From Photorhabdus asymbiotica (GTDB lineage Bacteria; Pseudomonadota; Gammaproteobacteria; Enterobacterales; Enterobacteriaceae): a DNA stretch of 64,000 bases. Numbering within the stretch: the stretch's first letter is position 1; every line of letters starts with the position of its first letter. The translations under genes were made by a program, and so were the position numbers. Under the pieces are notes generated by a model. That model worked only from the letters and a program-made list of their open reading frames with translations, had not been told where the DNA came from and did not search any database. Positions 1-64,000 of the stretch are shown piece by piece. The stretch spans positions 1-64,000 of the forward strand of contig NZ_RBLJ01000001.1 in NCBI RefSeq assembly GCF_003634575.1, read 5' to 3'.

Positions 1-3000
1 GGGCGTTGTGTTGCTGGCTGTCATAGCGCTGGCTGCCCTGCTCGCTGCTGAGTGTCAGATGGCGTTTTACCTCGGCGGTCATCTGTTCGCCGCTGACTTG
101 TGCCCCTTTCAGGGTGGTATCCCGGCCACTGTTTAGCTCGACGGTCTGTCCCGCCTGTAACGTGGTGTTATTGTGGCTAACACCGTGACCGTTTTCACGG
201 CCGTTACCCCGGCTGACATTGGCCGAGACGTTCAAACCGGTGCCCCCGGGTCCGGCAGTCAGGCCCACGCCCAGCGAGCTGCCGTGGCTGCGGCTCTTGC
301 CGGTGGTCTGTTCGGTGTTCTGGCTGGACGAGAGCGCAATATCCCGGCTGGCATGCAGTTGCAGGTCTTGACCGGCCTGTAACTGGCTGCCCTGAATGCG
401 GATATCGCCGTTCGGACCGGATGCCCCTTTATCGTCACCGTGCGCCGTTATCGTGAGGTTATCCCCGGCGGTCAGGTGGCTGCCCTGTTGGGTAGTCTGC
501 TGGTGCTGCTGTTCTGAACGGGAAGACTGACGACCGTAGGACAGGCTCACTCCGGCCAGGGTGTTATTGCCTTTATCACTGCCCTGGGCTTCGGCCAGCC
601 GGGCAGCCTGTGTCGCCTGTACCCCACTGAGGGCGGCCTGAGTGTGTTGCAGGGCTTTGAGGCGCGGGTCTTCGGTTTGCTGCGCGGCCCGGGCCGTCTG
701 CACCGCACTGTTGAGGGCGCCGCCTGCCGTGCCACTCAGCGCCACCGTCAGGCCACTTTGTTTCTGTTCGGTTTTGGTCAGGGTAGTGTGATGGTTTGCC
801 GCACTGGTGATATTCACGTTCTGGCCGGTCAGGGTGATGTCCTTGCTGGCCACCAGGTCACTGCCGTGAAGGTTGAGCTGGGTACCGGCATTGAGGGTGA
901 CATGGCCCTGGCTGCTGCCCACCGTGCTGCCTTTATTCCGCTGGCTGTCGCTGTCGGTGGTGACTTTCTGGCTGGCCTGGCCTAATGTGAAACCAATACC
1001 GCCCGTGCCCATCAAGCCCGATTTTTTCTCCTGCCGCAAATGGGTTTCACCGTGAGATTCTGCGGCGGTGGTGACGGTCAGCTGATGACCGGCGTTCAGG
1101 CGGACATCCTGCGTGCCCGCCACATTGCTGCCGCGGATATGCAGGTCTTTACCGGCCTGTAAAGTCACTTTATCGCCGCTGAAGGTGGTGCTCAGGGCTT
1201 GTCGGTCATGCACTTCGTCGTGGGTTTCCACTGACGACTTGGACAGCCAGCCTTTGCTGGTTTGCTTACTGTGCTCCACTAAGTCGGATGAGGCGGTACC
1301 GGTTGTCAATGTCAGGTTATTTCCGGCCTGCGCCGTCAATTGTTGACCGGCATTGACGTGGGCGGCGGTAGCGGTCAAATCCTGCCCGGCTTGCAGGGTC
1401 ACCTCACCGGCACCGGTTATCTGGCTGCCGATATCCTGCTGTTGGCTCAGATGGCGATAGTTATCTTTCCCCCAGTCGCCCTGTTCTGTACGGTGCGTGC
1501 TTAGGGTATCCAGCGTCAGGTTATGGCCGGCGGTTATCTCGGTGCGACCGTCTTTACCGGCGTTCTTCACCTCACTGGCGGTTAATTGCACATTGTTGAT
1601 GGCACTCAGCGACAGGGTGCCCTGGTCGTTCTGCACATAAATCCCCGCCGGACGGTCCCGCCAGCGGTTCGCGGCATCTCCGCGCAGGGTCGCAGCGCTG
1701 GTGATATCCCGACCGGCTTGCAGCACAACTTTATCCGCCCCCTGAATCTGGCCGCCCCGGTTGGTGATGTCCTGCCGGGCCGTCACATCCACTTTACCGC
1801 CGCGAATAAAGCCGCTGTTGGTCAGGTTGTTGGCCGTCAATTGGGTAACGTCACGCCCGCTAATCGTGCCGCTGTTGGTGATATCGCCCTGACTGTTAAG
1901 GGCCACGGTATTACCGGCCAGTAAAGCGCCGTCTCCGCTCAGGTCGCCGGGTCTCACCCGGGCGTAAACCTGGGGCACCGTCACCACCTGCGTGCTGCCG
2001 TCCGGCAGAGTCACCGTCTGGTTGGTCAGCCAGATAATGTCGGCGGTCAGCAGCGCCATCTGGGCCGGACTCAGGGCAATGCCGGGGGTGAGTTGTTGTT
2101 CCTTACCGAAAGCCACTCCGGCATCCATCAGCGCCTTAAACTGCGCTTCATCGTTATGGTAACCGGGCAGGTAGCGCTGGCCGGTCAGCTGGGTAATCTG
2201 CTCCCGCACCAGTCGCTGTTCATAGAACCCATCGCCCAGGCGTTTGTGCACCAGCGCCGGGTCGTGCGTTAACTGTTGCCGCATATAATCCGAGCCCAGC
2301 CACTGTTTATACTGGGTAAATTTCGGGTCGGTCTCGACCAGATAGTGGCTGTCACTGGCCGGTTGCACCGTATACAGGCTGTTATCCGGCAGGCGGGTAT
2401 TGGGGGTCACGACACGTATCACCGGGTCGATGGGTTGCCCTTTCACCGTTTCTGGGGGCAAACTCAGTTCAAACGGTTGACCAGGTGGCAAGACCCGCGG
2501 CTGGTCGTTTATCCCGCTCACCGGTTTCACCGCCGTGGGAGCCGCGTGAATTTGGCCGGTCTGTCGGTCCGTAATCGTGATATCGGTGTTCTGTGGACGG
2601 GCATGGTCCTGCCAGGCCAGCGTTTTCAGGTCAATCGTTTCTACCACCGGCGCAGGGTTATAACCACTGCGACTTTTTCCCTGCGAAGTTTTGGTGCCGC
2701 CGATGCCGAGTTTGTTCCGTTTTTTCTTGGCGTACCAGTGGGTCTGGCTGCCGGTCTCGGTGGTGATACGTTCGCCCTGCGTGGCGAGATTGTGCAGTTC
2801 GCCAATCGTGCCCGTCAGCGCGCCACCGGCAATAATTTGGCTGTCGTGGTTGGTGACCTTTGCACTGTTAAGGGTGAGATGGCCGCCGGCCAGAATTTTA
2901 CCCGGGTCGCTGTGTTTGACCTGCGTTTCCGTCACGGTACGGGTGTACTGATACTCATAGAAGTTATCGCTGCGGCTGCCGTCCGGCATCCGGGCGGTAT

Positions 3001-6000
3001 GCACGCCGTATTTGTCCCGCTGGGCGGTGTCTACCTGCGACCAGTCATAGCGGGCAGTCTGGCCGCTAAGCGCCGCATCGTGATGCCGGGCGTGTTCGGT
3101 TTCGGCGACCTGAGTCACCAGCCCGGCGTTGGTGTTGTGGAGCTGGTTGGCGTCAATCGTCAGATTACCGCCGGCTTCGAGGGTGGCGGCGTGGTTAGTG
3201 AGTTCACGCGCCTGACCGGTGGCGGATAAGGTGTTATCCAGCTGGCCGCCGATATGCGTCTCGCCCACACTGTAAATTTGCGCATGATGCTGGTTGTTCA
3301 GGGTGTCAGTGCCGATAGCCAGCCGGTCACGGGCGGCAATCACCGCCGCGTTGCCGGCGTGCGCGGTGTTATTGAGCGTCCCCGTCTGGAGGGCGAGATG
3401 GTCCCCGTAAATCCGTCCGGTGCCGGTGTTGGTCAACGTGTGAGCCGTAAGATGGGTCAGGTTGCCGTCAATCAGTCCGGTATTGGTCAGCGTATCGTGG
3501 ACCTTGATTTGCGTTTGTTCGGCGCTGATTTCACCGGTGGCGCTGTTAGTAAGATTTTGCGCCCCAAGATGCAGCGCCTGACCGGCTTTTATCGGGCGGT
3601 CATTGAGGAGATTGCCGGTGGTTTTCAGGGTCAGATTGCCATTGGCCGCCGTGTTGCCGGTATGGTGAAAATCCTCGGTTAAGGTCACCGCCATATCGCC
3701 CTGCGATAACAGTTGGCCGTCACCGCTGAGCGTATTAGCCTGAATATCGACCTGTTTCCCGGCAATCAAGGTGCCTTGTTGGTTGTTAATCCTCAGAGGC
3801 GGTTGCTGAGCCTCGCGGTTGATAGTGAGCTGTTTGCCTGCGGAGACCCGCCCCTGAGTATTATTCAAGGTCTGGCTGATATTCGCTTGCAGGTGGTCGG
3901 CTGCCCGTAAAGTGCCCTGACTGTTGTCCGCCTGTTGGGTGCTAACCGTTAGGTTTTGGGCTTCCAGTCCTTTATCCGTCTGCGCCGTGTCGCGATTAAT
4001 CAGGTGAGCGGTGCTCAAGGTCAATTGCGCACCGCCACGAATCAAGCCGCCGGTGTTATCGGTTTGGGTTTTAACATTCAATACGGTGTCGCCCACCGCC
4101 TGCACCTGCCCATGACGATTGTCGAGCTGCTGGGTTTTCAGGTTGAACGTACCTGCCGACAACAATTTGCCGTCCCGGTTATCTGTCTGCGCCTGTCGGG
4201 TGTCAATAACCAACTGTCCGCCTTGCAGATGACCGTGGCGATTGTCCAGCGGGCCGCTGGTGACGGTGGTGATGCCATCGCCGAGAATACGGCCCTGCTG
4301 GTTATCCAGTCCCTGTCCATCGGTATCGAGATTCAGCGCATCGGCGGATTGTAAGGTGCCCTGACGGTTGGTCAGTTGCTGACTGTGAATGTCCAGTCCG
4401 CCATTGCCGGCTATCTGTCCCCGGGTATTGTTAAGCGCGGTGCTGCTCAGGGTAGTGTGGCCGTCTGCGGCGATGATCCCGCCGGAGTTATTGATATCGC
4501 CGGTATGCAGCGTTAAGTGTCCGCCGCTCAATAACTGGCCGCCTTTCTGGTCCGTCGTGGCGGTGTTGGCGAGCCAGTGACCGTGAGTTTTCACCGTCAT
4601 GTCGCCCCCGGACTGTAATAGTCCGGCGGTGTTTTCCAGCTCACCACTGTGTAAGGTCAGGGTATCTTGCGCGATCACTTGTCCGGCGGTATTGGTGAAG
4701 CGGTGCCCGGTCGTCTGGCTGGTGATATGTTGCGCCAGTAATGTCCCCTGGGTGTTATCCAAAGCCTGACTGGTCGTAGTGAGTCGGGTTTTGGCTTCGA
4801 TATGGCCGTGGGTGTTCTGAATCTGTTGCCCGATAGTCAGCGTGGCACTGCCCCCAGAGGCCGCCAGGGTTCCCCGGCGATTATCCAGTTGGGTCGCGGT
4901 GAGTTGGATATGTTTACCCGCTTCCAGTCGGCCATTCTGGTTATCCAGCGTGTCGTTAACCGTCAATGTCAACGAGCCGTTTTCAGCCGCAACAAACTGG
5001 CCCTGACGATTGTTTATCGCCGTGGCATTCAGATGCAGGTTTCCGTTACCGGCAATCTTGCCGCCCTGATTATTCAGCGTGTTGACCGTCAGGGCCAGGG
5101 TATCGGTGCCCGATTGTTGCATGACACTGGCCTGATGGTTCAGGGTGTCTGCGATTACCGTGATTTTATTCGCCGTGGTGACGGCGTGGTTCAGTTGTAA
5201 ATCGTGAGCCTGAATATCCAGTGCGCCGTTGGTCAGCAGTTTGCCCTGATGGCCCAGCCAGTGTTGGGCTGTCAGGGACAGCTGACCGTTGCCGGCCAGT
5301 TGCACTTGCCCCTGAGTGTTGTCTGCGGTTTGCGCGGTCAGGTGGAAGTTATCCCCCTGATTGACGAGGTTGCCCTGACGGTTATCGAGCTGGTCGGTGG
5401 TGATCGTCAGCCGTGACCCGGCATTAAACAGGGTGCCACCCCGGTTATTCAGGGTCCGGGTGTGGAGGGTCAGTTCACCGGGACCGGTCTGGGTCATTTT
5501 GCCCTGATGATTGGATAAATCCGGTGTGGTGACGTGGATTTCCCGCGCCACCAGCTGACCGCCGTCATTGTTAAACTGGCCCGGTGTCTTTGCGGTAAAA
5601 CGGTCCGCCGTCACGGTAGCATGGGCGGTGCTGATGCCCGGTTGACTGGCCGTCAGCTGAATGTCGCCCGCTACAGTTTGACTGCCGCTGAGGTCAATCT
5701 GTTGACCGTGAATATTCAGCGTATGGGTCGCCAGATTTTTCCCGCCAGCCTGAACCTGCTGGGCGGTCAGGGTCAGTGAGCCGGGGCGGGTGGTGTTCCC
5801 GTTATCATCCAGTCCGGCGGCCCAGATACTGTGGCGGTCACTCTGTATCGTCTGGGCGGTGGCGGTGATATCCCCCCGCGCCTCAATCCGGCCCCGGTTG
5901 TGCAGTGGGCCCCCAGCCTGCAAAGTGACCGTCGATTGCGACAGCAGTTTGCCCTGATTATCTATCCCGGCGGTACTGGTTAATTGCAGCGCATCCCGGC

Positions 6001-7006
6001 TGCTGATTGTGCCCCGGTTCTCAATCCGGCCATCGGCGGTGACGAAGACTTCCCCCGCGGGCACGCCGATATCGCCGGCATTCCGCACCCCGACACCGGC
6101 TTCGGTGCCTATCAGCAGAATCTTATGAGCATACATCCCGCCGAGTGCCGTACTGTCCAGCGCGAACAGTGGGTGGGCCTCATCTTCAGCGGCGGATTTT
6201 TTCGTGATGGTCTGGTGTGCGGCATCCACGCGATTGCGCCCGGTGGTCACTTTCAGGTTTTGGGCGTGTAATTTGGCGTTGAGGGCAACGGCGCGGGCAA
6301 TGATGTCCGTGTAATTTTGCTGCCGGCTGTCCATCCCTTGCCCCTCAATACGCACTTCGCCCTGATTCACGTCAAAACCGGTCAGATGCCCCCGTTCCAT
6401 CAGGGCTTCACCGGTGGTCAGGGTGGTGCGATGGGCATTGATAAAACCACAACCATTACAGGTAATCCCGGACGGATTGGCAATCACCACCTCAGCCTTG
6501 CGTCCGGCGACTTCAATCCAGCCATTGAGGTGGCTGGGGTCACGGCTGTTGACTTCATTGAGGATCACTTTGGCTTCCCCTTTAGCCAGCCAGGGGTTGC
6601 CGGCGACCATGCCGCCCAGTTGGGTCTCGGTCGCCTTTGCGCTGTTGTTGAGGATAACCCCGCGTTTATCGACATCAAACTGGCGGTAAGTATTGTGGGA
6701 CACGCCGGCAGCGCTGGGGGTCTGGATATTCACCTGCGGCGTGCCGTTGGCACTGGGGATAATCGTCGGCTGTTGCTGGCCCGGTGCCTGTCCATCGGCC
6801 ACAATCGCCGCCTGGGCGGTGAGTGAAATCCCGCCCAGGGCCAGCAATAAACCGAACTGGAACGCGGTAAGGCGACACAACCGTTGAGCCGATGGCCGAC
6901 CGCGACGGCGCGCGGTGCTGCCTTGCCCGGCCCGGGCAATCTCCGCCACCACCATCAGCCTATTTCGGGATCGGTTAAAGATAAGACGATATAACTGTTT
7001 GTTCAT
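1..7006 (-). CDS. Filamentous haemagglutinin-type TpsA exoprotein (N-terminal 2335 codons; runs off the left edge)
   Basis: The minus strand is open from an ATG at 7006 to base 1. The protein starts MNKQLYRLIFN and has the long signal peptide typical of two-partner-secretion exoproteins, ending near SLTAQAA. Next comes the TPS secretion domain, with the hallmark stretch ANPSGITCNGCGFIN at about residues 150-165. The rest is a long array of degenerate beta-helix repeats with recurring LDNxxG, LxxTxxxLxN and LxAGxDL patterns, as in FhaB/ShlA relatives. Haemagglutinin-repeat segments containing VTLQAGKDL lie towards base 1. The known role of the family is secretion through a TpsB pore to act as an adhesin, haemolysin or contact-dependent toxin. 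The C-terminus that would decide between these lies outside the window. A good ribosome binding site (GGAG) precedes the ATG. The gene is clearly more GC-rich than its AT-rich flanks. The plus-strand ORFs across this span are antisense shadows. Confidence 0.92.
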   Translation of the reverse strand, partial: MNKQLYRLIFNRSRNRLMVVAEIARAGQGSTARRRGRPSAQRLCRLTAFQFGLLLALGGISLTAQAAIVADGQAPGQQQPTIIPSANGTPQVNIQTPSAAGVSHNTYRQFDVDKRGVILNNSAKATETQLGGMVAGNPWLAKGEAKVILNEVNSRDPSHLNGWIEVAGRKAEVVIANPSGITCNGCGFINAHRTTLTTGEALMERGHLTGFDVNQGEVRIEGQGMDSRQQNYTDIIARAVALNAKLHAQNLKVTTGRNRVDAAHQTITKKSAAEDEAHPLFALDSTALGGMYAHKILLIGTEAGVGVRNAGDIGVPAGEVFVTADGRIENRGTISSRDALQLTSTAGIDNQGKLLSQSTVTLQAGGPLHNRGRIEARGDITATAQTIQSDRHSIWAAGLDDNGNTTRPGSLTLTAQQVQAGGKNLATHTLNIHGQQIDLSGSQTVAGDIQLTASQPGISTAHATVTADRFTAKTPGQFNNDGGQLVAREIHVTTPDLSNHQGKMTQTGPGELTLHTRTLNNRGGTLFNAGSRLTITTDQLDNRQGNLVNQGDNFHLTAQTADNTQGQVQLAGNGQLSLTAQHWLGHQGKLLTNGALDIQAHDLQLNHAVTTANKITVIADTLNHQASVMQQSGTDTLALTVNTLNNQGGKIAGNGNLHLNATAINNRQGQFVAAENGSLTLTVNDTLDNQNGRLEAGKHIQLTATQLDNRRGTLAASGGSATLTIGQQIQNTHGHIEAKTRLTTTSQALDNTQGTLLAQHITSQTTGHRFTNTAGQVIAQDTLTLHSGELENTAGLLQSGGDMTVKTHGHWLANTATTDQKGGQLLSGGHLTLHTGDINNSGGIIAADGHTTLSSTALNNTRGQIAGNGGLDIHSQQLTNRQGTLQSADALNLDTDGQGLDNQQGRILGDGITTVTSGPLDNRHGHLQGGQLVIDTRQAQTDNRDGKLLSAGTFNLKTQQLDNRHGQVQAVGDTVLNVKTQTDNTGGLIRGGAQLTLSTAHLINRDTAQTDKGLEAQNLTVSTQQADNSQGTLRAADHLQANISQTLNNTQGRVSAGKQLTINREAQQPPLRINNQQGTLIAGKQVDIQANTLSGDGQLLSQGDMAVTLTEDFHHTGNTAANGNLTLKTTGNLLNDRPIKAGQALHLGAQNLTNSATGEISAEQTQIKVHDTLTNTGLIDGNLTHLTAHTLTNTGTGRIYGDHLALQTGTLNNTAHAGNAAVIAARDRLAIGTDTLNNQHHAQIYSVGETHIGGQLDNTLSATGQARELTNHAATLEAGGNLTIDANQLHNTNAGLVTQVAETEHARHHDAALSGQTARYDWSQVDTAQRDKYGVHTARMPDGSRSDNFYEYQYTRTVTETQVKHSDPGKILAGGHLTLNSAKVTNHDSQIIAGGALTGTIGELHNLATQGERITTETGSQTHWYAKKKRNKLGIGGTKTSQGKSRSGYNPAPVVETIDLKTLAWQDHARPQNTDITITDRQTGQIHAAPTAVKPVSGINDQPRVLPPGQPFELSLPPETVKGQPIDPVIRVVTPNTRLPDNSLYTVQPASDSHYLVETDPKFTQYKQWLGSDYMRQQLTHDPALVHKRLGDGFYEQRLVREQITQLTGQRYLPGYHNDEAQFKALMDAGVAFGKEQQLTPGIALSPAQMALLTADIIWLTNQTVTLPDGSTQVVTVPQVYARVRPGDLSGDGALLAGNTVALNSQGDITNSGTISGRDVTQLTANNLTNSGFIRGGKVDVTARQDITNRGGQIQGADKVVLQAGRDITSAATLRGDAANRWRDRPAGIYVQNDQGTLSLSAINNVQLTASEVKNAGKDGRTEITAGHNLTLDTLSTHRTEQGDWGKDNYRHLSQQQDIGSQITGAGEVTLQAGQDLTATAAHVNAGQQLTAQAGNNLTLTTGTASSDLVEHSKQTSKGWLSKSSVETHDEVHDRQALSTTFSGDKVTLQAGKDLHIRGSNVAGTQDVRLNAGHQLTVTTAAESHGETHLRQEKKSGLMGTGGIGFTLGQASQKVTTDSDSQRNKGSTVGSSQGHVTLNAGTQLNLHGSDLVASKDITLTGQNVNITSAANHHTTLTKTEQKQSGLTVALSGTAGGALNSAVQTARAAQQTEDPRLKALQHTQAALSGVQATQAARLAEAQGSDKGNNTLAGVSLSYGRQSSRSEQQHQQTTQQGSHLTAGDNLTITAHGDDKGASGPNGDIRIQGSQLQAGQDLQLHASRDIALSSSQNTEQTTGKSRSHGSSLGVGLTAGPGGTGLNVSANVSRGNGRENGHGVSHNNTTLQAGQTVELNSGRDTTLKGAQVSGEQMTAEVKRHLTLSSEQGSQRYDSQQHNA

Positions 7007-7026
7007 GGGGGGTCTCCACGCACAGA

Positions 7027-7320
7027 CTACACACGGGCAGCCGGGTTATTTGAATGAATACGGCCAGTACCGAATGGCGGGACCCGGGCAAGGGGAAAGC
7101 CGTGTGCTGCCGTCGGAAAGGCGGCGGGCGAGGTTTTTTCCAGTACAGACAGGCGAACTGCTTCAGGCGATGGAGCTAATTGGGCCTCCAGTGCTTGCTG
7201 ACGCGCCTGTTGATGAATACGTTGTTGATCTGAGAGGTCAGCGGCCTGACTGCCTGAAGCCGTGCTATAAAAAACCGCTAATACCAAAATACTGCTTTTC
7301 ATTGCTTTTCTATTCCACAA
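7027..7320 (-). pseudogene. Probable N-terminal remnant of a TpsB (ShlB/FhaC-type) transporter
   Basis: A 97-codon reading frame ends 20 bases before the TpsA start. It begins MWNRKAMKSSILVLAVFY, with a likely start at the second Met (7302), and has a signal peptide ending near GSQAADLS. A Gln-rich segment follows (DQQRIHQQARQQALEAQ) and then FPTAAHGFPLARV. This order (signal peptide, Gln-rich alpha-helix, then an FP-x-FP-like segment before the POTRA domain) is what the start of a ShlB/FhaC-type outer-membrane transporter looks like. A real TpsB has about 550 residues, so the POTRA domains and the beta-barrel are missing. The last 20 or so codons read as unrelated sequence. The position directly upstream of tpsA fits the usual tpsB-tpsA order. 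The alternative is a genuine small secreted protein. Confidence 0.5.
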
Positions 7321-8204
7321 TTACGAAGCGGTATTAACCATAAATTTAACTTAGCGATCAATGTTTGAGGTTTATTGTCACGCAGGTAACTAAAAGCAGG
7401 GATGGGGTTAAGATAGCAGCAAAAACAAGGGGTTGTATTTTAATCAAAAAATAGATCCAGGTTATTATTGTGTTACAAATCATATAAAAAATACATTAAT
7501 ATTAGTTATTTAATAATCAATAGTAATAATTTCAAATTAATTTCATTTTTTTGTTTTATTTTGTGATATTAATCACAAAAATAGATCTCATTACCGGAAA
7601 AAGTTACTTGCAATAAAGAGGATTTTCGTCATTACCTGAACAGGTAAAACTATTTACCCTTGTCCGATAATACTGAGGCTAAATCGCGTCAATTGAGTTA
7701 TATCCTTCATCCTTCAAATTGCTGCTTTGTTGGCTGCTTTCACTTACCCCAGTCACAGAGTTATCTATGCTCCTAGGGATGCGTTCACTTGCTGCCGCGC
7801 CGCAACTTGAAATCTATTGGGTATAGCTTTTTCACGGCAGGGGCCAGAAAATAATTGGCAAAATATTTATCTTGACCATTTTACTATATTATCCTCCTGC
7901 TTTTATCTTCTTATTTTTTTATATGGAAATATTTATAATTTTTTATTATCCGCGGATCATAATAAATCCAGGAAATATTTCCATAAAAATGACAGTAGAA
8001 AGTCAGGGTCATGAATAGTTATCAAATATTGACCTGATTATTTTTTGCCTATTATATAAAAATAATTAACCCTGTAAGTTATAAAAACAATCCATTATTA
8101 TTTTTATGAACTAGACTATGACTGACCCCAATTGGGAGTAATTATCTGTATAATAATTTAATATGTTGATTATAGAAGGGCATTATTTAATTTAAGAGGG
8201 GTAT
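7321..8204. other. AT-rich intergenic region between the tpsB stub and the first tail-fibre gene
   Basis: No convincing gene is seen. It must hold the promoter for the minus-strand tps genes and, at its right end, that of the tail-fibre gene. It contains one ERIC element (7699-7825). The last 60 or so bases, an AT-rich stretch containing AATTTAATATGTTGATTATA and ending in a ribosome binding site (AAGAGGGG), recur upstream of the second tail-fibre gene at about 10117-10170. That marks it as part of the duplicated cassette. Confidence 0.6.
7699..7825. repeat. ERIC element (complete, about 127 bp)
   Basis: The element is bounded by TATA at both ends, with the conserved core CTTTGTTGGCTGC, CCCCAGTCACAGAGTTATCTA, TGCTCCTAGGGATGCGTTCAC and CAACTTGAAATCTATTGGG. 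The two halves form an imperfect palindrome. The core matches the regions used for the classical ERIC PCR primers. It belongs to the CCTTCATCCTTCAA variant. Confidence 0.9.
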
Positions 8205-9221
8205 ATGAGCCAAAAGAATGATTTCAAGGCATTTTCTATTAAGAATGGTGCTAATGTGGTGAGTCAATATTCTTATGAAAATAGTCCTGAGTTACAGACT
8301 GGATTGACACCCAATAGTCCTGTTGATATTCACTTGTTAAATAAGGCGCTGCGTCAATCGTCAGTTATATCATCTGTGGTAGCTGATTTTATCGCGACAC
8401 AATCTGGCGATGATATTTTGGATGATGGTGATATAGCTAAACTCACTGTTCAATTAAATAGAGCCTTAAAACAAAAAGTTACGGCAGAAATTCCCAGTGC
8501 CTCATTGATACAAAAAGGTGTTGTTCAGCTGACTAATGAGATGGGTAATAATGACACATTGGCAGTAACACAAAAGTTAGTTCAGGAAATAGTCAATTCA
8601 TTGCGTGAAAATATTAATGGCAAGGTACCCAATAGCCGGAGAATAAATGGTAAAGCGTTGACTGAAGATATTAATCTGAATGCGAGTGATGTGGGAGCAT
8701 ATACTCGTACAGAAGTATATACTCGAGCGGAAGTAGATAAGTTGATAAAAACAACCAGTGAAATTCCTGTTGGCTCTCCTATTCCCTGGCCGTTGTCCCA
8801 TCCACCTTTTGGTTATGTCACTTGTAATGGCTCCGCTTTTAGTAGATCACAATATCCAAAGTTAGCGGAAGCTTATCCTAGTGGTAGGTTACCCGATTTA
8901 AGAGGTGAGTTTATCCGTGGTTGGGATGATGGTCGTGGAATAGATAGTGGTAGAGCACTTCTGACAAACCAGAGTGATGCAATTAGAAATATAACCGGAG
9001 GATTCTCAGCCCGAAGAATGCAGGGTCATTTAAACATATTCAGGTCAACTGGCTGTTTTGGTTGGAAATTTGATGAGTCATATGTTATAGGCACAAGCCA
9101 GATGTCGAGTGTTAATTATGGAACAGATGATATAACTTTTGACGCATCACGCGTTGTCCCAACAGCAAATGAAAATCGTCCTCGCAATATCGCATTTAAC
9201 TACATCGTAAAGGCAGCATAA
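8205..9221 (+). CDS. Phage-type tail fibre (tail collar) protein, copy 1
   Basis: This 338-residue protein has an N-terminal attachment part (FKAFSIKNGANVVSQ near residue 7). A middle repeat of the type QKGVVQLTNEMGNNDTLAVTQKLVQ, seen in lambda Stf/Mu-like fibres, follows at about 104-130. The collar segment is at about 195-245 (PVGSPIPWPLSHPPFGYVTCNG, then YPSGRLPDLRGEFIRGWDDGRG). The C-terminus is variable, ending in RPRNIAFNYIVKA. Fibres of this class bind surface receptors of phage or phage-tail-like particles. The first 220 or so residues are nearly the same as in copies 2 and 3, while the C-terminal 100 differ. It lies 2 bases upstream of its assembly chaperone. No phage head, tube or lysis genes are nearby, so this is either a fibre cassette store or a remnant. 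Confidence 0.88.
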   Translation: MSQKNDFKAFSIKNGANVVSQYSYENSPELQTGLTPNSPVDIHLLNKALRQSSVISSVVADFIATQSGDDILDDGDIAKLTVQLNRALKQKVTAEIPSASLIQKGVVQLTNEMGNNDTLAVTQKLVQEIVNSLRENINGKVPNSRRINGKALTEDINLNASDVGAYTRTEVYTRAEVDKLIKTTSEIPVGSPIPWPLSHPPFGYVTCNGSAFSRSQYPKLAEAYPSGRLPDLRGEFIRGWDDGRGIDSGRALLTNQSDAIRNITGGFSARRMQGHLNIFRSTGCFGWKFDESYVIGTSQMSSVNYGTDDITFDASRVVPTANENRPRNIAFNYIVKAA

Positions 9222-9223
9222 TA

Positions 9224-9847
9224 ATGACACAAGAAAATATCTTAGATACTGAAATCGCAATATTAGGTGAAGACGGCTTAGCAATTAAGGCTGGCTGGAT
9301 AAAGGTTTATCATGTTAATCCTTATTCGAGAGAATTCGCCGGAACTAATGTTGAATATGTGGCGGAAGGTGTAGGTGTATCCGCGCATTCTTATCCTGAT
9401 GCTCCAAATCTTCCTGATACCGATAATATGGTTGTACGTCGCAGTGCGGACGAAAGTCATTGGGAAATTGTCCCTGATCATCGGGGGAAAATAGCTTATA
9501 GCACACAAACAGGTGAACAACAGGAAGTTATTGAACTGGGTGAATTACCAGAAATATTGACATTCGAGCAACCGGTTACTGATTTTGATAAATGGGATGG
9601 TGAAAACTGGGTAACAGATATTGAAGCGCAACAAGCCAGTCAAATTAAACAGGCAGAACAACAACGTGCCACTTTTCATCAACATGCCAGTGACGCTATA
9701 ACCGTGCTGCAATATGCAGTTGAAACTGAAATGGCATCAGAGGCTGAAAAAACGTTATTGCTGGATTGGAAAAAGTACATGGTGTTATTAAGTCGAGTTG
9801 ATATTTCATTGGCACCAGATATTACTTGGCCTGAAAAACCACAATAA
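9224..9847 (+). CDS. Tail fibre assembly protein (chaperone), copy 1
   Basis: This 207-residue protein is of the Caudo_TAP/Tfa type. It has the characteristic middle EVIELGELPE and the C-terminal helical segment QRATFHQHASDAITVLQYAVETE, ending in a Trp-Pro-containing tail (ITWPEKPQ). Such proteins help the tail-fibre C-terminus fold and trimerise. It starts two bases after the tail-fibre stop, so the genes are co-expressed. It is almost identical to copy 2 at 11124-11747 over the first 400 or so bases and diverges only in the last 120 or so. That suggests recent duplication or gene conversion. Confidence 0.88.
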   Translation: MTQENILDTEIAILGEDGLAIKAGWIKVYHVNPYSREFAGTNVEYVAEGVGVSAHSYPDAPNLPDTDNMVVRRSADESHWEIVPDHRGKIAYSTQTGEQQEVIELGELPEILTFEQPVTDFDKWDGENWVTDIEAQQASQIKQAEQQRATFHQHASDAITVLQYAVETEMASEAEKTLLLDWKKYMVLLSRVDISLAPDITWPEKPQ

Positions 9848-9874
9848 TAATAGCGTTACCGTTTTTAAATATTG

Positions 9875-10002
9875 ATATACCCGTTATCTTTCAAGTTGCC
9901 TCTTTGTTGGCTGCACTCACTCACCCCGGTCACAGAGTTATCTATGCTCCCGGGGATTCGCTCCCTTGCCGTCGCGATGCATCTTGAAATCCATAAGGTA
10001 TA
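9875..10002. repeat. ERIC element inserted behind tail-fibre cassette 1
   Basis: This ERIC is of the CCGTTATCTTTCAAGTTGCC variant, bounded by TATA. Its right end carries a small duplication (AAGGTATAAGGTATA). The equivalent place behind cassette 2 (about 11775-11790, AAATATTGGTAAAAGG) has no element, so it is an empty-site counterpart. Confidence 0.9.
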
Positions 10003-10170
10003 AGGTATAAAAAGGCTAGCTTTTTTAATCATAATTTTGACTTAGTAAAAGCTCGTCTAAAAACGAGCTTATCACTATGTTATTAATAATGGGTATAAAT
10101 TCTGGGGAATTATGTTTAATAATTTAATATGTTGATTATAACATAATATTATTTAATTTAAGAGGGATAT
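10003..10170. promoter_or_regulatory. Gap with hairpin and duplicated leader before tail fibre 2
   Basis: At 10049-10070 there is a hairpin with stem AAGCTCGT/ACGAGCTT; a near-identical hairpin lies before fibre 3. The last 55 or so bases repeat the leader of fibre 1 (AATTTAATATGTTGATTATA and a GAGGG ribosome binding site). The hairpin may end transcription of the previous cassette, but it lacks a clear T-run. Confidence 0.45.
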
Positions 10171-11121
10171 ATGAGTCAAAAAAATGATTTCAAAGCTTTT
10201 TCTATTAGTAATAATGCTAATGTGGTGAGTCAAGAAAAATATGAAGAAAGTCAGGGGGTAAAGACGGGGTTTCCACCAGAGAATATCCCTATTCATGTAT
10301 TAAATAAGGTGTTACGTCAATCGTCAACTATAGCCTCTGTAGTGGCTAATTTTATTGCGGCCCAATCTGATGATGATGTTCTGGACGATGGTAATATAGC
10401 TAAACTGACCGATCAATTAAATCTATCTTTAGAACAAAAAATCACAACAGTAATTTCCAATGCCTCATTAACACAAAAAGGCGTTGTTCAGCTGACCAAT
10501 GAGATGGGTAATAATGACACATTGGCAGTGACACAAAAGTTAGTTCAGGAAATAGTCAATTCATTGCGTGAAAATATTAATGGCAAAGTACCCAATAGCT
10601 GGAGAATAAATGGTAAGGCGTTGACTGAGGATATTAATCTGAATGCGAGTGATGTAGGAGCATATACTCGGGCGGAAGTAGATAGATTGATAAAAAAAAC
10701 CAGTGAAATTCCTGTTGGCTCTCCTATTCCCTGGCCATTGCCTCATCCACCTTTTGGTTATGTCACTTGTAATGGTTCTGCCTTTAATAGATCACAGTAC
10801 CCAAAGTTAGCGGAAGCTTATCCTAACGGAAGATTACCCGATTTAAGGGGCGAGTTTATACGGGGATGGGATGATGGGCGCGGAGCTGATAATGGGCGGA
10901 AATTATTATCCTGGCAAGAAGGTTCCGCATTGTCGGAATATCTTGGAAGCTTCACAACTGGAGTAGCACAAAATATACATCAGAGGGATGGAGTTACATA
11001 TCACGATAAAGATCATAAAAGATATAAAATACCATCATTAGAAATCATTGGTACTGGAGTTGATTATTTCCGGTTCAGGCCACGCAATATCGCATTTAAC
11101 TACATCGTAAAGGCAGAATAA
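10171..11121 (+). CDS. Phage-type tail fibre (tail collar) protein, copy 2
   Basis: This 316-residue paralogue of the 8205-9221 protein has the same N-terminal FKAFSI-NNANVVSQ segment, the same QKGVVQLTNEMGNN repeat, and the collar motifs PVGSPIPWPLPHPPFGYVTCNG and GRLPDLRGEFIRGWDDGRG. From about residue 245 the C-terminal sequence is different (LLSWQEGSALSEYLGSF...) before the shared ending FRPRNIAFNYIVKAE. The pattern fits swapping of receptor-binding tips on a constant shaft. It is followed two bases later by its own chaperone. Confidence 0.88.
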   Translation: MSQKNDFKAFSISNNANVVSQEKYEESQGVKTGFPPENIPIHVLNKVLRQSSTIASVVANFIAAQSDDDVLDDGNIAKLTDQLNLSLEQKITTVISNASLTQKGVVQLTNEMGNNDTLAVTQKLVQEIVNSLRENINGKVPNSWRINGKALTEDINLNASDVGAYTRAEVDRLIKKTSEIPVGSPIPWPLPHPPFGYVTCNGSAFNRSQYPKLAEAYPNGRLPDLRGEFIRGWDDGRGADNGRKLLSWQEGSALSEYLGSFTTGVAQNIHQRDGVTYHDKDHKRYKIPSLEIIGTGVDYFRFRPRNIAFNYIVKAE

Positions 11122-11123
11122 TA

Positions 11124-11747
11124 ATGACACAAGAAAATATCTTAGATACTGAAACCGCAATATTAGGTGAAGACGGCTTAGCAATTAAAGCTGGCTGGAT
11201 AAAGGTTTATCATGTTAATCCTTATTCGAGAGAATTCGCCGGAACTAATGTTGAATATGTGGCGGAAGGTGTAGGTGTATCCGCGCATTCTTATCCTGAT
11301 GCTCCAAATCTTCCTGATACCGATAATATGGTTGTACGTCGCAGTGCGGACGAAAGTCATTGGGAAATTGTCCCTGATCATCGGGGGAAAATAGCTTATA
11401 GCACACAAACAGGTGAACAACAGGAAGTTATTGAACTGGGTGAATTACCAGAAATATTGACATTCGAGCAACCGGTTACTGATTTTGATAAATGGGATGG
11501 TGAAAACTGGGTAACAGATATTGAAGCGCAACAAGCCAGTCAAATTAAACAGGCAGAACAACAACGTGCCACTTTTCATCAACAAGCCAGTGACGCTATA
11601 ACCGTGCTGCAATATGCAGTTGAAACTGAAATGGCATCAGAGGTTGAAAAAGCGTTATTACTGGATTGGAAAAAGTATTTAGTATTATTAAGTCGGATTG
11701 ATATTTCATTGGCACCAGATATTACTTGGCCTGAAAAACCGCAATAA
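11124..11747 (+). CDS. Tail fibre assembly protein (chaperone), copy 2
   Basis: This 207-residue Caudo_TAP/Tfa-type chaperone is nearly identical to the one at 9224-9847. The visible differences are Thr for Ile near residue 10, Gln for His near 153, and several changes in the last 40 residues. It is coupled to tail fibre 2 by a 2-base gap. Confidence 0.88.
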   Translation: MTQENILDTETAILGEDGLAIKAGWIKVYHVNPYSREFAGTNVEYVAEGVGVSAHSYPDAPNLPDTDNMVVRRSADESHWEIVPDHRGKIAYSTQTGEQQEVIELGELPEILTFEQPVTDFDKWDGENWVTDIEAQQASQIKQAEQQRATFHQQASDAITVLQYAVETEMASEVEKALLLDWKKYLVLLSRIDISLAPDITWPEKPQ

Positions 11748-11819
11748 TAATAGCGTTAAAATTTTACCGTATTTAAATATTGGTAAAAGGTTTTTTTAAC
11801 CGTCGTTTTTATTTAATAG

Positions 11820-11841
11820 AAGCTCGTTTTTAAACGAGCTT
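11820..11841. terminator. Hairpin after tail-fibre cassette 2
   Basis: The inverted repeat AAGCTCGTTT/AAACGAGCTT has a two-base loop. It matches the hairpin at 10049-10070. There is no T-run directly after it on the plus strand, so a terminator role is only likely. Confidence 0.4.
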
Positions 11842-11877
11842 ATCGCTGTGTTTATTATATAGCAATAGGGGGGATAT

Positions 11878-13137
11878 ATGAGTAAAAAAAATGAGTTTAA
11901 AGCCTTTTCTATTAAGAATGGTGCTAATGTAGTGAGTCAAGATAGATATGAAGCAAGTCTGGACTTACAAACGGGGTTTCCACCCAATGATGTTCCAACA
12001 CATTTGTTAAATAAGGTATTACGTCAATCATCAACAATAGCTGCTGTGGTGGCTAATTTTATTGTGACCCAATCTGGCGATGATGTTTTGGATAATGGTG
12101 ATATAGCTAAACTCACCGCCCAATTAAATCTGGCGTTAAAACAAAAAATCACGGCAGAAATTCCTGATGCTTCATTAAAGCAAAAAGGTGTTGTTCAACT
12201 TACAAATGTGATTGGCAATAGTGACACATTGGCAGTGACACAAAAATTAGTGCAGGAAATCATTAATTCATTACGTGAAAATATTAATAGTAAAGTACCC
12301 AATAGCCGGAAAATAAATGGTAAGGCATTGACCGGTGACGTTAGTCTGAATGCGGGGGATGTGGGGGCTGCATCAATTAATGATGCAATGCGTTTTACTA
12401 ATTTGAATGGATGGGAAAATATATATAACGGTTATTCTTGGGTTGCCCCTAATACGCCTTTCGTCACTCGATATGGGTTGCCAAATGTATATGGGGTCCA
12501 GTTAAGATTCAGTAATGTGAATGGTGCCTCAAGCGAAGGCATTGATGGAGTATGGAGCCATAGGCTCGTTTTCATGCATGAAGGCGATACATATCGTACA
12601 GATAGAATAAACGCCGATAGCAAAAGACAGTATACACGCAGGTTTTGGGATGACAGAAATGCTAAACCGGATACTAATGGATACCTTAAACGAGCCTCTC
12701 CGGTAGTAGAAATTTATCCTGATGGCACATTCTCAACTAATGAAGAATCAGAGGGTGTGGAAGTTAAAAAACAGGGGATCGGCATATATCATCTATCAAA
12801 TATTTTGGGTTATAACGCTGATGGTGGTTGGGGGATACATGGTGGTATTTCTGTTCCCCATGACAACAATAATCTCGAATTGATTTTTGTTAAAGATCAG
12901 GTTCAGCCTGATGGTTCTATTATTATTAAAACTTTCCACCGTCAACATGCACATTTACCTGAAATGTTTCAGAACTGGCAACTCAAATCTGTTGATGACA
13001 ATGGTAACGAGATATTCTACCAAGATGGAGAACCCTGTGATATTCCCGAATCTTGCCGCTTAGATATTCGTGTCCAAATGCCAGAAGATTCGCTGTGGAA
13101 CTTGAGACAAAAGGAGTTACAGGAAGAATATAAATAA
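11878..13137 (+). CDS. Phage-type tail fibre protein, copy 3 (long, different C-terminal half)
   Basis: This 419-residue protein shares its first 165 or so residues with the other two fibres (FKAFSIKNGANVVSQ; QKGVVQLTNVIGNSDTLAVTQKL). It lacks the collar segment. The C-terminal 250 residues are of another prophage fibre type, with SPVVEIYPDGTF, a Gly-rich GGWGIHGGISVPHD segment and a DIRVQMPE ending. No chaperone gene follows. It looks like a recombinant between the local fibre N-terminus and a foreign fibre C-terminus. A strong ribosome binding site (GGGGGG) precedes the ATG. Confidence 0.82.
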   Translation: MSKKNEFKAFSIKNGANVVSQDRYEASLDLQTGFPPNDVPTHLLNKVLRQSSTIAAVVANFIVTQSGDDVLDNGDIAKLTAQLNLALKQKITAEIPDASLKQKGVVQLTNVIGNSDTLAVTQKLVQEIINSLRENINSKVPNSRKINGKALTGDVSLNAGDVGAASINDAMRFTNLNGWENIYNGYSWVAPNTPFVTRYGLPNVYGVQLRFSNVNGASSEGIDGVWSHRLVFMHEGDTYRTDRINADSKRQYTRRFWDDRNAKPDTNGYLKRASPVVEIYPDGTFSTNEESEGVEVKKQGIGIYHLSNILGYNADGGWGIHGGISVPHDNNNLELIFVKDQVQPDGSIIIKTFHRQHAHLPEMFQNWQLKSVDDNGNEIFYQDGEPCDIPESCRLDIRVQMPEDSLWNLRQKELQEEYK

Positions 13138-13172
13138 CGTGCACCGCTGATCACAATTCATAATTTGTAGTA

Positions 13173-13208
13173 ATACGGGGCCTAATATGGCCCTGTATCT
13201 TATTTTTT
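13173..13208 (+). terminator. Rho-independent terminator behind tail fibre 3
   Basis: A stem of ATACGGGGCC against GGCCCTGTAT (one G-U pair) with a short loop is followed by CTTATTTTTT. Confidence 0.8.
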
Positions 13209-13803
13209 ACGCAATTACCCGGCTATTTGCAATAAGTATTTATCTATTAATCCAGATACAATTTCCAGTAAAAATTCATCAGGCCGTGACATCTCAATTA
13301 ATCATATTTAGGTAGTTAATCGATTTGTCTTTATTAAAAGCCTTGAATATGAATCAAGTATTTTATTTCAACGTTAGGAAATCCGTAATTAAATAAAATC
13401 CTAATTCCATATATATTTCTATTTTTCTGACAAATCAGATTTCCATTATTAAAAATAGTTAATCGAGAAATAAGACAAGTACGAAAATTCATTTTAATAA
13501 TAATATTTAATGTTTATTTTAATTATTAAATACAATGAGTTATATAATTTCATGGAATTCAATGTATGATATTTAACCCTAGTGAGGTTGCATTAAAACA
13601 ATATACGTGAGAATTTATTTACCAGCCGACACACGGTGGGTTTTAAATATCATTGAATGTGCCACAGCATATTAAGTTGCTATAAATGGACGTTAATTGA
13701 TCTCTTCGTCCATCTCATCTTGTTCGGTTATTTAATCAGGTTTGGTGCGGTTTAACGTAAGTAAGTTTGCACTTCCTGTCATATATAAAGGTAAAAAGGT
13801 GCC
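13209..13803. promoter_or_regulatory. AT-rich upstream region of the T6SS operon
   Basis: No gene is seen. This region should carry the T6SS promoter. A stretch near 13567-13578 (GATATTTAACCC) is complementary, with a two-base bulge, to GGGTTTTAAATATC near 13637-13650, so the transcript leader could fold. I found no convincing sigma-54 type (GG-N10-GC) site. TssB is preceded by the ribosome binding site AAAGGTG. Confidence 0.4.
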
Positions 13804-14355
13804 ATGAATACTCAACGTAAGCTTGATAAAGTAAGGCCGCCCCGTGTTCAGATTACTTATGATGTCGAATTAGGTGGTGCGGTTGAGAAAAAAGAATTGC
13901 CTTTGGTTATTGGTGTGATTGGGCAATTTGCTGAGCAATCAATTCCTATGCGTGAACGTCGTTTTATGCATGTTGATAAAGATAATTTTAATGCTGTTAT
14001 GGAAGGTTTATCACCTTCTTTGGAATTACAGGTTGAAAGTGCTCTGCCGGATCAGAGTGGATTTATTAATATCGATTTGCAATTTCAATCAATGGCTGAT
14101 TTTTCCCCGGAGAATTTGGCGAAGCAGATTGAGCCACTTCGTAATTTATTGGAAATTCGCAGCAAATTAAGTGATTTGAAAGGTCGTGCATTGAGTAATG
14201 AAAAATTGCGTGACCGTCTGGCGGAAATTCTTGCTGAACATGCGGACAAATTACCGCCGGTAAACGAGGAAGCAGAAACCGTTGCAACAGAAAATACAAC
14301 GGATGACGTTACCCCGGAAAATAACAATATTCCGGAAGATAACAATGCACAGTGA
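13804..14355 (+). CDS. tssB: T6SS contractile sheath small subunit TssB (VipA)
   Basis: This 183-residue protein begins with RKLDKVRPPRVQITYDVELGGAVEKKELPLVIGVIGQF, split here as the TssB signature RVQITYDVE near residue 16 and LPLVIGV near 34. The motif MADFSPE lies near residue 95 and a helical C-terminal part follows. TssB and TssC form the cytoplasmic contractile sheath around the Hcp tube. It is the first gene of the operon and ends 7 bases before tssC. Confidence 0.95.
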   Translation: MNTQRKLDKVRPPRVQITYDVELGGAVEKKELPLVIGVIGQFAEQSIPMRERRFMHVDKDNFNAVMEGLSPSLELQVESALPDQSGFINIDLQFQSMADFSPENLAKQIEPLRNLLEIRSKLSDLKGRALSNEKLRDRLAEILAEHADKLPPVNEEAETVATENTTDDVTPENNNIPEDNNAQ

Positions 14356-14362
14356 GGACAAC

Positions 14363-15844
14363 ATGGAACAGAGCGTTGTTGAACAGCAAGAATTGCAAGC
14401 AACGGAAGCCAGCGGCGATTTTCTTGATCAGATTATTGATAACACCCAGGCCATTCGTCGGGAAACGGATCGTGATCGGGTAAAAAGCCAACTCGACCAG
14501 TTTTTATCAGAAGTGACTGCTGGCTCATTAGTGGTTTCTGGTGATCTGGTAAACAGCATTGAGGAGCGTATTGCCGCGATTGACGCGTTGATGTCAGCTC
14601 AACTGAGTTTGGTACTGCATCATCCAGAATTCCAGCGTCTGGAATCTTCCTGGACGGGGCTTAAAGGGTTACTCGATCAGAGTGAAACGGATAACACCCA
14701 GATTCGCATGTTGAACGCGACAAAAACCGATTTAATTAAGGACTTTAAATCGGCTTCTGATTTCGATCAGTCAATGCTGTTTAAAAATATTTATGAACAT
14801 GAGTACGGTACCTTTGGTGGTGAACCTTACTCGGCATTTGTGGGTGATTTTGATTTTGATAACAGCCCAGAAGATCTTTACTTACTGGAGCAGATTTCTC
14901 ATGTGGCGGCTGCGGCACATGCACCGTTTATTAGTTCAGCCAATGCAGGCATGTTGGGGCTGAATGATTTTGGTGAATTACCGCGTCCGCGTGATTTGTC
15001 CAAACTGTTTGACACATCCGACTATTTGCGTTGGAAACGCTTCCGGGAATCTGATGACTCCCGTTATGTTGGTCTGACTTTGCCAAGAGTGATTGGTCGT
15101 TTGCCTTACGGAGCAAAAACGATTCCGATTGAACAGTTCTGTTTCGAAGAACAGATGAGAGAAGGGGATAGCAATAGTTATCTGTGGATTAATGCCGCTT
15201 ATGCATTGGCTGGCCGTATGGTGGCTGCGTTTGAACAATATGGCTGGTGTGCTGCGATTCGTGGTGTAGAAGGTGGGGGATTGGTCGAGGCATTGCCAAC
15301 TCATCATTACTCCTCTGTGTCCGGCGAAAAAATGCTGCAATGTCCAACTGAAGTGGCTATTTCTGATCGCCGTGAGAAAGAGTTGGCAGAATTAGGCTTT
15401 ATTCCTCTGGTTTATTATAAAGGGACTGACTACGCCGCATTTTTCTCTGTGCAGTCACCTAATAAACCCAGGAAATATAATTCTGACCTGGCAAATGCCA
15501 ATGCAAAATTATCAACACAATTGCAATATATTATGACGACTTCTCGCTTCGCACATTATTTGAAAATGATTGTGCGTGACAAAGTGGGTAGTTTTATGTC
15601 CCGCGGAGAATGCCAAACTTATCTGCAAAGTTGGATCAACCAATATATTGTTGGTTCTGATACTGTCGGCGCAGAAATTAAAGCCAGCCATCCGTTGCGG
15701 GAGGCAAGAGTTGATGTTGTTGAAGTTCCCGGTTCACCTGGAACATATCGCGCAGTGGCTTATTTAAGGCCGCATTTCCAATTAGAGGGATTAAGCATGT
15801 CTTTACGGTTGGTTGCTGATTTACCACCGTCCTCAGCTGCTTGA
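14363..15844 (+). CDS. tssC: T6SS contractile sheath large subunit TssC (VipB)
   Basis: The start is taken at ATG 14363, which has GTGAGG upstream; an upstream in-frame start would overlap tssB. The product is about 493 residues. Typical TssC segments are HHPEFQRLESSWTGLKGL near residue 90, DFDFDNSPEDLYLL, FISSANAGMLGL, the P-rich SDDSRYVGLTLPRVIGRLPYG, and a C-terminal region with ASHPLREARVDVVEVPG and RPHFQLEGLSMSLRLV. It assembles with TssB and is disassembled by ClpV. Confidence 0.96.
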   Translation: MEQSVVEQQELQATEASGDFLDQIIDNTQAIRRETDRDRVKSQLDQFLSEVTAGSLVVSGDLVNSIEERIAAIDALMSAQLSLVLHHPEFQRLESSWTGLKGLLDQSETDNTQIRMLNATKTDLIKDFKSASDFDQSMLFKNIYEHEYGTFGGEPYSAFVGDFDFDNSPEDLYLLEQISHVAAAAHAPFISSANAGMLGLNDFGELPRPRDLSKLFDTSDYLRWKRFRESDDSRYVGLTLPRVIGRLPYGAKTIPIEQFCFEEQMREGDSNSYLWINAAYALAGRMVAAFEQYGWCAAIRGVEGGGLVEALPTHHYSSVSGEKMLQCPTEVAISDRREKELAELGFIPLVYYKGTDYAAFFSVQSPNKPRKYNSDLANANAKLSTQLQYIMTTSRFAHYLKMIVRDKVGSFMSRGECQTYLQSWINQYIVGSDTVGAEIKASHPLREARVDVVEVPGSPGTYRAVAYLRPHFQLEGLSMSLRLVADLPPSSAA

Positions 15845-15907
15845 TTGTTCATTTATTAATATTTGTCTTATTCATTACAACTAAACAACTAACTGGAGTA
15901 GTTAATT

Positions 15908-16402
15908 ATGAGTTCTTCAATTTTTTTGCAAATTGATGGTATTAAAGGTGAAAGTACCGACAGCAAACATAAAGACTGGATTGAGCTGGAGCATGTGAAT
16001 TTTGGCGCGTTCAACCACGCACGTATTGCAGACAGTGGTAAACGTAAGATTACCGTTGGTGCAGCGGATTTCCGTACGATCGACTGTGTGAAGGTGATGG
16101 ACATCAGTTCTGTCAAATTGTTGTCAGCAGTGGCACAGGGGACTGCGATTAAGAAAGTGAAATTGGAAATCTGTACGATTTTCAAAGGGGAAATGCACCC
16201 TTACGCGGAGGTTGAAATGGATGAATGTATTATCTCTGATGTCCATGAAACTTGTTCACGTGGCGGTGAATTCCCACAAGAGCAGTTTTCCATTACCTAT
16301 TCCAAAATTAAATGGACATTCACACCACTCAGTCCAGACGGCACCAAAGGCAACAAAGCAGGTCCAGAAGGCTGGGATCTTATCGAAAACAAGAAACAGT
16401 AA
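15908..16402 (+). CDS. hcp: T6SS tube protein Hcp (TssD)
   Basis: This 164-residue Hcp-family protein starts SSSIFLQIDGIKGESTD and has the internal IELEHVNFG segment. Hexamers stack into the inner tube and are secreted. It lies 63 bases after tssC with its own ribosome binding site (CTGGAG). A strong hairpin follows at 16418-16434, which may raise Hcp output relative to downstream genes. Confidence 0.95.
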   Translation: MSSSIFLQIDGIKGESTDSKHKDWIELEHVNFGAFNHARIADSGKRKITVGAADFRTIDCVKVMDISSVKLLSAVAQGTAIKKVKLEICTIFKGEMHPYAEVEMDECIISDVHETCSRGGEFPQEQFSITYSKIKWTFTPLSPDGTKGNKAGPEGWDLIENKKQ

Positions 16403-16417
16403 TTTTTGTTGTTTACT

Positions 16418-16440
16418 GCCGGCCTTTGGCCGGCGGTTTT
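16418..16440 (+). terminator. Intra-operon hairpin between hcp and tssE
   Basis: The perfect stem GCCGGCC/GGCCGGC has a TTT loop and is followed by GGTTTT. It is probably a partial terminator or mRNA-stabilising hairpin, since the operon continues 20 bases later. Confidence 0.65.
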
Positions 16441-16459
16441 ATCCGCAAAGAGATGACTT

Positions 16460-16903
16460 ATGATTCAGCCTTCATTTCTCCATCGCTTGAAAGATGATTA
16501 TCCACAAAATGAAGAACGTGGAGTAACGTTTATTTGGTCGCGTCAGGAAGTTGTGCAAAGCCTTATGTTCGATCTGAACATGTTATTTTCATCAAGACCG
16601 ATTTCCGCAGTTTTACCTTTATTTGGTGAGTTACCGAAATCCGTTTTAAATTATGGCGTTTCTGATGTTATTAGTGTTGATATTTCGGATGATGAGCGTA
16701 TTGATGCACTGAGTAATAATATTTACCAGGCTATTTCCTGGTTTGAACCACGCCTAAAAAATGTCGTTATTACATTACAGAAAAATACACCGGAGAATAT
16801 TACTTTTTGGGTGAGTGGAATTTTTTTCAACGAACAGATTGTGTTTTCTATCTCATGGAGCAGTACTGCTTATACCTATTCAATTTCATGGGACAGATCA
16901 TAA
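16460..16903 (+). CDS. tssE: T6SS baseplate protein TssE (gp25-like)
   Basis: This 147-residue protein has the GPW/gp25 layout. The N-terminus is SFLHRLKDDYP. LNMLFSSRP and LNYGVSDVISVD are in the middle, followed by ISWFEPRLKNVVITL. It is a baseplate wedge component homologous to T4 gp25. It ends just before tssF. Confidence 0.93.
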   Translation: MIQPSFLHRLKDDYPQNEERGVTFIWSRQEVVQSLMFDLNMLFSSRPISAVLPLFGELPKSVLNYGVSDVISVDISDDERIDALSNNIYQAISWFEPRLKNVVITLQKNTPENITFWVSGIFFNEQIVFSISWSSTAYTYSISWDRS

Positions 16904-16904
16904 T

Positions 16905-18716
16905 ATGATGTTATTACCGCAAAAAATACTGACTTATTATAACCGGGAGCTGAGTTATTTAAGGCAATATGGTGCCGCTTTTTCTCAGCGTTTTCCTAAA
17001 ATTGCCAAACGTCTTGGATTCGCGGAGGGCGTTTCAGAAGATCCCCATGTAGAACGGTTAGTAGAATCTTTTGCTTTTCTGACGGCCAAGATTCATCAGC
17101 GTATTGATGAAGATATGCCAGAGCTGAACAACGCCATGCTGGAAGTGTTGGCACCACAATTCTTACGCCAGGTTCCGTCAGTATCGTTGGTACAGTTTCA
17201 ACAAGACCCGTTGGCATCGGGTGTGACTGGCGTGATGACGGTGGCACGACATACGCCGTTAATTTCTCAGCCGGTCGATGATGTGGCTTGCCGTTTCCGC
17301 ACGGTATATCCGCTGGAAATGTTGCCACTGGATTTAACCCACACGGAACTGATGCCAGATCCTTATGATCGGGATTTTATTTTAACTCTGAATTTCACGT
17401 TGTGGCCGGGTGCCAGCTTTCGGGCGCGTCATATTCGGTTGTACTTACATGGTGCGCCGATACTGGCCCATAGCTTATATGAGCTGTTGTCGGCGCAGGT
17501 AAAACAACTGGAATGTCGGCTGGGTGAGCACGTATTCAACATGGATAACCGAGATATTCAGGTCGTGGGTTTCGATCCGCAAGATAACCTGTGCGCTGAT
17601 GATCTGATGATAAATCCGACTCATCATCTGTTCCGCGATTATTTTAGTTTTCCTGAACGGTTCTTATTTCTGGACATTCCGTTACCTGATGCAGGTTTGA
17701 TCACCAAATTAGCGGGAGATCTGCATTATCGTTTCCGGCTTAAGGATTGTGCTGCGTTGCGTCGTATTGAGCGAATGAGCGATAAAGTTGATAGTGAAAC
17801 TTTTCGGCTAAATTGTGTCCCGGTAGTGAATCTATTTTCTCATCAGGCAGAGCCGATTATTCCGTTAGAAACTGAGCACGAATACCTAGTGCAACCGGAT
17901 GCGCGTCGTCCACAAAGTATGGAAGTCTATACTATCGATAGAGTTGAGATTGTTAGCCGTCAGCAAGAGCAATTGAGTTCTAGATCTGTACCGCCATTAT
18001 TCGGTATTGAACATACACAAGATGGCGAGCAACCTCTGTTGCTCTGGCAAGCATCACCACGCCCTTCACTCAGGCATAACGAAACGGGAATGAATATGTT
18101 TATCGGTTTTTCCGATAGCAGTGGTGAGCAATTAAAGCCAGAAACCGATGTGGTGGTATTGAGTTTAACCTGTACTAATCGTGATATGCCGCGGCTGTTG
18201 AGCAATGGTCATCCCGATGGGGATTTTGAATCAGAGGTTGCTTTACCGGGCGTAAAAATTCTGGGACTGATCCGTCCCCGGTTACCGGCGCGCCCACAAC
18301 CGAATTGCGCATTGAACTGGCGTTTGGTGTCACAACTCAATCTGAACCAAATGTTACTGAGTGGCTCGCAAGGCGTTCAATGCCTAAAAGAGACGCTAGA
18401 ACTGTACAACTTGCATGGTGATCCGGCCATATCGCGGTTAATTGCCCAACTACAACAGGTTGCCATTGTGCCTGTGAGTGCACGTCTGAATCCTGCTGAT
18501 CCTTATTCTCTGGCGCGTGGATTGGAAGTGACGTTGACATTCCAGACACAGGCGGGTGAGTTTGTCGATTTTTATCTTTTTTGCAGCCTACTGGAACGTT
18601 TTATCGCTATGTATGCGCCGATTAACAGTTTCACGCAGACAGTGACTCAATTGGAATCGGTTAATAATAGTATGCGTCGTTGGCCACGTCGTAGCGGGAG
18701 GCTGACATGGCTTTAG
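16905..18716 (+). CDS. tssF: T6SS baseplate protein TssF
   Basis: The start is ATG 16905 (or the adjacent ATG 16908), giving about 603 residues. The N-terminus, with LTYYNRELSYLRQYGAAFSQ and FPKIAKRLGF, is diagnostic for TssF (ImpG/VasA). The C-terminal part has GVQCLKETLELYNLHG and ARGLEVTLTFQ. It is a baseplate component working with TssE, TssG and TssK. The gene overlaps tssG by 10 bases. Confidence 0.95.
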   Translation: MMLLPQKILTYYNRELSYLRQYGAAFSQRFPKIAKRLGFAEGVSEDPHVERLVESFAFLTAKIHQRIDEDMPELNNAMLEVLAPQFLRQVPSVSLVQFQQDPLASGVTGVMTVARHTPLISQPVDDVACRFRTVYPLEMLPLDLTHTELMPDPYDRDFILTLNFTLWPGASFRARHIRLYLHGAPILAHSLYELLSAQVKQLECRLGEHVFNMDNRDIQVVGFDPQDNLCADDLMINPTHHLFRDYFSFPERFLFLDIPLPDAGLITKLAGDLHYRFRLKDCAALRRIERMSDKVDSETFRLNCVPVVNLFSHQAEPIIPLETEHEYLVQPDARRPQSMEVYTIDRVEIVSRQQEQLSSRSVPPLFGIEHTQDGEQPLLLWQASPRPSLRHNETGMNMFIGFSDSSGEQLKPETDVVVLSLTCTNRDMPRLLSNGHPDGDFESEVALPGVKILGLIRPRLPARPQPNCALNWRLVSQLNLNQMLLSGSQGVQCLKETLELYNLHGDPAISRLIAQLQQVAIVPVSARLNPADPYSLARGLEVTLTFQTQAGEFVDFYLFCSLLERFIAMYAPINSFTQTVTQLESVNNSMRRWPRRSGRLTWL

Positions 18717-19669
18717 AAAATAGAATACGTCTGGCTGGGGGGCGCTTTTATCAGAATGTTCGTCGTCTGCTTAAACGCTGTCACTATCGGCGAAGTAGTG
18801 AGGCAGCAGTTATTCCTGATGATGTGGTGCAATTTAGTTCGGTCCTCACACTGGATGCGCCGGAAAGTGAAGTGGACGCTTTGTTGCCACCGCAACAAGA
18901 GGGTGAGCAGTATCGCATGGCGGTATATCACTTTGGTTTGTTGGGAACATTTGGTGCACTGCCGTTGCGCTATACCGAATGGCTGATTGATCGGCGTTAT
19001 CGTTATGGCGATGAATCAGCTCAAGCGTTTATTGATATTTTTACCCATCGTCTGCTCAGTCTGCGTTTTCAGGCATGGCAGAAATACCGGTTATTTGTTA
19101 ATGCTGAATTGCAAAGCCGTCGGGCGTTACCTGCGGTCATTCCGGCAGTGGCTGGGCAATTTACGACGAATGAACCACAGCATATTCGTCCTGCCTGCGT
19201 TGGCTTGTTGGCAACATCTGTTCGTTCAATGATGAACTTGCAACATCTGTTGCAGCGGGAATTCAACATGCCAGTCAGTATTCAGCCGTTTAGGGGACGT
19301 TGGCAATATGCAGAGCAAATGCACTGTTGTTGTCTGGGCCGCAGTTTGCTGGGTGATAATCCGATGTTAGGTAGCGCTTATTGGGATATTCAGTCGGGAT
19401 TTCATATTCAGTTAGGACCGTTTGCAGCCCAGCAGAGCGCCGATTTTATGCCAGGAAATGAACGATACCGCAGATTGACGCAGTGGGTGTGGCAATTTGC
19501 CGGTCCGTTGCTCTCTTTCTCGTTGGAATTGCTAGTAAAGCACGATGGGCAGGGCAATATATTAAACGGCAGTCGTCGATTGGGATGGGATGGTTGTTTG
19601 GGGAATACCGGCGATACCCATATTCAACGTGTGTATCTGGGAGAATGTGTGGGTCCTTATACGGTTTGA
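18707..19669 (+). CDS. tssG: T6SS baseplate protein TssG
   Basis: This 320-residue protein is of the TssG (ImpH/VasB) family. Motifs include VYHFGLLGTFGALPLRYTEWL near residue 70, split here as FGLLG and LPLRYTE, and DIFTHRLLSLRFQAWQKYR. The C-terminus is LGWDGCLG. The ribosome binding site GGGAGG lies inside the end of tssF, implying translational coupling. Confidence 0.95.
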   Translation: MALENRIRLAGGRFYQNVRRLLKRCHYRRSSEAAVIPDDVVQFSSVLTLDAPESEVDALLPPQQEGEQYRMAVYHFGLLGTFGALPLRYTEWLIDRRYRYGDESAQAFIDIFTHRLLSLRFQAWQKYRLFVNAELQSRRALPAVIPAVAGQFTTNEPQHIRPACVGLLATSVRSMMNLQHLLQREFNMPVSIQPFRGRWQYAEQMHCCCLGRSLLGDNPMLGSAYWDIQSGFHIQLGPFAAQQSADFMPGNERYRRLTQWVWQFAGPLLSFSLELLVKHDGQGNILNGSRRLGWDGCLGNTGDTHIQRVYLGECVGPYTV

Positions 19670-19691
19670 ACAAAAAATTCAGGTGAAAAAA

Positions 19692-21698
19692 ATGCTGTTA
19701 GGGCAAAAGAATCGTTTTTTACAGGTTATCGGCAGTCTGTCAGATATTGTGGCACTGAATAAAATCAGCGGCGAAGAACACTTGTCTCGTCCTTATTCCT
19801 TTTCAGTCCAGCTCTACTCCAGTTCGGATTGGAACAAGTTAGAGCCTTATATTGGTAAACCACTGGCATTTCGTATTGGTGAAGCACCAAATCACCGGAT
19901 TGTGCATGGCATATTGACGGAATTACAGCAACAAGGTTTTGCTGATGGTCAGTTTTGTTATCAGGCACGGGTTGAACCGTGGCTCAAAATGTTGACGTTA
20001 ACCAGTAACCTGCGTGTTTATCAGCGTATCAGTGTGCCGGATATGGTGTGCGATATTTTCCGTAAACGTGGGTTCAACGATGTTGAACTGGCGTTAAAAA
20101 GCCGTTATCCGAAACTTGAATATTGCATGCAATACAAGGAATCAGATTTTGATTTTGTGACGCGCCAACTGGAACAAGCGGGTATTTTCTACTTTTTTCG
20201 CCATGAAGAAGGGCGTCATGTGTTGGTACTGGCTGATCACCCTTCGACGTTTGTTAACGCGCCTTTGGCGGTATTGCCGTATCAGTCGAAGCTCGGTAGT
20301 CAGCAAGGATACGGGCTGCGTGCCTGGCAGATTCATCGCACGATGATCCCTGGCATGGCGGAAATGAGTGGCTATAACGTTAAAAATGCCTCGACAGTCA
20401 GCGCCAGTGCTAAAGCGAATAGCGGTTATTCCATCAATCCGAAACTTTCTATCTATGACGATCGGCGTCAGGAGGAACGTAATCAGTTGGAGGCACAGGC
20501 GGCGCTGTGCATGGAACAGTGGGAATCACAGTCGCATTATGCAAATGCGGTTAATAGTTATCCCGGTTTGCAAGTTGGGCATCAATTTACGTTGAAAGGG
20601 CATGTCAGCGCTGATGGGCGTTATGCGGTGGGCAGCCAGCAATTAAAAGCGGAAAGTAACCTGGAGGAAGGAGGATTGTTGTTTTCGTCGCAGGTGACGC
20701 TGTTTCCGGCGAATAAAACGTTCCGTCCACGTCCTTCAGTTACGCGGCCCTATATTGCTGGTGTGTTGTCTGCGTTGGTTGTGGGTGCGGCATCGGAGGA
20801 GATTCATACCGATGCACAAGGGCGTATCAAAATCCAATTTCATTGGGATAAAGAGCACAAAAAAAATGATGACAGCTCTTGTTGGGTACGCGTGAGCCAG
20901 TTTTGGAATGGTGCAAAATTTGGTGCTCAATTTGTGCCACGTGTGGGTAGTGAAGTGTTGGTGAGTTTTGTTGACGGCGATCCCGATAGCCCGCTAGTGA
21001 CTGGAACGGTTTACAACGGCGTGAAGATGCCACCGTTTGCGTTGCCGGGACAAAAAACACAAAGCGGTATTGCTACCCGCAGCAGCGCAAAAGGTACGGT
21101 GGAGCAAGGGCATCAATTTTGTTTCGAAGATAAGAAAGGTGAAGAATTTATTTTGCTTCATTCACAAAAAGACCTACGTCTGAAAGTGAAAAATGATTTT
21201 TCAGCGAATATTGACCGTAATGCCTCGTGGGAAATTGCAGAGAAGCGCGATACAAAAATTAAAAAAGGCAACGATACGTTAATTCTGGGTGAAGGCAATG
21301 CTGTCACTGAGGTAAAAAAAGGCGATAAGAAGCAAACACTGGATCACGGCAATTTCACCACGACTGTCAGCGCGGGCAGTTATTCGCTGGAGGTATCCAG
21401 AGGCAGCGCCAAAATTAACGCGGGACAACACTGCACTATTACGGCCAATCAGGGAATTGAGCTGAAAGTGGGTGCCAGTAAATTGTCGATTACTCCGGCG
21501 GGGATCACCATCAAAGCGCCATCTGTCACGGTAGAAGGATCAGGGAAACTGGCATTGAAGAGCAGTGGAGTGGCGGAATTAACGGGAACTACAGTCAAAG
21601 TACAGGGCAGTGCGATGGCACAGTTAAAAGGCGGCATTGTTCAGGTGGATGCGACAGGTATTGCGATGGTGAAAGGGATCTTGACCAAGATTGGTTAA
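19692..21698 (+). CDS. vgrG: T6SS spike protein VgrG (TssI)
   Basis: The start is ATG 19692, preceded by CAGGTG, giving about 668 residues; longer in-frame starts overlap tssG. The gp27-like part has FEDVVALNK-type motifs (SDIVALNKISGEEHLSRPYSF) and LEYCMQYKESDFDFVTRQLEQ. The gp5 OB-fold follows with GRIKIQFHWD, SCWVRVSQFWNG and VGSEVLVSFVDGDPD. The C-terminal beta-helix (KGNDTLILGEGN, then repeated V-x-G-x-A units) ends at VKGILTKIG. There is no extra C-terminal effector domain, so cargo must bind separately or via PAAR. Confidence 0.95.
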   Translation: MLLGQKNRFLQVIGSLSDIVALNKISGEEHLSRPYSFSVQLYSSSDWNKLEPYIGKPLAFRIGEAPNHRIVHGILTELQQQGFADGQFCYQARVEPWLKMLTLTSNLRVYQRISVPDMVCDIFRKRGFNDVELALKSRYPKLEYCMQYKESDFDFVTRQLEQAGIFYFFRHEEGRHVLVLADHPSTFVNAPLAVLPYQSKLGSQQGYGLRAWQIHRTMIPGMAEMSGYNVKNASTVSASAKANSGYSINPKLSIYDDRRQEERNQLEAQAALCMEQWESQSHYANAVNSYPGLQVGHQFTLKGHVSADGRYAVGSQQLKAESNLEEGGLLFSSQVTLFPANKTFRPRPSVTRPYIAGVLSALVVGAASEEIHTDAQGRIKIQFHWDKEHKKNDDSSCWVRVSQFWNGAKFGAQFVPRVGSEVLVSFVDGDPDSPLVTGTVYNGVKMPPFALPGQKTQSGIATRSSAKGTVEQGHQFCFEDKKGEEFILLHSQKDLRLKVKNDFSANIDRNASWEIAEKRDTKIKKGNDTLILGEGNAVTEVKKGDKKQTLDHGNFTTTVSAGSYSLEVSRGSAKINAGQHCTITANQGIELKVGASKLSITPAGITIKAPSVTVEGSGKLALKSSGVAELTGTTVKVQGSAMAQLKGGIVQVDATGIAMVKGILTKIG

Positions 21699-21732
21699 TA
21701 GTGGAATCAACGGATAATGAGAGTTTGAAGCA

Positions 21733-22329
21733 ATGGCTAAATTACGACACTGTCAGCTTTCGTCACAAGCGGAGTTGGTATTACAGCAACACGTAGCACA
21801 TGATCAGAATCTATCGGCACTTAGTCAGGAAATGTTGTGGCAAGATGCTGTGTTCTACACCATTTTCATGTTGCCTTACACTCAGGCTCTGGAATTGGCA
21901 CTGACATTTATCTCTCGTGTTTACGAACGTGATCTGAAGCAGGAACAGCGGTTGCTGTTGCAGCAAGTGCGGCACTGGCGCGCTAATGGGGGTGACCTGT
22001 TACGTCATGAATTGTTCGATCAGGCACAGACTATAGGGTTTGATAACCCTATCTCGTGTCTGGCGCTGTCGGTTTTCTGGAGCGAAGGCAGCATGACAAC
22101 GCCGGATCTGGAAGATGTTTATCCGCAGCCGTGGCAGTCACTGGCGGCATTGGCAGATACGCTGTGCCTGATCCTGCACTTTTATGGTGAACAGCCGGAG
22201 CAGCAAGTGCTGTATGTCGAGCAGTTTTTTCAACTGGCGCAGGGGCAATTAAAGCAATTACCACCATCACAGGATCAGGGCCGCAAAAACTATCTGTACC
22301 ATGAAGCTATGTTATCAGGAGAAAAATGA
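21733..22329 (+). CDS. T6SS-associated accessory protein between vgrG and PAAR (unknown function)
   Basis: This 198-residue, largely alpha-helical acidic protein starts AKLRHCQLSSQAELVLQQHV. It has no signal peptide or membrane segment. A weak resemblance to the DUF6931-type proteins encoded beside PAAR genes is recalled but was not tested. The ATGA overlap with the PAAR gene and the position right after vgrG suggest a chaperone or adaptor for spike assembly. No catalytic motif is seen. Confidence 0.7.
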   Translation: MAKLRHCQLSSQAELVLQQHVAHDQNLSALSQEMLWQDAVFYTIFMLPYTQALELALTFISRVYERDLKQEQRLLLQQVRHWRANGGDLLRHELFDQAQTIGFDNPISCLALSVFWSEGSMTTPDLEDVYPQPWQSLAALADTLCLILHFYGEQPEQQVLYVEQFFQLAQGQLKQLPPSQDQGRKNYLYHEAMLSGEK

Positions 22330-22628
22330 TGCCAATGCCAGCTGCTCGGGTCGGAGATATGCATATTTGTCCAATGGTATCGCCTGCAGTACCTCCGGTG
22401 CCACATGTGGGTGGGCCTATTATGCCGCCAGGAGTGCCAACGGTTCTTATTGGTGGTTTGCCCGCGGCGACGATGGGGTCGTTGTTGGTGTGTGTTGGGC
22501 CACCGGATACGGTGGTAATGGGAAGTCCAACAGTGTTAATTGGCGGGCGGCCTGCGGCCAGACTTGGCGATTTGTGCGCCCATGGCGGCACGATCACGAC
22601 AGGCTATCCGTTGGTGATTATTGCCTGA
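22326..22628 (+). CDS. PAAR-repeat spike tip protein
   Basis: This 100-residue protein has PAAR features: MPAARVGDMHICPM near the start, VPTVLIGGLPAATMG, and SPTVLIGGRPAARLGDLCAHGG near the end, with His and Cys residues able to bind Zn. It sharpens the VgrG spike. It is an orphan PAAR with no fused toxin domain. It overlaps the upstream gene by 4 bases. Confidence 0.92.
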   Translation: MMPMPAARVGDMHICPMVSPAVPPVPHVGGPIMPPGVPTVLIGGLPAATMGSLLVCVGPPDTVVMGSPTVLIGGRPAARLGDLCAHGGTITTGYPLVIIA

Positions 22629-22641
22629 AAGGGAAATAAGA

Positions 22642-23739
22642 GTGAATTTAGCACAGACAGACATCGCACGTTTTTTACATCCTATCTCTGCTGATGCACC
22701 CGCGGGATGTGATATCGAATATGAACCTCTTTTTGAACAGATAAACGCTGCGCGTGAAGCAGATGAGGATCTCCCACAGGATGATGAGTGGGGATATGAA
22801 ACCCGGCAGGCTGACTGGCCTCAGGTTTCAGTGTTGTGTCAGGAAGTACTGGAAAAACACAGTAAAGACTTACAGATAGCTTGTTGGTTAACTCAGGCAC
22901 AGGGAAAGCTGTATGGTTTAGCTGGCATGGCTGGCGGTATGACATTAATTGCCAGCCTACTGGAAACCTTTTGGTCAGTACTGTATCCGCCGTTGGATAA
23001 TGAAGAGGGAAACTGTGCTGATGCCCGTCTTGGTCGGTTGAGTTGGTTGGATAAACAACTGGTAAAACAATTGGACAACCTGACACTGACGAGTGATGGT
23101 AAGTTGAGTCTGAGCGTTTGGCAGCGGGTGCAGTATTTTGAACAACGCGTTGCGGCTAATAGTGAATTACGCGCCTCCCTGATCAGTGATGGCTATTTCG
23201 GTATCGCTGAATGTGATGACAGTATTCGCGCTACGCTTGCTGAACAATTTGACCAACTATTGGCTCAGGCTGAACAAGTCAAGCAGGCATTGGAAAAACT
23301 GCACCAAATTATGGTGAACTTGATGCCAGATGCTGGCAACAGCATGAGCTTCAGCACACAACGATTACAGGAGATGATGGCATTAATCACGCGTTTTCAT
23401 GAGATTGTTGCGCCGGAAGACGCGCAACAATACCACGATGAGGAAGCGTTACCAGGAGGAAGAGCGTCAAATGGTATTAATACGACGTTGGCAGAAGATC
23501 GGTCACATCATGAAATACGCGCTATTGCCATTGGGCAGATGATCAATATCGCCAATTATTTTCGTAAGAACGAACCCACCAGCCCAGTACCCTATTTAAT
23601 GGAACGGGCAGCACGCTGGGCAAATATGGGAATAGCCGAATGGCTGGAGGAAATGATGGAAGATAATACCTCAGCGCTACAGGACATTATGCGCGTGATA
23701 AAAGGACCAGATAAAAATAGAGAGCAAGATGAAGAATAA
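22642..23739 (+). CDS. tssA: T6SS protein TssA (ImpA N-terminal domain)
   Basis: A GTG start at 22642, preceded by AAGGGAAATAAG, is preferred over the upstream in-frame TTG. The product is about 365 residues. The ImpA_N domain is at the start, with PISADAPAGCDIEYEPLFEQI and LAGMAGGMTLIASLLETFW, and WSVLYPPLDNEEGN nearby. TssA acts as a cap or priming factor for sheath and tube assembly. It overlaps tssJ by 11 bases. Confidence 0.92.
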   Translation: MNLAQTDIARFLHPISADAPAGCDIEYEPLFEQINAAREADEDLPQDDEWGYETRQADWPQVSVLCQEVLEKHSKDLQIACWLTQAQGKLYGLAGMAGGMTLIASLLETFWSVLYPPLDNEEGNCADARLGRLSWLDKQLVKQLDNLTLTSDGKLSLSVWQRVQYFEQRVAANSELRASLISDGYFGIAECDDSIRATLAEQFDQLLAQAEQVKQALEKLHQIMVNLMPDAGNSMSFSTQRLQEMMALITRFHEIVAPEDAQQYHDEEALPGGRASNGINTTLAEDRSHHEIRAIAIGQMINIANYFRKNEPTSPVPYLMERAARWANMGIAEWLEEMMEDNTSALQDIMRVIKGPDKNREQDEE

Positions 23740-24388
23740 GACGAATTTTTATAATGTTATTAAACGTAGTTTCTCAGTATTACTAATAATTTTTTTAATC
23801 AATGGTTGCAGTGATTCAATTTCTAATAATGAAAAACGATTACAGGCAATTGAACAAGCCAGACCTGTTTATGCTAATAATGCCATTCGTTTAAAAATGA
23901 CGGCTGATCCGCAGCTGAACGTTTTTAATAATATGCCCAATAGTTGTACGATATTAATTGCTCAGGCGGAGAAACGTGAACAATTGGATAAATTACTGGC
24001 TAATCCCACGCTATTACGTAATTTATTTGCTGGCACGGGTGCAACCGAAAATATATTACAGCTTGATAATTATGTGATGATGCCGGGGCAATCTGTATCT
24101 TTACATATTGATAGAGCGGAACAGGCACGTTATATCGCGCTGATTGCCGGTTATTATCCCGCCCCAGATAGTGCACATGTGCGGGTATTATCGTTACCGT
24201 TACGTCTTGAACAACGCGGTTGGTGGAATAAATCCTGGAATGCTGAGTTTGTTCCTATGAATATTGATTTAATGCTGGGGCGTTATGCCATTACCCGGAG
24301 TAATGTCTCTGCGGGTAATGCGGGGGATGAGGTGATTTTCCCTGAGCAGACAGCTGAATCTGATAATCGGAATTTGTTAAGGAAGTAA
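23729..24388 (+). CDS. tssJ: T6SS outer-membrane lipoprotein TssJ
   Basis: This 219-residue protein has an N-terminal hydrophobic signal and the lipobox LINGC at about residues 23-27. The body has the TssJ core, with RLKMTADPQLN, a PNSCTILIAQ segment and MMPGQSVSLHID. TssJ anchors TssM in the envelope complex. The gene starts inside the end of tssA. Confidence 0.92.
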   Translation: MKNKTNFYNVIKRSFSVLLIIFLINGCSDSISNNEKRLQAIEQARPVYANNAIRLKMTADPQLNVFNNMPNSCTILIAQAEKREQLDKLLANPTLLRNLFAGTGATENILQLDNYVMMPGQSVSLHIDRAEQARYIALIAGYYPAPDSAHVRVLSLPLRLEQRGWWNKSWNAEFVPMNIDLMLGRYAITRSNVSAGNAGDEVIFPEQTAESDNRNLLRK

Positions 24389-24393
24389 CCGCC

Positions 24394-25791
24394 ATGTTTG
24401 AACATAAACCGATGTATTGGTATTCAGGATTGTATTTACAACCACAACATTTTCAGGCGCATGAATTGCAACATGAATATTGGCAAGGACGTTATCAATT
24501 ATTGACTCAACCTTATGCTTTCGGTGTTGTGAGGTTGGTGTTCAATCTGGCCGCGCTGAGTGATGAAGTACTCAGTATTCATAAAGCCGTGTTCGTTTTT
24601 CCGGATGGCTGTTATGTGGATTGTGATGTGAATGGTGTGCTCAGTGCTCGCTCACTGCGCAACTGTTGGCCGGAACGTGAAAAACCACAGCGCATTTATG
24701 TTGGCCTGCGGACGTTTAACCATAACCAGAGTAATGTCACCGGTGTCGTGGATGCTGACAGTGTAGGTAATATCACTAGCCGTTGGGTGACATGGCCGCA
24801 AGAGCAACGGATGCGGGATGCGTTTGGTGAGGGACCAGAGGCAGAAGTGCAGCAACTCACTTATAACTTACGTTTTTTTCTACATGATGAAATTGCACAG
24901 GCAACGGGTTATACATTGTTACCTGTGGGTCAACTGCATTGTACTAGTGATGGCATTGAACTGGATAACCGCTACTTGCCGCCCTGTTTGACGTTATACG
25001 CTGTGTCACAACTGGGACAGCGTATTGATCAACTTTGTCAGGAATTGACAGGACGTGTCCATCAACTGGAAGAGCTAAAGCGCCCGCAAACATTGGAAGC
25101 GGAAGTTTATACTCAGGAAAAAAGTACATTATTGCTGACATTGCGTACTCTGGTGCGTTATGTCGTGCAGTTGCATCACTGCCAGGAGACGCGTGATGTT
25201 CATCCTTTGCAGATTTTTGGGCTATTGCGTCAACTGATCAGTGAGCTTTCCTGTTTTACCGACCGTTGCTCTTTTTTAGGGGAATGGAACGGACGAGAGG
25301 AGACGTTGGAGAAATATCAGCATCAGGATTTAGCTTTGACGTTCAATAGCTGTGAACGAACCATTATCGACCTGCTCAATGCACTGGTATTGGAACCGAA
25401 CACGGTGATCCCGCTGCAACAGGAATGCAATGGTTATTATCATGCAGCGTTCAACGTAACAGGCGCAAGTGAACAGCAACGGATCTATTTGGTGCTGCGC
25501 TCTGACAACTTAACTGACAGCGAACGTGAAATTCCTGATGATCGTTTAATTAAGCTGGCGGCAGCGGAACAGATTGACGGCATTATTAATCGCGCTTTAC
25601 CTGGAGTGCGCTTGTATTACCAGGAGATTGCCCCCCATGGTTTACCTAACCGAATGAATACTCATTATTTCCGGGTAGAAAATCGGGGAACGCTGTGGCG
25701 GCAGGTAGAAGATAGCGAACGCGTAGCGGTGCACTGGGCTGATGCGCCAGACGATTTACAGATAGAAATCGTTATAGTGAGAGTGTCGTGA
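24394..25791 (+). CDS. tssK: T6SS baseplate-membrane connector TssK
   Basis: This 465-residue protein starts FEHKPMYWYSGLYLQPQHFQ, matching the TssK signature in which W-x-x-G-x-x-L-x-PQHFQ is diagnostic. It also has a middle helical coil (QRIDQLCQELTGRVHQLEEL) and the C-terminal domain. TssK links the baseplate to the TssLM inner-membrane complex. It is separated from tssJ by 5 bases. Confidence 0.95.
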   Translation: MFEHKPMYWYSGLYLQPQHFQAHELQHEYWQGRYQLLTQPYAFGVVRLVFNLAALSDEVLSIHKAVFVFPDGCYVDCDVNGVLSARSLRNCWPEREKPQRIYVGLRTFNHNQSNVTGVVDADSVGNITSRWVTWPQEQRMRDAFGEGPEAEVQQLTYNLRFFLHDEIAQATGYTLLPVGQLHCTSDGIELDNRYLPPCLTLYAVSQLGQRIDQLCQELTGRVHQLEELKRPQTLEAEVYTQEKSTLLLTLRTLVRYVVQLHHCQETRDVHPLQIFGLLRQLISELSCFTDRCSFLGEWNGREETLEKYQHQDLALTFNSCERTIIDLLNALVLEPNTVIPLQQECNGYYHAAFNVTGASEQQRIYLVLRSDNLTDSEREIPDDRLIKLAAAEQIDGIINRALPGVRLYYQEIAPHGLPNRMNTHYFRVENRGTLWRQVEDSERVAVHWADAPDDLQIEIVIVRVS

Positions 25792-26411
25792 TGCGCTTAT
25801 TGGATTGTTACATTCCGGTATTTACCTGTGTGTTGCGTATGATCCAGCAACAGGTGAATCAAGCCGAAGAGCTACGGCAAACATTGTTAGCCGCGTTGAC
25901 GCAGGCGCAGAATGAAGCGCAACGGTATGGTTATGGATTGCAAGATATTGAAGAGGCGAATTTCGCAGTGGTGGTTTGGGCCGACGAAGCTATTTTATGC
26001 GCAGGTCAGAAAGAATTGCATGTTTGGCGGCAGTCATCATTGCAGGCGCAGCTTTATAATGCTGAACTTGGCGGAAATACCTTTTTTGATCGTCTGGCAG
26101 CGTTATCCCCGGATAATTATCAAGTTCGATTGGTTTATGTTTTTTGCTTGCTTTCTGGATTTTATGGACGTTATGGCAGACGTGATAATTTGGAATTGCA
26201 CAATATTATCCAACAAGAATTAGATAATTTTCCTGATACTTTGCGTCGTTATATTGCCACAAAAAATCACAGGATCATGAACACGGGCGATAATATTCTG
26301 GAAAATAAACGACCTAATAATAAATGGCGTAGGAAGTTAATATTATTAATATTGTCGCTTATCTCAATTTATATTTTTATCACAGTTTACTTATTGAATA
26401 TTAGCCGATAA
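25791..26411 (+). CDS. tssL: T6SS inner-membrane protein TssL (DotU/IcmH)
   Basis: The ATG at 25791 shares one base with the tssK stop (TGATG); a GTG one codon upstream is possible. The product is about 206 residues. The DotU domain has IEEANFAVVVWADEAIL and FFDRLAALS, with FCLLSGFYGRYG after it. A single C-terminal membrane anchor (LILLILSLISIYIFITVYLL) follows. There is no peptidoglycan-binding extension. Confidence 0.94.
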   Translation: MRLLDCYIPVFTCVLRMIQQQVNQAEELRQTLLAALTQAQNEAQRYGYGLQDIEEANFAVVVWADEAILCAGQKELHVWRQSSLQAQLYNAELGGNTFFDRLAALSPDNYQVRLVYVFCLLSGFYGRYGRRDNLELHNIIQQELDNFPDTLRRYIATKNHRIMNTGDNILENKRPNNKWRRKLILLILSLISIYIFITVYLLNISR

Positions 26412-26426
26412 AGTCGGAAATTAAAC

Positions 26427-29400
26427 ATGAAAAAGTTATTTTATGCCATTGGCTGGCTCAGCGTGATGGTTATCCTTTTGTTACTCAGTTTAATCATTGC
26501 TGTGGCGTTTTCATGGCCAACAATCGGTGGTCTGATATTATTTCTTTGTTTATTGCTGTTGTTATTATTGCTGCGTGGTGCGATGGCATTAATACCGCAG
26601 ATAACGAATAAGGTGAGTCGGATAAATAAGTTCTGGCGACAGGGAAATAATCGTCTGGAATATTTACTGTATCAGCATTGGTGGTGGGGAGGACGTTTAC
26701 AAAGTTGGCGTCGATTTCGTTCATGGTTACAACGTAACGGTTCTGTTCCTCCATGGTTTCTAGTGGTGGGAGAACTCAATAGCGGCAAACAGTCATTGTT
26801 AGCACGCAGTAATGTGGTGCCTATGACAGGGAGAAATTTGACATCGTTTTCGGAGAATACCTTTACTTGCCGTTGGTGGTTTTTCCGTCGGGCGATGTAC
26901 ATGGTAGTTTCTGGTCGTTATACCGAGGGCCAATCCTTGTACCGGCAAGCGTGGTTGCGTCTGATACGTTGGATCGCACAGGTGCGTAACCCTGCGGGTG
27001 TACTCGTTTGTCTGTCGGCAGAGCAGTTGCTAAACAGTGACAATAGAGCGCTCTATACCATGGCGCGTAATGTACGTGCGCAGTTGGAACCGTTGCAGAT
27101 ACGTTTGGAACGTCGTTTACCAATCTGGTTAATTCTGACACACAGTGAAGCATTGCCGGGGTTCAGCCGTTGGTGTTCGCAATTGTCGGTAGAGCAGCGT
27201 GCTGACTTACTGGGTAGTTTTATTGATCAACATACAGATGGCAATGTCACTGATGTGCTGGATAAGAGTATACTCACGATTGTTGATACTCTGAAAATGA
27301 TGCGCCTTAAATTGCTCAATCAGCAACGGCAGCAACCACAAGCAGAAGTGTTGGCGTTACCGGAAACTGTTGCCCAATTGAAACCCGCATTGGACTATTA
27401 CCTAAACGCATTATTCGAGCGTGATCATTATCTGGAACATGGTCTGTTACGCGGCGTATTTTTTACTGCGGAACATCAAACAGAATTGCAGCAAACCGAA
27501 GGCGTTTTTAGTCACCGTTTGTTGGGAGAATATCTGCCTAACCAGATTCGACGTAGTGATTCTGTTTTGCTAACCGGTTGGCGAACATTGACCAAACGTG
27601 CGTTGATTAGTGTGTTTAGCTTGATGATTGTATACGGTGCAGGTAGCGCATTGGTTAATACCTGGCATGGCGTCACGCAACTTGAGAATATCCATGAAAC
27701 CAGTCCACTTGAGCGGAGCTACTTGCGCTATCAATATGTTGAGCAATGGTTACAGCAAACAGTGTCATACCTGCTTTTTTATCCTGTCACCTATACGCTG
27801 GAACAGCGTATGGAGCAGGAATACCAGCAGCAGGTTCCAGTTGATGTGTTCAATCCTGAGTCGATAGCCACACGTTTGCTAATGCGTTTCAGGGAGGCTG
27901 AAACACCGCAAAAACGACTGTTGGTTTTACATTGGTCGCGCTTTATCAATATCGAGCAGGCAATGGCGCGTGGTGCTTCACTGGAAACTTTACAACACAT
28001 GCCTGCTTATTCTGCCTCACTATTAAGCGGTAAAGATGATCCTCTACGGCCAGATCAGCGGGTAGCATTGCGTTTAGCACAATATCGTCAAGGCAACGCA
28101 CAGCAAGCCTTCGATCAATGGCGGGATACATTGCAGACATTATTGGAAGATTCCAGTGATTGGCAGTGGCTTTTGGCGGATGAACAACCGACTGGAACGC
28201 ATTCGCTAACGTTGGCGGATTTCTGGCCGCTGGCGGAAGGTGATGTTGCTAAGGTTAACGCGCGTATTCGTGGCATTTATACTCGCGCAGGTGAGCGGGA
28301 TATTCAGGCTACCTTGAATGAGTTGGCACAGGCTCTTGACCGACCGGCACGCTTTTCTCCTTTGCAGCGCTCATTCTGTCAACAATATCAGAACCAGCGT
28401 CAGTCAGAGTGGTTGGCATTTGCTCAAGCAATGCCACAAGCGGAAGGATTAGTACGTGGTAAGAAAAACTGGCAAACGTTGGTATTAGCAACCGGCCAGT
28501 TTGGCAGTCCTTATATTGTTTTTCTGTCACGACTGGAGAATGACCTGTCTACGGTGAAGCAGGAAGATCAGCAGCTTTGGTTACAGACGCAACAGCGTTT
28601 ATGGCAACTGCATGGCTATATACAAAAAGGCAGCATGATGCAGCGTGTCTCGCTGGGAAATATTTCCTTGCGCCAACGCATAATGTCATGGCTTGGCATT
28701 TCACCGCAGATCTCTGTGCGGTTGGATGACAATGCATTAACGCGCTATCGCGATTACCGGCAGGCCATACAGTTGAATAGTCAACGTGAATTGCTCAGTG
28801 ACATGGAAACGGAATCGTTAGTCAAAAATGCGTTGAGTGATGGGAAAGGGGAACTAAATGATAACGGTTTACGTACATTGTTTAATCGCTTCGCATTGTG
28901 GCGTCATGAAACGGAAAGCAAGAATGCCGGAGTAAATGAAACCTTGTGGCGGCTCTATCAGGGTGATGCTCATTTGGTACTGCGTTATGCCTTCTTAAGT
29001 GCTGCCAGCCGCTTGCAAACACAGTGGGAAAGTAAAGTGATCTGGCCGATGGAAAAATTAGGCGGACAGACGCTGTTGGATGGTCGGGAATTGAATGCAC
29101 GGTTGTATGAATACAGCAATGCATTTGTACGGGATACGGCAGATTATGCGCTGGATATTCGTCCTGAAGGCATTAATCGCCAAGAAATTGAAGGTGTGTC
29201 CTTTCCGTTTAACGACAATTTTATGTTCTATATCAATAATTTGATTCAACCGAATAACATGCTGTCATCTACATCTGATATTCGTCGCCGTTTGCAAGAG
29301 AAGCTCGCTTTGTTGGAAAGCGAACGTGAATTGGCTGCGGTACAGCAGGAACCGGAACAAGAGCAATCAGCAGAAGTGGTGATTACCAGTCAGCCTGCGA

Positions 29401-29927
29401 CGGCTAACCGGGGAGCGAGGGTGTTACCGGTTGGTAGTTCAGTGACGCTAAGTTGTAATGATGGTGAGCAACAACTCAGAAGTATGAATTTCAATGACAG
29501 TATGACTGCGCACTGGAATCCGGCCTCATGCGGCAAGGTACGGATTGATGTGTATTTCCCCAGTTTTACGCTAAGCAAAAGCTATGTTGGTGCTGATAGC
29601 TTGCTGCAATTTATACGCGCTTTTTCTCATGGCGAACTGACATTGACAGCGCAAACATTCCCGCAGCGGCGCAATGAATTAGGCGCTTTGGGTATCAATG
29701 ACATCACAGTGCGATATCAGATCGGTGGAGAGAAAGCGGTTTCTTCATTGTATCAACAGTGGCAACAACGTCAGCAGCAACAAACCGCACTATTGGAACA
29801 ACGCAACCGACTGGATAGTCAGTTGTTGGATTTAAGTGAGCCGACAGTGGCGAAAGGCTCTCTTTCTACATTGCCGTTACAAATCACGACATATTGGAAC
29901 GAATTGAGGAAACCTAAAAGTGAGTAA
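26427..29927 (+). CDS. tssM: T6SS inner-membrane protein TssM (IcmF)
   Basis: This 1166-residue IcmF-family protein has two N-terminal membrane helices (about residues 5-28 and 32-55). A cytoplasmic domain with PWFLVVGELNSGKQSLL follows at about 110-126. A third membrane helix is near 393-412 (ALISVFSLMIVYGAGSALV). The large periplasmic part has the IcmF-related C-terminal region and a final DUF1215-like domain. The P-loop reads GELNSGKQS, where the family often has GKT or GKS, so nucleotide binding may be weakened. It works with TssL and TssJ as the trans-envelope complex. Confidence 0.95.
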   Translation: MKKLFYAIGWLSVMVILLLLSLIIAVAFSWPTIGGLILFLCLLLLLLLLRGAMALIPQITNKVSRINKFWRQGNNRLEYLLYQHWWWGGRLQSWRRFRSWLQRNGSVPPWFLVVGELNSGKQSLLARSNVVPMTGRNLTSFSENTFTCRWWFFRRAMYMVVSGRYTEGQSLYRQAWLRLIRWIAQVRNPAGVLVCLSAEQLLNSDNRALYTMARNVRAQLEPLQIRLERRLPIWLILTHSEALPGFSRWCSQLSVEQRADLLGSFIDQHTDGNVTDVLDKSILTIVDTLKMMRLKLLNQQRQQPQAEVLALPETVAQLKPALDYYLNALFERDHYLEHGLLRGVFFTAEHQTELQQTEGVFSHRLLGEYLPNQIRRSDSVLLTGWRTLTKRALISVFSLMIVYGAGSALVNTWHGVTQLENIHETSPLERSYLRYQYVEQWLQQTVSYLLFYPVTYTLEQRMEQEYQQQVPVDVFNPESIATRLLMRFREAETPQKRLLVLHWSRFINIEQAMARGASLETLQHMPAYSASLLSGKDDPLRPDQRVALRLAQYRQGNAQQAFDQWRDTLQTLLEDSSDWQWLLADEQPTGTHSLTLADFWPLAEGDVAKVNARIRGIYTRAGERDIQATLNELAQALDRPARFSPLQRSFCQQYQNQRQSEWLAFAQAMPQAEGLVRGKKNWQTLVLATGQFGSPYIVFLSRLENDLSTVKQEDQQLWLQTQQRLWQLHGYIQKGSMMQRVSLGNISLRQRIMSWLGISPQISVRLDDNALTRYRDYRQAIQLNSQRELLSDMETESLVKNALSDGKGELNDNGLRTLFNRFALWRHETESKNAGVNETLWRLYQGDAHLVLRYAFLSAASRLQTQWESKVIWPMEKLGGQTLLDGRELNARLYEYSNAFVRDTADYALDIRPEGINRQEIEGVSFPFNDNFMFYINNLIQPNNMLSSTSDIRRRLQEKLALLESERELAAVQQEPEQEQSAEVVITSQPATANRGARVLPVGSSVTLSCNDGEQQLRSMNFNDSMTAHWNPASCGKVRIDVYFPSFTLSKSYVGADSLLQFIRAFSHGELTLTAQTFPQRRNELGALGINDITVRYQIGGEKAVSSLYQQWQQRQQQQTALLEQRNRLDSQLLDLSEPTVAKGSLSTLPLQITTYWNELRKPKSE

Positions 29928-32490
29928 TTATCTGAAACAGATCGTGGGTAAATTAACGGTGGAGGCGCGTCAGTGTCTTGATGAGGCTGCTAATTTGGCG
30001 GTACGACGCACCCATCATGAAGTGGAAATTGAGCATTTGCTGCTAGCTTTGTTTGAAAAACAGATGCCGATGATGGAGCAGGTATGTCATCACGGTGGTA
30101 TTGATGCTATCGCGCTACTGAATGCTTGCCAGCGGTCGCTGACGCTATTGCGTAGTGGTAATCATCGTCCGCCAGTATTCTCTACCAATCTGACAGAGTG
30201 GATGGAACAGTCATGGATGTACGCCAGCACTCGTTCTTATTTGGGATCGTTGCAGATTACCGCTCAGGCGTTGATTGTGACATTACTCGTCAACCCATCA
30301 CTGCAACATTCGCTCACATCGGAACTGCAACAGGCGTTACAGTGTAACTCTGATGCGATAGAACAGTGGTTGTGTACACAGGTGCATCCAGAACCACAGC
30401 AAATGACGACTACCAGGGATAATACGCAATCCGCATTGTCTCAATATGCTCATCATCTAACGCAGGCGGCACGTGATAATAAACTGGACCCGGTACTGGG
30501 ACGTGAGCGGGAGATTCGTCAATTAATTGACGTGTTGCTGCGCCGTCGTCAAAACAACCCACTGTTAACCGGTGACGCGGGGGTCGGTAAGACGGCTTTG
30601 ATAGAGGGACTTGCTCAACGTATTGTCGATGGCCGTGTACCGGAGGTGTTAACGCAAGCCGAATTATTCACACTTGACATGGGGCTATTGCAGGCAGGTG
30701 CTAGCGTGAAAGGTGAATTTGAAAGTCGCCTGCAAAACTTATTGGATGAGGTGAAAGAATATCCTGCACCCGTGATTTTGTTTATTGATGAAGCGCACAC
30801 TTTGATTGGTGCTGGTGGTCAAGCCGGGCAAAACGATGCGGCTAATTTGTTGAAGCCAGCGTTGGCTCGGGGGGAATTGCGGGCGATTGCTGCAACTACC
30901 TGGGCCGAATATAAGAAATACTTTGAAAAAGACGCCGCGTTAGCCCGTCGTTTTCAGGTGATTAAAGTTGAAGAACCTTCTCTGGAACTGGCTACAGCTA
31001 TGTTACGTGCCATAACACCGGCTATGGAAAAACATCATGGCGTCAAAATACTCGCTGAAGCGGTAACAGAAGCCGTGACATTAGCCAGTCGTTATATCAG
31101 TGGGCGTCAGTTGCCGGATAAATCAGTCAGCCTGTTGGATAGCGCCTGTGCCCGCGTCTCAGTTTCACAGACTGACGAACCTGCACCTATTGAAGATTTA
31201 CGTGCCATGCTGGCAAATATTGCTACTGAACAGGCAGCATTATTACGTGAAGGTGGTCATGAAACTCAGTTAAAGAAATTGGCACAACGTCAGGCCGAAT
31301 TACAGGCTTCACTGGAAGAAATTTTGCCGGAATATCACATTCAGCGTCAGTTAGTGAATGACATCCTCACTTGTGAAGAACATGACGAACAGCTACCCAA
31401 ACTGCGAGCAGAACTGCATCAACGCCATCGCCAACATGCCTATGTATTTGACTGTGTTGATGCAGCTTGCGTAGCGGATATTGTTGCCGGCTGGACGGGG
31501 ATACCGCTTGGCCGGATGGTAGAAAATGAACGTGATGTACTGCGTCAACTCGAAACGCGCCTCGGTCAGCGGGTAATGGGGCAAGATCATGCGCTCAGTC
31601 AGATAGCGCGTCAAATTCGGATTGCCAAAGCGCAACTGGCTGATCCGGTCAAGCCTACTGGCGTATTTATGCTTGCAGGTCCTTCTGGTGTTGGAAAAAC
31701 GGAAACCGCTCTGGCATTAGCTCATGAATTGTATGGTGGTGAACGTCATATGATCACGATCAATATGTCGGAATATCAAGAGGCTCATTCTGTTTCTGGC
31801 TTGAAAGGTTCTCCTCCAGGGTATGTCGGTTATGGACAAGGTGGCGTGTTGACCGAAGCAGTTCGGCGTCAACCTTACAGTGTGGTATTACTCGATGAAG
31901 TGGAGAAGGCGCATCCTGATGTGTTGGAACTGTTCTTTCAGGTGTTTGATAAGGGCATGATGGAAGATGCAGAAGGGCAGCAGATTAATTTCCGCAATAC
32001 GTTGATTATTCTTACCACTAATGCGGCATCGGATTTGGTGATGCGGGCAGCGATGCATGGGGTAAAAGAGCAGGGTGAAAATCGCCCGGCAACACTTGAA
32101 GATATTCAGGAGATTATCCAACCGGAACTGCAACGGATTTTTACTCCCGCATTTTTAGGCCGTTTGCAGGTTATTCCTTATTTGCCAGTACATGGCGAAG
32201 TTCTGCATGCCATTGTGCGTCATAAACTGAATAAAGTGGTTGGGCGTTACCATCAAGCAACTCAGTGTGAACTGCACTATAGCGACGGGCTGGTAAATTT
32301 CATCGCTGAAGAGTGCCGGATCGCAGAAAGTGGGGCACGTGAAATTGATAACTTGTTAATGCAGTTTGTTCTACCGTTGTTATCGGATCAATTGTTATTG
32401 GGGGATACACCAGTGAATGAGGATGTTCGGTTGGATGTTATGGACAATAAAGTACAGTTATTATCAGATAAAACCGAATTATCACCATAG
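29920..32490 (+). CDS. clpV: T6SS ATPase ClpV (TssH)
   Basis: This 856-residue Hsp100/Clp protein has an N-terminal Clp-repeat domain with VRRTHHEVEIEHLLLAL. The first AAA domain contains Walker A GDAGVGKTAL near residue 222 and Walker B ILFIDEAHTLIGAGG. The second AAA domain contains GPSGVGKTETAL near 588 and VVLLDEVEKAHPDV. ClpV unfolds and recycles contracted TssBC sheath. The gene overlaps tssM by 8 bases and is the last core T6SS gene. Confidence 0.95.
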   Translation: MSNYLKQIVGKLTVEARQCLDEAANLAVRRTHHEVEIEHLLLALFEKQMPMMEQVCHHGGIDAIALLNACQRSLTLLRSGNHRPPVFSTNLTEWMEQSWMYASTRSYLGSLQITAQALIVTLLVNPSLQHSLTSELQQALQCNSDAIEQWLCTQVHPEPQQMTTTRDNTQSALSQYAHHLTQAARDNKLDPVLGREREIRQLIDVLLRRRQNNPLLTGDAGVGKTALIEGLAQRIVDGRVPEVLTQAELFTLDMGLLQAGASVKGEFESRLQNLLDEVKEYPAPVILFIDEAHTLIGAGGQAGQNDAANLLKPALARGELRAIAATTWAEYKKYFEKDAALARRFQVIKVEEPSLELATAMLRAITPAMEKHHGVKILAEAVTEAVTLASRYISGRQLPDKSVSLLDSACARVSVSQTDEPAPIEDLRAMLANIATEQAALLREGGHETQLKKLAQRQAELQASLEEILPEYHIQRQLVNDILTCEEHDEQLPKLRAELHQRHRQHAYVFDCVDAACVADIVAGWTGIPLGRMVENERDVLRQLETRLGQRVMGQDHALSQIARQIRIAKAQLADPVKPTGVFMLAGPSGVGKTETALALAHELYGGERHMITINMSEYQEAHSVSGLKGSPPGYVGYGQGGVLTEAVRRQPYSVVLLDEVEKAHPDVLELFFQVFDKGMMEDAEGQQINFRNTLIILTTNAASDLVMRAAMHGVKEQGENRPATLEDIQEIIQPELQRIFTPAFLGRLQVIPYLPVHGEVLHAIVRHKLNKVVGRYHQATQCELHYSDGLVNFIAEECRIAESGAREIDNLLMQFVLPLLSDQLLLGDTPVNEDVRLDVMDNKVQLLSDKTELSP

Positions 32491-32575
32491 AATATTGTCA
32501 ACTTAGGGTAAGAGACTGCCTTCTCTGCTATTATTATCTTATGATGTAACATCAGTGTTACGGAATGAGATCCTG

Positions 32576-33814
32576 ATGAAAATGAAAAAGATAGTGGTCT
32601 TTTGGTTTATTTTTACGCTAGTCAATTTTGCGCTGGCGCTGCTGAGTTTGCAAGTACGTGATGTCTGGAGCCTGTCGTCATTGGTGTGGTTTCCGGCGGG
32701 TTTGTTACAAGGCATTTTTTGCGCCAGGGCTCCCCGGTACTGGCCTGCCTGGTTAATAACGGGGGCTTTGATTTCTCTGACAGCGAGCCAATGGTATGGG
32801 AGGCCGGTAAATGTATCGTTGATATTTTCTTGCATCAATGTCGTGATGTTAGTCGTGACGGGACTAATCTGGCAATTTTTCTACGGTGCAATGTGGGCGC
32901 CAAAACGAGCAAGGGACATCTTTAGTCTGATAATTCTTTGCTCGTTAAGTGGAATTATTGAGCGATTTATGGCTAAGTGGGTACTTCATCTATTGGATTA
33001 CCCTACCGATATCTCCATTTCATTACTGCTTGTCGTAGGCTCTGTGTTGAGCTATCTGCCGTTTACATTTTTTATTATTTCTTTCATCACCCATGAAAAA
33101 AACCGGACCGGAGACAGGAGAGTCTATGGTTTATGCCTAGTGGCTTTGTTCGTTATGGCAATATTGTTTACTAGCCCACCCCCTGAAACAGGGAAAATTC
33201 ATTGGCAAGGGATAGCGCTGATGTTTTCCTTCAGTTTACCGATGCTATTAGCATTAAGTGGCGATTTATTGGTATTAAGTAGCTTCTTATCCTTATGTAC
33301 ACTAGGGGTTGTAAGTGCAACCATTTTTGGCTTTGGGCCATTTTCATTTCCATTAATGAATCTTCAACAGAATGTACAAATGGCAGCATGGTACAGTACC
33401 GCGTTTACTTTGCCTGCGTTACTATGTTGTAGCTGTTTATATAAAACAATCAATGCATTGCATCGTCGTAAAGCGCGATTTCTGTTACTGAGTGCGATGT
33501 TGGAACAAGAACAGATTAATTGCTTTCGCTTAAGCGCCGATGGGCACTTGTACTGGCATCATGATGCTGCCTGGATGCGGTGTGGAAAGGCGCCTGCCTA
33601 CTGGTCACAGTTGATGGCTTGGGTACATAAAGAAGATAGACAAAAGATTGAACAACTTAAAAGTTCAGTTTCTTTGATACCACAGGTGTTAAAAGTGCGG
33701 ATTGCTGATGGCAAAGGTGAATTTAACCAGGTCATTATCGCCTTGATTATTCATGTAGGGGAAAATGCCGGTTTTATTGAAGGAACTATGCGTGAAATAG
33801 CAGATAAAAAATAA
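32576..33814 (+). CDS. MASE1-type integral membrane sensor without a kinase domain
   Basis: The start is taken at ATG 32576, giving about 412 residues. About eight hydrophobic segments fill residues 5-300. The early LSSLVWFPAGLLQGIFC segment resembles the MASE1 sensor domain. The last 110 or so residues are soluble and PAS-like in length and composition (INCFRLSADGHLYWHHDAAW). There is no H-box, HATPase, GGDEF or EAL domain. It sits 17 bases upstream of the response regulator gene and is probably co-transcribed. It may give a further input to the kinase-regulator pair. The function is inferred. Confidence 0.7.
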   Translation: MKMKKIVVFWFIFTLVNFALALLSLQVRDVWSLSSLVWFPAGLLQGIFCARAPRYWPAWLITGALISLTASQWYGRPVNVSLIFSCINVVMLVVTGLIWQFFYGAMWAPKRARDIFSLIILCSLSGIIERFMAKWVLHLLDYPTDISISLLLVVGSVLSYLPFTFFIISFITHEKNRTGDRRVYGLCLVALFVMAILFTSPPPETGKIHWQGIALMFSFSLPMLLALSGDLLVLSSFLSLCTLGVVSATIFGFGPFSFPLMNLQQNVQMAAWYSTAFTLPALLCCSCLYKTINALHRRKARFLLLSAMLEQEQINCFRLSADGHLYWHHDAAWMRCGKAPAYWSQLMAWVHKEDRQKIEQLKSSVSLIPQVLKVRIADGKGEFNQVIIALIIHVGENAGFIEGTMREIADKK

Positions 33815-33831
33815 TATGGAGAAAATAACCT

Positions 33832-34458
33832 ATGTCAAGACGAGTTATTATTGCTGACGATCATCCGGTATTTTTATTAGGACTGCGTACAGTATTGGCA
33901 ACATTACCCGAGAATTATCAGGTTGTGGGGGAAGCGCATGATGTTACTGCGCTTTTTTCTCTGCTGGAAGAAAAAGAGGTGGATATGCTAATTACGGACT
34001 TCAATATGCCAGGTGATAATCAGATTGACGGTCTGCGGATGATTAGCCGGATACGTGAGCGATATCCGAGTTTGCCGATTGTGGTGATTACGATGATTAG
34101 TGACCGGAAAATAATTGCTTCGTTGATTGATTACAAAGTGAAAGCGATTTTAAATAAAAATAGTCTATCTCATGAACTAGTGAAAGGATTGTATAGCACA
34201 ACGGGATGCCATGAGCCTTATTTGAGTGAGCAATTTCTCGAATCTCCGGGTGAGGAAGTTGTAAAGGCACTAACCAGTAAAGAGTTAGAAGTGATTAAAT
34301 TATTGGGCCAAGGGCTGAGTGTGAATGATATCGCTGCGCGTTTGTACCGTACTAAACAGACGATTAGCGCACAAAAAATCAGTGCGATGAAAAAGCTGGG
34401 GTTAAATAATGAAGCCGCGCTTTATAATTATTTGCATCAGGTTGGATTGGGATTGTAA
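33832..34458 (+). CDS. LuxR/NarL-type response regulator (BvgA/EvgA-like)
   Basis: This 208-residue protein has a receiver domain with acidic residues at DDHPVFLLGL and the phospho-acceptor Asp in MLITDFNMPG near residue 56. A Lys is in KAILNKNS. The C-terminal LuxR helix-turn-helix is LTSKELEVIKLLGQGLSVNDIA with the recognition helix near TKQTISAQKISAMKKLGL. It ends 3 bases before the hybrid kinase gene. It is likely the output of the downstream kinase and a candidate regulator of the upstream T6SS operon. Confidence 0.9.
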   Translation: MSRRVIIADDHPVFLLGLRTVLATLPENYQVVGEAHDVTALFSLLEEKEVDMLITDFNMPGDNQIDGLRMISRIRERYPSLPIVVITMISDRKIIASLIDYKVKAILNKNSLSHELVKGLYSTTGCHEPYLSEQFLESPGEEVVKALTSKELEVIKLLGQGLSVNDIAARLYRTKQTISAQKISAMKKLGLNNEAALYNYLHQVGLGL

Positions 34459-34461
34459 CAA

Positions 34462-37400
34462 ATGAAAGGCGGGCGGAACGGACTTCTATGGGTCGCCATA
34501 TTGTTACTCTTGTTGCCATTATCTGGCCAGAGTCTCAATCTGTTTGAATTCCATAATGCGCAAGAGCTGCCTTCAGACGGACTGCCGGTGGAATTTTATT
34601 CGAACGTCGTCACTCAGGAGTTTGTTCCATTACCTGTCAAAGAACACGAGATCTTAGCCCCGCATTTCCCAACACTAAAAGTTGGTATTCTCTGCTGTAT
34701 CGGGTCGCCATTAGTGACCCATCGTTGGGATGGCAAGTTGGAAGGGATTTATGCTGATTATCTTCGCCTGATTGAAACGGTGTTAAAAAGGCCCGTGGAG
34801 GTACGTCTGTTTGGCAACTGGGCATCCGCTTATGAAGCATTGCAGCGTGGAGATATTCAGCTGTTATCACATTCTGCCTCATCACAATCGGAAAATAGGA
34901 GCGATAATACTTACCCGATTCTGGTGCAGCCACTTGCCCTGATTATGCGTAAAGAACAAGTGAATATGCCATTTGATAAAATGAATATTATGGCGGCGCC
35001 TGGCAGTAACCCAAATATCATTAAACAATTGAGCAAATATTACCGCAGCGTTTTAGTGGCAAAAAGTCAACAGGAGGCAATTCAGGCGGTGGTGGATGGT
35101 CAGGTAGATGCTTATCTGGATGGTCAAAGCCAGATTGCCTATTTACTGGCTTTTCGCCCGTTTAGCGAGCTGACTTATCGTCGGGATCTTTCACAGGGAG
35201 AACGATATAATTTTCTTGGTCGCAACGGTGATGGGATGGTTGAAACGATCAATCTTATCCTGACCGCAATTCCCCATGAGATAAGAACTAAGGTTTATCA
35301 ACGTTGGGTTTCTGGGTTGGCCCTAGGAAATAATAACGACACCGCGATCTTTTCACCACAAGAAAAAGCCTGGATTAAAAAGAATCCTGTCATCAATGTT
35401 GCAACCAGTCGTACTGAGCCGCCTTATTCGTTCTTAGATAAAAAAGGTGAAATTACAGGGCTGGATGTCGATATTTTACGTCTGATAGGCGAGAAAAGCG
35501 GCATCACCTTTAATTTTATTCCGGCAGATGGCGCTGCGGGGGTCAAAAAACTGTTAAAAAATGGTGAAGCTCAGATGACTTCTTTAGTCAATACACCAGA
35601 TCGTAACCGTTGGCTCTCTTTCAGTCATCCTTATGGTACTGTGGAATGGGTAATGATCACCCACAATGGGCGTAATGCCCCTTATGAGTTTGAGCAACTT
35701 AAGCATCACCGGGTTGCGGTTCCGCGCGATCATGCACTAATGTCAGTATTGAAGCAGTATCCAGATATTTCCATCGTGGAAGTTGACAGTGTGACAAAAG
35801 GGATTGAAATGGTACTGGCCGGAGCGGCGGATGCAACTTTTGATAGCTTGATTAGTGCTGATTATCTACAGGCAAATCGCTATGGTTCCAATATTTCTAT
35901 TCAATTTCTTAGGGATTCGTTACAACCAGAACAATACGCCATTCTACCTTCCTATCCTCAATTAGTTAGCATATTGAATAAAAGCATTGATGCACTGCCC
36001 CCAAATGAGCTGCGTGTGTTGCGCTTAAAATGGTTATCTATGGCGAATGTGACGCCTTATGATGACAATAAGATCTCTCCTTGGTTGAAATTGTGGGGAG
36101 GCGCGTTATTTGTGATTGCACTGAGTTCGGCCTTTTGGGGCAGTTATCTTGCACATCAAATCAGACGCCGTAAAAAGGCGGAAAATAACTTACAGAATTT
36201 GCTGGCATACTGGGAAACGTTATTTAATAACATTCCTACGCCAATGTTTGTCTGTGATCCAACGATGTGTATTACGGCTGCGAACCTTTATTTCCGGCGT
36301 GAGATGAGCCAGGCTGGATCTGATGTAATTGGCCGTAGTCTTTTCTCTCTCTGTTTCTTAAACCCTGATGATGAGCAAGATATCAGTATGATTTTCTTGC
36401 ACTGCATGGAGGGGGAATTGGCGCATTTTTCTGATCGCAGCATTGTGGTTCAGAGTCAAAACAAAGATGTTTATTTATGGCTTGAAAGTTACAGCAATAC
36501 CGAAGGCGTTGTTCAGGGCATCATTGGCGGTTGGTTTGATGTCACTGAGCGTAAATTGCTAGCGCAAGAGCTACGCCAAGAGCGCGATAAAGCCGAACTT
36601 GCCAGTCTGGAAAAATCAGATTTTCTGGCGCACATGAGCCATGAGATCCGTACTCCTTTGCAGGCAATTATCGGTATTCTCGATTTGGAAGTAAAACAAC
36701 AAACCCAGCAATCTACGCCGTTACATATTGCATGGCATGCCGCTATGTCTTTACAGGGAATCATCGGTGATGTGCTGGATTTTTCCAAGATAGAAGCTGG
36801 GCGTATGGTGCTGAATCTGAAGTCAGAATCATTGCAGGATGTTTTAGAAAGTTGTGCGGCAACTTTTAGTCATCGAGCGAAGGAAAAGGGGCTGTATTTC
36901 ATCCGGCAGTTTGATTTGCCATCTGAATATTATCATCTACTGGATGCTATACGTGTAACTCAGGTAGTTAATAACTTGCTGGGCAATGCGATTAAATTTA
37001 CTGAACAGGGTGGCGTGCGGATCAGCACTAGCTATCAGCATATTGCAGACAGTAATCGAGATGAAATTACGCTGGTGGTTGCAGATACCGGTTGTGGTAT
37101 TCCGGAAACCTTGTATGAGGCGGTTTTACTGCCGTACGTACAGGTAACGCAAAATAATGGTGGTAAGACCGGTACTGGGTTGGGATTACCTATTTCTGTA
37201 CAGTTAGTTGAATTAATGGGAGGAAGCCTAAAAATCACGGGTGTGCCTGGTGGTGGTGCGCAAGTAACCGTGATGTTACCGCTTCTACGTAGCACGATGG
37301 AGAAGGAAGTTGCGAGTGAAAAAACTGAAAGTATCAGCACGGAGATTAATGAACCACTGAATATCTTGGTAGTTGATGACTTACCTGCCAATTTACAAGT

Positions 37401-38070
37401 GCTGTCATTACAGTTAGCGCCATCGGGCCATTATGTTGTACTGGCTGAAAGCGGTGAACAGGCGATGAATCTGATGGAAAATGGCTATTTCGACATTGTA
37501 CTGACAGATTGTCAGATGCCAGTGATGAATGGTTACGAACTGACCCAGTTACTGAGAGAATATGAACAGCTACGTCAATTACCGCCGTTCATTATTCTAG
37601 GGTGTACCGCGAACGCATTTTCTACCGAGCAAACCCGTTGCCTGGAGGCGGGAATGAATGGTGTGTTGATTAAACCGTTGGTGCAAAGCAAGTTATTGGC
37701 AGAAATTACTCGTTATTACCGACAAGTCAATGATGAGGCAACACTCCAGTTTGATGAGATTCAAACGTTGGCTCAACAAGATATGGTTGTAGAACGTCAA
37801 TTACTCAGTGCGATACAGAAGGGCATGTCGGAAGATATTGCAGAACTGAGGCAACAGGAAAATCAACAATTCCATGAGAAAGTTGCACATCATGCACATC
37901 GTATGAAAGGCGCTTTTGCCTTGATGCGATATCAGCAGGGAATACGTGTCTGTCTGCGTATTGAGAAAGGCGAATTTTGTGATGAGAAAACAGTTGCCGT
38001 TTTGTTGACTCGTGCTGAGCATTTCCAACGGCAAATCGAGCAGCGATTGGAAATATTGCAAGATGGGTGA
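34462..38070 (+). CDS. BvgS/EvgS-type hybrid sensor histidine kinase
   Basis: This 1202-residue protein has a signal/anchor (LLWVAILLLLLPLSG) followed by two periplasmic Venus-flytrap (SBP_bac_3) domains, about residues 70-285 and 305-535. A membrane helix lies near 548-568. Then come a PAS domain (LFNNIPTPMFVCDP), HisKA with H-box FLAHMSHEIRTPLQAI near 726, and HATPase with NNLLGNAIKFTEQGG, DTGCGIPE and GTGLGLPI. A receiver domain follows with DCQMPVMNGYE near 1010, and a final Hpt domain with HHAHRMKGAFALM near 1150. All phosphorelay residues appear present. It lies 3 bases after its regulator gene. Confidence 0.93.
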   Translation: MKGGRNGLLWVAILLLLLPLSGQSLNLFEFHNAQELPSDGLPVEFYSNVVTQEFVPLPVKEHEILAPHFPTLKVGILCCIGSPLVTHRWDGKLEGIYADYLRLIETVLKRPVEVRLFGNWASAYEALQRGDIQLLSHSASSQSENRSDNTYPILVQPLALIMRKEQVNMPFDKMNIMAAPGSNPNIIKQLSKYYRSVLVAKSQQEAIQAVVDGQVDAYLDGQSQIAYLLAFRPFSELTYRRDLSQGERYNFLGRNGDGMVETINLILTAIPHEIRTKVYQRWVSGLALGNNNDTAIFSPQEKAWIKKNPVINVATSRTEPPYSFLDKKGEITGLDVDILRLIGEKSGITFNFIPADGAAGVKKLLKNGEAQMTSLVNTPDRNRWLSFSHPYGTVEWVMITHNGRNAPYEFEQLKHHRVAVPRDHALMSVLKQYPDISIVEVDSVTKGIEMVLAGAADATFDSLISADYLQANRYGSNISIQFLRDSLQPEQYAILPSYPQLVSILNKSIDALPPNELRVLRLKWLSMANVTPYDDNKISPWLKLWGGALFVIALSSAFWGSYLAHQIRRRKKAENNLQNLLAYWETLFNNIPTPMFVCDPTMCITAANLYFRREMSQAGSDVIGRSLFSLCFLNPDDEQDISMIFLHCMEGELAHFSDRSIVVQSQNKDVYLWLESYSNTEGVVQGIIGGWFDVTERKLLAQELRQERDKAELASLEKSDFLAHMSHEIRTPLQAIIGILDLEVKQQTQQSTPLHIAWHAAMSLQGIIGDVLDFSKIEAGRMVLNLKSESLQDVLESCAATFSHRAKEKGLYFIRQFDLPSEYYHLLDAIRVTQVVNNLLGNAIKFTEQGGVRISTSYQHIADSNRDEITLVVADTGCGIPETLYEAVLLPYVQVTQNNGGKTGTGLGLPISVQLVELMGGSLKITGVPGGGAQVTVMLPLLRSTMEKEVASEKTESISTEINEPLNILVVDDLPANLQVLSLQLAPSGHYVVLAESGEQAMNLMENGYFDIVLTDCQMPVMNGYELTQLLREYEQLRQLPPFIILGCTANAFSTEQTRCLEAGMNGVLIKPLVQSKLLAEITRYYRQVNDEATLQFDEIQTLAQQDMVVERQLLSAIQKGMSEDIAELRQQENQQFHEKVAHHAHRMKGAFALMRYQQGIRVCLRIEKGEFCDEKTVAVLLTRAEHFQRQIEQRLEILQDG

Positions 38071-38184
38071 CATTATTTTTTTAGTAATTTTACATATTGT
38101 TTACTCGTGTAGATGTGAATCAAGCGCCTGATGTGGAATGGCCGCCACAGCCTAAATTAAAATAGGGGCTGTGAATTGCTATCC

Positions 38185-38217
38185 GCCAAGTGAAGATCAC
38201 ATGATTTTTCACTTGGC
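38185..38217. terminator. Hairpin between the kinase gene and the convergent lectin gene
   Basis: The perfect 9-bp inverted repeat GCCAAGTGA/TCACTTGGC lies between convergent genes. It has no strong T-run on the plus strand; it could serve either direction. Confidence 0.5.
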
Positions 38218-38272
38218 ATTATATTAATGAGAATGTTTATTACTTTATTGCTAATACGTATTCACTGGATTT

Positions 38273-38647
38273 TTATTTTCTTTCCTTAAGAGGGGAATAT
38301 CGAGACTCTATTATGACATCGACAAGAAATTTATCTGAGTTGTCACCGTAATACCTTGGCGCGTCATTGAATAAAAGTATTAATTCTCCATCTACGGGAA
38401 CAGTTTTATGAAGTACTCCATTGCCTATGTCGTAGGTTTTATCACCGATTTTGGCACTGAGCGCGTCGGATGAATTTAGTTGATAAGTAGGTATAGAGCC
38501 CTGAGGTGCGGCCCATTGATTGTCTCCACGACCGAACTTTACCCATCCTTTGGCAATAACAGAGATTATATCTCCTTGTTTGAGAATAAGTCCTGTGGGT
38601 TTACCGTTTTTAGCATTAGCTGGAACACTTCCTGACCAATCATACAT
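38273..38647 (-). CDS. PA-IL/LecA-like lectin (PllA family)
   Basis: This 124-residue cytosolic protein is homologous to the galactose-binding lectin LecA of Pseudomonas aeruginosa and its Photorhabdus relative PllA. WSGSVPANAKNG at the start aligns with LecA WKGEVLANNEAG, ILKQGDIISVIAKGW with the GDVITIVAAGW region, and LLFNDAPRYYGDNS with the Ca-binding loop YNDVPGTYGNNS. By that alignment the ligand residues Y36, T104 and N107 read F, Y and D here, while D100 and N108 are kept. The H50 contact region is shortened. Ca or sugar specificity may therefore differ. A strong ribosome binding site GGAGG precedes the ATG. An ERIC lies directly upstream. Confidence 0.85.
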   Translation of the reverse strand: MYDWSGSVPANAKNGKPTGLILKQGDIISVIAKGWVKFGRGDNQWAAPQGSIPTYQLNSSDALSAKIGDKTYDIGNGVLHKTVPVDGELILLFNDAPRYYGDNSDKFLVDVIIESRYSPLKERK

Positions 38648-38671
38648 AATATTACCTCCGAAATTATGTTT

Positions 38672-38798
38672 TATACCTGTTATCTTTCAAGTTGCCTCTT
38701 TGTTGGCTGCACTCACTCACCCCAGTCACATAGTTATCTATGCTCCCGGGGATTCGCTCCCTTGCCGTCGCGATGCATCTTGAAATCTATTGGGTATA
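38672..38798. repeat. ERIC element upstream of the lectin gene
   Basis: This is a complete copy of the CCTGTTATCTTTCAAGTTGCC variant, bounded by TATA. It begins 24 bases upstream of the lectin start, so it may lie in the lectin promoter or leader. Confidence 0.9.
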
Positions 38799-39043
38799 TG
38801 GGAATAATTTTTCCAAAGATATTTGCATATTTGGCTGAAAAAGAATTTATCTTTTTATGACAGGAGGAGCAATGAAATACATCAGATATTGTGAACTATG
38901 TTAGTAAAAATGATTTTTAGAACAACGGTTAATTTAATATTATAATTATTTACTTTTGTTTTTTATAAAATCTGTTGGATTCGACTGTATCGAGCCGCGT
39001 AAATTGAAAAAGTGCGTCATTTTAATTTACGCGGTTCGCTACA
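38799..39043. other. AT-rich gap with a strong inverted repeat
   Basis: No gene is seen. At 38991-39005 and 39024-39038 there is an inverted repeat (CGAGCCGCGTAAATT against AATTTACGCGGTTCG, 14 of 15 paired). It ends 6 bases before the duplicated lasso-operon fragment begins. It could be a terminator-like hairpin or mark the end of a rearranged segment. Confidence 0.5.
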
Positions 39044-39203
39044 ATGGCTCTTACTAAACTGTGTATTAGAAATATATATGCGTTGTTACTCTTCATAAAG
39101 TACACCCAGATCCAGTAACGTATCTATTCAATCCAGTATTAGTTCAATATCTTCAGATTTTAATTGGCTATTATTGGCAATACGATCGATAAGGGTTTCT
39201 ACA
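39044..39203 (-). pseudogene. Fragment of lasso B1 (3' end) and B2 (5' end) genes
   Basis: Read on the minus strand it gives VETLIDRIANNSQLKSEDIE, as in the intact B1 protein. It then has an in-frame TGA where the intact gene has a Gly codon, and continues to the same LLDLGVLYEE end and the first B2 codons. This is clearly a non-functional relic. Confidence 0.85.
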
Positions 39204-39490
39204 ATATAGACGAAAAAAACATTATTACACTTGATATTTTTTATGGTTTTTACAAAGTATTTATTATTATAATTCATATTAACTGATAATAATTACTCTC
39301 CTCTGTAAATCATAATATGTCACTATATTAGATCTGAAATAAAGTATTAGGTAATTTATTTAAACTGAGCATGTCACCGAGGTAATTATCGTGGGCATTA
39401 TTCCTGAGATATTCCTGTATTAGATATCGAAAATATGGTTCGGGTCACAAATCCAGCACTTAAGTGCTGGATTTGACAATTTAGAGGTCA
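39044..39490 (-). repeat. Direct repeat: decayed duplicate of the lasso operon front, precursor deleted
   Basis: 39044-39203 matches 43717-43876, 39204-39316 matches 44509-44633, and 39317 onward matches 44757 onward. Against the other copy it lacks about 631 bp (the precursor gene and the first half of the B1 gene) and a 127-bp ERIC. The hairpin AAATCCAGCACTT/AAGTGCTGGATTT at 39449-39474 is perfect here and has one mismatch in the other copy. Confidence 0.85.
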
Positions 39491-39595
39491 GAGGCCGCCC
39501 GTTGAAGCAAGAACTAGACACTGAGCAATCAGCAGTCACCCACTAACGGGAATCCCCCTCCTGAGTCACGAAGTCGAAGGTGGGGGAAGATGTCA
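39491..39595 (+). mobile_element. Probable right-end remnant of an IS200/IS605-family element (TnpB tail plus end hairpin)
   Basis: A short plus-strand frame reads GRPLKQELDTEQSAVTH then a stop at 39544-39546, resembling the C-terminal tail (...KQE...) of TnpB proteins. It is followed by the phrase GGGAATCCCCCTCC and a stem with CCCCC at 39554-39558 and GGGGG at 39582-39586, then AAGATGTCAA. That layout is typical of IS605-type right ends. No transposase body is present. The last bases abut the 3' end of the lasso transporter gene. Confidence 0.55.
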
Positions 39596-39599
39596 ACTC

Positions 39600-41366
39600 T
39601 TATATAATCTCAGTGCGTTTCTGATAGAAACTGGCTTGACTGTGAAACATCCGGGCGTATTTTCCGTTCTGTGCGATAAGTTCATCATGCGTTCCTGCTT
39701 CAATAAGGCGGCCTTGGTGCAATACGATAATGCGGTCGACGAAGCGCGTTAAAGAAAGGCGATGACTGACAATAACGGTCGTCCGTTGCTTGGCCAGTTT
39801 GAGTATAAGCCGCATTATCTCGCCTTCAGACTCCGGATCAAGTGCTGAGGTGGGTTCATCGAAAACAAGCAGGTCGGCCTCATCAATGTGAGCCATCGCC
39901 CGCGCGATAGCCAGCCGTTGCCATTGCCCTCCAGATATATCGGCTCCACCTTCTATTTCCGTCGTTAACGGCGTGTCCAGCCGATTTTCAAGAAAATTAA
40001 GACCAACCTCCCGCAGATATTCGTTGATAGATTGCGTATCGCGGGTAAAAAGATTACCACTTACGTCAAGTGGAAAACGTGCAAAGTCTTGAAATACACC
40101 AATGACGCGTGGAGGAATGTGCGATACCGACCACGTTAGTTCGCCAGTGGTCGGTGCATATAGCCCGCATAGCATTTTGAGCAGGCTTGTTTTTCCAGCG
40201 CCATTTTCACCAACGATCGCGATCGTCTGCCCATGTTGAATGTTCAAATCAATTTGCTCCAGCGCAGCACATTCAGCACCTGGATAGCGTAGTTCAACAT
40301 TCCTCAGCGTTAGACAGGGCATGATCACCGATGATTTGGGCATAGTCTGAGGCTTACGCGTGTCCTCGCAATTTGTCTCCTGTTTAGCCGTATGGATGGA
40401 AACCAGGTTGCGATATGGACGTACGGCATATGACACTCGGAGCAGGTCACCGAAATTAAAAATGACCGCTGATAGGCCGTCTTTCAGTTGAACGAGTGCA
40501 CCAAGCAAAAAGGCGAGCTGAGCAATGCTGAACTTACCTAGCTGAAATCCATCGACAACAACATAAAGCGGTACGCCCAGACAGATGCTCGCGAACAAGG
40601 AGGTGAACAACAATTTGATGGCGTTACGTGTACGTACCAGCTTGATATGCTTAAGATAGTTATCATAAAGGGTTTGCCACCGACTCAGCAAATGCGCCTG
40701 CATACGATAAAGACGCAGATCTTTAGCAAATTCGGGTTGAGTTAATATTCGCTCCAGAATACGCAGTTCGTTAAATGTCGCTGCATGATGTTCCTGCACA
40801 TCCCAACTTTCGCTTTCCGTTCGAGCACGGTACATCACGGTAGGCACCATGCCCACCAGCATTAGGAAAGGTATCCACCATGCGACCTGTCCTGTCAGGA
40901 AAAGAATCGGAATAATCATCAAAATTCCCGTACATACGGCGTATAAATGTGACACCATTTCACCTAATTCATCGCCGACTTTAGTCGAGAGAATAGCCAT
41001 TTCACGCAGTTTGGTATCTTCATGAATGGCGAGGCCCGGGAACGTTGCAATGATCTCATTCACCTTACGTTTCAGTAGCATGACTGCTGAGTCTCGCAGT
41101 GTATCTACGATAAAGTTTGAGATAGCATTCAGTCCGTCCTGAAAACCACTGAGTATAAAATAGGCAGATACTAATGCGATGACAGCCGCTGCGGCTATAT
41201 TGGTGGTTAGACTTTCTATGAGATGTGCGTTGATATAAAGTAACGCGCTAGGAATGAGGCCAATGACAAGATTAGAGGCAATAGCAATAGTTAATGCGCG
41301 CGGTGCTGCTTGCCATAACAGCGACAATGCGTTGCGGAGGTTTTGTATGTTATCCCAATATTTCAT
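39600..41366 (-). CDS. Lasso peptide ABC transporter (exporter/immunity, LarD/McjD-type)
   Basis: This 588-residue half-transporter has an N-terminal membrane domain of about six segments (roughly residues 20-310). The nucleotide-binding domain has Walker A GENGAGKTSLL near 382, signature ISGGQWQRLAIARAM near 472, Walker B DLLVFDEPTSALD and a switch His in VIVSHRLSL. In lasso operons this protein exports the mature peptide and often protects the producer. It is the last gene of the operon, 19 bases after the cyclase. Confidence 0.9.
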   Translation of the reverse strand: MKYWDNIQNLRNALSLLWQAAPRALTIAIASNLVIGLIPSALLYINAHLIESLTTNIAAAAVIALVSAYFILSGFQDGLNAISNFIVDTLRDSAVMLLKRKVNEIIATFPGLAIHEDTKLREMAILSTKVGDELGEMVSHLYAVCTGILMIIPILFLTGQVAWWIPFLMLVGMVPTVMYRARTESESWDVQEHHAATFNELRILERILTQPEFAKDLRLYRMQAHLLSRWQTLYDNYLKHIKLVRTRNAIKLLFTSLFASICLGVPLYVVVDGFQLGKFSIAQLAFLLGALVQLKDGLSAVIFNFGDLLRVSYAVRPYRNLVSIHTAKQETNCEDTRKPQTMPKSSVIMPCLTLRNVELRYPGAECAALEQIDLNIQHGQTIAIVGENGAGKTSLLKMLCGLYAPTTGELTWSVSHIPPRVIGVFQDFARFPLDVSGNLFTRDTQSINEYLREVGLNFLENRLDTPLTTEIEGGADISGGQWQRLAIARAMAHIDEADLLVFDEPTSALDPESEGEIMRLILKLAKQRTTVIVSHRLSLTRFVDRIIVLHQGRLIEAGTHDELIAQNGKYARMFHSQASFYQKRTEII

Positions 41367-41385
41367 GACGATAGTCTCGGCTCAT

Positions 41386-43308
41386 TTAGTTCACGAAAGT
41401 ACGCAAGGGTGAAAATTTCAGGTAGTGAATTACAGAAGTTCGCTCCTGCGTAAATTTCATCAGCCAGGCTTCAAGATCTATCACTCCACGTAGGTAATGG
41501 TATTCAACACCAAGCTGAGTGTTGGGATCTTCCGTCGCAATGATATAGGCCATCAAATAGCGACGGAATTGGGCCTGATCAATGAACTTCCAACTATCCA
41601 AGATCATTGGCCTATCCGTCAAACGCAACATCTCTTTCGCGCTGTTATAAAACATACGACGAGCCATTAATGCATAACTTGTTTTGCTCTGTTTGTCGGT
41701 AGCAAAATTGGGTAGTATGTCGGAATAAGCCTTTCTCGCCAGCATCTTTGAAGTTGCATATGGGTTGGCAAGATTGAGACGTTTGTAATCATGGTTTAGA
41801 TGCGGTGGACAGGACAGCATAAATGCGGTCATCCTCGGATCTAGAAGAGGATGAGAATGTGTGCAGTAAATGTTCAGCGAATCGAAATAAGTGGCTCGAG
41901 GAAAAAGTAAAGTTTTAATGTAATCATGGCCAAGATATTTAGCCTGAGAGCACGCTATCTTTATTTTTTGTAATTTAGCTTGTTGGCTCATAGAATTATG
42001 CAGCACAGCCCCAAAGTAGTCGGGCAGCCTCTGGTCATTTGACACCTCCTTAATCAATGCCCGTCTTCCCAAATAAGGTGAAAGAGAAGTGAGTATATGG
42101 CGAAAGTAGTCCAGAGAAAAAGGACGCACCCGCAGATTCTCGGTGATATATTTATGTAACTCCCCGATTCCGTCGTGTATACGAATCGAATCTAGAATCC
42201 ATTGATGCATCGATTCTCCAAGAATGATATCTCCGCCTTCTCCCGTCATAATAAGCGATACATTGTTGTGCTGAAAAACGCTAGCTAAAGCCTCCTTGGC
42301 AAGTGGGTTAGCGGATGGCTCTGGCCCGTCGACGTAGGCGATTGGATCATCTGGTGCCGGCAAACGAAGAAAATCATCGGCATAGACAATATTGTGAGGA
42401 AGGTTGCAGTGATGAACTAGTGCCTCAACAATTTTATCATCTTGACTCATTGCAAGGTCTGCATCTCTGAAGCTCATATTGGCGCAGAACATGGGAGGGC
42501 TTTCATTCAATGCGAGGCTTGCGCCGAGGACAGTACTTGAGTCTATTCCTCCGCTTAGTAGAATCCCATCTGCGCCGGCTTTGAGGCGGTCTGCCACACA
42601 CGTATCAAAGCATTCTCGGAATGCGTGCTGAAAGTTCTCATGATAAGAGAGCGTCTTGCTGTACTGAGAAGCTGCGCTTGTGTTCATTGGTGCCAATTTA
42701 AATATCCCATCTGTTCTATTGATCTTCAATACGCTGTTTATCGGCATCTTTCGTATTTCAGCAAAGAAAGTTGCGCCATCGGCCAGTTCGTTTTCTCCTA
42801 CCATGACGGACTGCGTTAGGAATTCAAAGCATGACTCATGTCTTATGTTGAGCGGCACATGATGAAACAACAGTAACATTCTTAAGTCATTACTAATGAC
42901 CCACTGTCTATTCTTTCCCTGCCAGTAATAAACCGGATGTGTCGCATAGTGATCGGTCACAGCATGCACATGGCCGGGCTGAATCGATATGTAGCTAAAC
43001 TCACCTATTACTCTTCCCTGAGATGGATCAAGTATCGGCGCGTTTTGGCGGAATGATGAAATAAGAAGATCGTTGTCCAAATCACGTATCCATCCGCTGT
43101 AAGATGAATGAGCAGTAGATATCTCAATGCCAGTCAACTTTCGTTCAGTATCGCAAAGGCGAACATCGGCTTCGATCATTGTTGCCCATTGGTGATCCAT
43201 CTTCTTCATGCTATCGATTTGGATATCTGTCATGGCATTGAAGAGAGCGTTAACATATGCATCTATATCAATCGTCGTAGCGTTTATTACCACCGACCAA
43301 AGTTTCAT
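41386..43308 (-). CDS. Lasso cyclase (asparagine-synthetase-like, protein C)
   Basis: About 640 residues. The N-terminal part is glutaminase-like but without an N-terminal catalytic Cys. The synthetase domain has the ATP-pyrophosphatase loop LLSGGIDSSTVLGA near residue 250 and a VDGPEPSANPLAKEA segment. Known cyclases adenylate the Asp/Glu side chain and join it to the N-terminal amine of the core. ATG 43308 overlaps the B2 stop (ATGA), which favours it over the upstream ATG at 43323. Confidence 0.9.
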   Translation of the reverse strand: MKLWSVVINATTIDIDAYVNALFNAMTDIQIDSMKKMDHQWATMIEADVRLCDTERKLTGIEISTAHSSYSGWIRDLDNDLLISSFRQNAPILDPSQGRVIGEFSYISIQPGHVHAVTDHYATHPVYYWQGKNRQWVISNDLRMLLLFHHVPLNIRHESCFEFLTQSVMVGENELADGATFFAEIRKMPINSVLKINRTDGIFKLAPMNTSAASQYSKTLSYHENFQHAFRECFDTCVADRLKAGADGILLSGGIDSSTVLGASLALNESPPMFCANMSFRDADLAMSQDDKIVEALVHHCNLPHNIVYADDFLRLPAPDDPIAYVDGPEPSANPLAKEALASVFQHNNVSLIMTGEGGDIILGESMHQWILDSIRIHDGIGELHKYITENLRVRPFSLDYFRHILTSLSPYLGRRALIKEVSNDQRLPDYFGAVLHNSMSQQAKLQKIKIACSQAKYLGHDYIKTLLFPRATYFDSLNIYCTHSHPLLDPRMTAFMLSCPPHLNHDYKRLNLANPYATSKMLARKAYSDILPNFATDKQSKTSYALMARRMFYNSAKEMLRLTDRPMILDSWKFIDQAQFRRYLMAYIIATEDPNTQLGVEYHYLRGVIDLEAWLMKFTQERTSVIHYLKFSPLRTFVN

Positions 43309-43769
43309 ATTGAAGTTGCCCATTCAGAGATGGCTGTATCTGGACTCATGCGCTGTAACGGACTATATCCGCTTAAGTCTACATGCCCCGGGTTAACAAT
43401 TTTTGTTTTGAATTTGTCACTGCATAATTCAATCCATGCATGACCGACGATCTTCTCATCTTGTTTTTTGATGCCAATCACCATATCGCTGGGGATGCCG
43501 TGTAAAGACGCCAACAATTGAACGACAATACTTGCTGAATAGCATGATGCACTAGTAATTTCTGATGAATCGGCCTGGTAAATAAAATCACAAATTTCCT
43601 GAAAATAGGATTGATCGATATGCTTTGCTGCATCAGAGAAATTCCCTCTAACAGTACATGGATATATCGATTTAAAGATACTGAGATAGGCATCTTTGAT
43701 TGGTTTTTCCAGCAATATGGCTCTTACTAAACTGTGTATTAGAAATATATATGCGTTGTTACTCTTCAT
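43305..43769 (-). CDS. Lasso leader peptidase (B2, transglutaminase-like)
   Basis: About 154 residues. The transglutaminase-like Cys-His-Asp triad is visible as SASCYSASIVVQLLA, VGHAWIEL and PGHVDLSG. These proteases cut off the leader peptide so that the cyclase can act. The start ATG 43769 overlaps the end of B1, giving tight coupling; a GTG three codons upstream is possible. Confidence 0.88.
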   Translation of the reverse strand: MKSNNAYIFLIHSLVRAILLEKPIKDAYLSIFKSIYPCTVRGNFSDAAKHIDQSYFQEICDFIYQADSSEITSASCYSASIVVQLLASLHGIPSDMVIGIKKQDEKIVGHAWIELCSDKFKTKIVNPGHVDLSGYSPLQRMSPDTAISEWATSI

Positions 43770-44091
43770 AAAGTACACCCAGATCCAGTAACGTAGCTAT
43801 TCCATCCAATATTAGTTCAATATCTTCAGATTTTAATTGGCTATTATTGGCAATATGATCGATAAGGGTTTCTACATACAGGCCATTCGGTGCATCTTGG
43901 AAAACACCCATAATATCGGCAGCCACCCCAGACACACCAAAATACTCTCCTTTGGTTTCGCTATATATTATTGCCTCACCGTCCAACGAAATGTATTCAA
44001 GAGGTTTTTTCGAATAAATGAGTTTTGGATATCTTTGCATTACGTATTTTACATACCTATTAAGAGACATTAAGTTGAGAAGAAAAAGCAC
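43759..44091 (-). CDS. Lasso leader-binding protein (B1, PqqD-like RRE)
   Basis: Up to 110 residues; the start may be GTG 44091 or ATG 44070. The PqqD-like fold is recognisable from ISLDGEAIIYSETKGEYFGVSG followed by a helical ending LDGIATLLDLGVLYEE. This RiPP recognition element binds the precursor leader and delivers it to B2. It lies between the precursor gene and B2. Confidence 0.85.
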   Translation of the reverse strand: MLFLLNLMSLNRYVKYVMQRYPKLIYSKKPLEYISLDGEAIIYSETKGEYFGVSGVAADIMGVFQDAPNGLYVETLIDHIANNSQLKSEDIELILDGIATLLDLGVLYEE

Positions 44092-44125
44092 GCACCTAAA
44101 AAACTTAGATACGTGCCAAATACCA

Positions 44126-44242
44126 TTATCTTCCGCCGCCTTTCACACCGCGTCCAAAGACACCATCACCGGGGCGGGACTTTTTAGATAGAATGACTGC
44201 CAGAAATGATCCATAAGAAACTATTTTTGTCGGTTTAATCAT
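44126..44242 (-). CDS. Lasso peptide precursor (38 residues), predicted core SKKSRPGD...
   Basis: The ATG at 44242 is preceded by AAGAGG with 7-base spacing; the stop is at 44126. The leader MIKPTKIVSYGSFLAVIL has the Pro and the YGSF pattern recognised by B1 proteins. In such leaders the core starts six residues after the Phe of YGSF. That places it at Ser19, giving SKKSRPGD followed by GVFGRGVKGGGR. Asp8 is then exactly placed for an eight-residue macrolactam with Ser1. Position -2 is Ile, not the usual Thr. The core is strongly basic. The gene is the first of the operon, just upstream of B1. Confidence 0.75.
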   Translation of the reverse strand: MIKPTKIVSYGSFLAVILSKKSRPGDGVFGRGVKGGGR

Positions 44243-44911
44243 TTTTTAACCTCTTTACGTTAAAATTAAAAAAATATTTTTTCGCTTTAGCATAAAAATA
44301 GTTTACTGAATATTTAATTAAGGCTCGTTTCTTGTACGCGGGTATAATAAACTAAGAGAATGCATAGAAGCTATTTGCTTTTACACTATAACGGGTAATT
44401 ATGTAAAGTAAAAAATTCACATAATAGAGATAAAAATACAAATTAAAATAGAAATCATGATATTACAGTTCTAATAACCAATACACACCAAGTAATTGGC
44501 CCACAAAAATATAGACGAAAAAAACATTATTACACTTGATATTTTTTTATGGTTTTTACAAAGTATTTATTATTATAACTCATATTAACTGATAATAATT
44601 ACTCTCCTCTGTAAATCATAATATGTCACTATACCCAATAGATTTCAAGATGCATCGCGACGGCCAGGGAGCGAATCCCCGGGAGCATAGAGAACTATGT
44701 GACTGGGGTGAGTGAGTGCAGCCAACAAAGAGGCAACTTGAAAGATAACAGGTATATATTAGATCTGAAATAAAGTATTAGGTAATTTATTTAAACTGAG
44801 CATGTCACCGAGGTAATTATCGTGGGCATTATTCCTGAGATATTCCTGTATTAGATATCGAAAATATGGTTCGGGTCACAAATCCAGCATTTAAGTGCTG
44901 GATTTGACAAT
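44243..44911. promoter_or_regulatory. AT-rich promoter region of the lasso operon
   Basis: No other gene is seen. It must contain the lasso promoter. It also holds an ERIC (44630-44756) and a near-perfect hairpin (44880-44905) that may end the upstream minus-strand gene. Confidence 0.55.
44630..44756. repeat. ERIC element inserted in a duplicated sequence (empty site known)
   Basis: This complete ERIC is flanked by TATA. The second copy of the surrounding repeat (39310-39320, CACTATATTAGATC) lacks it, giving a clean empty site and a TA/TATA target duplication. Confidence 0.92.
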
Positions 44912-45379
44912 TTAGAGGTCAGGGGACCACTCGGTGAAGCCCCACGTCCTAGTAAATTTTCTTAATATTTTCAACTGTATGCTGCCATGAACTCCAACAA
45001 ATGCAAGATGGTTATCCTTTCTCATGCACCACTCGAATCCTCCAGATTGACGTTTAATCACAACCATATCCTCCCATTTTTTCTGGTACTGAGCTTGACA
45101 GACAAGTATCTCGTGAGCGTTGTAGCCAAGGTAAGCCCCGTGCTTATTTACAGGGGATGCCCGGCAAATAAAACCAAGGTAGTCCCCATTTCCCCTTTCA
45201 ACACACTCAAATTGTTGTAGTGGTTCAGTGCTCTCCCATATTGCCAATGACACGCTTCCCGGCACTGCATGAAATTTACTAGCTACCGTTACAGCCGTCG
45301 CGTAATTACCCGCTGGATACGGATGAATAATATAAGTTTTTCCTGGGATCGGAGTATCGTTGCCTGTAAGTATTCCCAT
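44912..45379 (-). CDS. Unknown small protein, possibly a beta-trefoil lectin-like fold
   Basis: About 155 residues; ATG 45379 has GAGG seven bases upstream and is preferred over ATG 45385. The sequence is rich in aromatic residues and short beta-type segments with pseudo-repeats (TYIIHPY, LAIWEST, YLGFIC, YLGYNA, HLAFVG). It has no signal peptide. The spacing of these segments is reminiscent of a beta-trefoil (ricin-like or fascin-like) fold, but I do not recognise the family. Its last codons lie in the direct repeat of the lasso region. Confidence 0.55.
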   Translation of the reverse strand: MGILTGNDTPIPGKTYIIHPYPAGNYATAVTVASKFHAVPGSVSLAIWESTEPLQQFECVERGNGDYLGFICRASPVNKHGAYLGYNAHEILVCQAQYQKKWEDMVVIKRQSGGFEWCMRKDNHLAFVGVHGSIQLKILRKFTRTWGFTEWSPDL

Positions 45380-45397
45380 AATCATTCCTCGTTAGTT

Positions 45398-45514
45398 TAT
45401 ACCCTTCATCCTTCAAGTTGCTGCTTTGTTGGCTACCCCAGTCACAGAGTTATTTACGCTCCTAGGGATTCGTTCACTTGCCGTCGCGCTGCAACTCGAA
45501 ATCTATTGGGTATA
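45398..45514. repeat. ERIC element, internally shortened
   Basis: The CCTTCATCCTTCAAG variant with TATA ends and about 10 bp missing in the left arm (GGCTACCCCAGTCACAGAG). It sits directly upstream of the 44912-45379 gene. Confidence 0.88.
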
Positions 45515-46010
45515 TATAGTATTCATTGCATTCATTTTAATTATTGTGTTTTTTTAATGAATTAAAATAATAATAAACATCAGTATTCTGATATATAAAT
45601 ATCTAAAAAATTCATAATATATTCCTTTAATTTCCTCATCGTTTACGAATTACTTTTAAAATATTTTCGTTCCCTAATGAAAACTATGAATTTCGATACA
45701 GGGATATCATAACTTTTATTGTTTATTTTAATATTCAAGGGCTTTTTATGGCGTATGGCGAAAAAATCTTTATATGTTTTTCAATGAGTCCTAATGTATT
45801 GGGTTATTTCTGAAGTCTGTTGAGTTACTTATTTTTCATTATAAATTTCCATTTTCCTATTCTGCACGAACTAAAAACAATTTCATCTGAAATACATTAC
45901 ATCACTTTATTATTCTCATTGATGAGTTTCCAGGGCATTTTAGCCTTCAAATCACTACCGTCTTGCAACCAACTTACCTTGTATCCTGTTTGAGCTATAC
46001 TTCATAAAAA

Positions 46011-46028
46011 TAGATTGCATGCGATCTA
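46011..46028. promoter_or_regulatory. Operator-like palindrome 1
   Basis: TAGATTGCATGCGATCTA is an 18-bp palindrome with one mismatched pair, about 88 bases before the MFS start codon. The size suits a TetR- or MarR-type dimer. Confidence 0.5.
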
Positions 46029-46033
46029 TTCGT

Positions 46034-46051
46034 ATGACACCATTGTGTCAT
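46034..46051. promoter_or_regulatory. Operator-like palindrome 2
   Basis: ATGACAC-CATT-GTGTCAT has a perfect 7-bp dyad, just downstream of palindrome 1. Confidence 0.5.
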
Positions 46052-46115
46052 TATAGCTCCTTAAGCTGAAGCAAAGATGGCGTCTGATTAACCAAACCGA
46101 GTCATGGAGTTTAAA

Positions 46116-47672
46116 ATGAACGTTTCACAGCAGATACCTGCGCCTAATAATTATAGTGAAGAGAGAAACCGGTATTCAGTATTACTTCCTTTGTGTGCTG
46201 CGGGAATCATCATCCCTATCGTATTCACAGGGCCTGCAATTGCTACGCCTATGATTGCTCTCGAACTTGGTGGTTCTTCGATTGAATTGGGCGGAATTGT
46301 TAACGCTTATAACGTTGCTTTTGGTAGTTGTGTGATGGCTGGTGGAACATTGGCTGATCGGTTTGGTCGTAAGCGTTGTTTTTTAAGTGGATTAATCTTG
46401 TTTTTTATCACTTCACTTCTTATTGGCTTCGCTCCCGATATTATTTCACTCAATATACTCCGGGGTATAGAAGGAATCGCCGGCGCTTTGACCCTGACGA
46501 GTTCATCAGCTCTGATAGCGCAAGAATTTGATGAACATTTACGATTGCGAGCGTTTAGCTTCCTTGGTACCTCCTTTGGTATTGGATTAGCATTCGGCCC
46601 TATGCTTGTGGGGACGATGATAGCTAACTTTGGTTGGCGATCGCTCTTTTTCTTTATCGCTTTGGTATCACTGCTTGTCCTTTTGTTCAGTGCCAAAAAG
46701 GTAAATGAATCAAAAGATCCTGAAGCGAAAAGTATAGATTGGCCGGGCATCATTCTTTTTACACTTGCCTTGAGTACATTAACGTTGGGAATTGTTTTTG
46801 CACCAGAAAGAGGATGGACTGATATTTATATTATTGGATTGTTCCTTACGAGTGCTTTGCTTTTAGTTGTTTTTGTTATAGCGGAAGTTAAGTCTCGATA
46901 TGCAATGCTTGATTTAAGTCTATTCCGCTATCCGCGATTTATTGGCGTGCAATTATTGCCTATTTCAACAGGATTCTGTTTTGTCGCGTTGTTAGTTTCT
47001 CTGCCAATCTGGTTCATCGGTATTCAAGGTTTTAATGAGGGGCGAGTAGGTCTTGCAATTCTCCCACTGACAGCGCCGATGCTGGTTGTTCCTTTCATTG
47101 CTGGGTATCTCTCAAAATATGTCTCCCCCGGGCTGATTTGTAGCATCGGGTTGTTGGTTGCCGCTGTTGGCGGATGTTGGTTAGCTTTCAGCCTCCAAGT
47201 TGACGGAAATATAAATTCTTTAGTTGGTCCTTTATTAATGATCGGTATTGGTAGTGGATTGCCGTGGGGACTCATGGATGGTTTATCTATGAGTGTAGTA
47301 CCTAAAGAACGCGCAGGCATGGCAGCAGGCATATTTACGACTATGCGTGTATCTGGGGAAGCTTTGGCTATCGCTATCATTGGTGCTTTGCTGGCAGCGA
47401 AGACATCGGCCATTCTGGTTTCCGCCAAAGCAGATCATGCTTTTTCAAATATAGTCTCCAGCGAATGGGGAGGAAAGATCGCGAGTGGCCAAATGTCATC
47501 CATACTTGAATCGGTCACTGATGCTGATAGGGCAAGTTTGGGCCACTGGCTTGCGACAATATATCAAAATTCCTTCGGTTCAATTTTGTTGATAATCGCA
47601 GCATTAACAGCGTTGAGCGCGTTAGCTTGTGCATTATTGCTACGACGTGAAAAGCAAAATTCAATTCGCTAA
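46116..47672 (+). CDS. MFS drug/metabolite exporter (DHA2, 14-TM type)
   Basis: ATG 46116 is chosen because GGAG lies 7 bases before it; an in-frame ATG at 46104 has no good site. The product is about 518 residues with about 14 hydrophobic segments. Motif A is GGTLADRFGRKRC near residue 76. A long C-terminal periplasmic-type loop precedes the last helix. EmrB/QacA-like proteins export drugs or secondary metabolites by proton antiport. It is the first gene of a plus-strand series with SDR and OYE genes, so it may export the product or substrate of that pathway. Confidence 0.88.
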   Translation: MNVSQQIPAPNNYSEERNRYSVLLPLCAAGIIIPIVFTGPAIATPMIALELGGSSIELGGIVNAYNVAFGSCVMAGGTLADRFGRKRCFLSGLILFFITSLLIGFAPDIISLNILRGIEGIAGALTLTSSSALIAQEFDEHLRLRAFSFLGTSFGIGLAFGPMLVGTMIANFGWRSLFFFIALVSLLVLLFSAKKVNESKDPEAKSIDWPGIILFTLALSTLTLGIVFAPERGWTDIYIIGLFLTSALLLVVFVIAEVKSRYAMLDLSLFRYPRFIGVQLLPISTGFCFVALLVSLPIWFIGIQGFNEGRVGLAILPLTAPMLVVPFIAGYLSKYVSPGLICSIGLLVAAVGGCWLAFSLQVDGNINSLVGPLLMIGIGSGLPWGLMDGLSMSVVPKERAGMAAGIFTTMRVSGEALAIAIIGALLAAKTSAILVSAKADHAFSNIVSSEWGGKIASGQMSSILESVTDADRASLGHWLATIYQNSFGSILLIIAALTALSALACALLLRREKQNSIR

Positions 47673-47714
47673 TACATAATTTTAATAAATTGACTTGCAA
47701 AAGCGAGGTATCTG

Positions 47715-48518
47715 ATGGATTTGCAGCTAACAGGAAAACGAGCTTTGGTGACGGGAAGCAATAGTGGAATTGGTAGAGCGATAGCAATTTCCTTAGCAAA
47801 TGAAGGCGTGCAGGTTGTTGTACATGGACGAAGGAAAAAGGAAACCGAAGAAGTGATGCAGGAAATACTTGATTATGGTGGACAAGCGTGCATGGTTATT
47901 GGCGATCTGACTGATGATGATCAGGCTCAGAATGTTGTCCGGGTGGCTCAAGTTGCATTTGGCGGAATCGATATATTAGTTGCAAATGCTGGCGCTTTTC
48001 CGCCAACGCCAATCCTGGAAAGTACGGCTCAGGATTGGTTAAATCTTTACGATCAAAACGTAGGTTCTATCATTCGTTTACTTCGTTTTATCGTTCCTTC
48101 AATGGTTGAAAATGGATGGGGGAGAGTGATTACTTTAGGGAGTATTGCCGCATCCCGTCCCTTTGCTTCTTTCGGTGCTTATGCGACAACAAAATCGGCC
48201 TGTGTGAGCCTTGCTGTCACCATTGCAAAAGAGTTTGCTGGTACAGGCGTGACTTCCAATTGTATTAGTCCAGGTGATGTGATTACTCCAGCAGCAGAAC
48301 AGCATTGGCGAACCGTAGCTAAACGCAATGATTGGTCAGATGAGTGGGAAAAGATTGAATCTCATGTGGCTACCAATATTTCACCGACTTTGGTAGGGCG
48401 ATTGGGCCGCCCAGAAGAAATTGCTGATTTAGTGACTTTTTTGGCAAGCCCGAAATCTAATTATATCAATGGCTCTAATTTTAGGATCGACGGAGGTTTT
48501 TTAGCGAGTACGGCTTAA
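47715..48518 (+). CDS. Short-chain dehydrogenase/reductase
   Basis: This 267-residue classical SDR has the cofactor motif TGSNSGIGRA near residue 13, NAGAF near 92, catalytic Ser in LGSIAAS and the YATTK active-site Tyr-Lys near 155. The C-terminus is NGSNFRIDGGF. Arg near residue 38 (VHGRRKKE) suggests NADPH preference. It lies 42 bases after the MFS gene and is likely co-transcribed. The substrate is unknown. Confidence 0.9.
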   Translation: MDLQLTGKRALVTGSNSGIGRAIAISLANEGVQVVVHGRRKKETEEVMQEILDYGGQACMVIGDLTDDDQAQNVVRVAQVAFGGIDILVANAGAFPPTPILESTAQDWLNLYDQNVGSIIRLLRFIVPSMVENGWGRVITLGSIAASRPFASFGAYATTKSACVSLAVTIAKEFAGTGVTSNCISPGDVITPAAEQHWRTVAKRNDWSDEWEKIESHVATNISPTLVGRLGRPEEIADLVTFLASPKSNYINGSNFRIDGGFLASTA

Positions 48519-48529
48519 TTCGATAGATA

Positions 48530-48656
48530 TATACCCAATAGATTTCAAGATGCATCGCGACGGCAAGGGAGCGAATCCCCGGGAGCATAGATAACTCTGT
48601 GACCGGGGTGAGTGAGTGCAGCCAACAAAGAGGCAACTTGAAAGATAACAGGTATA
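48530..48656. repeat. ERIC element between SDR and OYE genes
   Basis: This complete copy with TATA ends lies inside the apparent operon, so it would be transcribed as a hairpin in the mRNA. Confidence 0.9.
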
Positions 48657-48678
48657 TACCCTATGGTAGAGGGATATT

Positions 48679-49794
48679 ATGGATACACATTACGCTGCAT
48701 TGTTTGCGCCAATGTCATTTGGCTCTCAGATGTTGAAAAATCGAATTGTCATGTCGCCAATGACACGGCAATTATCTCCCAATGGTATTCCAGGGCAGGT
48801 AAATGCTGCATATTATCGACGACGTGCCGAGGGAGGTGTTGGTTTAATTATTACCGAGGGAGTATGTATTCCACATATCGCAGCAAATGGTTACGCTGAT
48901 GTTCCAGTAATGTATGGAGATGAAGCTCTTAACGGATGGAAAACAGTTGTAAAGCAAGTCCATGAATATGGTGCGTTGATAATTCCCCAACTTTGGCATG
49001 TTGGTCCAATGCGTAGACCGGGTATTGGGCCAGATCCTTTAGTGCCTGGATATGGCCCGATGACCATAAGCGATGGCGGCCAGACAATCGTGAAAGGTAT
49101 CGATGAGAAAGATATCAAAGATATTATTGATGCGTATGTTCAGGCGGCTAAGAATGCATTGGATATTGGCTTTGATGGTATTGAGATCCATGGGGCACAT
49201 GAGTATTTGTTAGATAGTTTTATTTGGCAGGTGACAAATCAGCGTACAGATAAATATGGAGGAACCTTTAATAATCGTATTCGTCTTGCATCTGAGGTTG
49301 TCAGCGCGATACGGAAAGCCACTACTCCAGAATTTCCTATCGTATTCAGGTTTTCACAGTGGAAAATACGAGACTATGGCGCCAAAATAATCGAAACACC
49401 CGATCAGTTAGAGAAATTTGTGACAACGCTAGTTAAAGCCGGTGTAGATATATTTGATGTTAGTACCCGCCGTTTTTGGGAACCAGCATTTGAAGGAAGC
49501 CCAGACAGCCTGGCAGTTTGGACCAGACGTTTAAGCGGCAAGCCTACCATTATGGTAGGTAGCGTTGGCTTGGATAAAGCCTATGCGATCGCTCAGTTGC
49601 GTGGAGATGAGAAACCAGATGCAGGGAGAGCTGATTTAGCGCCGGCAATAGAATTGTTAGCATCAGGTTCAGTTGATTTAGTTGCTTTAGGGCGAATGTT
49701 ATTAGCTGATCCAGAATGGCCTACAAAAGTTTATGAAGGGAGACTGTCGGAAATTCTTCCTTTTAATAAATCGTCAATGACGACGCGTCTTTGA
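48679..49794 (+). CDS. Old Yellow Enzyme family NADH:flavin oxidoreductase
   Basis: This 371-residue FMN TIM-barrel protein has MSPMTRQLSPNGIP near residue 25 and QLWHVGPMRRPG near 105. GFDGIEIHGAHEYLLDSF lies near 170. NQRTDKYGGTFNNRIRLA and the phosphate-binding ends VGSVGLD and LVALGRMLLADPEWP follow. OYEs reduce activated C=C bonds of enones, nitro compounds or dienoyl compounds. A good ribosome binding site (AGAGGGATATT) precedes the ATG. The context suggests reduction of an unsaturated aromatic or alicyclic intermediate. Confidence 0.92.
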   Translation: MDTHYAALFAPMSFGSQMLKNRIVMSPMTRQLSPNGIPGQVNAAYYRRRAEGGVGLIITEGVCIPHIAANGYADVPVMYGDEALNGWKTVVKQVHEYGALIIPQLWHVGPMRRPGIGPDPLVPGYGPMTISDGGQTIVKGIDEKDIKDIIDAYVQAAKNALDIGFDGIEIHGAHEYLLDSFIWQVTNQRTDKYGGTFNNRIRLASEVVSAIRKATTPEFPIVFRFSQWKIRDYGAKIIETPDQLEKFVTTLVKAGVDIFDVSTRRFWEPAFEGSPDSLAVWTRRLSGKPTIMVGSVGLDKAYAIAQLRGDEKPDAGRADLAPAIELLASGSVDLVALGRMLLADPEWPTKVYEGRLSEILPFNKSSMTTRL

Positions 49795-49805
49795 TGTTAT
49801 TTACA

Positions 49806-49887
49806 TATACCCTTCATCCTTCAAGTTGCTGCTTTGTTGGCTGCGTTCACTTACCGCCGCGCTGCAATTTGAAATCTACTGGGTATA
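49806..49887. repeat. ERIC element with internal deletion (82 bp)
   Basis: TATA-bounded, CCTTCATCCTTCAAG left arm and CAATTTGAAATCTACTGGG right arm. The central part between GGCTGCGTTCACTTAC and CGCCGCGC is missing. It lies between convergent genes. Confidence 0.88.
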
Positions 49888-49987
49888 TTACTTATATTTA
49901 ATATTTAATCTGACAGCTACCGATTATTTGTCTGGTGTCTGTCAGATGAATTTTCGTATCTGATTGTCAATCCCAAATTATAAAAAG

Positions 49988-50959
49988 CTATTTTAGCGAG
50001 TTTTGATTTATCAATGTGTGAGAAAGCGCACTCCAATATTCGCTTTTTTCTCTATTAAATAAAGAATTATTCTCTAGAGTGGCAGATAAATCCAGATCCT
50101 GGAGAAAGTCTTCTAAATCTGTTATCGATGCGAATGTCATAATCGAGATGGCATCTATATCTTTTGCTATCGGATGGAAAAACTTCTCTCCTACCGTAAT
50201 GGGACCAATATTATGTAGCTGAATGTAACGTTGGACAAACTTTTGCGTTGAAGGTTGAGAGATTATTTGTTTGGCATATTTGTATAACAGAATTTCATGA
50301 AAATCACTGCGATTTAATTCCGTTGCACGTTGGTGAATATTGACTAAAAGGATAGGGTCGCTACGTATTTTGCCCGGAATTAAAACATGTTGACGACAAA
50401 GTACTGGACAGAGTTCTCGAAAGATCACTTGATCTTCTGGCAGGATAGCTCTACTGATTTCTGGGTGTTCGAATAAAGAATACAAGTTATCTCTATTTGG
50501 GAAGCTTAAATACGCCATGCCATCCCATTGTGGCCGACGATGGACAGGAATATGCCCTATGATGGTATTAAACAAATGCCCGTCTTTATCAAGTGGTGGC
50601 TTATAAGGAAGAGGGTTGATGCTTGAAGGCCCAGATGAGAATCGATGGATTTGATCGTAACGTAATAATGTATATTCCCCACCGGCTTCCCGTGGTAGGG
50701 CATGAATAAATCTAGGGCCATGGACTTTACGCCAATATTCAGCCCATTTTTCGAAAGCTAAATTAGCATCCTTTTCAAATGCATTTATCACTAAAGACGG
50801 CTCTACTAAAGGATTGCCCTGTACGTCAAGCATTTGATTTGGATCTTTACGACGTTCTGTTAACGAAGAGCTGTCAGCTCTGGAAAGCAATGTGCAAAGT
50901 ACGGTTGTCTGAGGTGTCGATGATGAACTCACTGGCGGAACGCTAATGCAATCAGTCAT
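49988..50959 (-). CDS. EthD-like dimeric alpha/beta-barrel protein (tandem domains)
   Basis: This 323-residue protein has an N-terminal linker followed by FEKWAEYWRKVHGPRFIHALP near residue 70. That is the EthD pattern, in which W..YW...HGP is typical. A second, more divergent copy (LLVNIHQRATELNRSDFHEILL) lies near 200. EthD-type domains are small-molecule binding or modifying folds found beside oxygenases. The ribosome binding site GGAAG precedes the ATG. It is convergent with the OYE gene and divergent from the FAD hydroxylase gene. The function is inferred from context. Confidence 0.65.
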   Translation of the reverse strand: MTDCISVPPVSSSSTPQTTVLCTLLSRADSSSLTERRKDPNQMLDVQGNPLVEPSLVINAFEKDANLAFEKWAEYWRKVHGPRFIHALPREAGGEYTLLRYDQIHRFSSGPSSINPLPYKPPLDKDGHLFNTIIGHIPVHRRPQWDGMAYLSFPNRDNLYSLFEHPEISRAILPEDQVIFRELCPVLCRQHVLIPGKIRSDPILLVNIHQRATELNRSDFHEILLYKYAKQIISQPSTQKFVQRYIQLHNIGPITVGEKFFHPIAKDIDAISIMTFASITDLEDFLQDLDLSATLENNSLFNREKSEYWSALSHTLINQNSLK

Positions 50960-51303
50960 ATGTTACTTCCTTAGCTAAGCGCTGGTGCAATATTAGTGCA
51001 TTACAAACGTTCGACGTGTCCGATAAGTCTGTGAGGGACAGTGAACCTAATAATGGTATCATGCGATTAGTAAGCATGTAATGATATTTTTATGCTGGCA
51101 TGCATTCACTTGCCGCCGCGCTGCAACTCGAAATCTATTGGGTATATAACGAATAGCAATGTTATAGCTGTTTATATTTACATTAAAATTTAAAGAATAT
51201 GTTTGCTTATTACACGCAAACGATCTAAATTCAAAAAAGAAATAATCCCGTTCAGTTCTCATCAATCGTTTCTGTTCTCGCGTCATTCCGGAGAGCTAAA
51301 AAA
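50960..51303. promoter_or_regulatory. Divergent promoter region with an ERIC fragment
   Basis: This region between divergently read genes must carry both promoters. An ERIC right arm (about 51090-51146, GCATTCACTTGCCGCCGCG to GGGTATA) lacks the left half. No other gene is seen. Confidence 0.5.
51090..51146. repeat. ERIC fragment (right half only)
   Basis: It matches the right half of the CCTTCATCC-type ERICs and ends in TATA. Confidence 0.8.
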
Positions 51304-52986
51304 ATGCATCAACCTCCAAGTTTGGATTACAAAAAACCTTTGGATATCAACTTATCAGTGCCAAGGAAGGTTCCCGTAGTGATTGTGGGAGCTGGATTAG
51401 TAGGATTGACTTTGGCATTAGATCTCGCTCGTAGAGGTGTGCCAAGTGTCGTGCTTGAAACACGACAGGTATTAACTGAAGGCTCTCGAGCGATTGTCTT
51501 TGCTCAGCGTTCTTTAGAAATACTTCAGCGGTTAGGGTTAGGGGAACGATTGGCTGAAAAAGGCGTCAATTGGAGTTTATCCAGGGTTTATCATGGGGAA
51601 CGAGAGTCTTTCAGTTTCGATTTTAAAACTGAGCCTTATTTTGGTTGCCCTGCGTTCTTGAATATTCAACAGACTTATATAGAACAATGGTTAATTGAGG
51701 ATTGTTTAGCCAGTGAGTGGGTTGATTTACGCTGTTTGAACACGGTTTCCGCGTTAGAGTCGAATAGTGTTGGTGCTTCGGTGATGGTCACCTGTCCAGA
51801 TGGTTCGTATCAACTTGATTGTGATTGGCTCATCGCATGTGATGGCGCGCGATCGTTTGTGCGTAATACGCTGAATTTACCGTTAATTGGTAGGCACTTT
51901 GATGATCATTTTTTGATTGTTGATGTCGAGATGAAACCGGACTTTCCGGCAGAGCGTCGTTTCTGGTTCGATCCACCGTTTCACCCAGGACATTCGGTTC
52001 TTTTACATAAACAACCTGATAACTTGTGGCGCGTTGATTTTCAATTGGGGGTAGAAGCAGACCCAGTATTTGAGAGACATCCGGCAAGAGTTACCGAACG
52101 TTTAAAGGCGATGCTAGATCCGAAAATAGCTTTCAAGATTGACTGGATAAGCATATATACCTTTCGATGCAGGCGATTAGAGAACTTTGTTCATTCGCGG
52201 GTAGTATTCGCTGGCGATAGTGCTCACGAAGTTAGCCCTTTTGGAGGAAGGGGGGGAAATGGAGGAATTCAGGATGCAGACAATTTGGCCTGGAAACTCT
52301 GTGCTGTTGTAAAACATGGGGCATCATCAAAACTGTTGCAGTCCTATAACGAAGAACGAATTCACGCTGCCGATGAGAATATTATGAATTCGACTCGCAG
52401 TGCCCAATTCATCACCCCGCCGAATCACGCAATAGAGACTCTTCGTCGAGCAAGTCTTGTTTTGTCCGAAACAACGGCAATGGGACGTACCTTTGTAAAC
52501 TCTGGGCGTTTATCCAGTCCCGCTCGTTTAAATGGGATTGGGCAATTTTTGTATGACACCTCGGTAAAAGGAAAGGTAAAGCCCGGAGATGTCGCGCTGG
52601 ATGCCCCGGTAAAAAATGGAGATGAGAGTAGTTGGTTATTGCACTTCATCGGTAGAAAAGGGTTCACACTTCTATGCTATCGACAGAGTTCTAATTATGA
52701 CGGAGGAGTAAATCATCTAGAAGATATCAGTAGTCCCTATCCATTAGAAATCATTACAGTAGTGCCGGCTACAGTAGAACAACTTGCTGTAACCTCAATT
52801 GATGTCACTTTGGTAGATCACTATGGTTTGGTTGCTAAGCGTTATGATTTGGCTGGTGGATCAGTCGTGTTATTTAGACCTGATCAACATGTGTTAGAGA
52901 TATTTTCCTCATTTAACCGTGATGACATTGAAAGGACGCTTGCTTATTCCATACCAATAGCTACCCATGCCGAGAGCAAAATATAA
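51304..52986 (+). CDS. FAD-dependent aromatic hydroxylase (PheA/TfdB/MhpA class)
   Basis: This 560-residue group A flavin monooxygenase has the Rossmann motif VIVGAGLVGLTLALDLARRG near residue 25. The FAD/NADPH motif ACDGARSFVRNTL lies near 180. GDSAHEVSPFGGRGGNGGIQD is near 302, and a thioredoxin-like C-terminal domain follows. Enzymes of this class hydroxylate phenols or phenylpropanoids with NAD(P)H and O2. The next gene overlaps its stop and encodes a DUF2783 protein, a frequent partner of such hydroxylases. The substrate is not predictable from sequence alone. Confidence 0.9.
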   Translation: MHQPPSLDYKKPLDINLSVPRKVPVVIVGAGLVGLTLALDLARRGVPSVVLETRQVLTEGSRAIVFAQRSLEILQRLGLGERLAEKGVNWSLSRVYHGERESFSFDFKTEPYFGCPAFLNIQQTYIEQWLIEDCLASEWVDLRCLNTVSALESNSVGASVMVTCPDGSYQLDCDWLIACDGARSFVRNTLNLPLIGRHFDDHFLIVDVEMKPDFPAERRFWFDPPFHPGHSVLLHKQPDNLWRVDFQLGVEADPVFERHPARVTERLKAMLDPKIAFKIDWISIYTFRCRRLENFVHSRVVFAGDSAHEVSPFGGRGGNGGIQDADNLAWKLCAVVKHGASSKLLQSYNEERIHAADENIMNSTRSAQFITPPNHAIETLRRASLVLSETTAMGRTFVNSGRLSSPARLNGIGQFLYDTSVKGKVKPGDVALDAPVKNGDESSWLLHFIGRKGFTLLCYRQSSNYDGGVNHLEDISSPYPLEIITVVPATVEQLAVTSIDVTLVDHYGLVAKRYDLAGGSVVLFRPDQHVLEIFSSFNRDDIERTLAYSIPIATHAESKI

Positions 52987-53219
52987 TGAAATCGTACAAT
53001 CACTTTTTGGCAGAATCATTAATTACCTATAGCCACTTAACAGACCCAGATGCCTGTTATGAAATGATAACAGAGGCATGTCAAGAGCTGGGGGATGAAC
53101 TAGGGAATCTATTTTACGCTCAATTAGTTTTATTACTCGTTAATCATATCGGTGATTCTAATATCTTACGAGAAGCGATAACTGTTACACGTAAGGGGCT
53201 GATGACAGCCGCCAATTAA
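52986..53219 (+). CDS. DUF2783 small protein
   Basis: This 77-residue helical protein has DPDACYEMITEACQEL and LVLLLVNHIGDSNILREAI, matching DUF2783 as recalled. The start overlaps the hydroxylase stop (TAATG). Its function is unknown. Conserved pairing with FAD hydroxylases suggests an accessory subunit. Confidence 0.75.
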   Translation: MKSYNHFLAESLITYSHLTDPDACYEMITEACQELGDELGNLFYAQLVLLLVNHIGDSNILREAITVTRKGLMTAAN

Positions 53220-53263
53220 ATCGCGTAATAACCTTTAAAAATTTATATTTGAGGGGAATTGAT

Positions 53264-56200
53264 ATGATTCTCGATACTTCTTATCGTCTTGAATCTCGTT
53301 ATCGTCGAGGTATTGATGAGCCTCAAGGCAAAATATTCATCAGTGGACAACAAGCTCTGGTGCGAATGTTATTAGCTCAATCAGCTCTTGATCGATCTGT
53401 GGGTTTAAATACTGCGGGATTTGTCAGTGGTTATCGTGGCTCACCACTTGGTGGTGTTGATAAAGAACTTTGGGCTGCAAAAAATTTACTGGAGCAAGCC
53501 AATATTCGGTTTCAACCCGGTATAAACGAGGATTTAGCCGCAACGACTCTCATTGGTACTCAACGTGTAGAAACGGATAAAATGCGTCGCTTTGACGGTG
53601 TTTTTGGGCTTTGGTATGGAAAAGGGCCTGGAGTAGACCGATCTGGTGATGCATTAAGGCATGGTAACGCCTATGGTTCATCGCCACATGGAGGAGTATT
53701 AGTCGTTATTGGTGATGATCATGGGTGTGTATCCTCTTCAATGTCGCATCAATCAGATCAAGCACTAATTGCCTGGGGATTACCGGTTATTCATCCTATT
53801 AACCTTCAGGACTATGAATATTGTGGGCTCTGGGGTTGGGCATTATCACGTTTTTCAGGTTTATGGGTGGGATTTAAGGCGATTACTGAAACGGTAGAAG
53901 CGACTGCATCAGTTAACGTGTCTGGGTTTCCATCGTTCAAACAACCTGAGGTAGATGTTGGGCCTGACGGATTACATTGGCGCTGGCCAGATTTACCAGG
54001 TATGCAAATTGAGCGGCGCTTTGCTTATAAACTAGAAGCTGCTCGTCGTTTTATCCGCGAAAATCCATTAGATAAAGTGGATTGCGCCCCGGTTACACCA
54101 AAATTGCTTATTGCCGCAGTGGGTAAAGCTTACCTGGATGTTCGCGGAGCATTAGATGAACTTGGTATAACGCTGACTGAATTAGAGGCGGCAGGCATTG
54201 CATTACTTGGTATTCGAGTTGTTTATCCACTATCTCCTATTTTAAAAGACTGGGCTCAACGAAGTGAGAAAGTATGGATTATCGAAGAAAAAGCCGGGGT
54301 CGTTGAGAATTCGCTAAAGGCCAGTATATTTAATTCAGTTCTCAATACTCAGCCATTAATTATTGGCAAGTCAGATGAAAATGGAATAAAACTTTTACCC
54401 AATGAAGATGAGTTAAAACCATCGCGTATTGTCGATGTTCTTGTTAAACAGCTTCGAGAATGCGGTCTGTCAGTAGAAGTCCCATCATTTTGGTCAATGA
54501 AACTCATCGAACGTTCTGTTAATTGGGTAAAACGTACTCCATATTTATGTTCCGGTTGCCCACATAATAGTTCGACAATGATTCCAGAAGGGAGCCAGGC
54601 GAGGTTAGGCATTGGATGCCACGCTCTGGCCGCTCGTATTCCTGAACGTGCCACGACCGGCAGTGTACAAATGGGAGGAGAAGGTGTTGATTGGATAGGT
54701 CAAATGTCGTTTGTCAAAACAGAGCACATTTTTCAAAATATGGGAGATGGAACTTTCTTTCATTCTGGATATTTGGCCATTCGGCAAGCAATCGCAGCAA
54801 AAGCGAATATCACTTATAAGATCTTATATAACGATGCTGTCGCAATGACGGGCGGTCAACCATTGGATGGTAGTTTAAGTGTTGAGCAAGTAGCAACGTT
54901 AGTCTGTAATGAAGGGGCTCAAGAAGTGGTTATTGTCGCCAAAGAGCCTGAACGTTATAAAACAAAGGGCCGTTTGCCTGAACAAGTCAAAGTTTACCAC
55001 CGTGATCAGCTTAATGAGGTGCAACTTCGATTGCGGACGATACCTGGTGTCACCGTATTGATTTATGATCAAGTGTGTGCCGCTGAAGATCGCAGACGCC
55101 GTAAACGCCAACCAGTACCGGCTAAAAAGACCTATGTAACAATAAACGAGCTTGTCTGTGAAGGTTGCGGAGATTGTCAAATACAGTCGAACTGCTTATC
55201 CGTGGTGCCCGTTGATACCGAGTTTGGCGCTAAACGGGCGATAGATTCTGAATCATGTAATACAGATCTTTCATGCTTAAAAGGTTTTTGCCCCAGTTTT
55301 GTGACTGTGACAGGAAAACCGCGTTTGGTTAATACGGATAAAACCAAACAAACCAAACGGCAGTTAATTATGACACGGGCGGATGAGTTACCACTGCCGC
55401 AATTACCCAGTATAAATCAATGCTATGAAATACTGATAACGGGTGTTGGTGGTACAGGTGTTGTCACTATGGCTGCGACTATCGGTTTAGCGGCTCATCT
55501 ACAGGATTTTTCGGTTAGCGTGCTTGATTTTACGGGCTTTACTCAAAAAGGCGGCTCTGTTTTTAGTCACATACGCATTGGCGCTAAAGATCATATATTA
55601 CATCAGCATCGTATTGATCGAGGATGTGCCAACGTTTTAATCGCTGCGGATTTAACTGTCGCGTCAGAAGATGAGGCATTAAATGCTCTGCTTTCAGGAC
55701 AAACTAAAATCATTGCCAATACGCATGAAATGCAGACGGGTTCAATGGTTCGTGATAGAAACCTCAAAATAGACACTTCTGAGATTGAGAAACGATTAAT
55801 AGCATTGGTCGGGGAAGATTGCTATGACGCTATAAATGCACGTTATTTTGCAACTCAATTCGTGGGGAGCATACAAACAAATATATTATTGTTGGGATAT
55901 GCCTGGCAGAAAGGCGTCATCCCGTTAAGTTTGCAAGTTTTTGAGCAAGCAATTAATTTACAAGGCGGTGATATTACTGCTAATAAAGTCGCGTTCGCTT
56001 GTGGTCGGTTGCTAGCTAATGATCCTGAATATATACAATCCTTAGTTGCTCCTGCCGCTAAAAGTTATCAACCTATCAGGACCAGCAGTGGTAGTGGTGA
56101 GCCGGGACTCCGTAAGATTATTGAGTCTCGTAGCCGTTATCTTACGGACTATCAGAATGAGCGCTATGCGGCAAAATATAGAGCACAGGTTGATGCCGTT

Positions 56201-56776
56201 ATAAAAGCGACTGCTAACTGGGGGGATTTCACACTAGCTCACGCAGTTGCTCGCAATTTATTTAAGCTCATGGCTTATAAAGATGAATATGAAGTTGCCC
56301 GCCTACATAGTTCACCGCAATTTCTTAATTCTTTGACGGAATCATATATTGGGCACCCAAAATTAAATTTTCATCTCGCACCGCCATTCTTAGGTAAGTG
56401 GCTGGAAAAAAATGGCTATCATCGTAAAATTACTGTATCTGGTTGGATTATTCCCTTTTTTCGCGGGCTTGCCGCTCTCCGATGTTTGCGCCATACTTTT
56501 TTCGACATCTTTGCCTGGTCTCATGAACGACGTGAAGAGAGGCTATTAGTTTCGAGATATAAGGATACATTAAATGACTTATTATCAAAGATTTCACCAA
56601 ATAATCTCTCTTTGATTGTCCAGTGGGCTGAAGTACCCGAAAATATTAGGGGATATGGACATATCAAGGAGCGTTCAATTGCAGCAGCGTATAAACGTCA
56701 GGATGAATTACTTAATCAAATAGCAAATGGTGGCTCAACCATATATTCAGCGATACCCGTTAAAGAAGTGAGTTAA
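53264..56776 (+). CDS. Fused indolepyruvate:ferredoxin oxidoreductase-type enzyme
   Basis: ATG 53264 with GAGGGG upstream is preferred over an upstream TTG. The product is about 1170 residues. The order is the pyrimidine-binding TPP domain (GFVSGYRGSPLGGVD near residue 45) and then the TPP-binding domain, with YLCSGCPHNSS near 430 and GDGTFFHSG near 495. Next come a ferredoxin-like cluster region with CEGCGDC near 633 and a gamma domain with ITGVGGTGVVT near 725. A long C-terminal extension completes it. Such enzymes convert aryl-pyruvates (or other 2-oxoacids) to acyl-CoA with reduction of ferredoxin. With the hydroxylase it implies aromatic-acid metabolism. Confidence 0.88.
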   Translation: MILDTSYRLESRYRRGIDEPQGKIFISGQQALVRMLLAQSALDRSVGLNTAGFVSGYRGSPLGGVDKELWAAKNLLEQANIRFQPGINEDLAATTLIGTQRVETDKMRRFDGVFGLWYGKGPGVDRSGDALRHGNAYGSSPHGGVLVVIGDDHGCVSSSMSHQSDQALIAWGLPVIHPINLQDYEYCGLWGWALSRFSGLWVGFKAITETVEATASVNVSGFPSFKQPEVDVGPDGLHWRWPDLPGMQIERRFAYKLEAARRFIRENPLDKVDCAPVTPKLLIAAVGKAYLDVRGALDELGITLTELEAAGIALLGIRVVYPLSPILKDWAQRSEKVWIIEEKAGVVENSLKASIFNSVLNTQPLIIGKSDENGIKLLPNEDELKPSRIVDVLVKQLRECGLSVEVPSFWSMKLIERSVNWVKRTPYLCSGCPHNSSTMIPEGSQARLGIGCHALAARIPERATTGSVQMGGEGVDWIGQMSFVKTEHIFQNMGDGTFFHSGYLAIRQAIAAKANITYKILYNDAVAMTGGQPLDGSLSVEQVATLVCNEGAQEVVIVAKEPERYKTKGRLPEQVKVYHRDQLNEVQLRLRTIPGVTVLIYDQVCAAEDRRRRKRQPVPAKKTYVTINELVCEGCGDCQIQSNCLSVVPVDTEFGAKRAIDSESCNTDLSCLKGFCPSFVTVTGKPRLVNTDKTKQTKRQLIMTRADELPLPQLPSINQCYEILITGVGGTGVVTMAATIGLAAHLQDFSVSVLDFTGFTQKGGSVFSHIRIGAKDHILHQHRIDRGCANVLIAADLTVASEDEALNALLSGQTKIIANTHEMQTGSMVRDRNLKIDTSEIEKRLIALVGEDCYDAINARYFATQFVGSIQTNILLLGYAWQKGVIPLSLQVFEQAINLQGGDITANKVAFACGRLLANDPEYIQSLVAPAAKSYQPIRTSSGSGEPGLRKIIESRSRYLTDYQNERYAAKYRAQVDAVIKATANWGDFTLAHAVARNLFKLMAYKDEYEVARLHSSPQFLNSLTESYIGHPKLNFHLAPPFLGKWLEKNGYHRKITVSGWIIPFFRGLAALRCLRHTFFDIFAWSHERREERLLVSRYKDTLNDLLSKISPNNLSLIVQWAEVPENIRGYGHIKERSIAAAYKRQDELLNQIANGGSTIYSAIPVKEVS

Positions 56777-56946
56777 GAATCTTTGGATAAATAACCGAAT
56801 TAAGTCATCGCTACTGGTTATTCATTTTCAAATAAAATAAGGTTTGAGAGTTACTGGTTCTAATAGTTTTCTACATTCTTATATAAAACAAAAGGTAACT
56901 CTCATTAATTATGAATTTTTAGACCCTCGATTGACAGTTTTATGTA

Positions 56947-57073
56947 TATACCCTTCATCCTTCAAGTTGCTGCTTTGTTGGCTGCTTTCTCTCACCCCAG
57001 TCACATAGTTATCTATGCTCCTGGGGATTCGTTCACTTGCCGCCGCGCTGCAACTTGAAATCTATTGGGTATA
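56947..57073. repeat. ERIC element
   Basis: Complete CCTTCATCCTTCAAG variant with TATA at both ends. Confidence 0.9.
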
Positions 57074-57112
57074 TTTAACAGGTGTTAGTTGAGCAAAAAT
57101 GAAGAACAGAAA

Positions 57113-57245
57113 GTTAGAAGAAAGCTCAAAATATTGGCTCATTCTGAAGAGGGGAATAATGTCAATGAAACCTGCCGTTATTAGGCAATATCCCGGGATA
57201 CTTTTTCCCGTTGGGAAAAAGGATTATGCTGCCAAAGGAGAAACA
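57113..57245 (+). pseudogene. IS481-family transposase fragment (N-terminal helix-turn-helix)
   Basis: One plus-strand frame reads VRRKLKILAHSEEGNNVNE then TCRY, a stop codon, then AISRDTFSRWEKG. This resembles the start of IS481-type transposases (KILxHAxExGNVxxTCRYFGISRxTFYxWKxxY, from memory). The frame is broken by a stop and a shift, and the catalytic DDE part is absent. Confidence 0.65.
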
Positions 57246-57374
57246 TAAACAACAATGTCACTTTTATCGGCGGGGAGAGCATCTGTTTACAAAACAATTA
57301 CGGACGTAGTACGAGTAAACAGAAGTCTCCAAACTAAAATTATGATGTTGAAGTCAACTGTGCAATAAGTCAGC

Positions 57375-58256
57375 TTAAATGTGAATCAACTTAATTAGCC
57401 ACTGTAGTTCTTCTTTATTTTCTCTCTTGTAATATATTTTTCTGTTTATTTTTATATTAAAAGGTGATGGGGGTGATATCAGGGCTAAATCATATTTTTT
57501 TATTAATAATAGGTTTTCTTCGCACTGTGGAACAAATGATATACCTGCTCCATCTCGTAATGCCTGTAAAACATCATAGATATTTGGGATTGTAATTATA
57601 CTTCTATTATAATTCAGGTTTAATAAATGTTTTTTTATCTGCTCGAATTCTTTTAAAAATAACATATTTTCTGTTTGAATTATGTTATTTGTCAATAACA
57701 GATCCATATTGCTTTTGCTATATTTTATAATGTGCTTTGTAACGGCTAACCCTAGAAAATTCGGAGTTAAATCCATACTTTCAATGCTAGAGTGAAGATT
57801 ATCTTCATTTCTTAACCCAATAAAAATATCGGCTTTCTCATGAAATATAATATCTGATATCAGATGATTGGGATAGGTCCTAACATCAACTAGAAAACTA
57901 GATTCACTTGAGCATATTTTGGAAATTATCGAGGATAGGCTAGGAAATAAGGTTCCATCCGTTGCAATATTGATGACGTTTTTTTTGCTGTTAGAAAAGC
58001 TCTTCATTAAACGTTTTGTTGTCGAATTTACATCTTGGTAATATGGAAATAATTCTCTATATAATAGTTCTCCGTTAACTGTCAACTTAGCATTTCTCCT
58101 GGAATGCTGAAAAAGTTGAACTCCAAGTTGTTCTTCTATTTCTTTCATTCCCTTGCTGAGGGCTGAAGGTGACAAGCATAATTCATCAGCAGCTTCTTTA
58201 AAAGAACCTTTATTAGCTATCATTATGAATTGCTTAATCTTTTTTGAGAAAAACAT
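57375..58256 (-). CDS. LysR-family transcriptional regulator
   Basis: This 293-residue protein has the N-terminal winged helix with FIMIANKGSFKEAADELCLSPSALSKGMKEIEEQLGVQLFQ, split here as GSFKEAADEL and SALSKGMKEIEEQLG. The effector domain follows. The ribosome binding site is very strong (CAGGAGG). It faces the metabolic cluster from the far side and is separated from the PVC by about 1.1 kb, so its target is uncertain. Codon use is strikingly AT-rich. Confidence 0.9.
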   Translation of the reverse strand: MFFSKKIKQFIMIANKGSFKEAADELCLSPSALSKGMKEIEEQLGVQLFQHSRRNAKLTVNGELLYRELFPYYQDVNSTTKRLMKSFSNSKKNVINIATDGTLFPSLSSIISKICSSESSFLVDVRTYPNHLISDIIFHEKADIFIGLRNEDNLHSSIESMDLTPNFLGLAVTKHIIKYSKSNMDLLLTNNIIQTENMLFLKEFEQIKKHLLNLNYNRSIITIPNIYDVLQALRDGAGISFVPQCEENLLLIKKYDLALISPPSPFNIKINRKIYYKRENKEELQWLIKLIHI

Positions 58257-58640
58257 ACTTTCCTCCTGAATTGAAAGTCAATATAAGAATATTTATATAT
58301 TTAATGTCATCTATTTTTTTATATCAATTTGTTTGGTTGATAAAGAAAAAAACAGTTTATAGTGTATTTTTGTATTTTTTCTATAATTTTGTATATAATT
58401 GTAAATTTTTGAACTACACGAGATAACTGAGGTCATATATAATCCATATTATGAGTAAAAGTAGATTGAATTGTAGGAAACAGGATTTTTATTACGTTAT
58501 ATTTGTTTAAGGAGTAGGAGTATCTGTACTGATCAATGTGAATGAGTCCTGTTTCTGACTATTTCTATTACCTGAGAAAGAGCATTACTGATTATTTTAA
58601 GGAATTATTATTGTATTTAGGGGGACATTGGCAAGACAGG

Positions 58641-58885
58641 TCAATAACAATGGCAGCCTATCATGATATCCAGCTCGCCAATCTCAACATGTAATTCGAG
58701 ATAGCGCTGAGCTAGTGATTTCAGTGTAATACGGTGGGCATCCTCAACATCAATCGTATCACTTTTACCCCGTTTCCTGCGCCCCATTCTGTCGGGAGCT
58801 GTGACCTAAAGACTTCAATACCTGCGGGTTGAAGATATCGCAGCAAACCTGCGCCATACGAACCGGTACATTAAATCCCCACCCG
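58641..58885 (-). pseudogene. IS110-family transposase fragment (frameshifted, internally deleted)
   Basis: The minus strand reads YGAGLLRYLQPAGIEVF, then, after a frame change, DRMGRRKRGKSDTIDVEDAHR. It then jumps to LKSLAQRYLELHVEIGELD. These are recognisable blocks of IS110 DEDD transposases (RGKSDTIDAEDA and LxALAxRYLELHxEIxxLD). Most of the protein is missing. Confidence 0.75.
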
Positions 58886-59218
58886 GATGAGCAGCCAAAG
58901 TAATTTCAGGATAAAATAGTTTCAAATCAAAATAATTAAAATGGAAATGATATGGATGATTGTGTAATAATTTTATTATAGATGTACGAAAAAGGTGAAA
59001 AAAAGTATTTTCAAGGTGAAAAAAAAGCGTTTTTATTACCCATGAGCATATACTACAATTTTAAAAGATAAATATTAATATGACCTAATGACTATCTTAA
59101 CTGTCTCTGCATATTGTATTTTTCGTTATTTTCAGTGAAGTGTTGCACACTATTATTAATATATTTTTCTGAAATACAAAACGTTCAGAAATGGCGGTAG
59201 CTTTATCAGATGTAAGCT

Positions 59219-59260
59219 TATACCCAATAGATTTCGAGGGGCAACACGGCGGCAAGTGAT
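59219..59260. repeat. ERIC fragment (one end only)
   Basis: TATACCCAATAGATTTCGAG followed by a diverged GCAACACGGCGGCAAGTGA, and then no further match. Confidence 0.75.
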
Positions 59261-59396
59261 TGTCTAATCCAATTTTTTCTCATTTGAATATCTAATTCAA
59301 ATTCCTTATCTAGGACAGCCCTTTATTTTGGATAATGAAAGTCTTTGATGATTTAAATTTCATTAATATTTTTATGATATTTTAAAGGATAATACT

Positions 59397-60962
59397 ATGA
59401 ATACAGCTCAAGAAATTATTAACCGTTTATCGGGGAGAGCCGTTACGCTTGGTTGGGATGTTGTTATTGCTTATGACCGAAAAAAAATTAACACTCTGTT
59501 AGAGCAACAATATGTTGAAAAGGTAAAAAACGGGGAGAACTTCCCGCTTATCAACTGGGAGAACCAGAGAAAAACACTTCAATTTAAAGATCTTCAATTA
59601 GGTGTTCCACTTATTTCTTTTGAGAATTCAACACTGGAAAATTCAAGGGCGCTTGCCACGATAGAATTTATTTCAGGAGCTATTATTGAATTTAGTGACT
59701 CCGGGCAAATAATCAACTATAAGAAGATTGAACCTAGTCATGGTTATGGCATGGTGCTGACTATCGATCTCATGGCTGGTACAGGTTCAGTAGAAGAACA
59801 AGGTCGGGTGATAATAAATCTTAACGAAGGCGCCATACTCGATTTGCATGTTATCCAACAACCGCCAGCAGAAGTGGTAGAATTTTTCCGCACTTGGTTG
59901 ATGGCTAATAAAATGACTTATGAATTAGGTAAGCTGGATCTGAGTAGTCAAGCTGGTCTAGTGCCTCGTTCTTTTCGTATTCGTACTCAGCGGGCGCCTG
60001 AAAAAATTCGTAAAGCGACGAGCGATGAAGGAAATGGCGCTGTTTTGTTGTTTGTTGCCACTAACTATAACCCTACAAGTGGAACTTTACCTGCCAAGGA
60101 TTATCCGTGGCTAATCCCTGAGGAATATTCAGGCGCATTGCTTATCGGTAATAAATGCTTATTTAAAGACATTCTGAAACCGAATCTGGATCAGTTGTTT
60201 GATAAAGGGGAATGGACATTAAAAGTTCAGCAAACGGATTCTGATCAACTGCTGCATTATCTGGAGGCAAACTCTGCATATATAACAGATAAGCCTTATA
60301 TGGCAGACTTTGAAGGAACTCAGGATGGAGTCTGGACAGGACGTTATAAATTTGAGACTGGCCGGGGACATTATGGGGTGTATGAAAATGTACGCTTTCC
60401 TATCAATGGAATGTTGATGAAACCGGCTAAAACTGGATTACAGTTATCAATAGATTCACCACAAAGCCATCAATTTAATGTTGATTTCGGAATGAAGTGG
60501 TTCCATTGTGCTAATATAATGTGTGGTTATTCCTGGTTTAACGAGACTTACCCATTTTATCTTGATGGAAAATCATTTTATCAAGTTCATATTGACCCTG
60601 ATAAAGAGGTGATTTATTTTACTGGGCCAGATGAAGATATTAATATTGTAGGAAATTACAGCCCGCCTGCGTGGTGGCAATCTAAATGGCAAAAACATAT
60701 CAGTGATGATTTTACGGATATTTCCTCGGAAAAATTTAAGCGACTCAGTCAAATAAAATTGCCAGAAATATGCATGTTTGCCGTGAACCATTTATTATTT
60801 CCTGGTCATAATACTTTGCTGTTGAAAGACGTTTATTTACCGGGTGATATGGTGATTTTCGGTGATATTAACCCATCACTTACCGCTTTTCGGGTTACGC
60901 CATTAAAAGCAACAGTGGTGGCAAAGGGAACCCAACAATTTAAAGCCATAGAAACTAATTGA
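59397..60962 (+). CDS. P47/OrfX-like (TULIP-fold) protein upstream of the PVC
   Basis: This 521-residue protein has no signal peptide. GWDVVIAY at residues 19-26, followed by INTLLEQQYVEKV, resembles the conserved start of the Clostridium P47/OrfX2 proteins, where GWD[VI]V and a following N..L motif begin a TULIP domain. A middle segment with GAVLLFVATNYN, a Pro-rich LPAKDYPWLIPEEYSGALLIG, and KDILKPNLDQLF also matches the layout remembered for that family. P47 and OrfX proteins accompany botulinum and clostridial mosquitocidal toxins. The next gene, after an ERIC, is pvc1. The call rests on remembered patterns and needs a profile search. Confidence 0.55.
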   Translation: MNTAQEIINRLSGRAVTLGWDVVIAYDRKKINTLLEQQYVEKVKNGENFPLINWENQRKTLQFKDLQLGVPLISFENSTLENSRALATIEFISGAIIEFSDSGQIINYKKIEPSHGYGMVLTIDLMAGTGSVEEQGRVIINLNEGAILDLHVIQQPPAEVVEFFRTWLMANKMTYELGKLDLSSQAGLVPRSFRIRTQRAPEKIRKATSDEGNGAVLLFVATNYNPTSGTLPAKDYPWLIPEEYSGALLIGNKCLFKDILKPNLDQLFDKGEWTLKVQQTDSDQLLHYLEANSAYITDKPYMADFEGTQDGVWTGRYKFETGRGHYGVYENVRFPINGMLMKPAKTGLQLSIDSPQSHQFNVDFGMKWFHCANIMCGYSWFNETYPFYLDGKSFYQVHIDPDKEVIYFTGPDEDINIVGNYSPPAWWQSKWQKHISDDFTDISSEKFKRLSQIKLPEICMFAVNHLLFPGHNTLLLKDVYLPGDMVIFGDINPSLTAFRVTPLKATVVAKGTQQFKAIETN

Positions 60963-60966
60963 TGAT

Positions 60967-61093
60967 TATACCCTTCATCCTTCAAGTTGCTGCTTTGTTG
61001 GCTACGTTCACTCACCCCAGTCACATAGTTAGCTATGCTCCCGGGGATTCGCTCCCTGGCCGTCGCGATGCATCTTGAAATCCATAGGGTATA
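60967..61093. repeat. ERIC element between the P47-like gene and pvc1 (chimeric)
   Basis: The left arm is of the CCTTCATCCTTCAAG type, while the right arm (TCGCTCCCTGGCCGTCGCGATGC) is of the other variant. It lies in a 207-bp gap. Confidence 0.9.
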
Positions 61094-61169
61094 TATTTAA
61101 TTGGATAAGTCTTTTTTATTTTAACATTATAACCTGATTCTTTTTGGATAAAATTAAAGGATTATTAAC

Positions 61170-61619
61170 ATGTCTATTACACAAGAACAAATCGCTGCTG
61201 AATATCCTATTCCTAGTTACCGTTTTATGGTTTCTATAGGAGATGTGCAAGTCCCTTTTAATAGTGTTTCGGGATTAGATAGGAAATATGAGGTTATTGA
61301 ATATAAAGATGGCATTGGTAATTATTATAAAATGCCAGGACAAATACAGAGGGTTGATATTACACTTCGGAAAGGCATATTCTCTGGGAAAAATGATTTA
61401 TTTAATTGGATTAATTCCATTGAACTCAATCGGGTAGAAAAAAAGGATATTACAATTAGTTTAACTAATGATACTGGCAGTAAAGTCTTAATGAGTTGGG
61501 TTGTTTCGAACGCCTTTCCGAGCTCACTGACGGCCCCTTCATTTGATGCTTCAAGTAATGAAATTGCAGTACAAGAAATTTCATTAGTTGCTGATCGGGT
61601 AACAATTCAGGTTCCCTGA
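61170..61619 (+). CDS. pvc1: PVC inner tube protein (Pvc1/Afp1)
   Basis: This 149-residue protein has IAAEYPIPSYRFMVSIGD, FNSVSGLDRKYEVIEYKDG, KMPGQ and LFNWINSIELNRVEKKDI, all typical of Pvc1/Afp1 tube proteins (phage T4 gp19-like). It forms the inner tube that carries cargo in this extracellular injection system. Its own ribosome binding site (AAAGGA) lies upstream. It is followed 25 bases later by the sheath gene. Confidence 0.93.
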   Translation: MSITQEQIAAEYPIPSYRFMVSIGDVQVPFNSVSGLDRKYEVIEYKDGIGNYYKMPGQIQRVDITLRKGIFSGKNDLFNWINSIELNRVEKKDITISLTNDTGSKVLMSWVVSNAFPSSLTAPSFDASSNEIAVQEISLVADRVTIQVP

Positions 61620-61644
61620 TAACTAAAAACTTTAAGGAAAAATA

Positions 61645-63018
61645 ATGTCTGTACAAACAACTTATCCCGGAATTTATATTGAAGAAGATGCATCATTGTC
61701 TCTATCTATCAATAATAGTCCAACAGCAATCCCTGTTTTTATCGGTAAATTTTACAACTTGGATGGTTCCTTACCTAAAGTGGGAACATGTTCTAGAATT
61801 ACCAGTTGGTTAGATTTCACTAAAAAATTTTCGGTAGCTCCTCCTCAAACCATTTCATTGATCGCGTCGCCAATTGCTGACACACAAGAAAGTGTACCCA
61901 AAGCAGTTCAATATACTTATAAGGCCGAGTTTGAAACCTCAGAAAATCTGGCAAATGGTGCCTATGCGGTACAACATTATTTCCAGAATGGCGGTGGTAT
62001 TTGCTATATCATACCTTTAGTTAGCGTGAAAAAAGAGGATGCTGCGATTGAGTTAACAAAATTACCTGAATTAATTGAAAGACAACAAGAGATTACGTTA
62101 ATCGTCTGCCCGGAGGACGATAAGACGCTCACTGTTGATAGCAGTAAAAAATCGGATGTTTATAACAGCATCAATACATTATTGAGTAATAAGGTAGGTT
62201 ATTTTCTCATTGCAGATTCAGATGATGGCAAAGCAGTTCCTGATACGTTGCCGGAAAAAACTGCGGTCTATTATCCTGGTTTACTAACTTCTTTTACACA
62301 ACGCTATGCCCGACCTGCCGATTCTGCTATCAAAGTGACCGGTATTACAAATATATCAACTCTGGCTGATATTCACACCAACTTGGCCGATGACTACTCA
62401 ACAGCAAGTCAGGTTATTAATGATGTTTTGGAAAAAAATAATAAGCTCGCATCGTCTCCCATTATTTTACCTCCCAGCGCCGCTGTTGCTGGTGCTTATG
62501 CCGCTGTTGATGTGAGTCGTGGTGTTTGGAAAGCACCTGCGAATGTGATGTTAAGTAATGCCACGCCAATCATTAGTATTTCCGATGCGGAACAAGGTGT
62601 GATGAACCCATTAGGTATTAATGCTATTCGTAGTTTTACTGGTAGAGGTACTTTGATTTGGGGAGCTCGTACTCTGGATAAAACGGATAACTGGCGCTAT
62701 GTTCCTGTACGTCGTTTATTCAATAGCGCAGAGCGAGATATTAAGTTAGCAATGCGTTTTGCAGTTTTTGAGCCTAACTCCCAACCAATTTGGGAAAAGG
62801 TCAAGGCTGCTATCAATAGCTATTTGCAGTCACTTTGGCAGCAAGGTGCACTGCAAGGCAATAAACCCGATGAAGCCTGGTTTGTACAAATTGGTAAAGG
62901 CGTGACCATGACAGATGATGATATTAAGAATGGGAGAATGATTATCAAAATCGGCATGGCGGCAGTACGTCCGGCAGAATTCATTATTTTACAGTTTACG
63001 CAGAATATCGCCCAGTAA
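61645..63018 (+). CDS. pvc2: PVC contractile sheath protein (Pvc2/Afp2)
   Basis: This 457-residue protein starts SVQTTYPGIYIEEDASLSLSIN and has ADSAIKVTGI in the middle. The conserved C-terminal sheath block is WGARTLDKTDNWRYVPVRRL, then IWEKVKAAINSYLQSLWQQGAL and IKIGMAAVRPAEFIILQF. It contracts around the Pvc1 tube. A long N-terminal insertion (about residues 60-240) distinguishes it from the shortest sheath paralogues. It lies downstream of pvc1 in the same operon. Confidence 0.93.
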   Translation: MSVQTTYPGIYIEEDASLSLSINNSPTAIPVFIGKFYNLDGSLPKVGTCSRITSWLDFTKKFSVAPPQTISLIASPIADTQESVPKAVQYTYKAEFETSENLANGAYAVQHYFQNGGGICYIIPLVSVKKEDAAIELTKLPELIERQQEITLIVCPEDDKTLTVDSSKKSDVYNSINTLLSNKVGYFLIADSDDGKAVPDTLPEKTAVYYPGLLTSFTQRYARPADSAIKVTGITNISTLADIHTNLADDYSTASQVINDVLEKNNKLASSPIILPPSAAVAGAYAAVDVSRGVWKAPANVMLSNATPIISISDAEQGVMNPLGINAIRSFTGRGTLIWGARTLDKTDNWRYVPVRRLFNSAERDIKLAMRFAVFEPNSQPIWEKVKAAINSYLQSLWQQGALQGNKPDEAWFVQIGKGVTMTDDDIKNGRMIIKIGMAAVRPAEFIILQFTQNIAQ

Positions 63019-63026
63019 CTTAGGTC

Positions 63027-63278
63027 TATACCCTATAGATTTCAAGATGCATCGCGGCGGCAAGGGAGCGAATCCCCGGGAGCATATACCCAATAGATTT
63101 CAAGTTGCAGTGCGGCGGCAAGTGAACGCATCCCCAGGAGCATAGATAACTATGTGACTGGGGTAAGTGAACGCAGCCAACAAAGCAGCAGCTTGAAAGA
63201 TGAAGGGTATAGATAACGATGTGACCGGGGTGAGTGAGTGCAGCCAACAAAGAGGCAACTTGAAAGATAACGGGTATA
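63027..63278. repeat. Nested ERICs: one ERIC inserted inside another
   Basis: The outer element (63027-63278, CCYTATAGATTTCAAG to AACGGG ends) is split at its central GCATAGATAAC by a complete second ERIC (63085-63211) with TATA on both sides. The join restores the usual central sequence. Confidence 0.9.
63085..63211. repeat. Inner ERIC of the nested pair
   Basis: Complete copy from TATACCCAATAGATTTCAAG to GATGAAGGGTATA, of the GATGAAGG variant. Confidence 0.9.
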
Positions 63279-63325
63279 TTTAATATGGGCGATTTATTGC
63301 CCATTTTTGTGAAAGGAAATGAGTT

Positions 63326-64000
63326 ATGTCGCCAACGCTACCCGGTGTAACGATGACTCAGGCGCAGATAACAGCGTTCGGTGTCAGTACATTAAATATG
63401 CCCGTATTCATAGGGTATTGTACGAGATTGCCTGCCTTTTCAGCGCCTGTAAAAGTAAACAGTTTAGCTGAAACAGAACAAATAATAGGGAAAGAAGGGC
63501 GTTTGTATGCTCTATTGCGCCACTTTTTCGATAACGATGGGATACAAGCTTTTATTCTGTCGTTAGGCGCACCTGCTGGGGAAAATGCTAATAGTTGGCT
63601 TGAGGCATTACAACAGCCCGATTTGTATGCGGCTGTTGCAGCAGAGCCGCTAATTACACTTTTAGCCGTCGTTGAGGCAAGTGAACTGAACCAAAAAGAA
63701 GGTAATGAGGCTGTGGAAGCTTGGCGACAGTACTGGAAAGCAGTATTAGCGTTATGTCAGGCACGCAGTGACTTGTTTGCCATATTGGAGGCACCAGATG
63801 ATACCGCATTAATCAAGCGTAGTTTGCAGGATTTTCATCATAAGGCACGTCAGTTTGGCGCTCTCTACTGGCCAAGGCTAGAAACATCTTATCAATCCTC
63901 TCAGTTAAAAATTTTGTCTCCTATTGGTGCAGTAGCAGCGGTTATTCAAAGTAATGATGTCCGGCGAGGGGTAGGACATGCACCTGCCAATATAGCGTTA
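63326..64000 (+). CDS. pvc3: PVC second contractile sheath protein (Pvc3/Afp3), partial
   Basis: ATG 63326 follows AAAGGAAATGAGTT. The first 225 codons are visible and run off the right edge. The start SPTLPGVTMTQAQITAFGVST, with MPVFIGYCTRLPAFSAPV, fits Pvc3/Afp3, which forms the sheath part next to the baseplate. It lies 307 bases after pvc2 across nested ERICs. Confidence 0.88.
   Translation, partial: MSPTLPGVTMTQAQITAFGVSTLNMPVFIGYCTRLPAFSAPVKVNSLAETEQIIGKEGRLYALLRHFFDNDGIQAFILSLGAPAGENANSWLEALQQPDLYAAVAAEPLITLLAVVEASELNQKEGNEAVEAWRQYWKAVLALCQARSDLFAILEAPDDTALIKRSLQDFHHKARQFGALYWPRLETSYQSSQLKILSPIGAVAAVIQSNDVRRGVGHAPANIAL

Follow-up and report, generated by a model that had tools for sequence, protein, structure and literature searches.

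The analysed stretch of DNA (hereafter the window) comprises 64,000 nucleotides from Photorhabdus asymbiotica, and contains on its minus strand a lasso-peptide operon in which the precursor gene A is followed by B1, B2, C and D (Table 1). The original prediction had read here a full set of precursor, B1 RRE, B2 protease, cyclase and transporter in order, and all five genes are indeed present. The same gene order is found in a sister species (genome G296); no frame is broken in either species, and all five match in length between the two, except for the uncertain starts of B1 and B2. The operon represents a known antibiotic family in a genuine, intact and minimal form, and its product and target are predicted.

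Table 1. Features of the lasso-peptide locus, in window coordinates
Feature	Position	Strand	Remarks
Lasso-peptide operon A, B1, B2, C, D	39600-44242	minus	complete gene set
Precursor A	44126-44242	minus	38 codons + stop, MIKPTKIVSYGSFLAVILSKKSRPGDGVFGRGVKGGGR
B1, leader-recognition (RRE/PqqD-like) protein	43759-44091	minus	likely start ATG at 44040
B2, transglutaminase-like leader peptidase	43305-43778	minus	Cys79, His113
C, asparagine-synthetase-like lasso cyclase	41386-43323	minus	SGGxDS motif intact
D, single ABC exporter, permease + ATPase fused	39600-41366	minus	proposed export and immunity
Stem-loop then T-rich tail, A/B1 gap	44087-44117	minus	terminator- or attenuator-like
Partial operon duplication remnant (B1 end, B2 start, upstream-of-A region)	39044-39494		beyond D 3' end

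The stem-loop between A and B1 has a fold of -17.7 kcal/mol (z -6.5) and is kept in G296 (-20.5, z -7.6); it also appears in a motif listing whose overall count of 3 does not exceed that in shuffles (mean 4.0). The remnant beyond D consists of direct repeats of parts of 43717-43876 and 44508-44925, with 92-99% identity. These duplicated operon pieces, together with promoter signals that are not above chance (12 sites versus 13.6 in shuffles) and a decayed relative on a Cupriavidus plasmid, would fit a decaying or silent cluster whose product is no longer made. Given the intact frames, and a precursor protein that is identical in the sister species (9 codons of A differ, all synonymously), we consider decay very improbable.

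The precursor and its likeness to lariocidin

Precursor A comprises an 18-residue leader, MIKPTKIVSYGSFLAVIL, and a predicted core, SKKSRPGDGVFGRGVKGGGR, with an 8-residue ring predicted between Ser1 and Asp8. The YGSF pattern claimed for the leader is present, and the predicted core has the composition described for it, with six Lys/Arg, one Asp and no Glu. Position -2 was also correctly read as Ile rather than Thr (-1 is Leu), a departure from the family, in which Thr occupies -2 in 6/6 leader-bearing relatives. A basic core is unusual among lasso peptides generally; it is normal within the lariocidin family, the inferred lariocidin core having seven Lys/Arg.

The precursor matches the NCBIfam model NF050021 ("lariocidin family lasso peptide") with 74.4 bits (cut-off 40) and NF050022 with 43.4 bits (cut-off 27). 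Against the triculamin-like model NF050031, which describes leaderless precursors with a follower, it scores 21.9 bits, under the cut-off of 65, and it carries the 18-residue leader. Family-core features found in the window core are K2, K3, S4, P6, G7, D8, G9, R13, G14 and K16, including the ring-closing Asp8. The NF050021 score and the synonymous-only changes in G296 establish that the match is not due to chance. A search of the window with the core DNA pattern gave one occurrence, versus 0.00 in 100 shuffles; this is a weak control because the pattern was built from family cores and corrected to fit the window core.

Lariocidin is a recently described ribosome-blocking antibiotic of Paenibacillus sp. 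M2, encoded by the lrc cluster; it binds the 30S subunit, with translocation block and miscoding reported (PMC11451635). The core taken here, by inference, as that of lariocidin comes from Paenibacillus polymyxa ISL-58; its calculated lactam mass of 1870.0649 agrees with the 1870.06 published for lariocidin, and in it Ser1, Lys2, Pro6, Gly7, Asp8, Phe11, Arg17 and Gly18 are placed as in PMC11451635. When cationic lasso cores were aligned, the window core equalled this core at 15 of 18 positions, so that the likeness to lariocidin suggested in the original prediction is borne out by both the curated NF050021 match and the alignment.

The window core retains Ser1, Lys2, Pro6, Gly7, Asp8, Phe11 and Gly18, while position 17 differs. 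Shared with lariocidin are a Y-G-x-F leader, the predicted Ser1-Asp8 ring and an SKKSxPGDGxFGRGVK core; the window core differs in being longer (20 residues versus 18), in its end (GGGR versus RG) and in the replacement of Lys5 by Arg, Lys10 by Val and Arg17 by Gly. Like the lrc cluster, the window operon has the B1-B2-C set and ABC export, but it has Ile at -2, one D where lrc has D1D2, and neither the GNAT LrcE nor the clostripain LrcF. A PDB sequence search with the precursor retrieved no chain from a collection that excludes chains below 20 residues, in which the 18-residue lariocidin could not appear.

Processing enzymes and exporter

B1 is the RRE component that general lasso biosynthesis calls for, and its predicted model matches the fold of the lasso leader-binding protein TbiB1; blastp with B1 at E<=0.01 found no lariocidin-type B1. 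B2 matches PF13471 (6.4e-12) and exceeds the cut-off of 33 of the B2 peptidase model NF033537 (35.2 bits), and its Cys and His are invariant across 8 aligned sequences. C matches PF00733 (1.1e-14) and is 29-32% identical to five aligned lariocidin-type cyclases. It scores 69 bits against NF033535, whose curated cut-off of 525 appears ill-fitting for the lariocidin clade because the lariocidin-type cyclase of P. polymyxa also falls below it, with 131 bits. Only weak, unrelated rows were retrieved with C in the PDB sequence search.

D matches PF00005 (9.8e-25) and is 94% identical to its counterpart in G296, 70% to D of the Cupriavidus plasmid and about 23-27% to lariocidin-type D proteins. In the PDB it retrieved generic ABC transporters, and McjD was not among the matches listed (best 60 of 596).

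Distribution and relatives of the operon

A core scan of genome contigs found at least 14 loci, a lower bound because position 15 was written RTH, which excludes the Val codon GTG and misses members such as the window and G296; the corrected pattern was used for a second viral scan and the window only. At E<=0.001, NF050021 was matched in 2/369 class genomes, namely the own genome and another whose match stays under the cut-off and contains an internal stop, and in 1/295 family genomes, the own one, in a draw without G296 and G297. Of 398 phylum genomes, two (the own genome and G319) matched NF050022, and the cyclase was found at E<=1e-30 in 1/369 class genomes, again the own one. Wider profile and cyclase searches retrieved no intact relatives of the window sub-type beyond G296.

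Photorhabdus caribbeanensis HG29 and Xenorhabdus innexi DSM 16336 (loci L009/L020 and L011/L047), which belong to the same or a close genus, have family precursors matching NF050021 with 62.9 and 67.6 bits, and clusters of B1-B2-C with one D. Unlike in the window, their cores begin with Arg (RKKSSPGDG), their clusters include a GNAT and a clostripain, and their cyclases are 30-31% identical to C. The core of triculamin from Streptomyces triculaminicus JCM 4242 (L017), printed as cyc(SKKSKPGD)GIRGKGVRG (PMC13192320), also resembles the window core; this locus differs in having a C-terminal follower instead of a long leader, and a larger GNAT (296 residues) nearby.

When the plasmid collection was searched with C, only the decayed relative on plasmid p1 of Cupriavidus necator C39 (L036) was found, in which, unlike the full C of the window, the cyclase is represented by its end alone (63% identical). 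The precursor had no tblastn match in the plasmid collection, p1 included. Phage or plasmid transfer was considered and rejected, there being no core pattern in the viral contigs and no precursor match among the plasmids.

The missing acetyltransferase and producer immunity

In all six leader-bearing relatives from the core scan, a GNAT acetyltransferase and a clostripain adjoin the precursor. The original prediction read the operon correctly but missed that both are absent here: neither adjoins the operon in the window or in G296. BLAST searches with four cluster GNATs as queries returned no adjacent GNAT among the window's ORFs of >=60 aa, nor did Pfam among 8 neighbouring proteins, and clostripain (PF03415) had no match anywhere in the own genome (G000) or G296. 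The locus belongs to a known antibiotic family and departs from it in having no GNAT or clostripain and a longer core ending in Arg.

In the lrc cluster the GNAT LrcE is the reported self-resistance gene, and LrcF is the clostripain (PMC11451635). An LrcE orthologue was not found elsewhere in G000 or G296 with a single cluster GNAT query or with a profile of seven cluster GNATs. The single query recovers distant cluster GNATs (P. polymyxa, 2.2e-4; B. paralicheniformis, 1.1e-6), and it found nothing in either genome at E<=0.01. The profile gave 4 weak matches in G000, the best with 40.6 bits. These look like ordinary GNATs, because P. caribbeanensis and X. innexi, besides their cluster GNATs, likewise have matches of ~39-41 bits; the 191-214 bits of the cluster GNATs arise by construction, all three being rows of the profile.

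Starting from what the analysis established, namely the operon, its family membership, its conservation, the predicted RRE fold and the absence of a neighbouring GNAT or clostripain, we consider it likely that this is an intact minimal operon making a lariocidin-family lasso peptide, with a 30S-binding product and protection by D. B1 would bind the leader at the YGSF region, B2 would cleave after Leu18, and C would activate the core Asp8 and join it to the Ser1 amino group, giving an 8-residue ring through which a tail of 12 residues is threaded. The monoisotopic mass predicted for this product is 1983.087 Da ([M+2H]2+ 992.551, [M+3H]3+ 662.036), versus 2001.098 Da for the linear peptide. The peptide would be exported by D, would most likely enter other bacteria by its charge, and would most likely bind 30S near the decoding site and block translocation, as lariocidin does. 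Since the acetyltransferase route is absent, producer immunity probably depends on D. Counted against this explanation were Ile at -2, the replacement of Lys5, Lys10 and Arg17, the divergence of D, the B1 blastp result, the NF033535 score of C and the promoter signals.

As an antibiotic lead, lariocidin represents a new ribosome-targeting class, and the host, an insect-associated enterobacterium related to E. coli, appears to have a natural analogue of it. With its different tail and its five-gene operon, this analogue is a peptide variant ready for use in structure-activity studies. Because the self-resistance gene reported for lariocidin is missing from it naturally, the operon also makes a direct test of export-based immunity possible.

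Target-site immunity was rejected for the published sites: every one of the 8 16S copies found is E. coli-like at the seven positions where lariocidin resistance has been reported (PMC11451635). Four 16S segments were compared with E. coli, of which one differs, at 1212 only, and the other three are identical. A family lasso peptide that has abandoned the ribosome, serving for example as a signal or narrow-spectrum compound, would make a resistance gene unnecessary, and would agree with the wild-type 16S rRNA, the lack of a GNAT near the operon, the three replaced residues and the two added ones. However, the core keeps its strong basic charge as well as Pro6, Gly7 and Phe11, residues named in PMC11451635 as approaching tRNA or stacking on U531, and we regard a loss of the ribosome target as quite unlikely.

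As a more far-reaching reading, we tentatively propose a lariocidin-family producer without acetylation and with wild-type 16S rRNA, which might survive its own ribosome inhibitor by dedicated export alone; its C-terminal Arg is encoded directly, and therefore clostripain trimming would not be needed to expose one. If true, the lariocidin antibiotic class would have a second strategy of self-protection, and Photorhabdus and Cupriavidus would share a lineage in which A-B1-B2-C-D operons stand alone.

Alternatively, the same peptide and target could be combined with immunity from a distant GNAT elsewhere in the genome or from a neighbouring MFS exporter (46104-47672). This shares with the favoured explanation all steps but the last, so that the two confidences overlap, and we judge it somewhat unlikely. 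The weak G000 profile matches would supply candidate GNATs, yet they score like the ordinary GNATs of the two related species, and the single query, sensitive enough for distant cluster GNATs, retrieved none in G000 or G296 at E<=0.01. The MFS gene adjoins the operon in G296 too, but it lies on the opposite strand and is followed by oxidoreductase genes, and may therefore belong to another pathway.

Core peptide and its relatives

The 5.1 Mb genome carrying the window contains a lasso peptide operon whose sequence features, as laid out in the original prediction, proved correct when the sequence was inspected. A resemblance of its basic core to lariocidin, the ribosome-targeting lasso peptide of Paenibacillus, had been proposed, and alignment with the lariocidin-type core of P. 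polymyxa and Bacillus bears this out: 15 of 18 residues are identical, the substitutions being Lys5 to Arg, Lys10 to Val and Arg17 to Gly, and the window core is two residues longer.

A single scan of genome_contigs with the core pattern retrieved at least 14 loci. Six of them encode a leader of the window type (P. polymyxa, three Bacillus species, P. caribbeanensis and X. innexi), and the four leader-bearing precursors scored out of these six reached 62.9 to 83.6 bits against NF050021, the NCBIfam lariocidin family (cut-off 40). Eight loci seem, judging from start codons, to begin at or near the core and to carry a C-terminal follower; among these is S. triculaminicus, with a core that matches the triculamin sequence given in the available text of a review (PMC13192320). 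The core shared by the P. polymyxa and Bacillus precursors, SKKSKPGDGKFGRGVKRG, has a calculated lactam mass of 1870.0649. Lariocidin is described in the available text of its preprint as an 18-residue peptide of 1870.06 Da with Ser1-Asp8, Lys2, Pro6, Gly7, Phe11, Arg17 and Gly18 (PMC11451635). Since this text prints no full sequence, it is the mass and the residue positions that strongly argue for the P. polymyxa/Bacillus core being lariocidin itself.

Family membership as such is not new, since lrc-like clusters in Gammaproteobacteria are already stated in the available preprint text (PMC11451635) and an NCBI family model exists. A search covering part of the lariocidin literature found no paper combining lariocidin with Photorhabdus. 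Among the matches listed for lasso peptides with Photorhabdus or Xenorhabdus, none concerned such a peptide by its title or the start of its abstract, and the sole mention of lasso in PMC12691670 is a reference.

Biosynthetic machinery

The operon is also present in a sister Photorhabdus species (G296), flanked by the same sensor-kinase and MFS exporter genes, and this species also conserves the stem-loop between A and B1. B1, B2 and C proteins are known to bring about leader cleavage and ring closure, and on this basis those of the operon would carry out these steps. The similarity of the core to lariocidin and the retention of contact residues suggest that the ribosome would be the target of the product.

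The D exporter shares 94% identity with its G296 counterpart, 70% with an intact D that lies beside a cyclase remnant on plasmid p1 of Cupriavidus necator C39, and about 23-27% with the D proteins of lariocidin-type clusters. The cyclase shares 29-32% identity with the five lariocidin-type cyclases aligned, and matches leaderless-type cyclases weakly (E 7e-5 to 0.007). B1 as a blastp query matched no lariocidin-type B1, and forced alignments gave 16-20% identity. By these comparisons, the machinery forms a separate branch, while its core is nearly identical to the lariocidin type.

Self-protection and C-terminal processing

Lysine acetylation has been shown as a self-resistance mechanism for triculamin and lariocidin, according to the available text of a 2026 review (PMC13352647). 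A GNAT acetyltransferase gene lies near the core in 11 of the 14 loci that the scan retrieved, including all six leader-bearing ones; the others are both Catenulispora, Sinorhizobium, S. triculaminicus and Kribbella. Ten of the 11 were checked by Pfam, all scoring above the PF00583 cut-off, and the eleventh (L015) comes from BLAST. BLAST found no GNAT at the other three loci (L012, of which only 2 kb is available, L013, and L022/L010).

The P. caribbeanensis GNAT as a query had no match at E<=0.01 in the window's genome or G296; it does pick up GNATs from the clusters of P. polymyxa and B. paralicheniformis, both of them distant, and in X. innexi it has one match (0.008) outside the cluster. 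A profile built from seven cluster GNATs gave four weak matches in each of the two Photorhabdus genomes (best 40.6 and 39.0 bits), and the 191-214 scored by three cluster GNATs exceeds these by construction, as they are rows of the profile. No GNAT domain was found at E<=0.001 in the eight proteins around the operon, and none of the eight 16S copies found departs from wild type at any of the seven published resistance positions. Exporters give immunity in other lasso systems, as McjD does for microcin J25. By elimination and by this analogy, D probably exports the product and so protects the producer.

The clostripain domain PF03415 was found in 6 of the 16 genomes searched, exactly those of the six leader-bearing relatives, and had no match in the window's genome or G296. 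In lariocidin, clostripain takes off Gly18 to leave Arg17 last, according to the available preprint text (PMC11451635), whereas the window core already encodes Arg as its last residue. Our guess is that this encoded Arg might explain the missing clostripain.

Genomic setting

Both the lariocidin-type core and a related cyclase occur in the same three of 12 Photorhabdus species genomes, whereas the sensor kinase beside the operon is present in all 12. Blastn did not find D in the 1.5 kb beside the kinase end in ten species (all but the window's own and G296), and in three of these ten (G138, G303 and G297) D, C, the MFS gene and the next genes were not found in the ~8 kb following the kinase. 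On this distribution, the operon together with the genes to its right has the appearance of an acquired island; the other species might also have lost the operon.

Coordinates of features, with codons changed relative to G296
Feature	Position	Strand	Synonymous/non-synonymous
Operon, order A, B1, B2, C, D from 44242 down	39600-44242	minus	
A			9/0
B1			10/8
B2			20/5
C			71/42
D			72/34
Left flanking repeat	39044-39494		
Pieces matching the left repeat (the second being the right-hand flank)	43717-43876 + 44508-44925		
127-base repeat pair	38672-38798 + 44630-44756		
127-base repeat, partial third copy	45435-45514		
PA-IL (LecA-like) lectin gene	38273-38647		
Type VI-secretion-like genes (from reading translations)	13804-32490		
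Phage-tail-like sheath and tube genes, resembling Photorhabdus virulence cassettes (from reading translations)	61170-64003		
P. caribbeanensis phage-like genes (locus L009)	210-1679 and 12188-14321		
B. paralicheniformis KJ-16 cluster (locus L046)	3295-5312		

Flanking the operon are direct repeats that share 92-99% identity. In the left copy, the start of B2 and the end of B1 are joined to the region upstream of A, with A itself missing, so that this copy looks like a remnant left by a partial duplication; it was not found between the kinase and D in G296. Adjoining this remnant is the lectin gene (PF07828, 1.4e-40), which has no blastn match in the G296 stretch. A 127-base interspersed repeat, ERIC-like in its appearance, forms a 98% complementary pair, one copy lying inside the right-hand flanking repeat.

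In P. caribbeanensis, phage-like genes, named from reading translations as primase-like, small DNA-binding and tail-fibre-like, surround the lariocidin-type cluster, which suggests a prophage or island site. The cluster of Bacillus paralicheniformis KJ-16 may be broken, since two overlapping frames each encode part of its cyclase and a stop interrupts the clostripain match.
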